A DNA stretch of 40,847 nt from Lysobacteraceae bacterium (lineage in GTDB: Bacteria; Pseudomonadota; Gammaproteobacteria; Xanthomonadales; Ahniellaceae). The first letter of the stretch is position 1. The number at the start of each line of letters is the position of its first letter. Location of the stretch: positions 1 through 40,847 of the forward strand of contig JAJTHZ010000089.1 of NCBI GenBank assembly GCA_021299185.1, read 5' to 3'. Both the position numbers and the translations under genes were made by a program. The notes below the pieces were generated by a model, which searched no databases, was not told the origin of the DNA, and saw only the letters and a list, made by a program, of their open reading frames with translations. This document shows positions 1 to 40,847 of this stretch, piece after piece.

Positions 1-12
1 CAACCCCGCGTT

Positions 13-214
13 CAAGACGCCAACGGCAAGATCGAAACGTGACGGTCGCGCGCAAGCGCGCTCCTACGGGTGAGGCAGCGGCGCAAGACAACTGCGGCAA
101 GATCGAGACGTGGCGGTCGCGCTGCACGCAGCGCTCCTACACCGGAGACCTCGACGCAAGACGCCAGCGGCAAGACCCAAACGTGGCGGTCGCGCGCAAG
201 CGCGCTCCTGCGGG
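13..214. repeat. Three GTAG-headed palindromic repeats (REP/SMAG-like)
   Basis: Three copies of a unit of about 57 bases lie at roughly 13-70, 83-140 and 157-214. Each begins near CAAGAC, continues through a conserved GGCAAGA...ACGTG stretch and ends in a short palindrome next to CTCCTAC or CTCCTGC; read on the minus strand two copies start GTAGGAGCGC and the third GCAGGAGCGC. Copies 1 and 3 have the stem GCGCGC-AA-GCGCGC, while copy 2 has GCGCTGC-AC-GCAGCGC, so the arms changed together. GTAG-headed palindromes of this kind are known from Stenotrophomonas (SMAG) and relatives and are linked to RAYT-type transposases. They lie downstream of flgL and may help end the flg transcript. This gene-free stretch (1-323) shows nothing else I can name. 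Confidence 0.8.
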
Positions 215-323
215 CGGGGCGGAAGCCGATGCGGGGGAAGCGAGGGAAGCAGGCCAAGCGCGGCAAGCCACAACCCCCGCGCACGCCCGCACGGGAACCA
301 TCGCAACCCGCCAGCGCCACGCG

Positions 324-1517
324 TCAGCGGATGTACGAGAACAGCGACAAGCCCTGAACCTTGATGAAACTCTGCTGCGCTGCCTGCAAGGCGGTCATCT
401 CGAGGTTCAACTGGCTGATCGCCTTCGCGTAGTCCACGTCGCGCAGTTCCGACAAGGCGGTCTTGAGCAGCACGCCGTTCGCCTCGCGGCCGTCGTTGGC
501 CTGTTCGACCACGTTCAGCCGTGCGCCAAGACCGGCGCGACGGTCGATGATGTGGTCCTGCGCGCGGGTCAGGTCCTCGATGCCGGCGAACACGGCGTTG
601 CGCTGCGCGGCGCGCTGCTGCGGGGTGACGGTGGGCAGTTCCAGCGCATCGATCAGGCCCTGCAGCGTCGTGAACACGTCCTGGGTGCGGGAGGGGCCGA
701 CCGCGAAGGCGTCGCCGTTGGCCGGCGCGCCCTCGATCTGCACGCGCACGCCGCGGAACTCGATCGGGGCGCCTTCGACGTAGGCACCCGTGGCGACCAC
801 GGCGTTGGCGGCATCCAGCGCCTGCCAGTTGCCGGCATTGAAGACGATGCGGTAATTGCCGCCGTCCCACTGTCCGGGATCGACCAGCGCGGTGCCGCGC
901 AGCACGCCGGTACCGGTGTTGGCCGGGTCCTGCCGCACCACGAAGGTGCCGTCGCCGGTGCGGATGCGCAGGAAGATCTCGCTGCCCGGATCGACGTCCT
1001 CGACCGCGGTTTCCGGCGCGACTTCCAGCGAGCGGCGGTTCTGGTCGCCGGCATAGCTGGCGCCGGCCGGGCCGAAGGCGAACGGCGGCACCGCGTCGGC
1101 GCTGCCGCCGAACAGGTAGCGGCCGTTGCCGTCGGTGGTGTTGGCGGCGTCGACCACCGCGTTCAACTGCTGGCGCAGTTCCAGCGCGATCGCCCGCCGC
1201 TGTTCGTCGGTGTAGGTGCCGTTGGCGCCCTGCAGGGCGAGCTCGCGCACGCGCGCAAGGCGGTCGCCGATCTGGTCGAGGCTGGCGTCGGCCTGCTCGA
1301 GCCGGTTGCGCAGGATGGTCGCGTTGCCGCCGTACTGCTCCAGTTCGGCGATCGCGCGGTCGATCGACACCGCGGTCGACCAGCCGACCGGGTCGGCCGC
1401 CGCGCTCGGCATGCGCAGGCCGGTCGACAACTGCTGCTGGATGCGCGCGAGGTTGACCTGGCGGTCGCCGATCGCGCCGATGCCCTGGGTGAACAGGCTG
1501 TTGGTCGAGATGCGCAC
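324..1517 (-). CDS. flgL: FlgL, flagellar hook-filament junction protein (HAP3)
   Basis: The 397-residue product is the second hook-filament adaptor, linking FlgK to the flagellin filament outside the cell. It opens with the flagellin-like D0 helix MRISTNSLFTQGI and closes with the matching helix ending in QQSFIKVQGLSLFSYIR, as expected for a protein exported by the flagellar type III system without a cleaved signal. A GTG start at 1515-1517 is chosen because GGAGG lies five bases upstream; that Shine-Dalgarno is made of the last codons and stop of flgK, two bases away, so the genes are probably translationally coupled. It is the last gene of the flgB-L operon and is followed by the palindromic repeats at the left edge. 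Length fits the family. Confidence 0.96.
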   Translation of the reverse strand: MRISTNSLFTQGIGAIGDRQVNLARIQQQLSTGLRMPSAAADPVGWSTAVSIDRAIAELEQYGGNATILRNRLEQADASLDQIGDRLARVRELALQGANGTYTDEQRRAIALELRQQLNAVVDAANTTDGNGRYLFGGSADAVPPFAFGPAGASYAGDQNRRSLEVAPETAVEDVDPGSEIFLRIRTGDGTFVVRQDPANTGTGVLRGTALVDPGQWDGGNYRIVFNAGNWQALDAANAVVATGAYVEGAPIEFRGVRVQIEGAPANGDAFAVGPSRTQDVFTTLQGLIDALELPTVTPQQRAAQRNAVFAGIEDLTRAQDHIIDRRAGLGARLNVVEQANDGREANGVLLKTALSELRDVDYAKAISQLNLEMTALQAAQQSFIKVQGLSLFSYIR

Positions 1518-1519
1518 GC

Positions 1520-3412
1520 TTACCTCCGGAACGCCGCCAGCAGCGACTGGAACACGGTGTCGGCGGTGGCGATGACCTGCGCGGCCGCCTGGTAGGCCTG
1601 CTGGAAGCGCACCAGGTTGGCGGCCTCCTCGTCGAGGTTGACCCCGGACACGGCCTCGCGTTCGCTCTCGGCCTGAGCCTGGATCGTTTCCTGCGCCTCG
1701 CGCGCGAGGTCGGCGCGCCGTGCGGCAGATCCGACTTCGGCGGTCAGCCCGGCGATCTCGTCGGTCAGCGTCACGGTGCCGCCGTCGAGCAGCGCCTCGC
1801 GCCCGATGCCGGCCAGCAGACGCGCGTTGCCGTTGTCCGAGGAACGCGGCGGCGTGGCATCGATGCGGAACGCATCGCCGGCGACGGGCGGCCCCTGGAT
1901 CGCCACCTGCCAGCCGTTGAAGGTGATCGGCGCGCCCTGCGTGTAGGGGAACGGGCCGGTGCCGTTGATCGTGTAGTTGGCGGCGTCGACGAACACGATG
2001 TCGACCGGCGCGCGCAATGCGGGGTTGGTGGCATCGAGCACCTCGGGCACGCCGATCGACGCGCTGCCGACGTTGCCGACCGCTGCACTGCTGCGCACCG
2101 GCAGCGCGGCCGCGAGCCGGTTGGGATCGGTGACCAGCACCTGCAGCCCACCGCCCGCGTCCGACGTCGGCCGCAGCCGGAACGCGTCGTTGGCCACCGG
2201 CGTGCCGGACAGGACCAGCGACACGCCGCCGACCACGAACGGATTCGCTGCGGTGCCGCTGCCGGTGATCGGCAAGGTGGCGCCGGTGCGCACGGCGGTC
2301 GCCGTCCAGGCAGCGCCGTCGAAGGTGAGTTCGATCGGTTCGCCATCCAGCGCGGCGACGTCCGCGACGGTGGCAGCGAACACGCCGTTGCCGGCGTTGC
2401 CGGTGCGCGCGCTGACCTGCGGCGGCGTCGCGGCGAACAGGTCGCCGCCGAGGTCGCCGTAGTAGTCCACGCCCTCGCGATGCTGGGCGTTGACCGCATC
2501 GACGAACGCGGCCGCGAGGCGGCCCAGCCGCTCCTGCGCCGGATCGAGCACGTTGCGCGAGAACTCCAGCAGGCCGCCGAGTTCGCCACCCATGCCGGTG
2601 GTGCCCAGCAGCACGGTGCCGCTGGGCGTGGCCAGCGAGAGTTCGCGTCGCGCGGGATCGTAGGGATCGCGGGTGGAGGTCAGGGTCGACGTGGTGCGGC
2701 CCACCACCAGCGCCTGGCCGGTCGTGGTGAAGACGTTGAGCGCGCCGCCGTCCTGCTCGGCGACCGTCACGCCGATGCGGCCGGACAGGCGCTGGATCGC
2801 GACGTCGCGCGCATCGAGCAGGTCGTTCGGCGGGGCGTTGCTGCCCGCCGCGAGCGCGCGCACGATTTCCTCGTTGAGGCGCGCGACTTCCTGGATGTCG
2901 GTGTTGATCTCGGTCACCAGCGCGTCGGCGCGGCGCGAGCTTTCGTCGACCATCGCGTCGAGACGCCCGTCGATCGCGCGGAAGCGCGCGGCGAGCACCT
3001 CGGCCTTGCCGAGGAAGTCCGAGCGCGCGGCCGCCGACGCCGGCTGGGCCGACAGCGACTGCGCAGCGTCGAGGAAGTCCGACAGCGGCACGGCGACGCC
3101 GGCGGCGCGCTCGGAGACCATGCGGTCGATGCGCCCGGCCAGCGTGGACAACTGCGACAGACGCCCGAGTTCGGACGCCGACTCGCGCAGCCGCCCGCTG
3201 ACGAAGCCGTCGGTGAGCCGTTCGATGCGGTTGATCTGGGTGCCCGCGCCGACGAACCCGGGCCCGATGTCCTGGCCACCGCGGGTGCCGAGCAGGGCGC
3301 GCTGGCGGCTGTAGCCGGGCGTGTTGGCGTTGGCGACGTTGTGGCTGGTGGTGGCCATCATGCGCTGGAAGGCGATCAGCGCCGAACCGCCGGTGGAAAG
3401 GATGTCGGGCAC
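1520..3412 (-). CDS. flgK: FlgK, hook-associated protein 1
   Basis: The 630-residue first hook-filament junction protein forms the ring between hook (FlgE) and FlgL. The N-terminal rod/hook signature is clear (SHNVANANTPGYSRQ, about residues 25-39), and the C-terminus has the typical helix LVRFQQAYQAAAQVIATADT. The frame stays open upstream to 3634, but that part is flgJ read in another frame. GTG at 3410-3412 is the likely start because a perfect AGGAGG sits six bases upstream and the flgJ stop lies just outside it. Exported by the flagellar apparatus with the FlgN chaperone, which is encoded later in this window. The product is somewhat larger than the enteric homologue (about 550 residues), the extra length being in the central surface-exposed part. 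Confidence 0.96.
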   Translation of the reverse strand: MPDILSTGGSALIAFQRMMATTSHNVANANTPGYSRQRALLGTRGGQDIGPGFVGAGTQINRIERLTDGFVSGRLRESASELGRLSQLSTLAGRIDRMVSERAAGVAVPLSDFLDAAQSLSAQPASAAARSDFLGKAEVLAARFRAIDGRLDAMVDESSRRADALVTEINTDIQEVARLNEEIVRALAAGSNAPPNDLLDARDVAIQRLSGRIGVTVAEQDGGALNVFTTTGQALVVGRTTSTLTSTRDPYDPARRELSLATPSGTVLLGTTGMGGELGGLLEFSRNVLDPAQERLGRLAAAFVDAVNAQHREGVDYYGDLGGDLFAATPPQVSARTGNAGNGVFAATVADVAALDGEPIELTFDGAAWTATAVRTGATLPITGSGTAANPFVVGGVSLVLSGTPVANDAFRLRPTSDAGGGLQVLVTDPNRLAAALPVRSSAAVGNVGSASIGVPEVLDATNPALRAPVDIVFVDAANYTINGTGPFPYTQGAPITFNGWQVAIQGPPVAGDAFRIDATPPRSSDNGNARLLAGIGREALLDGGTVTLTDEIAGLTAEVGSAARRADLAREAQETIQAQAESEREAVSGVNLDEEAANLVRFQQAYQAAAQVIATADTVFQSLLAAFRR

Positions 3413-3413
3413 C

Positions 3414-4571
3414 TCAGGCCTCCTGGGTCGGGGCGAGCGGCAGCGACGCCAGCGCGCGGCGCAGCGTCGGCCCACCGGCGATCGCCTTGAGCTTTTCCGC
3501 GTACTGCGGGTCGGTGGCATAGCCGGCCCGTTCCAGCGCCTCGGCGAACCGTGCGCCGTCGGTGCCGGCGGCCACCGCCTCGCGATAACGCGGGTTGTCC
3601 CTGACCAGTCGCACGTAGTCGGCGAAACTCTCACCGACCGATCCGTAGGCGCGGAAACTGGCGCGTTCGCGCTGCATCACGCCGCCGCGGAACTCGACCA
3701 TGCCGTGGCTGACCGCGGCGCCCTGCCAGCCGCCGGTGGCCTTGATGCCAAACAGGTTGTGGCTCGGCCGGCCGTCAGGGCCGCGCATCACGCTGCGCCC
3801 CCAGCCGGTTTCCAGCGCGGCCTGTGCGACCAGCATGCGCGGATCGACGCCGAGTTCGGCCGCGGCGGCCTGCGCGTGCGGCCAGACTTCGGCGACGAAG
3901 GCTTCCGGCGTGCCGGGCTTCGCAGCCGAGAGGTTGGCTGGCACCGCGGGACGCGGCGGCAGCGCGTCGGCCACCGGCGCCTGCTGCGGCAGTCCCACCA
4001 CCGTGGCGTCGGCGGGCGTGCCCACCGCATCGCCGATCGCGGCCAGTTGCGGGTCCGGCAGCCAGGTGGGCATCGCCGGCAACGGCGGCAGCGACGGGGC
4101 GAGCGTGCGGACGGCGGCGATCGACGGCGGCGGCGCCGCGGCGGTCGGCACCGCGTGGGTGGGCGCGGGCGATACCGCGACCGGCGAAGGCCGCGGCGCA
4201 CCGAGCGGCAACGCGCGCGCATCCAGCGCCGGCGACAGCGGGAAGCCCTGCCCGTTCGGCGGCGCTTCGGCCGCCGCGGGCGGTGCGAGTTGCCGGCGCA
4301 GCATCTCGGCGATGCCGAGGCCACGCCCCGCGGTGAGCGAGCTGGCGACCTCGCGGTCGTACATCTCGCGGAACATCGGGTTCTGGCCCTCGAACAGCGG
4401 ATCGCCGAGGCTGGCGCTGCGCATGCTCGAGACCATCATCTCGGCGAACAGCGCCTCGAAACGTCGCGCGACGGCGTCGACCGCGGCCGGATCGCGGCGC
4501 GCAGCGGCCTCCGACAGGCGCGACAGCCCGCCCAGTTCGGACAGCGGCGAGATGGCATCGCTGCGGGCCAT
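3414..4571 (-). CDS. flgJ: FlgJ, rod-cap protein with peptidoglycan hydrolase domain
   Basis: The 385-residue bifunctional protein acts in the periplasm. The N-terminal rod-scaffolding domain (about 38-95, with FEALFAEMMVSSMR) caps the growing rod. The C-terminal glucosaminidase-type domain (about 223-375) locally opens peptidoglycan. The expected catalytic glutamate is E254 in AALETGWGRS, followed by the HNLFGIKA motif. It is longer than the enteric protein (about 313) because of a Pro/Ala-rich linker of about 125 residues (97-222). The dual-domain form is normal for beta- and gammaproteobacteria; many other bacteria encode the hydrolase separately. It sits between flgI and flgK with gaps of at most 10 bases. 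Confidence 0.96.
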   Translation of the reverse strand: MARSDAISPLSELGGLSRLSEAAARRDPAAVDAVARRFEALFAEMMVSSMRSASLGDPLFEGQNPMFREMYDREVASSLTAGRGLGIAEMLRRQLAPPAAAEAPPNGQGFPLSPALDARALPLGAPRPSPVAVSPAPTHAVPTAAAPPPSIAAVRTLAPSLPPLPAMPTWLPDPQLAAIGDAVGTPADATVVGLPQQAPVADALPPRPAVPANLSAAKPGTPEAFVAEVWPHAQAAAAELGVDPRMLVAQAALETGWGRSVMRGPDGRPSHNLFGIKATGGWQGAAVSHGMVEFRGGVMQRERASFRAYGSVGESFADYVRLVRDNPRYREAVAAGTDGARFAEALERAGYATDPQYAEKLKAIAGGPTLRRALASLPLAPTQEA

Positions 4572-4581
4572 GGCGGCTGCC

Positions 4582-5757
4582 TCAGATGATTTCCAGCTCG
4601 GCGCGCAATGCGCCGGCCTGCTTGAGTGCTTCGAGGATCGCGACCACGTCGCCGGGTGCCGCGCCCACCTGGTTCACCGCGCGCACGATCTCGTCCAGCG
4701 ACACGCCGCCGGCGAACAGGAACATGCGACTCTCCTCCTCCGTGACCTGCACGTCGGATTGCGGCACCACCACGGTCTCGCCCTCGCCGAACGGCGCGGG
4801 CTGGCTCACCGCGGGCCGCTCGGCCACCGTGACCGTGATCGATCCGTGCGCGACCGCCGCCGGCGAGACCCGCACCTGGGCGCCGATCACCACCGTGCCG
4901 GTGCGCGAATTGACCACCACCTTGGCCGGCGCGTCGCCCGGCGTGACGTCGATCGACTCCACGCTGGCGAGGAACGCGGTGCGCGAGGTCGGCTCGGACG
5001 GGGCATCGAGCGCGATGCTGCCGGCGTCCAGCGCGCTCGCCGTGCCCGGACCGAGCCGGGCGTTGATCGCGTCGGCCACGCGCTGCGCGGTGGTGAAGTC
5101 GGCATCGTGCAGGTTGAGCGTCACCGGCCCGCCGGTGAAGGCCGGCGGCGCCGGGCGCTCGACGATCGCGCCGTTGGGGATGCGCCCCGAGGCCTGCACG
5201 TTGACTGCCACCCGCGAGCCGTCCTGGCCGCGCGCGCCGAAGCCGCCGACCACCAGGTTGCCCTGCGCGATGGCGTAGACCTCGCCGTCGGCGCCGCGCA
5301 GCGGCGCCATCAGCAGCGCACCGCCGCGCAGGCTGCCCGCGTTGCCGATCGACGACACGGTGATGTCGATCGCCTGCCCGGGCCGTGCGAAGGGCGGCAG
5401 TTCGGCCTGGATCGCCACCGCGGCGACGTTCTTCAACTGCGGATTGACGTTCGGCGGCACGGTCACGCCGAGCCGCTCCAGCATGGTCTTGAGGCTCTGG
5501 GTGGTGAACGGCGCCTGGCTGGTCTGGTCGCCGGTGCCATCGAGGCCGACCACCAGCCCGTAGCCGACCAGCGGGTTGCCGCGCACGCCTTCGACCTGCG
5601 CGATGTCCTTGACCCGTTCGGCGTGCGCCCACGGCGAGATCGACAGCGCGGTGGCCAGCGCGAACAGCAGCAGCAGCAGGAACTGCGCGCGGCGACGGCG
5701 CGCGGCGGTCGGGCGCGCCGCGCGGACCGGGACGATGCGGGTCGACTGGAAGGCCAT
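4582..5757 (-). CDS. flgI: FlgI, flagellar P-ring protein precursor
   Basis: The 391-residue protein is exported by Sec to the periplasm, where it builds the P-ring around the rod in the peptidoglycan layer with FlgA as chaperone. Residues 1-46 form a long signal peptide with an arginine-rich n-region and a cleavage site after AHA-46. The mature part starts [31 protein letters not shown], diagnostic for FlgI. The C-terminus [19 protein letters not shown] is also typical. The frame is open upstream to 6396, but that is flgH in another frame; the ATG at 5755-5757 puts the signal peptide at the N-terminus and is preceded by the flgH stop. Only a weak Shine-Dalgarno is visible, consistent with coupling to flgH. 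Confidence 0.96.
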
Positions 5758-5765
5758 CGGCGGTC

Positions 5766-6482
5766 TCAGAACGGCGACACGGTGTCGAAGAAACGCTGCA
5801 GCCAGCCCTGCGCGTTGGATTGCGCCAGGGTGCCGCGTCCGGAGTAGCTGATGCGCGCCTCGGCCACGCGGCTGGAGGCGACGGTGTTGTCCGGCGCGAT
5901 GTCGGCGGTGCGCACGATGCCCTGGATGCGCACCAGTTCGTCGCCGCGGTTCAACTGGATCCACTTCTCGCCCTGCACGACGAGGTTGCCGTTCGGCAGG
6001 CGCGCCACCACGGTGGCGGTGATCGAACCATCGAGGCGGTTGCTCTGCGCGCTGTCGCCGCTGCCGTCGAAGCTGCGCGAGGCGCCGATCTCGGTCTCCA
6101 GCATGGGGCGGCCGTCGATCGTCGGCTCGATCCCGAACAGCGTCGGGTTGGGGATCGAGGTGCTGGATTCGCGGCTGGTGCTGGTGCTCGCGCTCGACAC
6201 CGCGTTGGTGCGTTCGGCGAGCAGGATGGTGACCAGGTCGCCGACGTCGCGCGCCTTGCGGTCCTCGAACAGCACGAAGCCGCCGCCCGCGCGGTACACC
6301 GCGCCGGAGGTGGTGGGCTGCGCGGGCACCATCTGCACCTGCACGGTGGCCATCGGCGGCGGCTGCGAGGGCAGCGAGGCGCAGGCCGGCAGCCACAGCG
6401 CCAGCAGCAGCGCGAGGCCGCGCAGGATGCCGGCGCTGACCTCGCGCGGGGCGGTCAGGTCGTTCGCGGGGTGGCGATGCAC
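5766..6482 (-). CDS. flgH: FlgH, flagellar L-ring lipoprotein
   Basis: The 238-residue outer-membrane lipoprotein forms the L-ring bushing of the flagellar rod. A hydrophobic segment (19-33) ends in the lipobox LPAC, giving lipidated C34. The mature part contains [29 protein letters not shown] and the C-terminal [16 protein letters not shown]...ARISYSGRG signature of FlgH. The start is a GTG (6480-6482) with GAGG about nine bases upstream. The n-region before the hydrophobic core is somewhat long (about 18 residues), and no better start codon is visible between it and the lipobox. It lies directly between flgG and flgI in the operon. Confidence 0.96.
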
Positions 6483-6492
6483 GGCGGGCGCC

Positions 6493-7278
6493 TCAGACGG
6501 TCTGGTTGAGGAACTGCAGCATGCCGTCGCTGGCGGCGATGGCCTTGGCGTTCATCTCGTAGGCGCGCTGGGTCTCGATCATGCTGACCAGTTCCTCGAC
6601 CACGTTGACGTTGCTGCTCTCCAGCGCGCCCTGCTGCACCAGGCCGAGTCCGTTGACGCCGGCGGTGCCGGTCTGCGCGGGGCCGCTGGCGCTGGTCTCG
6701 AGGAACAGGTTCTCGCCGCGCGCCTGCAGGCCGGCGGGATTGACGAAGTCGGTCAACTGCAGCGAACCGACCTGGGTCGAGGCCGCCTGCCCGGGCAACT
6801 GCACGCTCACCGTGCCGTCGCGGCCGATGGTCACGCTCTGCGCGCCCTGCGGCACCTGGATCGCCGGCTGCACCACGTAGCCGCTGTTGGTGACGATCTG
6901 CCCCTGCGCGTCGACCTGGAACGAACCGTCGCGCGTGTAGGCAGTGGTGCCGTCCGGCAGCAGCACCTGGAAGAAGCCGCGGCCGCTGATCGCGACGTCG
7001 AGCGCATTGCCGGTGTTGAGCATGTTGCCCTGGTCGAACGACTTGGCGGTGGCGACCACGCGCACGCCGGTGCCGGTGGACAGGCCGGTCGGCAACTGGG
7101 TTTGCTGCGACGACGCGCCGCCGGGCTGGCGCACCTGCTGGTAGAGCAGGTCCTCGAACGCCGCGCGCCCGCGCTTGAAGCCGGTGGTGTTGACGTTGGC
7201 GAGGTTGTTGGAAACCACTGACATGCGCGTCTGCTGCGCATCGAGTCCGGTCTTGGCGACCCACAGGGCCTGGTTCAT
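6493..7278 (-). CDS. flgG: FlgG, distal rod protein
   Basis: The 261-residue distal rod subunit has the canonical length. N-terminal signature is [20 protein letters not shown] (about residues 24-43). The internal [14 protein letters not shown] and C-terminal [28 protein letters not shown] are shared with other rod/hook proteins and are closest to FlgG. It is exported by the flagellar type III system and polymerises above the proximal rod (FlgB, FlgC, FlgF). ATG with GGAG seven bases upstream. Unlike the rest of the operon, the gap to flgF upstream is large (246 bases) and contains a possible small gene. Confidence 0.97.
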
Positions 7279-7317
7279 GGCGTGCTCCGGGCGCGCGCTG
7301 GGCGCGGCATGGTGGAT

Positions 7318-7503
7318 TCAGCGGGAATGCGGGATGCGGCGCGCGGTCCAGCCGTGTGCGGGCTGCGCCGCGGCGAGGGTGCGCACGACCACGCGCCAGC
7401 CGTCGAGGTCGACCACCAGCGGGCGCGCGGTGCACACCTGGACCGCGGCGCGCGGCGCGCGCGGCGTTGCGGGGGCGGGTGTCTGGCGTCTGGCACGGTC
7501 CAC
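7318..7503 (-). CDS. Possible 61-residue protein between flgF and flgG
   Basis: A small frame reads in the operon direction in the only long gap inside the flg operon. It starts at GTG (7501-7503) with GGAG eight bases upstream and uses the same G/C-rich third positions as its neighbours (for example the run GTG GTC GAC CTC GAC). The product is basic, with a central VVDLDGWRVVVRTLAA strand-like segment; no signal peptide, membrane helix or known motif is visible. I do not recognise it. It could be an unannotated flagellar accessory protein or non-coding spacer in which high GC keeps a frame open by chance. Confidence 0.4.
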   Translation of the reverse strand: MDRARRQTPAPATPRAPRAAVQVCTARPLVVDLDGWRVVVRTLAAAQPAHGWTARRIPHSR

Positions 7504-7523
7504 GTCGGTGCTCCGTCGTCTGC

Positions 7524-8267
7524 TCAGCCCATGCGTAGCAAGGACGATGCCGCGCGCGCGTTCTCGTCCGCGGTGCGCAGCACCTTGACCTGCATCTCGA
7601 ACTGGCGCGACAGCGAGATCATCTGCACCAGCGCCTCGGCGGCGTTGACGTTGCTGCCTTCCAGCGCGCCGGCGACCAGCACGCCGCCGGCGGCCGGCGC
7701 CGGCGGCGCCTGCGGATCCCTGGCGCGGAACAGGACGTCCGGTCCGCGCGCCAGTTCGTCGCCGGTGGCGGCGACGATCTTCAGGCGACCGACCTGGGCC
7801 AGCGTCTCGGGGCCCTGCCCCTGCGGCACGATCGACAGTGTGCCGTCGCCGCCGATGGTGAGCTTCTGGTGCGGCGGCACGGCGACCGGGCCGTTCTCGC
7901 CGAGCACCGGCAGGCCGGAGCGCGTCACCAATTGTCCGAGCGGCGTCAATTCGAGGTCGCCCGCGCGCGTGTACGCCTCGTTCCCCTGCGCGTCCTGCAC
8001 CGCCAGCCAGCGATCCTCCACCAGCGCGATGTCGAGGTCGTTGCCGGTGGTGCTGATCGGCCCGGCCGAGGCATCGAAGCCGCCGTCGGCGACCAGCGCG
8101 TTGAAGCGGGTCTCGAAGCCCGGCCCCTCGACCTTGCGCGCCTCCTGCTTGAGCAGCTCGGCCTTGAAGCCGACGGTGCCGACGTTGGCGATGTTGTGCG
8201 ACACGGCCTCCTGCGCCTTCATCGTGGCGCTGGCGCCGGTCATGGCGATGTAGAGGGCTCGGTCCAT
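7524..8267 (-). CDS. flgF: FlgF, proximal rod protein
   Basis: The 247-residue rod subunit opens MDRALYIAMTGASATMKAQ, typical of FlgF, followed by the rod signature SHNIANVGTVGFKAE. It then has DLDIALVEDRWLAVQDAQGNEAYTRAGDLELTPLGQLV and the C-terminal EGSNVNAAEALVQMISLSRQFEMQVKVL. It is exported through the flagellar type III apparatus and joins FlgB, FlgC and FlgG in the rod. The gene lies between flgE and flgG; the 134-base gap to flgE holds GGGCCC-type repeats. Confidence 0.96.
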   Translation of the reverse strand: MDRALYIAMTGASATMKAQEAVSHNIANVGTVGFKAELLKQEARKVEGPGFETRFNALVADGGFDASAGPISTTGNDLDIALVEDRWLAVQDAQGNEAYTRAGDLELTPLGQLVTRSGLPVLGENGPVAVPPHQKLTIGGDGTLSIVPQGQGPETLAQVGRLKIVAATGDELARGPDVLFRARDPQAPPAPAAGGVLVAGALEGSNVNAAEALVQMISLSRQFEMQVKVLRTADENARAASSLLRMG

Positions 8268-8305
8268 TCTTGCAGCTGCCTTGCGGGAGTCGAGGGTTCC
8301 GCTCG

Positions 8306-8396
8306 AGGGCCCAGGGCCCAGGGCTCAGGGCCCAGAACAGCCGCAGGCGTGGATGCCCGGCTCCTCTGGGCCCTGGGCCCTGTACCCTGGGCCCTG
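8306..8396. repeat. Inverted pair of GGGCCC-type heptamer repeats
   Basis: Two blocks, 8306-8335 and 8366-8396, are each built from imperfect seven-base units of the form AGGGCCC or CTGGGCC and are inverted relative to each other. Each block is itself nearly palindromic. Together they could form a long hairpin with a loop of about 30 bases in the mRNA between flgE and flgF, possibly adjusting expression of downstream genes or marking a processing site. The region has no coding signs. Degenerate heptamer runs of this style occur between genes in xanthomonads; I infer a similar origin here. Confidence 0.75.
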
Positions 8397-8401
8397 CTTC
8401 A

Positions 8402-9643
8402 TCAGCGGATGTTGATGATCGTCTGCTCGACCTGGTCCGCCGTCGAGATCATCTGCGCGTTGGCCTGGAAGTTGCGCTGCGCGGTGATCATGTTCACCAG
8501 TTCGGCGGTGAGGTCGACGTTGGAGGCTTCCAGCGCGCCGGACTGGATCACGCCGAACGACGAGGTGCCGGGCTCGCCGCGCACTGCCTCGCCCGACTCC
8601 GAGGTCTCCGCGAACGAGGTGTCGCCGAGCTGCTGCAGGGCCTGCGGGTTGGCGAAGCGCGTGAGCACGACCTGTCCGAGGGGCGCGCTCTGGCCGTTGG
8701 TGTAGCGCGCCGCCACCACGCCCTCGGGCGAGATCGCGACGCCCACCAGCCGGCCGGTGGCGAAGCCGTCCTGGGTGAGGCTGTTGACGCCGAAGCGCTC
8801 GCCACGCTGGGTGGTCGCCGAGACGTCGAGTTCGATCGTGATGTCCGCCGCACCGTTCGGCACCGGCGGCGTGCCGGTGGTCGGCGTGTGCGCGGGCAAG
8901 GTGATCAGGCCGTCGGCCGGCGTGGTCAGCACGCCCTGGCTGTCGAACTCGATGGCCTGCGCGCCGCCGACCGCCTGGCCGTCGATGTAGGTGTGCACGT
9001 CCCACTGGTTGGTGCCGGTCTTGACGAAGTACATCGTCTGCACGTGAGAGGTGCCGAGCGAGTCGTAGATCGTCACCGAGGTCGAGTGGTTGTAGGACCG
9101 CGACTCAGCCGGCGAGAACGGCGTGATCGTCGGGACGGTCGCGTTGGCGGGCAGCGTGAGCCCGACATCGACCGCGGACGTGGCGTTCGGCGCGGCATCG
9201 GTGGTAGTCAACTGGAGGTCGACGAGTCGCCCCCCGTCGAATCGGTCGGGCTGGCCGGCGACCGGCGGGAACACCTGCAAGCGCGCGCCACTGGCGTTGA
9301 CCACGAAGCCCTCGCGGTCGACGCCGAAAGCACCCGCGCGCGAGTAGACCGTCGAGCCGCGGTCGTTGAGGGTGAAGAAGCCTTCGCCCGAGATCGCCAT
9401 GTCGAGGCTGTTCTGGGTGAAGTCGATGTTGCCCTGGGTGAACTGCTGCGCCACCCGGTTGAGCGCCGCGCCGCTGCCGATCGCGTTGGTGCCGACGCCG
9501 AAGGCGGACACCGCGAACACGTCGCCGAACTCCGCGCGCGAGCGCTTGAAGCCGGTCGTGTTGACGTTGGCGATGTTGTTGGCCGTGATGCGCAGGTCCT
9601 GGCCGGCGGCGTTGATGCCGCTGAGCGCGATGCGGAAGGTCAT
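8402..9643 (-). CDS. flgE: FlgE, flagellar hook protein
   Basis: The 413-residue subunit of the hook has N-terminal MTFRIALSGINAAGQDLRI and the signature [26 protein letters not shown]. It continues with NSLDMAISGEGFF and the hook core, and ends LTAELVNMITAQRNFQANAQMISTADQVEQTIINIR. Length matches typical FlgE (about 400). The frame continues upstream to 9889, but that part is flgD in another frame; ATG at 9641-9643 is preceded by GAGGA about seven bases away. It assembles under the FlgD cap, whose gene is just upstream. Confidence 0.97.
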   Translation of the reverse strand: MTFRIALSGINAAGQDLRITANNIANVNTTGFKRSRAEFGDVFAVSAFGVGTNAIGSGAALNRVAQQFTQGNIDFTQNSLDMAISGEGFFTLNDRGSTVYSRAGAFGVDREGFVVNASGARLQVFPPVAGQPDRFDGGRLVDLQLTTTDAAPNATSAVDVGLTLPANATVPTITPFSPAESRSYNHSTSVTIYDSLGTSHVQTMYFVKTGTNQWDVHTYIDGQAVGGAQAIEFDSQGVLTTPADGLITLPAHTPTTGTPPVPNGAADITIELDVSATTQRGERFGVNSLTQDGFATGRLVGVAISPEGVVAARYTNGQSAPLGQVVLTRFANPQALQQLGDTSFAETSESGEAVRGEPGTSSFGVIQSGALEASNVDLTAELVNMITAQRNFQANAQMISTADQVEQTIINIR

Positions 9644-9693
9644 GCTGGGATCCTCGTGCTGTCGTTCGTGTCGCTGGGATGGGTGGCGCGCGC

Positions 9694-10401
9694 TCAGCCG
9701 AAGCGGCGCACGCCGTTGACCGGGAAGTTGCCGATGCCTTCGAGCGCCAGGATCGCGCCCTGGGCGCCGACGCTGACGCTGCGCACGTGCCCCTCGAGCA
9801 GCACCGGCGCCTCCTGGCCGTTGACGCGGGCGCGCACCGTGTACTCGCCGCCGGGCGCCGGACGGCCGTTGGTGAGCGTGCCGTTCCACTTGAAGTCGGC
9901 GAGCCCGGCCTCGCGGGTTCCGAGGTTGACCGTGTGCACGACCGCGCCGGTCGAATCCAGCACCTCGACGGTGGCCGCGCCACGCGCGGGCACGTCGATC
10001 GCGCCGGCGATGCCGCGCATCGCGGCCGCGGTGGCCGTCACCGGTGTGGCGCCGGCGGTCTCGTCGACCGGCGGCAGCGTGAAGGCGTCCGCCTCCACCA
10101 GCGCCGTTCCACCGACCAGCGCCGCGGCCGACAGCGCCTGCGAACCGCGCAGCGAGTCGACCAACTCGCCGAAGCCGGCGCTGAGCTTCTCGATGCCGGA
10201 CACGGTGGAGAACTGCGCGAGCTGGGCGACGAACTCGGCGCCCTTCTGCGGATCGAGCGGGTCCTGGTTGCGCAACTGTTCCAGCATCAGGCGCAGGAAG
10301 TCGTTCTGCCCGACCTCGGCGCCGCCGCGGCGCGCGGGCGCCGGGTTGGTGATGCCGATGGAGGCGTAGTACTCGGGGCTGCCGACGGCGGGCGTGGTCA
10401 T
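9694..10401 (-). CDS. flgD: FlgD, hook-capping scaffold protein
   Basis: The 235-residue protein is needed for hook assembly; it caps the growing hook and is later displaced. The N-terminal hallmark QNDFLRLMLEQLRNQDPLDP (about 32-51) and the following AEFVAQLAQFSTVSGIEKL are clear. The C-terminal half contains the FlgD Ig-like/tudor region (for example GLADFKWNGTLTNGRPAPGGEYTVRA). GAGGACCTC lies just before the ATG at 10399-10401. Third gene of the operon, between flgC and flgE. Confidence 0.96.
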   Translation of the reverse strand: MTTPAVGSPEYYASIGITNPAPARRGGAEVGQNDFLRLMLEQLRNQDPLDPQKGAEFVAQLAQFSTVSGIEKLSAGFGELVDSLRGSQALSAAALVGGTALVEADAFTLPPVDETAGATPVTATAAAMRGIAGAIDVPARGAATVEVLDSTGAVVHTVNLGTREAGLADFKWNGTLTNGRPAPGGEYTVRARVNGQEAPVLLEGHVRSVSVGAQGAILALEGIGNFPVNGVRRFG

Positions 10402-10424
10402 TCGGAGGTCCTCGGATCGATCGC

Positions 10425-10838
10425 TCAGCGGCCCATCGCGCCGATCGTGCGCAGGGTCAGGTCGCGCGCGGTGGTCATCACCTCGACGTTGGCCTGGTAG
10501 CTGCGTGCGGCGGAAATCATGTTGACCATCTGCTCCACGGCATCGACCGGGGGCGCATAGACGTAGCCCTCGCCGTCGGCCAGCGGGTGGCCCGGCTCGT
10601 AGCGCTTGAGCGGGGCGGCGGTGTTCTCCGCCACCTCCTTCACGCGCACGCCGGGCAGGGTCGCGCCCTCGCCCACCGGCACCGCCTCGAACACCGGCTC
10701 GCGCGGACGGAACACCTGCTCCGGGTCGCCGCTGACCGACTCCGCGTTGGCGAGGTTGCTCGCCACCGTGTTCAAGCGCACCGACTGCGCGGCGAGCGCG
10801 GAGCCGGCGATGTCGAAGATCCCGAACCCGCTCATCAT
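10425..10838 (-). CDS. flgC: FlgC, proximal rod protein
   Basis: The 137-residue proximal rod subunit has N-terminal FGIFDIAGSALAAQSVRLNTVASNLANAES and C-terminal VEQMVNMISAARSYQANVEVMTTARDL, both diagnostic of FlgC. The start overlaps the flgB stop by four bases (ATGA), indicating translational coupling. A second ATG follows immediately, so the first residue is uncertain by one. It is exported by the flagellar type III system. Confidence 0.97.
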   Translation of the reverse strand: MMSGFGIFDIAGSALAAQSVRLNTVASNLANAESVSGDPEQVFRPREPVFEAVPVGEGATLPGVRVKEVAENTAAPLKRYEPGHPLADGEGYVYAPPVDAVEQMVNMISAARSYQANVEVMTTARDLTLRTIGAMGR

Positions 10839-11239
10839 TCGCCTCCGGTGATCGCGGTGTTGAGCGTGCGCATGCGCCGCTCGATGAAGGTGAGGGTCGC
10901 CTGGTACTTCATCGCCGCCTCGGCGAACTTGGCGTTCTCGGTCGCCAGTTCGACCGTGTTGCCGTCCTGTGCCGGCTGCAGCGGGATGCGGTAGACGGTG
11001 GCGGGCTCGCCGCCGGTGCCGGGTGCGGCCAGATGGCCGGGCGCGGTGCGCGCCATCGCCACCGGCGCGCCCGCCGCGCCGGACTGCGCGCGCAGCACGC
11101 CCGTGAAGTCGAGGTCGCGCGCGAGGTAGCCGGGGGTGTCGGCATTAGCGATGTTCGACGCGATGCGGTCGATCCGCGCACGGTGCAGCGACAGCGCCGT
11201 GCCGTGGATGCCGAGCAGGTTGTCGAAGGGTCCAGCCAC
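10835..11239 (-). CDS. flgB: FlgB, proximal rod protein; first gene of the flg operon
   Basis: The 134-residue proximal rod subunit carries the signature IASNIANADTPGYLARDLDF (about 27-46). The C-terminal helix is FAEAAMKYQATLTFIERRM. The start is GTG at 11237-11239 with GGAG about eight bases upstream. It is the first gene of the eleven-gene flgBCDEFGHIJKL operon. The probable sigma-54 promoter (11287-11302) gives a leader of about 37 bases, which contains a seven-base-pair hairpin (arms 11254-11260 and 11266-11272) immediately before the ribosome binding site. Confidence 0.97.
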   Translation of the reverse strand: MAGPFDNLLGIHGTALSLHRARIDRIASNIANADTPGYLARDLDFTGVLRAQSGAAGAPVAMARTAPGHLAAPGTGGEPATVYRIPLQPAQDGNTVELATENAKFAEAAMKYQATLTFIERRMRTLNTAITGGE

Positions 11240-11286
11240 CGCCGGTGCTCCGTCGGCGCGTGACGCGCGCCGTCGGAAACGGTCGA

Positions 11287-11302
11287 GGCAAAGGGCGTGC
11301 CA
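11287..11302 (-). promoter_or_regulatory. Sigma-54 promoter of the flgB operon
   Basis: On the minus strand the sequence reads TGGCACGCCCTTTGCC, an essentially perfect -24/-12 element (GG and GC separated by ten bases). Transcription would start near 11277, about 37 bases before flgB. In Pseudomonas and Xanthomonas the flgB operon is under RpoN with the FleQ activator; the regulator itself is not in this window. The same core recurs in front of flgA. Confidence 0.88.
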
Positions 11303-11349
11303 GCGCCGACGGGCCCGAGGCCTGTTCGGCGTCGGACCTCGGTGGGCAA

Positions 11350-11369
11350 GCCGCGCGCCAGCGCGCGGC
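11350..11369 (-). terminator. Possible cheV terminator hairpin
   Basis: A perfect nine-base-pair GC stem (GCCGCGCGC/GCGCGCGGC) with a two-base loop lies just after the cheV stop codon and before the flgB promoter. There is no T-tract, so intrinsic termination is uncertain; it may be a 3' stabilising structure. Confidence 0.35.
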
Positions 11370-11391
11370 GCGTCGGGTCAGTGGCGCGGCG

Positions 11392-12330
11392 TCAGGCGGC
11401 CATCCCCAGCGCGTGGACGCGCTCCAGCACGGTCGCCGCAAGTTCGTCCGGCGTGTACTTGGGCACGAAGCGGTCGGCGCCGACGCGCGCCACCATCGCG
11501 TTGTTGAAGATCCCCGACAGCGAAGTGTGCAGGATCACGAACAGATCGCTCAGGCGCGGATCCCGGCGGATTTCCGTCGTCAGCGTGTAGCCGTCCATGT
11601 CCGGCATCTCGATGTCGCTGATCACTACCTGGTAGCGGTCGGAGGGCTTCTCGCCGCGGTCGGCGAGGTCCTTGAGGTGGCGCAGGGCCTGGCGGCCGTC
11701 CGGCATCAGGGTGCACTCGAGGCCGAGTTGCGACAGCACGCCCTGGATCTGGTTGCGCGCCACCCGCGAGTCGTCGACCACCAGCACGTGCGCGCCGCCG
11801 GAACCGCGCTTCGTCGCGCTGGCGACCAGGTCGGCCGACACGGTGATCGTGGCGCCGTTCACGTCCGCCAGCACCTTCTCGACGTCGATGATCTGGATCA
11901 GTTCGTTCTGGTGGCGGGTCACCGCGGTGAGTTGCGTGGAGCCGAGGCCGACATCGGGCGGCGGCAGCACGTCCTCGACCGCGATGTTCACGATCCGGTC
12001 CACCGCGGCGACCAGGAAGCCCTGCACCGTGCGGTTGAACTCGGTGACCACCAGGTAGCCGGCGTTCTCGGTCTGCGCCTCGGGATGCCCGATCGCGCGG
12101 CCGAGGTCCAGCACCGGCAGCGTGCGGCCACGCACGTCGGCCACGCCGACCAACTGCGGGTGGCGGCTCGGCAGCGGCCAGATGCGGGGGCGCTTGATCA
12201 CCTCCTGCACCTTGAACACGTTCACCCCGAAGCGCTGCCGGCCGCCGAGGCGGAACAGCAGCAGGGCAAGCCGGTTGTGGCCGGCGAGCCGGGTGCGCTG
12301 GTCGATCGTGGAAAGGAGGCGTCCGCTCAT
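11392..12330 (-). CDS. cheV: CheV, chemotaxis coupling protein (CheW-receiver fusion)
   Basis: The 312-residue cytoplasmic adaptor links chemoreceptors to CheA and can be phosphorylated. Residues 1 to about 165 form the CheW-like domain (LLFRLGGRQRFGVNVFKVQEVI, then LVGVADVRGRTLPVLDLGRAIG). From about 180 a receiver domain follows, with LVVDDSRVARNQI, the phospho-acceptor in VISDIEMPDMDG and the switch lysine in VPKYTP. ATG at 12328-12330 with GGAGG three bases upstream. A FliA-type promoter overlaps the upstream region (12340-12366), placing cheV in the late flagellar class. It is divergent from flgA. Confidence 0.95.
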   Translation of the reverse strand: MSGRLLSTIDQRTRLAGHNRLALLLFRLGGRQRFGVNVFKVQEVIKRPRIWPLPSRHPQLVGVADVRGRTLPVLDLGRAIGHPEAQTENAGYLVVTEFNRTVQGFLVAAVDRIVNIAVEDVLPPPDVGLGSTQLTAVTRHQNELIQIIDVEKVLADVNGATITVSADLVASATKRGSGGAHVLVVDDSRVARNQIQGVLSQLGLECTLMPDGRQALRHLKDLADRGEKPSDRYQVVISDIEMPDMDGYTLTTEIRRDPRLSDLFVILHTSLSGIFNNAMVARVGADRFVPKYTPDELAATVLERVHALGMAA

Positions 12331-12339
12331 ACGCCTCCG

Positions 12340-12366
12340 TCATCGGCCCCGCTGGCGGGAACTTGA
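12340..12366 (-). promoter_or_regulatory. FliA (sigma-28) promoter of cheV
   Basis: On the minus strand TCAAGTTC, eleven bases, then GCCGATGA. This matches the FliA consensus TAAAGTTT-N11-GCCGATAA in both boxes with exact spacing. The predicted start (about 6-7 bases after the -10 box) falls near 12333, only a few bases before the cheV ATG, so the mRNA would have almost no leader. Confidence 0.75.
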
Positions 12367-12376
12367 GGCCCCGCCG

Positions 12377-12392
12377 CGGCACGCACCTTGCC
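12377..12392 (+). promoter_or_regulatory. Sigma-54 promoter of flgA
   Basis: The sequence CGGCACGCACCTTGCC has GG and GC ten bases apart and shares GGCACGC-C-TTGCCTCGA with the flgB promoter. The predicted start lies near 12403, about three bases before the flgA ATG at 12406, which would give a nearly leaderless message. Confidence 0.72.
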
Positions 12393-12405
12393 TCGAAGCC
12401 GCGCC

Positions 12406-13068
12406 ATGTGGAGAACCCCTGCCCTCGCCGTCTTCGTCGCCTTGATCGCGTCGGTGCCCCTGCGCGCCGACGACGGCGCGCAGCCGGTGGCCGCGATCCG
12501 CGCTGCCGCCGAATCGGCGGTCGCCGCCGGACCCGGCGCCACGGTGAGCGCCAGCGTCGACGAGCGCCTGCGCCTGCCGCGCTGCAGCGAGCCCCTGGTC
12601 GCGCTGCCGCAATCGGCCGGCACGGTCGAGGTCGCCTGCCCGGCCGCGGCCGGCTGGAAACTGTACGTACCGGTGCGGATCAGCCGCAGCGGCGCCGTGC
12701 TGGTGCTGACCCGCCCGGTCGGCGCCGGCATGCCGATCCCGACCGACGCGCTGGCGCTGGAAACGCGCGACCTGGCGCGGCTGGCTGGTGGCGCGCTGGC
12801 CGATCCCTCGCTGGCGGCCGGGCGCCTCGCGCGCCGCGCGCTGCCGGCCGGACATGCCCTGTCGGCCGCCGACATCGCGCTGCCGCCGGTCGTGCGGCGC
12901 GGCCAGTCGGTGACCCTGGTCGCGCGCGCCGGCGGGCTGGAGGTGCGCAGCAGCGGCCGCGCGCTGGCCGATGCCGCGCCGGGCGATCCGGTGTCGGTGG
13001 AGAACCCGTCGTCGCGCCGCGTGGTCACCGGCATCGCCCAGGCCGGCGGCGAGGTCTGGGTCCGGTGA
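12406..13068 (+). CDS. flgA: FlgA, P-ring assembly chaperone
   Basis: The 220-residue periplasmic chaperone is required for FlgI to form the P-ring. It has an N-terminal signal peptide (MWRTPALAVFVALIASVPLRA), a globular domain with a cysteine pair (LPRCSEPLVALP and VEVACPA) and the C-terminal SAF/FlgA region (LPAGHALSAADIALPPVVRRGQSVTLVARAGGLEVRSSGRALADAAPGDPVSVEN). An in-frame TTG at 12388 would add six residues, but it lies inside the -12 box, so the ATG at 12406 is preferred. No good Shine-Dalgarno is present, consistent with a very short leader. Followed by flgM and flgN. Confidence 0.95.
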   Translation: MWRTPALAVFVALIASVPLRADDGAQPVAAIRAAAESAVAAGPGATVSASVDERLRLPRCSEPLVALPQSAGTVEVACPAAAGWKLYVPVRISRSGAVLVLTRPVGAGMPIPTDALALETRDLARLAGGALADPSLAAGRLARRALPAGHALSAADIALPPVVRRGQSVTLVARAGGLEVRSSGRALADAAPGDPVSVENPSSRRVVTGIAQAGGEVWVR

Positions 13069-13141
13069 ACAAGACCGCCCCACCCTGCCCCCGGAGCCGC
13101 TCCGCGGCCGGACCGCCCGTGCGCCCCGTGCGCGGGGGGGC

Positions 13142-13168
13142 TACAGTTCCGCCGGCGACCGCCGATAC
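13142..13168 (+). promoter_or_regulatory. FliA (sigma-28) promoter of flgM
   Basis: TACAGTTC, eleven bases, then GCCGATAC: a close match to the FliA consensus with exact spacing. The start would be near 13175, about 25 bases before the flgM ATG. FliA-driven flgM expression is the classic feedback that restores anti-sigma levels late in flagellar assembly. Confidence 0.82.
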
Positions 13169-13198
13169 CGGGGTCGTACGGCACCCGTGGAGCCCGCC

Positions 13199-13507
13199 AT
13201 GACCACCAAGATCGAAGGTCCCCGACTCGCCCCCCTGCCGCCGACTTCGGCGGCGGAGTCGGCCGACCGCAAGGCCCGCGCCAGCGCGGACGAGAAGATC
13301 GGCGCCACCGCGGCCAGCGACAGCGTGCGCCTGACCGGCGCCGGCAGCGAGATCGCCGCCGTGGCGCGCAGCGCCGGCGAACCAGCGCCGTTCGACGCGG
13401 CGAAGGTCGAACGCGTGCGTGCGGCGCTGGCCGACGGCTCGTTCAAGGTCGATTCGCGCCTGATCGCCGACCGCCTACTCGCGGCCGAGAAGGACCTGCC
13501 GCGGTGA
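13199..13507 (+). CDS. flgM: FlgM, anti-sigma-28 factor
   Basis: The 102-residue protein binds FliA until the hook is complete and is then exported through the hook. The start MTTKIEGPRLAPLPP is followed by a disordered, Ala/Ser-rich N-terminal half. The C-terminal FliA-binding helices (FDAAKVERVRAALADGSFKVDSRLIADRLLAAEKDL, about 66-100) are typical of FlgM. The frame is open upstream into flgA sequence; the ATG at 13199 is chosen for the GGAG seven bases before it and the FliA promoter upstream. It overlaps flgN by four bases (GTGA). Confidence 0.93.
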   Translation: MTTKIEGPRLAPLPPTSAAESADRKARASADEKIGATAASDSVRLTGAGSEIAAVARSAGEPAPFDAAKVERVRAALADGSFKVDSRLIADRLLAAEKDLPR

Positions 13508-13860
13508 CGCTCGGCCCCGATCCCGGCCTGCTCGACGCGTTTGCCGCGGCGCTGGATGCCGAGCGCAACGCGCTGCTGGCGCGCGACGCCGACGCGCTGC
13601 GCGCGGCGTGCGCGATCAAGACCGACTGCCTGCGCCGTCTGGCGCAGGTCGATGCCAGCCACTTCGCGCCGGGCCCGCATGCCGAGCGCCTGCGCGCGCT
13701 GGCCGACCTCAACCGCGCCAACGGCGAGCTGATCGCCCGGCGCCGCCGCGACGTCGAGTGGACGCTGTCGCGGCTGGGCCGCGCCACGCCGGCGCCGGCC
13801 TACGATCCGAGCGGCCGCGTCGGCACCGCCAGCGGCGGGCGCGATCTCGCGCTGGCCTGA
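13504..13860 (+). CDS. flgN: FlgN-type flagellar export chaperone
   Basis: The 118-residue, mostly helical protein starts at GTG overlapping the flgM stop. FlgN binds the C-termini of FlgK and FlgL before export and tunes flgM translation. Sequence motifs in this family are weak; the call rests on length, position after flgM, and the helical pattern LLDAFAAALDAERNALLARDADALRAA followed by ADLNRANGELIARRRRDVEWTL. The last 20 residues look disordered (AYDPSGRVGTASGGRDLALA), as is common in FlgN. Confidence 0.85.
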   Translation: MTLGPDPGLLDAFAAALDAERNALLARDADALRAACAIKTDCLRRLAQVDASHFAPGPHAERLRALADLNRANGELIARRRRDVEWTLSRLGRATPAPAYDPSGRVGTASGGRDLALA

Positions 13861-13913
13861 CCGGCCGCGTCGCGCGCGCCGCGCGCGCGTTGAAAACCGC
13901 CGCGCGCTGCACC

Positions 13914-15533
13914 ATGCTTGTCCTCGCCATGGACCAGGAACCGGCCAACGCCGCGATCGACACCGACGTCCTGCTCGACGCGCTCTCGCAGCACGTCCTG
14001 CTGCTGGATGCCGACGGCCGGATCCTGCGCGCCAACGACGCCTGGTCGCGCTTCGCGCGCCTGCGCGGCATCGCCCCCGAAGCGTGGCGCGGCGCCGGCT
14101 TCATCGACTTGGTCGCGCGCATGGCCGCGCTCGGCGATTCGCAGGTCGCCGCGCTGCGCGACGGGCTGGCCGCGCTGCGCGCCGGCCGCGGCGGCTTCAG
14201 CACCGACGTCTGCTACGCGGGGCCCAGCCTGACCCAGTGGTTCAGCGTGGATGCGCACGCGCTCGAGGACGGCCGCCGGATCGTGGTCCAGCACGACGTG
14301 ACCGAACTGCGGATCTTCGACCACGCGCGGATCCGCTTCGAACAGATGGTCGACGCGTCCACCGACGCGATCCTGGTGGTCGACGGCGACGGCAACGTGG
14401 GCTATGCCAACGACGCCGCCTGCCGGCTGGCCGGCGCGCTGCCGCGCGAGGGCACCAGCGCGGTCGCGAGCGTGGTCGACCGCACCGCGATCGCGATCGC
14501 CGCGGCGAGCGGCGCCTGGCGCTCCGAGGTCACCATCCGCACCCTCGACGGTGCCGAGATCCCGGTGGTGCAGGACGTGCGCAAGCACGACTCGCCGGAC
14601 GACGGCGGCGCCTACTTCACGGTGATGCTGCACGACATCTCGGCCGAGAAGTCGCGCGAGGAAGAGCTGCAGAAGCGCAACGTCGAGCTGCAGCTGGCCT
14701 ACTCGCAGCTGCGCGGCGCGCAGGACCAGCTGCTGCAGTCGGAGAAGATGGCCTCGATCGGCCAGCTGGCCGCCGGCGTCGCGCACGAGATCAACAATCC
14801 GATCGGCTACGTGCACTCCAACATCGGCACCCTGAAGGACTACACGCGCAACCTGTTCGGCATGCTGGCCGCCTACGAGAACGCGCTGGCCGGGGTGCCG
14901 ATGGCGCCCGAGCAGCGCGGCGCGCTGGAGGAACAGCGCGAGCGCTTCGAGATCGACTACCTCACCCAGGACCTGCCCAGCCTGCTCGACGAGTCCGCCG
15001 AGGGCATCGAGCGGGTGCGCAAGATCGTGCAGGACCTGAAGGACTTCTCGCACGCAGGCCAGGGCGAGGAATGGCAGGTCGCCGACCTGCACCGCGGGCT
15101 CGACTCCACCCTCAACATCGTGTGGAACGAGATCAAGTACAAGGCCGAGGTGGTCAAGGACTACGGGCCGCTGCCGCCGGTCGAGTGCATCCCCTCGCAG
15201 TTGAACCAGGTGTTCCTGAACATCCTGGTCAACGCCGGGCATGCGATCAAGGAGCGCGGCACGATCCGCATCTCCACCGGCGCCGGCACCGACAGCGGCT
15301 GGATCGAGATCGCCGACACCGGCGAGGGGATCGCCGAGGAGAACCTGCAGCGGATCTTCGACCCGTTCTTCACCACCAAGCAGGTCGGCCAGGGCACGGG
15401 GCTGGGGCTTTCGCTGTCCTACAGCATCGTCAAGAAGCACGGCGGGCGGATCGAGGTCAGCAGCAAGCTCGGCCAGGGCACCGCCTTCCGCATCCTGCTG
15501 CCGCTGCGCCAGTCGGAGCAGCGCGCGGCCTGA
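13914..15533 (+). CDS. Soluble PAS-PAS sensor histidine kinase
   Basis: The 539-residue kinase lacks membrane segments. It has two PAS-like domains (about 16-132 and 140-245), a coiled-coil linker (246-280, [21 protein letters not shown]), a dimerisation/phospho-acceptor domain with H291 in [18 protein letters not shown], and an ATPase domain with N-box [28 protein letters not shown] and [13 protein letters not shown]. All catalytic boxes are intact. It converges with the LOV-GGDEF-EAL-REC gene, the stops being nine bases apart. The C-terminal receiver of that protein is a plausible partner, an arrangement reminiscent of the RavS/RavR pair of Xanthomonas, though identity is not shown. Start may instead be the ATG at 13929; neither has a clear Shine-Dalgarno. 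Confidence 0.9.
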
Positions 15534-15542
15534 GCCGGCGCC

Positions 15543-18500
15543 TCAGGCGGTCGCCGGCCGGCGCTCGGACTGGGTGCGGAACGCCTCGCGGATCTCGCGC
15601 CGCAGTTCCTCGTCGTCCCACGGCTTGGTCAGGAACTTGTAGATCGCGCCGCGGTTGATCGCCTCGGTCACCGTGCGCAGGTCGGTGTAGCCGGACAGCA
15701 CCAGGCGCACCGTGTCCGGGTACAGGGCGCGCACCTGGCTGAGGAACTCCGTGCCGCTGATGTCGGGCATGCGCTGGTCGCTGATCACCACGTGCACCTC
15801 GTGGCGGCCGAGCAGCTCGAAGGCTTCGCGCGCATTGGTGGCGGTGAGGATCTTGTAGCCGTCGCGGCGCAACAAACGGGTCAGCGCGCGGAGGATGTTC
15901 TCCTCGTCGTCGAGCAGCAGCAGGGTGCGCTCGTCGAGGTTGCCGGAGAACGATTCCTTGGCCAGGAAGCGCCGGCCGAGCAGTTCGCCGGCGAGGTCGG
16001 CGCGCACCGGCCCGGAGAAGAACAGGCCCTGGAACTGGTCGCAGTGGTTGCGCCGCAGGTAGCCCATCTGCGCGGCCGTCTCCACGCCCTCGGCCATCAC
16101 CGTCATGCCCAACTGGTGGCCCATCGCGATGATCGCGCGTGCGATGCCGGCATCGCCGGAGTCGCGGGTGATGTCGCGCACGAAGCTCTGGTCGATCTTC
16201 AGCTTCTCGATCGGGAAGCGCTTGAGATGGTTCAGCGACGAGAAGCCGATCCCGAAATCGTCGAGGGCGAGCCGGACCCCGAGCTCGCGCAGCGCGTTCA
16301 TGGTCTCGATCATGCGCTCGACGTTGTCCATGATGCTGGACTCGGTGAGTTCCAGTTCGAGGTGGCGCGGCGGCAGGCCGGCGGACTGCAGCGCGGCGCG
16401 CACTTCGGCGACGAAGGTCGGCCGCTGCAGTTGCAGCGCGGACACGTTGACCGCCACCGCGAACTCATGGTGGCCCATATCCAGCCACTGGCGGGCCTGC
16501 TGCGAGGCGTGCTCGAGCACCCAGCGACCGACGTCGGCGATCAGGCCGAGTTCCTCCGCCACGCGGATGAACCGGCCCGGCGGCAGGAAGCCCAGTTCCG
16601 GGCTCTGCCAGCGCACCAGCGCCTCCAGGCCGACGACCTGGCCGTTCTGCGCGCTGACCTGCGGCTGGTAGTGCAGCAGCAGTTCGCCCTTGCGCGCCGC
16701 ATCGCGCAGGTGGCCGCCCAGCGACAGGCGGTCGGCCAGTTCCTGCACCTGCTCGTTGGAGAACCGCGCCACCGCGTTGCGGCCGTTGCGCTTGGCGCGG
16801 CCCATCGCCGCCTCGGACTGGTTGAGCAGTTCCGCCGCGCTGGACGCGCTGTCGGGGAAGGCGCTGATGCCGACGCTGGCGGTCAGGTAGACCGAATACG
16901 GCGGCACCGACAGCGGCTGCTCGATCGCATCGCGGATGCGGTCGGCGAGCAGCGCACCGTCGCGGTCCTCGGCGCCGGGGATGTAGACCACCACGAACTC
17001 GTCGCCGGCGATGCGCGACACCCGGCCATCCTCGCCGACCACCGCACGCAGGCGTTGCGCCACCACGTGCAGCGCCTCGTCGCCGACCGCATGGCCCATG
17101 GATTCGTTGACGCTGTGGAAGCGGTCGACGTCGACGTAGAGCATCAGCACCCGACCGCCGCTGCGACCCGCGTCGGCGACCGCGCCGCGGGTGAACTCCT
17201 CGACCGCGATGTAGCGCGGCAGCCCGGTCACGTTGTCGTGGGTCGCCATGTAGGCCATCTCGGCCTCGTGGCGGCGGCGTTCGGTGACGTCGACCTGGAT
17301 GCCGACGTAGTGCGTGATCTCGCCGCGCTCGTTGCGCACCGGCGCGATGTTCAGGTGGTTCCAGAACAGCGTGCCGTCCTTGCGGTAGTTGCGCAGCACC
17401 ACGTCGCAGCCGCGCCCCTCGCGGACCGCCTCGCGCAACTGGCGCACCTCCGGCTGGTCGCGGTCGTTGCCCTGCAGGATGCGGCAGTTGCGGCCGACGA
17501 TGTCGTCGAAGCCATAGCCGGTCATGCGCTCGAACGCGGCGTTGATGTAGATCGTCGGCTGGTCGGGCCGGCGTGCGTCGGCGATCAGCACGCCGTTGGT
17601 GGTGGATTCGATGGCGCGCTCCAGCACCCGCAGTCGTTCCTCGCTGCGATGACGCTCGGTGACGTCGCGCAGCGCCACCAGTTTGGCGAGCTGGTCGTCC
17701 CACACGGTTTCGCTGACCCGCGATTCGATCGCATGCGCCTGGCCGCGCATGGTGGTGACCTCGGCCTCGGAGAATTCCGAATCGAGCACCTCGGGCAGCG
17801 CGAAATCGCGCCCGATGAGGGCTTCCGGCGCGGCGTCGAACAGCAGGCCGGCGGCGGGATTGGCGAACACCACGCTGCCGTCGCCGGCGACCACCAGCAG
17901 CGCGTCGATGGCGTCGGTCAGCACGTTGCGCAGGCGCTGCTCGCGCTCGCGCACCGCGTTCTCGACCCGCAGCCGCTCGGTGACGTCGAGCGCCAGCACC
18001 AGGCGCGCGTCGTGGCCCTCGAAGTTGAGGCTGTGCGAGGTGACCTCGACGTCGATGATGCTGCCGTCGCGCTTGCGATGCCGCCACAGCCCCGCCTTCA
18101 CGAGGCCGCGCGGCCGCTGCCGGCGATAGGCCTCGAAGGTCTCGCGCTCGTCGTCCGGCCGAATGTCGAGCACGGACAGGTGCGTGAGATCCTCGCGCGA
18201 GTAGCCGTAGTGGTCGATCATCGCCTCGTTGACGGCGAGGAAGCGCAGGGTGTCGATGTCGTACACCCACAGCGGCATCGGGTTGCGCTCGAACAGCAGG
18301 CGGTAGCGCGCCTCGCCCTCCTCCACCGCCTGGTAGGCGCGCGCGCGGTCCACCGCGTAGCGCAGGGCGCGCGACAGGCGCTCCGGGTCGAGGTCGCGCT
18401 TGACCAGGTAGTCGGCCGCTCCGGCCGCCAGCGCGGCGGCGTCGACCTCGGGGTTGCCCTGGCCGGTGAGCAGGATCATCGGCGCCCGGTTGCCCATCGC

Positions 18501-18725
18501 GGCCGCCTGCCGCATCAGGTCGATGCCGCTGTACGCGCCGAGCAGGTAATCCACCAGGTAGACGTCGCCGGAGCCGTCGCGCACCCGCGCCAGCCCGTCG
18601 TCCCAGGTAGCCGCCCACGACAGTTCGAAGCGCGCGCCGGCGATGCGGTCGACGACGTCGGCGACGAGGATGTAGTCGTCTTCGTCGTCGTCGATCACCA
18701 CCACCCGGACCGGCGCTTCGCTCAT
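15543..18725 (-). CDS. REC-PAS-PAS-LOV-GGDEF-EAL-REC protein (c-di-GMP turnover, blue-light sensor)
   Basis: The 1060-residue cytoplasmic protein has, in order: a receiver (5-120, D59 in VDYLLG), PAS (140-250), PAS (262-355), a LOV-type PAS (about 365-482), GGDEF (about 490-655), EAL (about 670-920) and a second receiver (935-1050, D983 in SDQRMPD, K1034). The LOV part has the photo-active motif GRNCRILQG (C414) and the flavin contacts in NYRKDG, FWN and GIQ. The GGDEF motif is AGDEF (573-577) and ND is replaced by NE, so cyclase activity is doubtful and a GTP-sensing role is possible. The EAL domain looks active: EAL 701-703, ELTES, DDFGIGFSS, KIDQSFV, AEGVET. ATG overlaps the stop of the upstream receiver gene (ATGA), so the extended frame to 18761 is rejected. 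Likely a c-di-GMP phosphodiesterase integrating light and two phosphorelays. Confidence 0.93.
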   Translation of the reverse strand: MSEAPVRVVVIDDDEDDYILVADVVDRIAGARFELSWAATWDDGLARVRDGSGDVYLVDYLLGAYSGIDLMRQAAAMGNRAPMILLTGQGNPEVDAAALAAGAADYLVKRDLDPERLSRALRYAVDRARAYQAVEEGEARYRLLFERNPMPLWVYDIDTLRFLAVNEAMIDHYGYSREDLTHLSVLDIRPDDERETFEAYRRQRPRGLVKAGLWRHRKRDGSIIDVEVTSHSLNFEGHDARLVLALDVTERLRVENAVREREQRLRNVLTDAIDALLVVAGDGSVVFANPAAGLLFDAAPEALIGRDFALPEVLDSEFSEAEVTTMRGQAHAIESRVSETVWDDQLAKLVALRDVTERHRSEERLRVLERAIESTTNGVLIADARRPDQPTIYINAAFERMTGYGFDDIVGRNCRILQGNDRDQPEVRQLREAVREGRGCDVVLRNYRKDGTLFWNHLNIAPVRNERGEITHYVGIQVDVTERRRHEAEMAYMATHDNVTGLPRYIAVEEFTRGAVADAGRSGGRVLMLYVDVDRFHSVNESMGHAVGDEALHVVAQRLRAVVGEDGRVSRIAGDEFVVVYIPGAEDRDGALLADRIRDAIEQPLSVPPYSVYLTASVGISAFPDSASSAAELLNQSEAAMGRAKRNGRNAVARFSNEQVQELADRLSLGGHLRDAARKGELLLHYQPQVSAQNGQVVGLEALVRWQSPELGFLPPGRFIRVAEELGLIADVGRWVLEHASQQARQWLDMGHHEFAVAVNVSALQLQRPTFVAEVRAALQSAGLPPRHLELELTESSIMDNVERMIETMNALRELGVRLALDDFGIGFSSLNHLKRFPIEKLKIDQSFVRDITRDSGDAGIARAIIAMGHQLGMTVMAEGVETAAQMGYLRRNHCDQFQGLFFSGPVRADLAGELLGRRFLAKESFSGNLDERTLLLLDDEENILRALTRLLRRDGYKILTATNAREAFELLGRHEVHVVISDQRMPDISGTEFLSQVRALYPDTVRLVLSGYTDLRTVTEAINRGAIYKFLTKPWDDEELRREIREAFRTQSERRPATA

Positions 18726-19197
18726 CGCTCGCCCCCGCCGCGGTCCACGCTGTCGCCGCACCAGTGCGCCAGCCGGCGCACGATGCCCACCAGTTCGTCA
18801 AAGCGCGTCGGCTTGGTCGCGAAGTCGCAGGCGCCGAGCTGCACCACACGCGAGCGGTCCTCGTGCGCGCGCGAGGTGGTGAGCACCAGCACCGGCAAGG
18901 CGCGCAGGCGCTCGTCCTCGCGCATCTCGGCCAGCGCCTCGCGACCGTCCTTGCGCGGCATGTTCAGGTCGAGCAGCACCACGCTCGGGAACGGATGGCG
19001 CACGCGGTCGGCGTACTCCCCCTCGCCGCGCAGGTAGGCCAGGAGCTGCTCGCCGTCGCCGACGAAGCGCAGGTCGCAATAGATCTGCGACACGCGGAAC
19101 GCCTCCTCGGCGAGCAGGCGGTCGTCGGCGTCGTCCTCGGCGACCAGCACGGTCGCCCTCGCAGGGGTTGGGTGGATGCGCACTGCGTGCCTCGTCG

Positions 19198-19201
<4 letters not shown>
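18722..19201 (-). CDS. Single-domain response regulator (Rcp1-like receiver)
   Basis: The 159-residue protein is just a receiver domain with no output domain. It has AEDDADDRLLAEEAF at the acidic pocket, phospho-acceptor D78 in LLDLNMPRKDG and K130 in FATKPTRFDEL. The DD...DLNMPRKDG style is typical of Rcp1-like regulators that pair with phytochrome-type kinases whose H-box reads SHDLQEPLR; the gene upstream encodes exactly such a kinase. ATG at 19199-19201 overlaps the kinase stop (ATGA), and its own stop overlaps the start of the LOV-GGDEF-EAL gene, so the three are one operon. It may shuttle phosphate or control another target by contact. Confidence 0.93.
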
Positions 19202-24972
<5,771 letters not shown>

Positions 24973-25110
24973 GCCGCACGGCCCCTGCGCGTGCGGGTGT
25001 CGATCGCCATCACCCGTCTCCTCGAGCGGGCGCCGCAAGCGCGCCCGACCGCCATCTTGCGCCGGAACGCCGACCCGCGGCCAGCGCCCGCCGCCCTGCA
25101 TGCCCGGCGC

Positions 25111-25138
25111 TCAAGTCCGCGCGTCCCGGTGCCGATAC
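25111..25138 (+). promoter_or_regulatory. FliA-like promoter before the ECF sigma gene
   Basis: TCAAGTCC, twelve bases, then GCCGATAC. The -10 box is identical to that of flgM and the -35 box resembles that of cheV, but the spacing is one base longer than optimal. The start would be near 25145. The stretch 24973-25285 between the divergent kinase and sigma genes holds nothing else I can name. Confidence 0.5.
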
Positions 25139-25285
25139 CCCGAATGTGCCGCCGAAAGGCGCCCCTCGCCGCCAGAAACCCATCGCCTGCCCATGAACAT
25201 ACCCGCAGCCGCAACCGCCTTCCTTCCTGCCGGCGACGGCATTTCAGCGCCGGCCCCGGCGCTGGCGCCGGAAACACGGCAGGGC

Positions 25286-25888
25286 ATGCAAGACCGTGGC
25301 CAGACGACGACCGGCGATCCCGATGCCGCGCGCATGGCCGCGGCGATCGCGGCCGGCGACCGTGCCGCCGAAGACCGCTTCGTGCGCCGCTACGGTCCCG
25401 GCCTGACCGCGATCCTGCGCGTGCGCTGCGGCGACCCGGAACTGTGCAAGGACCTGGCGCAGGAGGCGCTGCAGGTTGCCTTGCTGCGCCTGCGTGCCGG
25501 CAAGGTCGAGCAGCCCGAGGCGCTGGCCGGTTTCCTGCGCGGCACCGCGCTCAACCTGATGGCCAACGAACTGCGCCGCAGCGAGCGCCGCCTCGCCGAA
25601 GCGAGCAGCGACTGGATGGACGAGTTGCAGGGCGACGGCGACGACCCGGCGCAGCACGTCGAGGACGACGACCTGGTGCGCAACATGCGCGACGCGATCG
25701 GTGGCCTGAAGGTCGCGCGCGACCGCGAACTGCTGTGGCGCTACTACGTCGACCAGGCGAGCAAGGAGCAGCTGTGCGCCAGCCTCGCGCTGTCCGCCGA
25801 GCACTTCGACCGCGTGCTGCATCGCGCGCGCCTGCGACTGCGCGACCTGTGGCTGCAGCGCCACCAGGCGGGCGGCGTCGCGGCCTGA
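25286..25888 (+). CDS. ECF-type RNA polymerase sigma factor
   Basis: The 200-residue protein has a region 2 (about 25-95: RFVRRYGPGLTAILRVR, CKDLAQEALQVALLRLRAG, GFLRGTALNLMANELRRSERR) and a region 4 helix-turn-helix (about 130-190: LLWRYYVDQASKEQLCASLALSAEHFDRVLHRARLRLRDLW). The ATG at 25286 is preferred since codons before it are atypical (ATA, ATT, TCA, ACA); an earlier in-frame ATG at 25193 would add 31 residues. No anti-sigma factor gene is adjacent; the next gene is a diguanylate cyclase about 110 bases downstream. Its target promoters are unknown. Confidence 0.85.
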   Translation: MQDRGQTTTGDPDAARMAAAIAAGDRAAEDRFVRRYGPGLTAILRVRCGDPELCKDLAQEALQVALLRLRAGKVEQPEALAGFLRGTALNLMANELRRSERRLAEASSDWMDELQGDGDDPAQHVEDDDLVRNMRDAIGGLKVARDRELLWRYYVDQASKEQLCASLALSAEHFDRVLHRARLRLRDLWLQRHQAGGVAA

Positions 25889-25999
25889 CCGGACGGTGGT
25901 CCATTCCGCGCGCGGCGCTGGGAGCCGCAGGTGGTTGGCCACAGCATTCAGCACGGTGCCGCCAGCGGGCGCACCGAGACGCCAGGGGTCGGCGATCCG

Positions 26000-27652
26000 A
26001 TGAGCGCGGGAGAGGACGTCTTGAACGCAGCCAGCACGAGCGGCTTGTCGATGGCCCCGGCGCCGCAGGCGGCGCCGCGGCCGGCCGACGCGGCGGTCTC
26101 GCGCAGCATCCGCCGCCACTTCGTCGCCAGCCTCGCAGAGCGACGCCGCCTGCTGCTGTCGATGTGGCAGGGCGTGCGCGCGAATCCGGACGACCGCGCG
26201 GCGCGGGCGCGCCTGTCGCGCCATCTGCGCGTGCTCGGCGAAGCGGCCGCACGGGCCGGCGCGACCTCGATCGAGAGCGCGGCGCGCGCCACCGACCGCA
26301 ACCTGCCGCACGCCGTGGACGCCGGCGGCGCGGTGCTCGACCCGCTGGTCGACGCCACCCTCGACGCGATGGCCGCGGTGTCGCAGCAGGACGCCCCGGT
26401 GGTCGCGGCGCGCCTGCCAATGGCGGTGTTCGACCTGCCCGACCCCGCGCAACTCGCGTGGCTGGAAGAAATCCTGCTCGCCGCCGGCTGCCAGGTCCAG
26501 GCGGCCGAAGCCGACCCGGTGCTGCCGAGGGATGCCGCCGGCCACGTCGTGCTGGTCGCCGCCGCATGCGCGAACGCGGCACGGCTCGCCGCGTGGCGCG
26601 AGGCCGCCGCGCGCAGCGGTCGCCCACTGCGGCTGGCGGTGCTCGGCGAATCGCCGGACGCCGACGTCCGGCGCGGCTGGCTCGCCGCCGACGGCGTGCT
26701 GCCCGAGCCGGGCGAGCGCCAGGCGCTGCTGGCGGCGGTCGAGGGCGAAATCGCGGCGCTGTCGGACCCGGTGCGCTGCGTGGCGCTGCTCGGCCTCGAT
26801 GCGGCGCACGCCGACTGGGCCGTCGCCTTGTCCGCGGCCGGGTTCGTGGTCGCATCGATCGCCAGCGACGCCGATGTCTGGGAACTCTCGCGCGCGCACG
26901 GCGTCGACGCGGTGCTGGTCGCACCCTCCGCCGGCGAGGTGCGCGCGGTCGAACTGGCCGCCCTGCTCGCGCAGCGACCCCACGCCAGCGCCATCGAAGT
27001 CATCCGCATCGGCGCCGACGGCGACGACGCGGGCCGGCTGTTCGCCTGCGGCGTCGCCCGCCTGCCCGCGGACCTGCCCCCGTCCGCGGCGGCGGGCGCG
27101 CTGCGCGAACGCCTGCAGCGCGGCCGACGGGCCGCGCCGTCCGACATCGATCCGGTGAGCGGCGCCTTGCGTCGCGCGCCGTTCCTGCTGCTGATGCAGG
27201 CCATGCTCGACGGCCCGGCGCCGTTCGTCGGCATCGGCTCGATCGACCTCGACGGGCTGCGCCGGATCAACGAGGAGTTCGGGCGCCGCGCCGGCGACGA
27301 GGCGCTGCGCGCAGTCGCACGTCGCCTGCGCGCCGCGCTGCCGGCGACCGCGGTGCTGGGGCGCGCCGGCGGCGACGAGTTCCTGTTCGGCTTCACCGCG
27401 CGCAACGAAGCGGAGTCGCGGCGCCTGATGGCGCAGGCGGCGAGCCCGCCGGCGGACGGCGAAGCCGCGATGCGATTGACCAACTGCATCGGCGGCGTGC
27501 TGCTCGACCGCGACGATCGCGCGCAACGCCTGCCGATGGCGGAACTGATCGCGCGTGCCGGCGAACTGATGCTCGACGGCAAGAGCGGGCACGGCAGCCG
27601 CATCGCGCTGGCCCGCTACGGCGAGCGGCCGATCGGCGAACGCTGGTTCTGA
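26000..27652 (+). CDS. Diguanylate cyclase with degenerate phosphorelay domains
   Basis: The 550-residue cytoplasmic protein has a C-terminal GGDEF domain (about 383-540) with DPVSGALRRAPF, IDLDGLRRINEEFGRRAGDEAL and an intact GGDEF motif (457-461), so it probably makes c-di-GMP. No RxxD inhibitory site is visible at the usual place. The N-terminal 40-130 resembles a histidine phosphotransfer bundle with H75 in SRHLRVLGEAAARAG. Residues 140-250 and 255-375 look like two receiver folds that lack the acidic pocket and the phospho-acceptor (for example DAVLVAPSAG). ATG at 26000 has only a weak Shine-Dalgarno; TTG at 26021 has GAGAGG five bases upstream and may be the true start. Probably co-transcribed with the sigma gene. 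Confidence 0.85.
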   Translation: MSAGEDVLNAASTSGLSMAPAPQAAPRPADAAVSRSIRRHFVASLAERRRLLLSMWQGVRANPDDRAARARLSRHLRVLGEAAARAGATSIESAARATDRNLPHAVDAGGAVLDPLVDATLDAMAAVSQQDAPVVAARLPMAVFDLPDPAQLAWLEEILLAAGCQVQAAEADPVLPRDAAGHVVLVAAACANAARLAAWREAAARSGRPLRLAVLGESPDADVRRGWLAADGVLPEPGERQALLAAVEGEIAALSDPVRCVALLGLDAAHADWAVALSAAGFVVASIASDADVWELSRAHGVDAVLVAPSAGEVRAVELAALLAQRPHASAIEVIRIGADGDDAGRLFACGVARLPADLPPSAAAGALRERLQRGRRAAPSDIDPVSGALRRAPFLLLMQAMLDGPAPFVGIGSIDLDGLRRINEEFGRRAGDEALRAVARRLRAALPATAVLGRAGGDEFLFGFTARNEAESRRLMAQAASPPADGEAAMRLTNCIGGVLLDRDDRAQRLPMAELIARAGELMLDGKSGHGSRIALARYGERPIGERWF

Positions 27653-27671
27653 GTCCGCCGCGCGCCGCCGT

Positions 27672-28643
27672 TCAGCGCGTCGCGCGCCCGGCGAGCAGGG
27701 CGTCGAAATAGGCGATCGTCCGCTCCAGGCCCTGCGCGAGCGCCACCTTCGGCTGCCAGCCGAGTCGCTCGCGGGCCAGCGCGATGTCGGGCTGGCGCTG
27801 GGTCGGGTCGTCGGACGGCAGGGGACGGAATTCGATGCGCGAGCGCGAGCCGGTGAGCGCGATCACCTGGTCGGCCAGTTCGCGGATGGTGAACTCGCCG
27901 GGGTTGCCGAGATTCACCGGTCCGGTGAAATCGGCCGGCGAGGCCATCAGGGCGAGGAAACCGTCGATCAGGTCGTCGACGTAGCAGAACGAGCGCGTCT
28001 GCCGCCCTTCGCCGTAGATCGTGATCGGATCGCCGCGCAGGGCCTGCACGATGAAGTTCGACACCACGCGGCCGTCGTTGGGGTGCATGCGCGGCCCATA
28101 GGTGTTGAAGATGCGCGCGACCTTGATCTCCACCCGGTGCTGCCGGTGGTAGTCGAAGAACAGGGTCTCCGCGCAGCGCTTGCCCTCGTCGTAGCAGGAG
28201 CGCAGTCCGATCGGATTGACGTGGCCCCAGTAGTCCTCGCGCTGCGGATGCACCTGCGGATCGCCGTAGACCTCGCTGGTGGACGCCTGGAAGATGCGCG
28301 CGCCGACCCGCTTGGCCAGCCCCAGCATGTTGATCGCGCCGTGCACGCTGGTCTTGGTGGTGGCCACCGGGTCGTGCTGGTAGTGCACCGGCGAGGCCGG
28401 GCAGGCCAGGTTCCAGATCTCGTCGACCTCGACGAACAGCGGCAGGGTCACGTCGTGGCGCAGGAACTCGAAGTTCGGGTGCGCCAGCAGGTGCGCGACG
28501 TTGCGCTTGTCGCCGGTGAACAGGTTGTCGGCGCAGATCACGTCGTGGCCCTGCGCGATCAGGCGGTCGCACAGGTGCGAACCGAGGAAGCCGGCGCCGC
28601 CGGTGACCAGCACGCGCTTCGATTCGTTGGGGCCGCGGCGCAT
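27672..28643 (-). CDS. uxs: UDP-glucuronate decarboxylase (UDP-xylose synthase), SDR family
   Basis: The 323-residue extended short-chain dehydrogenase converts UDP-glucuronate to UDP-xylose and carbon dioxide with bound NAD. NAD-binding GGAGFLGSH (15-23), the serine of STSEVYGDP (121-129) and the YxxxK pair Y151/K155 are present. The strings [24 protein letters not shown] and [19 protein letters not shown] are typical of UXS/ArnA-type decarboxylases. The ATG at 28641-28643 has GAGGGA about seven bases upstream; the longer frame to 28871 is ugd in another frame. It lies ten bases after ugd, which makes its substrate, so the two work in sequence for surface polysaccharide. Confidence 0.94.
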
Positions 28644-28653
28644 GGTCGTTCCC

Positions 28654-30000
28654 TCAGGCCAGTTTCGGATGCGCCACCGAGCGCCCGCGCCCGATGCCGT
28701 AGTAGGCGATACCCGCGGCCTCGACGGCCTTGGGGTCGTAGATGTTGCGGCCGTCGAAGATGACCGGCGTGCGCAGGGCGGCGCGGATGCGCTCGAAATC
28801 CGGGCTCCAGAACGCCTTCCACTCGGTGACGATGGCCAGCGCGTCGGCGCCGGCCAGCGCGCCGAAGGCATCGTCGGCGAGGTGCAGATCGTCGCGCGCG
28901 CCGAACACGCGGCGTGCTTCGTGCGCAGCCTCGGGGTCGAAGGCGCGCACCGTCGCGCCGGCCGCCCACAGCGCCTCGAGCAGGACGCGCGAGGGCGCCT
29001 CGCGCATGTCGTCCGTGTTGGGCTTGAACGCCAGGCCCCAGACCGCGATGGTGCGCCCGCGCAGGTCGCCGAAGTGCGCCTTCATGAGTTCGAACAGGCG
29101 GTGCTTCTGCGATCCGTTCACCGCTTCCACCGCGGCGAGGATGCGCGGCTCGTAGCCGAACTGCCGCGCCGTGCGGTCGAGCGCCTGCACGTCCTTGGGG
29201 AAGCACGAGCCGCCGTAGCCCGCGCACGGGTAGATGAAGGAATAGCCGATCCGCGGGTCGGAGCCGTTGCGGTGGCGCACGAGTTCGATGTCGGCGCCGA
29301 CGCGCTCGGCGATGTTGGCCATCTCGTTCATGAACGAGATCTTGGTGGCCAGCATGGCATTGGCCGCGTACTTGGTCAGCTCCGCCGAGCGCACGTCCAT
29401 CAGCACCAGTCGCTCGTGGTTGCGGTTGAACGGCGCGTACAGGGTCTTGAGCAGCTCGATCGCCTTCGGGCTGTCGGAGCCGATCACGATGCGGTCCGGG
29501 CGCATGCAGTCCTTGACCGCGTCGCCCTCCTTCAGGAACTCCGGGTTGGAGACCACGTCTACCGGGACTTCGGCCCCGCGCAGGGCGAGCTCGGCGCCGA
29601 TCGCGGCGCGCACCTTGTCCGCGGTGCCGACCGGCACGGTGGACTTGTTGACCACCACCGCGTGGCGGGCGAGGTGGCGCCCGATGCTGCACGCGACCGC
29701 CAGCACGTGGCTGAGGTCGGCGCTGCCGTCCTCGTCGGGCGGCGTGCCGACGGCGATGAACACCACCCGGCCGTGCGCGATCGCGGTCGCGGCATCGGTG
29801 GTGAAGCGCAGGCGGCCGGCGGCGCGGTTGGCGGCGACCAGGTCCTCGAGCCCGGGCTCGAAGATCGGGACCTCGCCGCGATTGAGTCGCTCGACCTTGG
29901 CCGCGTCGATGTCGACGCAGACCACGTCGTTGCCGACCTCCGCGAGGCAGGTGCCGGTGACGAGGCCGACGTAGCCGGTGCCGAAGATGGTGACTTGCAT
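28654..30000 (-). CDS. ugd: UDP-glucose 6-dehydrogenase
   Basis: The 448-residue enzyme oxidises UDP-glucose twice with NAD to UDP-glucuronate. N-terminal NAD site [11 protein letters not shown] (6-16), [10 protein letters not shown] (119-128), [11 protein letters not shown] (152-162), substrate-site [15 protein letters not shown] and the catalytic C266 in [15 protein letters not shown] are all present. C-terminal [17 protein letters not shown] and FDGRNIYDP complete the family pattern. The ATG at 29998-30000 gives the canonical N-terminus; the frame is open upstream to 30159 but without family similarity. First gene of the ugd-uxs unit; the product feeds uronic-acid or xylose-containing polysaccharides. 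Confidence 0.97.
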
Positions 30001-30030
30001 GGGCGTGCGCGGGGACCGTGAAAACCGCCG

Positions 30031-30036
30031 ATGATA
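30031..30036 (-). promoter_or_regulatory. Possible -10 box for ugd
   Basis: On the minus strand TATCAT lies about 30 bases before the ugd ATG. No convincing -35 box is found at 16-18 bases, so this is weak. Confidence 0.25.
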
Positions 30037-30088
30037 CGACGTCGCGGCGAAACCGTCGCGGCAGCGCGCCGGGGACGGCGGGTTGGCG

Positions 30089-31913
30089 TCAGTTCGGGCT
30101 GGCGACGTCGCCGCCGCGATCGGGATCGATCGGCGACTCGTCGGTGCGCGGCTCGCCACCCGGCGCGTCGTCCGGCGCGGCGGCGATCACGATCGGCGGC
30201 GCGCCGACTTCGCGCGCGGCCGCGTAGACGGCCGCGCGGCACACGCCGCCGGCGCCGGTCGCGAGGCGACGCAGCACCAGCGCGTCGAGCGAGGCCACGC
30301 CGAGGTCGCCGGACACGATGCCGGCCGCGTCGCGCACCGCGTCCGGCGCATCGGGCGAGGCGAGGACCAGCGTGGCACCGGGCGCGAGCGTGCCCTCTAG
30401 CGGCACCACGCGCGCGGGTTCGCGCGCACCACCGGCGTACACCTCGACCACGTAGCCGTCGCGTGCGAGGTCGACCGCCGCACCGGTGGCGTTGAACACC
30501 GACGCCAGTCGCGCGGGGCCCGCGCCCTCGCGCGCCGCGGGGAACGATTCGAAGGCCGACAGCAGCACGTGGCCCGGCGTCACCGCGCAGCGCGGCGGGG
30601 CCGCCAGCGCGACGTCGCGCCAGTCGGTGCCGGCGGTGAACGGTGCCTCCGGGCGCGTGCCGGCGGTGCAGCGCGGGTCGGCGCGCGCGAGGCGCAGCGG
30701 GGCGGCGGCCAGCGGCGGCTGCCACGCGGCGGCATCGAAAGTCTCCGGCCGCACCTGGCCGACGCGGTCGGCGACCAGCCGCTGCGGGCCGTCGCCGGCC
30801 TGCGCCTGCAGCCAGTCGAGGCCGGCGCCGCCGAGCCCGTTGGCGGTGCCCGCCACCGCCGCGGTCGCGCAGTCGCAGCCGTCGCGATCCAGGCCGCGCC
30901 GCAGCAGCACCGCATCGGTCGCGGACAGCAGGCCACCGGCGACCACCTGATCGGCGCGCTCCAGCCAGGTCGCCGAACTGCCGCGGCCGACCACCACGTG
31001 CCAGCCGCCGGCGGGCACCACGCCCGCCAGTGGAATCCGCCGCCCGGCGTCGTCGCGGCCGGGAAACGCCAGTTCCAGCGTGTAGTTGCCGGCGCCGAGA
31101 TCGACCGCCTCGCGCGTGCCGTTGGACAGCACCAGCGCGCGATCGCCGCCGCGCGCCAGCCAGCCGGCCAGCACGAGGTCGTCCGCGCGCGCGGCATCGT
31201 CGGCGTCGTCGCAGCGGCCGCCGCCGCGCGGTGGCGGAACCGGGTCGCCCGCGATCCAGGTCGAACCGGGCGCGAACGCGTCCTCGGGCGCGGTGTCGCG
31301 CTCGCAGCGCCGCGCGGCGTCGCGCACCAGCGCCGGCGCGGCACCCAGCGCGGGACCACGGGCATCGCCGACGCGGCCGATCGAATCCACCACCGCGGCC
31401 GCGCGGCGTCCGGCATCGAGCGCGGCCTGCAGCACCTCGTCGGCGCGCTCGGGCGCGACCGCCATCGCCGCCTCGGCACCGGCGGCGGCGCAGCCACAGG
31501 TGGCGGCGATCGCCACCGGGTCGCGGCGCTGTTCGATGCGGATGCGGCGCTCCAGCCGCGAGCGTTGCCAGGCTGGTCCGCGCTGCACGGGCAGCGCGCG
31601 CTGGACGCAGCCGCCTGCACGATGTCGCCCGCGCGGTCGGGCGCGCGGCGGGTGGCGGCGCGCACGCCCTCGTACACGGCGTCGCAGCGGTCGTAGGCGT
31701 CGATCACCGCGGCCACCGCGTGGTCCGGCGCGTCGCCCGCGGCGACCAGCGCATCAGTGGCGTCGAACGGCGGCACGCCGTCGCGCGCGGCCTGCTGCGC
31801 ATTGGCCAGGGTCCGGCGGGATCGAGCCAGGCCGGCGTCGCGGCATGCAACGCCGGAGCGGCCTGGAGCAGGATGGCGGTCAGGAAACAGGCGCGGGCGA
31901 GGCGACCGGGCAT
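30089..31913 (-). pseudogene. Secreted lamin-tail-like protein, broken by two frameshifts
   Basis: A signal peptide (MPGRLARACFLTAILLQ, cleavage near LHAATPAW) begins at 31913 in one frame. Near 31812-31822 coherent coding moves to a second frame (LANAQQAARDGVPPFDATDALVAAG) and near 31611-31618 to a third (CVQRALPVQRGPAWQRSRLER), which stays open to the stop at 30089. Adding one base at each point would join all parts into one protein of about 607 residues. The N-terminal third is helical with PERADEVLQAAL-like repeats. The rest contains two beta-rich segments like lamin-tail domains (VDLGAGNYTLELAFPG...VPAGGWHVVVG, and VDLARDGYVVEVYAG...LAPGATLVLAS). Function unknown. Two one-base losses, each in a run of G/C, could be real decay or sequencing error. 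Confidence 0.7.
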
Positions 31914-31995
31914 GGCGCGATCCGGCGGTCGGAATGGCCTCGAATGCTAGCATGCAGGCCACGCCGGCCCGTCCGCTTGACCAGCGTTTGCAAGC

Positions 31996-33075
31996 ATGCC
32001 GCCCGCGCCCGCCCACGGCACGCCGCAGCCGGCCCTGGCCCCGGCGCTCGCGCGGTGGATCGCCCGCCCCGACGTCGCGCCCCCGCCCGACTGGCGTGAA
32101 GCCGACCTGGCGGTCCTCGCCGCGCACGGGCTCGATGGGCTCGCGGCCGCCGCCCTCGAGGCGCGGCCCGGACTGGCACCCGCCCCGCTGGTCGACGCCC
32201 TGCGACGGCGCCGCGCGGCGCTGGTGGCGGCCGAGCTCGCCAGCCGCGACGTGCTCGATGCAGCGCTCGCGGCGCTCGCGCGCGCCGGCCTCGACCCGCT
32301 GCTGTTCAAGGGCGAAGCGCTGGCGCGCAGCCACTACCCGCAGCCCGGCACCCGCGTGCGCGGCGATGCCGACGTCTGGGTCGCTCCGTCCGAGTTCGAC
32401 GCGGCGTGCCGCGTGCTGGCGGCCGCCGGATGGACGCGCGTGCCAGCGGCCGACGGCGCCTGGGTGCAGCCCGAGCGCAGTTTCCTCGCGCCCGTCGGCA
32501 ACGCGCGCATCGACCTGCACCGCCGCCTGCTCTCGCAGCCGCTGCTCGACCGCGCGCTCGATGCCGAGGCGATCCGCTCGCGCGCCATCCGCCACGCCGG
32601 CATCGCGATGCCGGCGCCCGCCGACGCCGTGCTGGTCGCGTGCGCGCATCTGGTCGGCCACCATGCGGACGCACCGCGCGCGATCTGGTGGTTCGACCTG
32701 CATGTGCTCGCCGCCGACCACGAGGCGCTCGACGAAGCCTGCGCGCGCGCGCTGGAGCGCGGCATCGCCGGCATCGTGGGCCATGCCCTGCGCGCCAGCC
32801 GCACCTGGTTCGACACCCCACTGCCCGATCCGCTGCACGACGGGCTCGATGCCGCCGGCGCCCTGGAGCCCAGCGCACGCCTGCTGCGCCCGATGTCGCC
32901 CGCGATGCGGCTAGCGCTCGACTTCGCCACCCTGCCCGGCTGGCGCGCGCGTGCCGCCTGGCTGCGCGAACTGCTCGCGCCGGACGCCGAATGGCTGCGC
33001 CAGCGCGAGGGCGAGGGTCCGCGCGCGTGGCTGCTGCTGCGCCGCGCGCTGCGCGGGCTGGCGCGGCGGCGCTGA
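31996..33075 (+). CDS. Nucleotidyltransferase-fold family protein
   Basis: The 359-residue protein matches the pattern of the uncharacterised nucleotidyltransferase family (NTP_transf_5, PF14907): LLFKGEALARSHYPQPGTR (102-120) followed by GDADVWVAP (123-131) with the metal-binding acidic pair, then FLAPVGNARIDLHRRLL further on. Members are often found in polysaccharide or peptide biosynthesis loci; the actual substrate is unknown. No signal or membrane segment. No Shine-Dalgarno is visible before the ATG at 31996. It is divergent from the broken lamin-tail gene and convergent with fkpA. Confidence 0.8.
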   Translation: MPPAPAHGTPQPALAPALARWIARPDVAPPPDWREADLAVLAAHGLDGLAAAALEARPGLAPAPLVDALRRRRAALVAAELASRDVLDAALAALARAGLDPLLFKGEALARSHYPQPGTRVRGDADVWVAPSEFDAACRVLAAAGWTRVPAADGAWVQPERSFLAPVGNARIDLHRRLLSQPLLDRALDAEAIRSRAIRHAGIAMPAPADAVLVACAHLVGHHADAPRAIWWFDLHVLAADHEALDEACARALERGIAGIVGHALRASRTWFDTPLPDPLHDGLDAAGALEPSARLLRPMSPAMRLALDFATLPGWRARAAWLRELLAPDAEWLRQREGEGPRAWLLLRRALRGLARRR

Positions 33076-33114
33076 AAACGACGGAGCCCCGGCGCTCGCG
33101 CACCGGGGCTCCGT
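33076..33114 (-). terminator. Rho-independent terminator of fkpA
   Basis: A twelve-base-pair stem (ACGGAGCCCCGG at 33081-33092 with CCGGGGCTCCGT at 33103-33114) is followed, in the minus direction, by TTTT at 33076-33079. It ends the fkpA transcript and may also act on the convergent gene. Confidence 0.85.
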
Positions 33115-33132
33115 GGGGACCGCGGCCAGCGC

Positions 33133-33840
33133 TTACTGCGCGGGCGCGACGATCTCGAGCAGCTCGACCTCGAAGGTCAGCAGCGCGTTCGGCTCGATGC
33201 CCGGGCGGCCGCGGTCGCCGTAGGCGAGGTTGCCCGGGATCCAGAACTTGTACTTGCTGCCCACCGGCATCAGCTGCAGGCCTTCGGTCCAGCCGGCGAT
33301 CACGCCGTTGAGCGGGAACTGCGCCGGCTCGCCGCGATCGATCGAGGAGTCGAACTTGCTGCCGTCGAGCAGAGTGCCGACGTAGTGCACCTTGACCGTG
33401 TCGGTGGCGGCGGGCTTGGCGCCCTTGCCTTCGGTGATGACCTGGTACTGCAGGCCCGAGGCGGTGCTCTTCACGCCGGCCTTGGACTTGTTGGAGGCGA
33501 GGAAGGCTTCCCCGGCGGCCTGGTTCTTCTCCGCCACCGCCTTGCGCTGCTCTTCCTGCTTGCCCTGCATCTTCTGGATGAAGGACTGGCGCACCGCCTG
33601 CTGCTCTTCCGCAGTCATCAGCGTCTTGCCGCCGGCGAGCGCATCGCGCAGGGCCTGGGTCACGATCGCGAGGTCGATCTCGTCCTTGATCGGCTGCAGG
33701 CCGTTGGCCATGTCCATGCCGACCATGTAGCTGACCTTCTCCTTGTCGGTGGTCAGCTTGTCCACGGCGAAGGCCGCCGGCGCGGCGAGGGCCGCGGACA
33801 GCGCGGCGGCGATCAGGGTGCTGCGAAAGAACTGGCTCAT
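33133..33840 (-). CDS. fkpA: Periplasmic FKBP-type peptidyl-prolyl isomerase
   Basis: The 235-residue Mip/FkpA-like protein isomerises Xaa-Pro bonds and acts as a chaperone for envelope proteins. It has a signal peptide with cleavage after AFA-25. An N-terminal helical dimerisation domain (about 30-125, [17 protein letters not shown], then [19 protein letters not shown]) precedes the FKBP domain (about 130-232: [66 protein letters not shown]). AAGGAG lies five bases before the ATG. It is monocistronic with its own terminator. Confidence 0.95.
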
Positions 33841-33911
33841 GGATGCTCCTTGGGTGACGGATGCCGCGCGCGGCGGGCGCCGCGGGGCGCGCCATGCCGG
33901 AAAGGCCGCGT

Positions 33912-33940
33912 ATTGTCGCGGCCGGGCCGGTGCAACGCAA
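33912..33940 (-). promoter_or_regulatory. Possible sigma-70 promoter of fkpA
   Basis: TTGCGT (33935-33940) and GACAAT (33912-33917) on the minus strand are 17 bases apart, about 70 bases before the fkpA start. Both boxes are imperfect. Confidence 0.3.
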
Positions 33941-33997
33941 ACGCGAACTGGTTCGCGGTTCAGCCGGCAGCAGGCCCGGGGGGCGCTGGCGGGCCCT

Positions 33998-34003
33998 TAT
34001 ACT
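33998..34003 (+). promoter_or_regulatory. -10 box for the sulfate activation gene
   Basis: TATACT about 30 bases before the sat-cysC ATG is a good -10 element in an otherwise GC-rich stretch. No -35 box is evident at 16-18 bases, so an activator may be needed. Confidence 0.35.
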
Positions 34004-34032
34004 GGCCGGCTTTCCCTTCCGGCTTGCACCCC

Positions 34033-35754
34033 ATGGATGCCCTGATCGCGCCGCACGGCGGCCGCCTTGTCGACCCGATGCTGCCCAGCGCCGAGCGCGC
34101 CGCCGCGCGCGCGCGCGCCGCCGCCCTGCCCGCGCTCGACCTCGGACCGCGCGCCCTGTGCGACCTCGAACTGCTGCTTTCGGGCGCTTTTTCGCCACTG
34201 CAGGGGTTCATGGGACGCGCCGACCACGCGCGCGTCTGCACCGAACTGCGGCTCGCCGAAGGCACCCTGTGGCCGATGCCGGTGACGCTCGACGTCGCGC
34301 CCGAACTGGCCGAGCGCGCGGTGGCCGCCGGCGGCCTCGCGCTGCGCGACCCGGAGGGTGTGACGCTGGCGATCCTGGAGGCGCCCGAGGCCTGGACCCC
34401 GGCGCGCGAGGACGAGGCGCAGGCCGTGTTCGGGACCCTCGACGAGCGGCATCCGGGCGTGCGCGCGCTGCTGCGCCAGACCCAGGCGGTGTACCTGGGT
34501 GGCCGGGTCACCGGCATCGAGCCGCCGCGCCACTACGACTTCAACCACCTGCGCGAGACCCCGGCGCAGCTCCGCGCGCGCTTCGAGAAGCTCGGCTGGA
34601 CCCGCGTGGTCGCCTTCCAGACCCGCAACCCGATGCACCGCGCGCACATGGAACTGACCTTCCGCGCCGCGCAGCAGGCGCAGGCCAGCCTGCTGATCCA
34701 TCCCGTCGTCGGCATGACCAAGCCCGGCGACGTCGACCACTACACGCGCGTGCGCTGCTACGAGAAGGTGCTCGCCCGCTATCCCGAGCGCACCACCGCG
34801 CTGTCGCTGCTGGGGCTGGCGATGCGCATGGGTGGCCCGCGCGAGGCGCTGTGGCACGCCATCATCCGCAAGAACCACGGCTGCTCGCACTTCATCGTCG
34901 GCCGCGACCACGCCGGGCCCGGCAACGACTCGCAGGGCAAGCCCTTCTACGGCCCCTACGAGGCGCAGGAACTGGTCGCCCGCCACCAGGACGAACTCGG
35001 CATCCACATGGTGCCGTTCGAGGAGATGGTGTACGTGCGCGAACGCGCCCGCCATGTCGCCGCCAGCGAGGTGGCGCCCGGCGAGACGGTGATGAACCTG
35101 TCCGGCACCGACCTGCGCGACCGGCTCGCCGACGGTCGCGAGATCCCCGACTGGTTCACCTTCCCCGAGGTCGCCGCCGAACTGCGCGCCACCCACCCGC
35201 CGCGCGACCGCCAGGGCTTCGCGGTGCTGTTCACCGGCCTGTCGGGCGCGGGCAAGTCGACCATCGCCAACGGCCTGCTGGTGTCGCTGCTCGAGATCGG
35301 CGGTCGCGCCGTGACCCTGCTCGACGGGGATCTCGTGCGCAAGCACCTGTCGAGCGAACTCGGCTTCTCGCGCGAGCACCGCGACCTCAACGTGCGCCGC
35401 ATCGGCTACGTGGCCAGCGAGATCGTCAAGCACGGCGGCGTGGCGCTGTGCGCGCCGATCGCGCCCTACGCCGAATCGCGCGCGGCAGTGCGCGAGATGG
35501 TCGCGCAGTACGGCGCCTTCGTGGAGGTGCACGTGGCCACCGACCTCGCCGAGTGCGAGCGGCGCGACCGCAAGGGCCTCTACGCGCTGGCGCGCGCCGG
35601 CAAGATCCCGCAGTTCACCGGCATCAGCGATCCCTACGAGGCGCCGGCGAACCCCGAACTGCGCATCGACGCCGGCGCCTGCACGCCGGCGCAGGCGGTG
35701 CAGCAGGTGCTGCTCCAGCTCGAGGCGCTGGGCCTGATCCGGCCGCGGGCCTGA
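34033..35754 (+). CDS. sat-cysC: Bifunctional sulfate adenylyltransferase / APS kinase
   Basis: The 573-residue fusion makes APS from ATP and sulfate, then PAPS. The N-terminal ATP sulfurylase of the homo-oligomeric Sat type (about 1-385) carries QTRNPMHRAH (196-205) and GRDHAGPG (290-297). The C-terminal APS kinase (about 395-570) has the P-loop GLSGAGKS (402-409), DGDLVRKHL, the DLNVRRIGYVA motif and CAPIAPYAESR. Domain order Sat then CysC matches the fused enzymes of several bacteria; it is distinct from the CysD/CysN system. No reductase or transporter of sulfate assimilation is adjacent. The ATG at 34033 lacks a clear Shine-Dalgarno; the longer frame to 33385 only reads back through fkpA. 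Confidence 0.95.
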   Translation: MDALIAPHGGRLVDPMLPSAERAAARARAAALPALDLGPRALCDLELLLSGAFSPLQGFMGRADHARVCTELRLAEGTLWPMPVTLDVAPELAERAVAAGGLALRDPEGVTLAILEAPEAWTPAREDEAQAVFGTLDERHPGVRALLRQTQAVYLGGRVTGIEPPRHYDFNHLRETPAQLRARFEKLGWTRVVAFQTRNPMHRAHMELTFRAAQQAQASLLIHPVVGMTKPGDVDHYTRVRCYEKVLARYPERTTALSLLGLAMRMGGPREALWHAIIRKNHGCSHFIVGRDHAGPGNDSQGKPFYGPYEAQELVARHQDELGIHMVPFEEMVYVRERARHVAASEVAPGETVMNLSGTDLRDRLADGREIPDWFTFPEVAAELRATHPPRDRQGFAVLFTGLSGAGKSTIANGLLVSLLEIGGRAVTLLDGDLVRKHLSSELGFSREHRDLNVRRIGYVASEIVKHGGVALCAPIAPYAESRAAVREMVAQYGAFVEVHVATDLAECERRDRKGLYALARAGKIPQFTGISDPYEAPANPELRIDAGACTPAQAVQQVLLQLEALGLIRPRA

Positions 35755-35762
35755 GCGCGCCG

Positions 35763-36215
35763 TCAGCGCGCGAGCAGTGCGGCCACCAGGCAGGCCAGCA
35801 CCAGCAGGGTGAGCACGAAGCGCAGGCGCGGATACCACGCCGGCCACGCACCGCGGCCGCCTTCGCGCACGTCGAGCACGCCGAACACCGCGAAGCCGAG
35901 GCCGAGGGCCAGCAGCGGCTGCGTCGTCCCGGGCAGCAGCAGGGCGCACCATCCGAGCAGGCTCGGGATCACCGCGAGCACCAGTTCGGGGGTGAGTTGG
36001 GCGCGCGGCAGCGACAGCGCCGAACCCCAGCGCACGCCGCCGAGGAAGGACAGGATCACCGCGCCGTAGGCCGCCATCGCCTGGGCGGCCTCGGCCTGCA
36101 GTCGCGCCTCGTCGAGGACGTACAGCGCGGCGGCGCAGGCGGCGAAGGGGATCACGCCGCCGAGTCCCAGCGCCAGCGCGCTGGCCGGGATGCGGCGCTC
36201 ATCGGGTTCGGCCAT
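35763..36215 (-). CDS. DUF3429 family membrane protein
   Basis: The 150-residue inner-membrane protein has about five hydrophobic segments (ALALGLGGVIPFAACAAALYV, YGAVILSFLGGVRWG, LVLAVIPSLLGWCALLL, PLLALGLGFAVFGVLD and LRFVLTLLVLACLVAALLA). The FLGGVRWG motif and the size match DUF3429, a family without known function. ATG at 36213-36215 has GGAG about nine bases upstream; the GTG at 36236 would add seven residues. Convergent with sat-cysC. Confidence 0.85.
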   Translation of the reverse strand: MAEPDERRIPASALALGLGGVIPFAACAAALYVLDEARLQAEAAQAMAAYGAVILSFLGGVRWGSALSLPRAQLTPELVLAVIPSLLGWCALLLPGTTQPLLALGLGFAVFGVLDVREGGRGAWPAWYPRLRFVLTLLVLACLVAALLAR

Positions 36216-36291
36216 CGGGGATGCTCCGGGGTTCACGACCGTCGATGATCGGCGGTGCTAGCTTCGGCGGCAATCATCGGGACGCACCGCC

Positions 36292-36792
36292 ATGGATTAC
36301 CTGCAAGCCCTCGACGCCGTGCGCCGCCGTCACGGCAGCCCGCTCGCAACCGGCAGCGCCGCGGAAAGCGAGGCGCTCGACCGCTTCCGCGCCTTCTTCG
36401 CCACCTTCGCGCCGGACAAGGTCGAGCGCCTGCTGGACGCGACCTATGCCGAGGACGTGTGGTTCAACGACACGCTGAAGACCATCGAAGGCCGCGCCGC
36501 CCTGGCGCCTTACCTGCACGAAAGCGCCCACGCGGTCGAGGACTGCCGGGTCGAAGTGCACGAGATCTGCGGCAACGGCGCCGGCGACTACTACGCGCGC
36601 TGGTCGATGATGATCCGCTTCAAGCGCTTCCACCGCGGCCGCGACACGCATTCTATCGGCATGAGCCACCTGCGTTTCGACGCCTCCGGCCGCGTGGCGC
36701 TGCACCAGGATTTCTGGAACGCGGCGGACGCGCTGTACCAGTACGTGCCGCTGCTCGGCGCCGGGATCCGCGCGATCAAGCGCCGCTTCTGA
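36292..36792 (+). CDS. SnoaL/NTF2-like fold protein
   Basis: The 166-residue cytoplasmic protein has the alpha+beta pattern of the NTF2-like superfamily: RFRAFFATFAPDKVERLLDATYAEDVWFNDTLKTIEGRAAL near the N-terminus, then VEVHEICGNGAGDYYARWSMMIRFKRF and GRVALHQDFWNAADALYQYVPLLG. Such proteins can be small-molecule isomerases, hydrolases or binding proteins; no specific activity can be given. It is alone between divergent and convergent neighbours. Confidence 0.8.
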   Translation: MDYLQALDAVRRRHGSPLATGSAAESEALDRFRAFFATFAPDKVERLLDATYAEDVWFNDTLKTIEGRAALAPYLHESAHAVEDCRVEVHEICGNGAGDYYARWSMMIRFKRFHRGRDTHSIGMSHLRFDASGRVALHQDFWNAADALYQYVPLLGAGIRAIKRRF

Positions 36793-36795
36793 GCG

Positions 36796-36821
36796 GGGCG
36801 CGCGCCTCGCGACGCGCGCCC
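36796..36821. terminator. GC-rich hairpin between convergent genes
   Basis: Nine-base-pair stem (GGGCGCGCG at 36796-36804, CGCGCGCCC at 36813-36821) with an eight-base loop, between the stops of the NTF2-like gene and gpx. No T-tract follows on either side. Confidence 0.4.
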
Positions 36822-36828
36822 GCGCGCA

Positions 36829-37401
36829 TCAGGGCATGCCGGCGGCCGATTTCGGCTCGCCGAGCGCCTTCTCGATCGCATCCAGCAGCTTCGGGTCATC
36901 CGGCTTGGTGCGGCTGCCGAAGCTGCCGACCACCTTGCCGCTGCGGTCGATCAGGTACTTGTGGAAGTTCCAGCCGGGCTGCTCGCCGCCGGCCTGCGCG
37001 GCGAGTTGCTGGTAGAACGGCACCGCCGCGTCACCCTTGACGACCACCTTCTCGAACATCGGGAACTTCACGCCGTAGGTGAGCGTGCAGAACTCCGCGA
37101 TCTCGGCCTCGGTGCCCGGCTCCTGGCCCATGAAGTCGTTGGAGGGGAAGCCCAGCACGGCGAAGCCGCGCGGCGCGAGCCGCTGGTGCAGGGCTTCGAG
37201 CCCCTCGTACTGCGGGGTGAAGCCGCACTTGCTGGCGGTGTTGACGACCAGCAGCACCTGACCCTCGAAGCGGCTGCACAGGCTGGCCTTTTCCTTGCCG
37301 GCGAGCGGCCGGAACTCGGCCTTGAGCAGGTCGCTGCAGGCCATGGCGAGGCCCGGGGCGAGCAGCAGCAGGAGCATCAGGACGCGCGAAAGGGGGCGCA
37401 T
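36829..37401 (-). CDS. gpx: Periplasmic glutathione peroxidase (cysteine type)
   Basis: The 190-residue enzyme reduces hydroperoxides with thiol donors. A signal peptide (1-21, cleavage AMA-C) sends it to the periplasm. The catalytic motif NTASKCGFTPQYEGLEAL has a cysteine (C59), not selenocysteine. FPSNDFMGQEPG and the tryptophan of GWNFHKYLIDRSGKVVG are also present. GGAG lies eight bases before the ATG. A cysteine follows the signal peptide directly, but the preceding residues (AMAC) do not form a good lipobox. Confidence 0.92.
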   Translation of the reverse strand: MRPLSRVLMLLLLLAPGLAMACSDLLKAEFRPLAGKEKASLCSRFEGQVLLVVNTASKCGFTPQYEGLEALHQRLAPRGFAVLGFPSNDFMGQEPGTEAEIAEFCTLTYGVKFPMFEKVVVKGDAAVPFYQQLAAQAGGEQPGWNFHKYLIDRSGKVVGSFGSRTKPDDPKLLDAIEKALGEPKSAAGMP

Positions 37402-37519
37402 GGGCGGTCTCCGGGAATCAGGTCGGGGCTTGAAAATACAAGCAAATCATGGATTTGGCGAATCCCGCGTGACGAGCCATGGAAGCATGACTTCCGACCT
37501 GCTTGCAGCGTGAGTGCTG

Positions 37520-37541
37520 GTGTTATACCTTGCTACCACAC
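37520..37541. promoter_or_regulatory. Palindromic operator candidate for the GntR regulator
   Basis: The 22-base site has symmetric positions GTGTnnTAnC-nn-GnTAnnACAC and overlaps a -10-like TTATAC (37523-37528). A second, perfect inverted repeat encloses it: TGAGTGCT at 37511-37518 and AGCACTCA at 37553-37560. It lies just before a four-gene operon encoding a YtrA-type GntR repressor and an ABC transporter, so auto-repression is likely. Confidence 0.55.
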
Positions 37542-37570
37542 TAGACGGACCAAGCACTCAAGGACCTCCC

Positions 37571-37948
37571 ATGAAATCCCGCATCGCCCTGATCCCGATC
37601 GTTGCCCTGGCCGTGGTCACCCTCGGCGCCGGCCTGTCGGGTCCGGCGGCGGCCCCGGCGCCCGCGGCGGCGCCCGCGACGGTCGTGGTCGAGGCCGAAA
37701 CGGATGCGGACCTCGCGCCCGCCCCCCGCCGTCACCCGCTCAAGGTGCTCGCCACCGTGACCGTGGTCCCGAGCCGGGAAGAGCGCCTCGCGGCGATGGG
37801 CGAGACCGACGGCGACAGCCTGATGCTCGGCGCCGCGGTCGACCGCGCGGTGGTGATCGCCCGCCCGGTCGGCGCGACCCTGCCGCGGGCGCAACTGGGC
37901 AACCCGTTCTACGACTTCGCCCGCCTGCGCCGCACGGCCACGGAATGA
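37571..37948 (+). CDS. Small secreted protein, unknown function
   Basis: The 125-residue protein has a signal-peptide-like N-terminus (MKSRIALIPIVALAVVTLGAGL, then an Ala/Pro-rich stretch). The mature part has a basic HPLKVLATVTVVPSREER segment and ends NPFYDFARLRRTATE. I recognise no domain. AAGGA precedes the ATG. The stop overlaps the GntR start by four bases (ATGA), so it is translated with the regulator and transporter and may be an accessory or sensor component. Confidence 0.75.
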   Translation: MKSRIALIPIVALAVVTLGAGLSGPAAAPAPAAAPATVVVEAETDADLAPAPRRHPLKVLATVTVVPSREERLAAMGETDGDSLMLGAAVDRAVVIARPVGATLPRAQLGNPFYDFARLRRTATE

Positions 37949-38325
37949 ACACCATGACGGTGACCTGGCACGACAACACGCCGATCTACCGCCAGCTGCG
38001 CGACCGCGTGGTGGCGATGATCCTGGACGGCGTGCTCAAGCAGGGCGACGCCCTGCCCTCGGTGCGCCAGGTGGCGGCCGACTTCCAGCTCAACCCGATC
38101 ACGGTGTCCAAGGCCTACCAGGAACTGGTCGACGAGAACCTGGTCGAGAAGCGGCGCGGACTGGGGATGTACGTGTCGGAGGGCGCGCGCGAGGCGCTGC
38201 TGCGCAATGAGCGCGAGCGCTTCCTGCGCGAGGAATGGCCGCTGCTGCGGATGCGCCTGCAGCGCCTGGGACTGACGATCGACGACCTGCTGCGCGAGCG
38301 CAGCGGGCAGGGGGAAACGGAATGA
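37945..38325 (+). CDS. GntR-family regulator, YtrA subfamily
   Basis: The 126-residue regulator has an N-terminal winged helix (about 10-75: TPIYRQLRDRVVAMILDGVLKQGDALPSVRQVAADFQLNPITVSKAYQELVDENLVEKRRGLGMYV) and only a short helical tail. This minimal form is the YtrA subfamily, which typically represses its own ABC-transporter operon. ATG overlaps the previous stop; a second ATG at 37954 is possible. Its stop overlaps the ABC ATPase start (ATGA). Confidence 0.92.
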   Translation: MNTMTVTWHDNTPIYRQLRDRVVAMILDGVLKQGDALPSVRQVAADFQLNPITVSKAYQELVDENLVEKRRGLGMYVSEGAREALLRNERERFLREEWPLLRMRLQRLGLTIDDLLRERSGQGETE

Positions 38326-39179
38326 GCAGCGTCATCCGCGCCCGCGGCCTGGTCAAGGCCTACGGCAAGTCGCGCGCGCTGGACGGCGTCGATTTCGACG
38401 TGCCGGCCGGCCGCATCGTGGGCCTGATCGGCCCCAACGGCGCCGGCAAGACCACCGCGCTGAAGGCGATCCTCGGCCTGACCGACTTCGAGGGCGAACT
38501 CTCGGTCCTGGGCTACGACCCGCGCACGCAGCGCACGCAGTTGATGAACGAGGTGTGCTTCATCGCCGACGTCGCGGTGCTGCCGCGCTGGATCCGGGTC
38601 GGCGAGGCGATCGAGTACGTCGAGGGCGTGCATCCGCGCTTCTCGCGCAAGACCTGCGAGGGCTTCCTCGCCAAGACCAAGCTCAAGCCCGCGATGCGGG
38701 TCAAGGAGCTCTCCAAGGGCATGGTGGCGCAGCTGCACCTGGCGCTGGTGATGGCGATCGACGCCAAGCTGCTGGTGCTGGACGAACCGACGCTGGGCCT
38801 CGACATCCTGTACCGCAAGGAGTTCTACCAGAACCTCCTCAACGAGTACTTCGACCACGAGAAGACCATCGTGGTCACCACCCACCAGGTGGAGGAGATC
38901 GAGCACATCCTGACCGACCTGCTGTTCATCAAGGACGGCCGGATCGCGCTGGCGGCCAGCATGGACGAGGTCGGCGAGCGCTTCACCGAGGCGATGGTGG
39001 CGCCCGAGAAGCGCGAGCAGGCGCTGGCGCTCAAGCCGCTGTACGAACGACAGGTGTTCGGGCGCAGCGTGTTCCTGTTCGACGGCCCCGCGCGCGACCA
39101 GCTCGCCGCGCTGGGCGAACTGCACAAGCCGAGCGTGGCCGACATCTTCGTCGCCACCATGAAGGGAGCCTACGCATGA
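38322..39179 (+). CDS. ABC transporter ATP-binding protein
   Basis: The 285-residue ATPase has Walker A GPNGAGKTT (37-45), signature LSKGM (130-134, in place of LSGGQ), Walker B LLVLDEP (150-156) followed by TLGLD, and the switch histidine H188 in VVTTHQVEEIE. The C-terminal 70 residues resemble the extension seen in ABC-2-type ATPases of GntR-linked exporters. The start overlaps the GntR stop and its stop overlaps the permease start, both ATGA. Substrate unknown; related systems respond to cell-envelope-active compounds. Confidence 0.94.
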   Translation: MSSVIRARGLVKAYGKSRALDGVDFDVPAGRIVGLIGPNGAGKTTALKAILGLTDFEGELSVLGYDPRTQRTQLMNEVCFIADVAVLPRWIRVGEAIEYVEGVHPRFSRKTCEGFLAKTKLKPAMRVKELSKGMVAQLHLALVMAIDAKLLVLDEPTLGLDILYRKEFYQNLLNEYFDHEKTIVVTTHQVEEIEHILTDLLFIKDGRIALAASMDEVGERFTEAMVAPEKREQALALKPLYERQVFGRSVFLFDGPARDQLAALGELHKPSVADIFVATMKGAYA

Positions 39180-40153
39180 ACCGCTACGTCACCCTGCTCA
39201 AGCGCGAGTACTGGGAGCACCGCGGCGGTTTCCTGTGGGCGCCGGTGTGGGCGGTCGTCGCGCTGCTGGCGATGAGCCTGATCGGCATGGGCGTGACCAG
39301 CTGGCACGCCAACCGCACCTTCGACGGCGAGATCCGGATCGGCGTGCCGCTGCAGAAGCTGCTGTCGGAGATCCCGCCCCACGAGATGGCCAAGCTCGGC
39401 CTCGGCTACGAGGCCGGCCTCGGCGGCTTCTGGCTGGTGATGCAGATCGTGCTGTTCTTCGTGCTGTTCTTCTACCTGCTCGGCGCGCTGTACGACGACC
39501 GCCGCGACCGCTCGATCCTGTTCTGGAAGTCGCTGCCGGTGTCGGACACCGAGACCGTGCTGAGCAAGGTCGCGGTGGCGGCGATCGGCGCCCCGCTGCT
39601 GGCCTGGGCGGCGACCGTGGTCCTGCACCTGCTGTTCCTGGGCATGCTCGGCGTGTTCGTGTTCGCCCACGGACTGAGCCCCATGGAGCTGGTCTGGGGC
39701 CCGGCCGAACCGCTGGCCCTGGCCGCCAAGATGCTGGCCCTGGTGCCGGTCAACGCGCTGTGGGCGCTGCCGGCGATCGGCTGGCTGCTGCTGGTGTCGG
39801 CCTTCGCGCGCAGCAAGCCGTTCCTGTGGGCGGTGGCGCTGCCGGTCGCCCTGGCGGTCGCGATCAACACCTTCGAACTGCTGGAGGCGCTGCGCATCCC
39901 GGACACCTGGTTCTGGCAGCACGTGGTGGGGCGCATCCTCACCAGCCTGGTGCCGCTGTCGTGGTTCGCCAACGCATTCATCGAGCGCGCCGAGCAGGCC
40001 GACATGAACGGGCCCGGCCCGGAGATGCTGGTCGACTGGTCGGTGATCGGCGGCGTGCTCGCATCGCCCGAGCTGTGGATCGGCGTGGTCGCCGGCACCG
40101 CGATGATCGCCGCCTCGATCCACTTCCGCCGCCGGCGCGAGCTGGCCGACTGA
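39176..40153 (+). CDS. ABC-2 type transporter permease
   Basis: The 325-residue inner-membrane protein has about six membrane segments: one near 20-42, a second near 85-105, then LSKVAVAAIGAPLLAWAATVVLHLLFLGMLGVFVFA, MLALVPVNALWALPAIGWLLLVSAFA, FLWAVALPVALAVAINTFEL and a last one near 300-318. A soluble loop with TSWHANRTFDGEIRIGVPL follows the first segment, and the YDDRRDRSILFWKSLPVSD motif is typical of ABC-2 exporters. ATG overlaps the ATPase stop. Partner of the upstream ATPase. Confidence 0.9.
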   Translation: MNRYVTLLKREYWEHRGGFLWAPVWAVVALLAMSLIGMGVTSWHANRTFDGEIRIGVPLQKLLSEIPPHEMAKLGLGYEAGLGGFWLVMQIVLFFVLFFYLLGALYDDRRDRSILFWKSLPVSDTETVLSKVAVAAIGAPLLAWAATVVLHLLFLGMLGVFVFAHGLSPMELVWGPAEPLALAAKMLALVPVNALWALPAIGWLLLVSAFARSKPFLWAVALPVALAVAINTFELLEALRIPDTWFWQHVVGRILTSLVPLSWFANAFIERAEQADMNGPGPEMLVDWSVIGGVLASPELWIGVVAGTAMIAASIHFRRRRELAD

Positions 40154-40161
40154 CGCCGCGG

Positions 40162-40188
40162 GCGGGGCCGGCGCGGCGCCGGCCCCGC
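40162..40188. terminator. Bidirectional hairpin between convergent genes
   Basis: A twelve-base-pair GC stem (40162-40173 with 40177-40188) and a three-base loop lie between the permease stop and the stop of the minus-strand gene. There is no strong T-tract. Confidence 0.55.
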
Positions 40189-40193
40189 GCGCC

Positions 40194-40847
40194 TTACTGG
40201 CGGATGTCGCGCAGCACGCGGTACTTGTTGTTGCCGTCCTTGAGCAGTTCGCTGCGGCCGAGGTTGATCCGGCCGACCAGGAAGTAGCGCTCCAGCTCCA
40301 GCCCCGCCACGCGCACCACCACCGCGAGGTCGTCGCCGACGTAGACGATGTCGCGCTGGTTGATCTGGGTCGGCGACAGCACGCCCTCGATGCGGTTGCC
40401 GCCGTTGTAGCGACGCTCCAGCGCGGTGCGCTCCTGTGCATGGCGCCCCGGCTCGGCGGCGGTGAACAGGTCGCGCTCCTCGGAGCGCACCGCGCGCAGG
40501 CGCGGGCTGTCGACGTTGCGGATCGGCTCCATCACCACGTAGCGGTTGGGCCCCGTCTCGCGCAGTTCGACGCGCATCAGCTCGATCCCGCCTTCCAGCC
40601 AGTACAGCTGGCTGCGCAGGCTGTCGCGGCGCTGCACGGCGATCACGTCGCCGCGCACGTACAGCACGTCCTTCGGCTCCAGCGACGACTGGCGGATGGT
40701 GCGCGTGATCGGCTCGCCCTCGTTGAGGCTCTGCTCGAGGCGGCGCTTGATCGCCGCGGTCTCGGCGGCGGCGCTGCCGGTGGTGGCGGCGGGACGCTCG
40801 GGCGTCGCGGCCGCCACCGGCGTCGCGGCGGGCGCCGGCGTCGGCTG
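40194..40847 (-). CDS. Unknown protein with internal repeat, cut by the window edge
   Basis: At least 217 residues; the frame runs without a stop to the right edge, where an Ala/Pro/Thr-rich stretch (PTPAPAATPVAAATPERPAAT) continues, so the N-terminus is missing. A GTG at 40817 could start it but has no clear support. Two segments are alike: PKDVLYVRGDVIAVQRRDSL...WLEGGIELMRVELRETGPNRYVV and QRDIVYVGDDLAVVVRVAGLEL...FLVGRINLGRSELLKDGNNKYRV. Each looks like a small beta-rich unit. I do not recognise the family; the low-complexity N-terminus suggests a linker after an export or anchor segment outside the window. Confidence 0.7.
   Translation of the reverse strand, partial: QPTPAPAATPVAAATPERPAATTGSAAAETAAIKRRLEQSLNEGEPITRTIRQSSLEPKDVLYVRGDVIAVQRRDSLRSQLYWLEGGIELMRVELRETGPNRYVVMEPIRNVDSPRLRAVRSEERDLFTAAEPGRHAQERTALERRYNGGNRIEGVLSPTQINQRDIVYVGDDLAVVVRVAGLELERYFLVGRINLGRSELLKDGNNKYRVLRDIRQ

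Follow-up and report, generated by a model that had tools for sequence, protein, structure and literature searches.

The window analysed here, a 40,847-nucleotide stretch of a Lysobacteraceae bacterium (contig JAJTHZ010000089.1), carries beside a flagellar locus a gene whose product is probably a RavR/PdeR-like c-di-GMP phosphodiesterase that retains a light-sensing front end and would integrate blue light with the inputs of two kinases to set swimming. This explanation is built on domains, residues, synteny, co-occurrence and a tree, from which we infer the flavin photochemistry, the phosphorylation partners, the sign of the light effect and the effect on swimming. A sequence-only reading of the same DNA had proposed a light- and phosphorylation-gated phosphodiesterase, and this is still the best reading because there is good support for the LOV identity, the intact EAL domain and the two intact receivers; what it overlooked were the RavR/PdeR counterpart, the operon and the recurrence of the domain layout.

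The open reading frame (15543..18725, minus strand, start ATG at 18725) encodes 1060 residues in the order REC-PAS-PAS-LOV-GGDEF-EAL-REC. This order, given in the earlier reading, was recovered by a Pfam domain search, which placed two receivers, a GGDEF domain, an EAL domain and PAS stretches (three at a looser threshold, two at the other), together with sequence and fold matches for the LOV domain. All features lie on the minus strand: the N-terminal receiver (residues 5–124, 18354..18713), PAS 1 (about residues 139–250, 17976..18311), PAS 2 (about residues 262–356, 17658..17942), these three with hand-set boundaries, the LOV domain (residues 366–484, 17274..17630), the GGDEF domain (residues 494–650, 16776..17246), the EAL domain (residues 673–906, 16008..16709) and the C-terminal receiver (residues 936–1045, 15591..15920). 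PAS 2 is the weakest domain, assigned from the third Pfam PAS stretch and model strands, with no NCBIfam match at 1e-10. A chance or misread frame was rejected because full-length relatives occur at 47–50% identity: 48–50% across residues 3–1058 in three other genomes, and 47–48% (best segment) across residues 2–1056 in two Pseudomonas. No relative turned up in a single scan of viral contigs. In a full-length structure model, packing between domains was not reliably predicted (pTM 0.49).

The product is predicted to be a blue-light sensor. In LOV blue-light receptors the adduct cysteine lies in the motif GxNCRxLQ, and the window protein has GRNCRILQG including C414, the predicted flavin-adduct cysteine (codon 17484..17486, minus strand), along with NYRKDG (446–451), FWN (454–456) and GIQ (475–477), all as given in the sequence-only reading. 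N413, R415, Q418, N446, N456 and Q477, which we take to be flavin contacts, are all present. A structural search with the full-length model returned listed entries filled by EAL and GGDEF-EAL proteins, uninformative on the LOV domain and receivers, and the LOV domain was therefore modelled alone. The resulting AlphaFold model, built without ligand, reached a pLDDT of 92.8, and the best 50 of 1000 aligned entries were all LOV or LOV-derived (Z 21.1–19.3). Against PDB sequences, the best matches of the segment were likewise LOV proteins (top E 6.5e-41; best 60 of 163 matches), so that the LOV identity, for which a profile search had been proposed, is upheld by both sequence and fold. The 21 residues between LOV and GGDEF are not a LOV-specific spacing, since 73 of 74 aligned rows show it, among them rows that lack LOV. 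No second LOV copy was found in the host genome at E<=1e-12, leaving that of the LOV gene as the sole one.

All ten residues that we take, from RocR, to be the EAL catalytic set are present (Q687, E701, N760, E792, D822, D823, K843, E879, E882 and Q899), in agreement with the claim of intact active-site motifs, and the decad, QENEDDKEEQ, recurs at each of the 13 other loci that share the N-terminal receiver. The GGDEF motif reads AGDEF and is accompanied by N540-E541 in place of ND, both changes as previously described; it departs from the GG[DE]EF of an active cyclase. An RxxD inhibitory site is absent, residues 564–567, presumably the I-site position, being GEDG. AGDEF alone would nevertheless not prove a dead cyclase, since D532, N540, D549, D575, E576, K645 and R649 remain, positions whose metal, guanine and catalytic roles we assume by transfer from PleD. 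The motif drifts among the 14 front-receiver loci (AGDEF, AGDKF, TSDEF), and relatives in Pseudomonas, Stutzerimonas, Modicisalibacter and Marinobacter have GGDEF or SGDEF.

The position beside a flagellar locus was also borne out, as FlgL, K, J, I, H, G, F, E, D, C and B, CheV, FlgA and FlgM were all found within 324..13507, with flgL to flgB and cheV (11392–12330) on the minus strand, flgA and flgM on the plus strand, and some rod names given by gene order. Between this locus and the LOV gene lies a RavA/PdeK-like PAS histidine kinase of 534 residues (13929..15533, plus strand), convergent with the LOV gene and with 9 bases between the two stop codons. In two genomes of the window's order (G021 and G010), a RavR/PdeR-type GGDEF-EAL-REC gene sits where the window carries the LOV gene, facing a RavA/PdeK-like kinase and adjoining flgM-flgA-cheV-flgB, as at the window locus. 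The LOV gene looks like the equivalent of RavR/PdeR at this flagellar position, in a long form with a light sensor.

On its other side, the LOV gene comes third in an apparent operon. A gene for a 159-residue single-receiver protein (18722..19201, minus strand) ends in a stop codon that shares bases with the start codon of the LOV gene (ATGA), and the ATG of the single-receiver gene is in turn overlapped by the stop of a large histidine kinase gene (19198..24972, minus strand; GAF, several PAS, HisKA and HATPase; 1924 residues from the M at 24972, with the frame open to 25101). Light input through this kinase as a phytochrome was rejected, as no PHY domain in the genome passed the cut-off (best E 0.35). 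Both receivers of the LOV protein have a complete phosphoacceptor pocket, with D12–D14, D59, T87 and K109 at the N-terminus and DD, D983, S1011 and K1034 at the C-terminus, D59 and D983 being the phospho-accepting aspartates. Among loci with the N-terminal receiver, the large kinase accompanied 11 of 14 (it was not found in the other 3 within the DNA covered) and the separate single receiver 12 of 14, each against 0 of 79 without it; in 8 of those 79, the protein itself carries a fused GAF domain related to the one in the large kinase. The RavA-like kinase was found at 42 of 67 loci with the C-terminal receiver versus 0 of 26 without, a raw count uncorrected for the relatedness of the loci. 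Thresholds for these counts of related rows were chosen after a first look at the data, and tree correction for the N-terminal receiver and large kinase left 4–5 of 5 independent pairs in agreement and none in disagreement (p 0.0625–0.125, not significant), so that travel of this receiver with the upstream multi-PAS kinase is suggestive only.

Compared with RavR/PdeR of Xanthomonas and Stenotrophomonas, the window protein shares the GGDEF-EAL-REC core and the neighbouring RavA/PdeK-like kinase; the flgM-flgA-cheV-flgB neighbourhood is shared with the RavR-type genes of G021 and G010, the two genomes in which this synteny was read. Its C-terminal receiver, the best conserved part, is 71–75% identical to those of three RavR-type rows (L128, L129 and L141), against 33–35% for GGDEF and 53–54% for EAL, and the tree groups the window protein with the RavR-type ones in a single clade of the order. 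RavR-type proteins, however, have about 575 residues without REC-PAS-PAS-LOV, carry GSDEM, GSDEF or GSDEL instead of AGDEF, and have one or two EAL positions substituted where the window EAL is intact. Core, adjacent kinase and flagellar neighbourhood were found here, whereas a short protein with a GSDEM-type motif was not; with 1060 residues, REC-PAS-PAS-LOV and AGDEF, the window protein is a RavR relative and not RavR itself.

The presence of two receivers stood as first described, but the layout, then called unusual, recurs in other Gammaproteobacteria: the same front receiver and LOV placement occur at 14 non-duplicate loci, the window's included, spread over the window's order, Pseudomonas, Stutzerimonas, Marinobacter and Modicisalibacter. 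LOV-GGDEF-EAL proteins are already a known kind, but the window protein is linked to RavR through synteny, its partner kinase and phylogeny. SL2 of Synechococcus elongatus, described as a blue-light phosphodiesterase, likewise has LOV before GGDEF-EAL, but its description comprises LOV, GGDEF and EAL only and mentions neither receivers nor kinase partners (PMC8846402). The LOV-GGDEF cyclase LadC (8c05) matches the window LOV fold with Z 19.9 and an rmsd of 3.9 over 136; it too is described with a helical linker to GGDEF, and the short-linker class of that paper is 21 residues by its own definition, the window count from Q477 to D497 also being 21, but LadC is presented without EAL or receivers and with synthesis as output (PMC10396304). 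RmcA of Pseudomonas aeruginosa, a phosphodiesterase connected with an influence of light on c-di-GMP and biofilm, also has several PAS domains, the fourth LOV-like but lacking the cysteine, and the account of it mentions no receivers (PMC8846402). A glutamine-less LOV-GGDEF-EAL protein of Mesorhizobium loti has the same domain order, with Met replacing the equivalent of Q477, and receivers go unmentioned in its description (PMC9098866).

In the mechanism we propose, blue light would form a Cys414–flavin adduct in the LOV domain, and the resulting change would pass through the 21-residue LOV–GGDEF stretch into GGDEF-EAL, altering c-di-GMP hydrolysis by EAL, most likely raising it by analogy with SL2. 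The upstream large kinase would phosphorylate D59 of the N-terminal receiver, the separate single receiver or both, and the convergent RavA/PdeK-like kinase may phosphorylate D983, as reported for PdeK on PdeR; PdeK is described as triggering PdeR phosphodiesterase activity (PMC6637768). GGDEF is probably a regulatory or weak domain, and the output would be local c-di-GMP tuning the flagella encoded next door; swimming is reported to be controlled by RavR together with RavS (PMC6707612).

The LOV domain might instead bind flavin to report redox state or oxygen, as proposed for the PASd domain of RmcA (PMC8846402), an unlikely but not negligible reading that fits a report of RavR as putatively stimulated by low oxygen (PMC9600515). 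Some relatives keep the LOV contacts while replacing the cysteine (Val in L020, Ser in L029, Pro in L037), and its loss in L020 and L029 makes a non-photochemical flavin role possible; yet 25 of the 28 LOV-like rows in the tree set retain the cysteine, as does the window protein together with all flavin contacts. Four BLUF domains in the host genome also argue against a purely redox input, because they make blue-light sensing probably part of the host's biology.

Slightly less likely still, the protein could act mainly as a phosphate sink or scaffold for which two kinases compete, with enzyme activity in second place, a role reported for the Xcc RavR (PMC6707612). The strong conservation of the C-terminal receiver relative to the catalytic domains would suit such a role, but the full set of EAL residues in the window and the 13 other front-receiver loci, unlike the substituted RavR-type rows, speaks for catalysis. 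A bifunctional or cyclase-dominant enzyme, with AGDEF still making c-di-GMP under light, seems improbable: the remaining GGDEF residues and the existence of LOV-activated cyclases (PMC10396304) favour it, but the first Gly of GGDEF is lost, the I-site is missing, and the domain, unlike EAL, varies among relatives (Lys for E576 in L013, Asn for the metal Asp 532 in L010). We therefore retain the light- and kinase-responsive phosphodiesterase.

In the tree, LOV-bearing proteins enclose the RavR-type ones step by step, and RavR therefore probably lost its light-sensing front end; one tree placed row P0001 with LOV-less proteins of the Rhodanobacteraceae type at 97/85, another at only 64/11. We lean towards the view that RavR/PdeR, which regulates swimming and virulence in Xanthomonas, is an eroded blue-light receptor: a REC-PAS-PAS-LOV-GGDEF-EAL-REC ancestor wired to two kinases would have shed its front end in steps, and the upstream kinase operon with it, but held on to the C-terminal receiver and the RavA/PdeK kinase that partners it, and the window protein would keep the full three-input form. 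A literature search, with most subscription journals outside its coverage, gave no title or abstract opening that connects light or LOV to RavR or PdeR, and the matching passages of papers retrieved on RavR and light mention the two only apart. The study of RavR and RavS cited above names light only as a possible stimulus of PAS domains like those of RavS (PMC6707612).

If this view is correct, light would be an original input of the RavR node, a well-studied regulator with a reported low-oxygen input. The window protein would offer a natural three-input phosphodiesterase, responsive to light and two phosphorylations, for dissection, and the model, which pairs each receiver with one kinase, is directly testable by phosphotransfer.

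The gene at 15543–18725 on the minus strand (ATG at 18725, 1060 aa) had been read from sequence alone as encoding a LOV photoreceptor, and database searches bear out the LOV assignment: the best PDB matches of the segment (best 60 of 163 matches) are solved LOV proteins, namely short LOVs from bacteria, chimeras, a LOV kinase of Meiothermus and phototropins, with the LOV-activated cyclase structure 8c05 also among them. NCBIfam YtvA-type and LOV-kinase models match the segment, scoring below their whole-protein cut-offs, and Pfam recovered two receivers, GGDEF, EAL and three PAS stretches (two with a stricter threshold). An AlphaFold model built for residues 355–505 has a mean pLDDT of 92.8, and its 50 listed PDB matches (Z 21.1–19.3) consist entirely of LOV domains and fluorescent proteins derived from LOV. 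Because the model contains no flavin, we infer from its fold and the conserved contacts that the flavin pocket is open; domain packing in the full-length model (pLDDT 85.8, pTM 0.49) is not reliable. Leu, Ile or Ser replaces the active-site glutamine Q477 in some Cys-LOV members (loci L013, L045, L052, L084 and L021), and the adduct Cys is naturally replaced by Val, Ser or Pro in L020/L111 (genome G323), L029 (Modicisalibacter luteus) and L037, whose LOV-like domains mostly retain the flavin contacts.

The EAL domain, already described as intact, contains all ten expected residues (Q687, E701, N760, E792, D822, D823, K843, E879, E882 and Q899), as do all 13 of the other loci that share the protein's N-terminal receiver, and the GGDEF motif is AGDEF as first read. 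The RxxD I-site is absent (residues 564–567 are GEDG), the metal, guanine and phosphate positions of GGDEF are still present, and the pockets of both receivers are complete. Among relatives the motif is variable, being AGDKF in L013, TSDEF in L021 and intact in Pseudomonas, and Asn replaces the metal Asp in L010; this variability points to c-di-GMP hydrolysis as the probable conserved output. The stretch joining LOV to GGDEF (Q477–D497) is 21 residues long in every one of the 27 Cys-LOV rows, which include two duplicate records, but also in 73 of the 74 rows measured overall, and is therefore a common PAS-GGDEF spacing, not a LOV feature.

Within the order, 11 of 398 genomes had a match at E ≤ 1e-200, six of them with a Cys-bearing LOV (G000, G001, G005, G006, G036 and G236); an additional Cys-LOV member, L147 (G411), was recovered only with a short RavR-type query. 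With the scan of named genomes covering the best 80 of 588 relatives, the exact REC-PAS-PAS-LOV(Cys)-GGDEF-EAL-REC arrangement occurs at at least seven non-duplicate loci including the window, among them two from Pseudomonas and one from Stutzerimonas, and a form with one PAS fewer at at least six, four from Marinobacter; one Modicisalibacter locus has Ser for the LOV Cys. The two-receiver architecture, previously called unusual, thus recurs in the order, Pseudomonas, Stutzerimonas, Marinobacter and Modicisalibacter and is a recurrent gammaproteobacterial family. Separately, Paraburkholderia and allies encode PAS-PAS-GGDEF-EAL proteins (L059–L062, L068, L071–L083, L085, L088, L090, L091, L094, L095) in which the PAS preceding GGDEF has, in most cases, the sequence GDCRxLQ; this PAS is LOV-like but has Asp at the Asn position and Ile at that of the glutamine. 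These proteins are possible unrecognised photoreceptors.

On the minus strand, the large GAF and PAS histidine kinase (19198–24972), the single receiver (18722–19201) and the LOV gene follow one another with two four-base ATGA overlaps, and the RavA-like kinase (13929–15533, plus strand) is convergent with the LOV gene, their stop codons 9 bases apart. Co-occurrence was counted with blastp segments at 93 loci, using bit-score thresholds picked after looking at the data and flanks mostly of 5 kb, some shorter. The large kinase is present at 11 of 14 loci with the N-terminal receiver versus 0 of 79 without, and the single receiver at 12 of 14 versus 0 of 79. The three receiver-bearing loci from which the large kinase is missing are L106, L108 and L109; at L106, an ORF with a GAF resembling that of the large kinase extends to the edge of the sequence read. 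The RavA-like kinase accompanies 42 of 67 loci with the C-terminal receiver (in one, L055, the matching receiver sits N-terminal) versus 0 of 26 without, although 24 of these 26 are from Paraburkholderia, Caballeronia, Trinickia and Burkholderia. From co-occurrence, the large kinase would thus be the partner of the front receiver, and the RavA-like kinase that of the rear one. Across independent tree pairs, N-terminal receiver and large kinase are concordant in 4–5 of 5 and never discordant (p 0.0625–0.125), leaving their link suggestive only. In 8 of the 79 loci without the N-terminal receiver, the protein has a fused GAF akin to the one in the large kinase. Fused forms (L030, L031, L032, L036, L038 (Pseudomonas), L035, L100 (Alkalimonas), L111; open frames of 1124–2024 aa) carry a GAF-bearing sensor part in place of the front receiver, before a Cys or Cys-less LOV-GGDEF-EAL-REC.

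G021 and G010 (family f2, same order) each carry a short GGDEF-EAL-REC gene that neighbours a kinase of the RavA-like type as well as FlgM, FlgA, CheV and FlgB, ordered as in the window. A short-protein query matched 59 of 119 family-f2 genomes at E ≤ 1e-150; among 30 loci read from this search, ten (L128–L137) carry GSDEM, the motif reported for Xcc RavR (PMC6707612), and in 14, counting from an in-frame Met places the C-terminal phospho-Asp at residue 496, as reported for RavR (PMC6707612, PMC9600515). Motif, length, position and the adjacent kinase are the grounds for identifying the short proteins as probable RavR, in a set that includes no named Xanthomonas genome. Among RavR-type EAL domains (L120–L146), two of the ten catalytic positions are Asn in 24 rows and one is His in 3 rows, yet RavR is described as active (PMC6707612). 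Reports on kinase control disagree: in Xoo, PdeR phosphodiesterase activity is described as triggered by its cognate kinase PdeK (PMC6637768), whereas an Xcc account has RavR activity unchanged by RavA phosphorylation (PMC6707612).

In a 66-row GGDEF-EAL-REC tree, the window's order forms a single group (18 rows, 100/100), every main branch of which contains LOV-bearing proteins. RavR-type proteins are nested stepwise in a 36-row tree (midpoint root, weak base), after L021 (REC-PAS-LOV) with Cys-less L020, then L147 (LOV-GGDEF-EAL-REC, front receiver absent), then L148 and L149 (without LOV), with supports of 100/98, 99/97, 100/99, 99/97 and 100/99. The simplest reading is that the RavR line lost its front end, although repeated gain of the front end instead could also yield this pattern. 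A front-half tree (receiver and LOV, 14 rows) splits the order from Pseudomonas and allies (100/98), and since the rear half divides them likewise, the long protein probably passed down as a single unit.

The 4.84 Mb host genome encodes one LOV domain at E ≤ 1e-12, four BLUF domains and seven PilZ domains, and its search returned no phytochrome PHY domain over the cut-off; light input and c-di-GMP effectors are therefore both present. Two tandem short BLUF proteins (L117 and L118; contig C226 of G000, 11229–12059) directly follow a CheB-like ORF, with CheZ/CheY-like ORFs on the opposite strand (chemotaxis names assigned by eye), and from this proximity blue light may also feed chemotaxis. In G236 (L110, 6999–17001), the LOV gene and kinase operon adjoin the flagellar cluster at its opposite end, next to FlgL, FlgK and FlgJ. 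Beside the large kinase in the window, a divergent gene (25931–27652, plus strand) matches a GGDEF profile in its later part only (positions 37–153 of 161). Genes of the sugar-nucleotide epimerase/dehydratase and UDP-glucose/GDP-mannose dehydrogenase families occupy 27672–30159 (minus strand), perhaps placing exopolysaccharide synthesis near c-di-GMP genes.

The Synechococcus elongatus LOV-GGDEF-EAL protein SL2 is reported to hydrolyse c-di-GMP under blue light (PMC8846402); modelled on it, blue light would most likely raise hydrolysis here and so favour swimming, an outcome that we consider somewhat probable if the main reading of the protein holds. The swimming effect of RavR is itself not uniform between reports, ravR deletion giving more swimming in Xcc and ravR disruption abolishing it in S. 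maltophilia (both PMC9600515). As GGDEF or GGDEF-EAL is reported on approximately 18% of 1390 bacterial LOV proteins (PMC4844311), the LOV-GGDEF-EAL core was already known; what is new is the putative two-receiver, two-kinase wiring of the LOV protein and its probable link to RavR.
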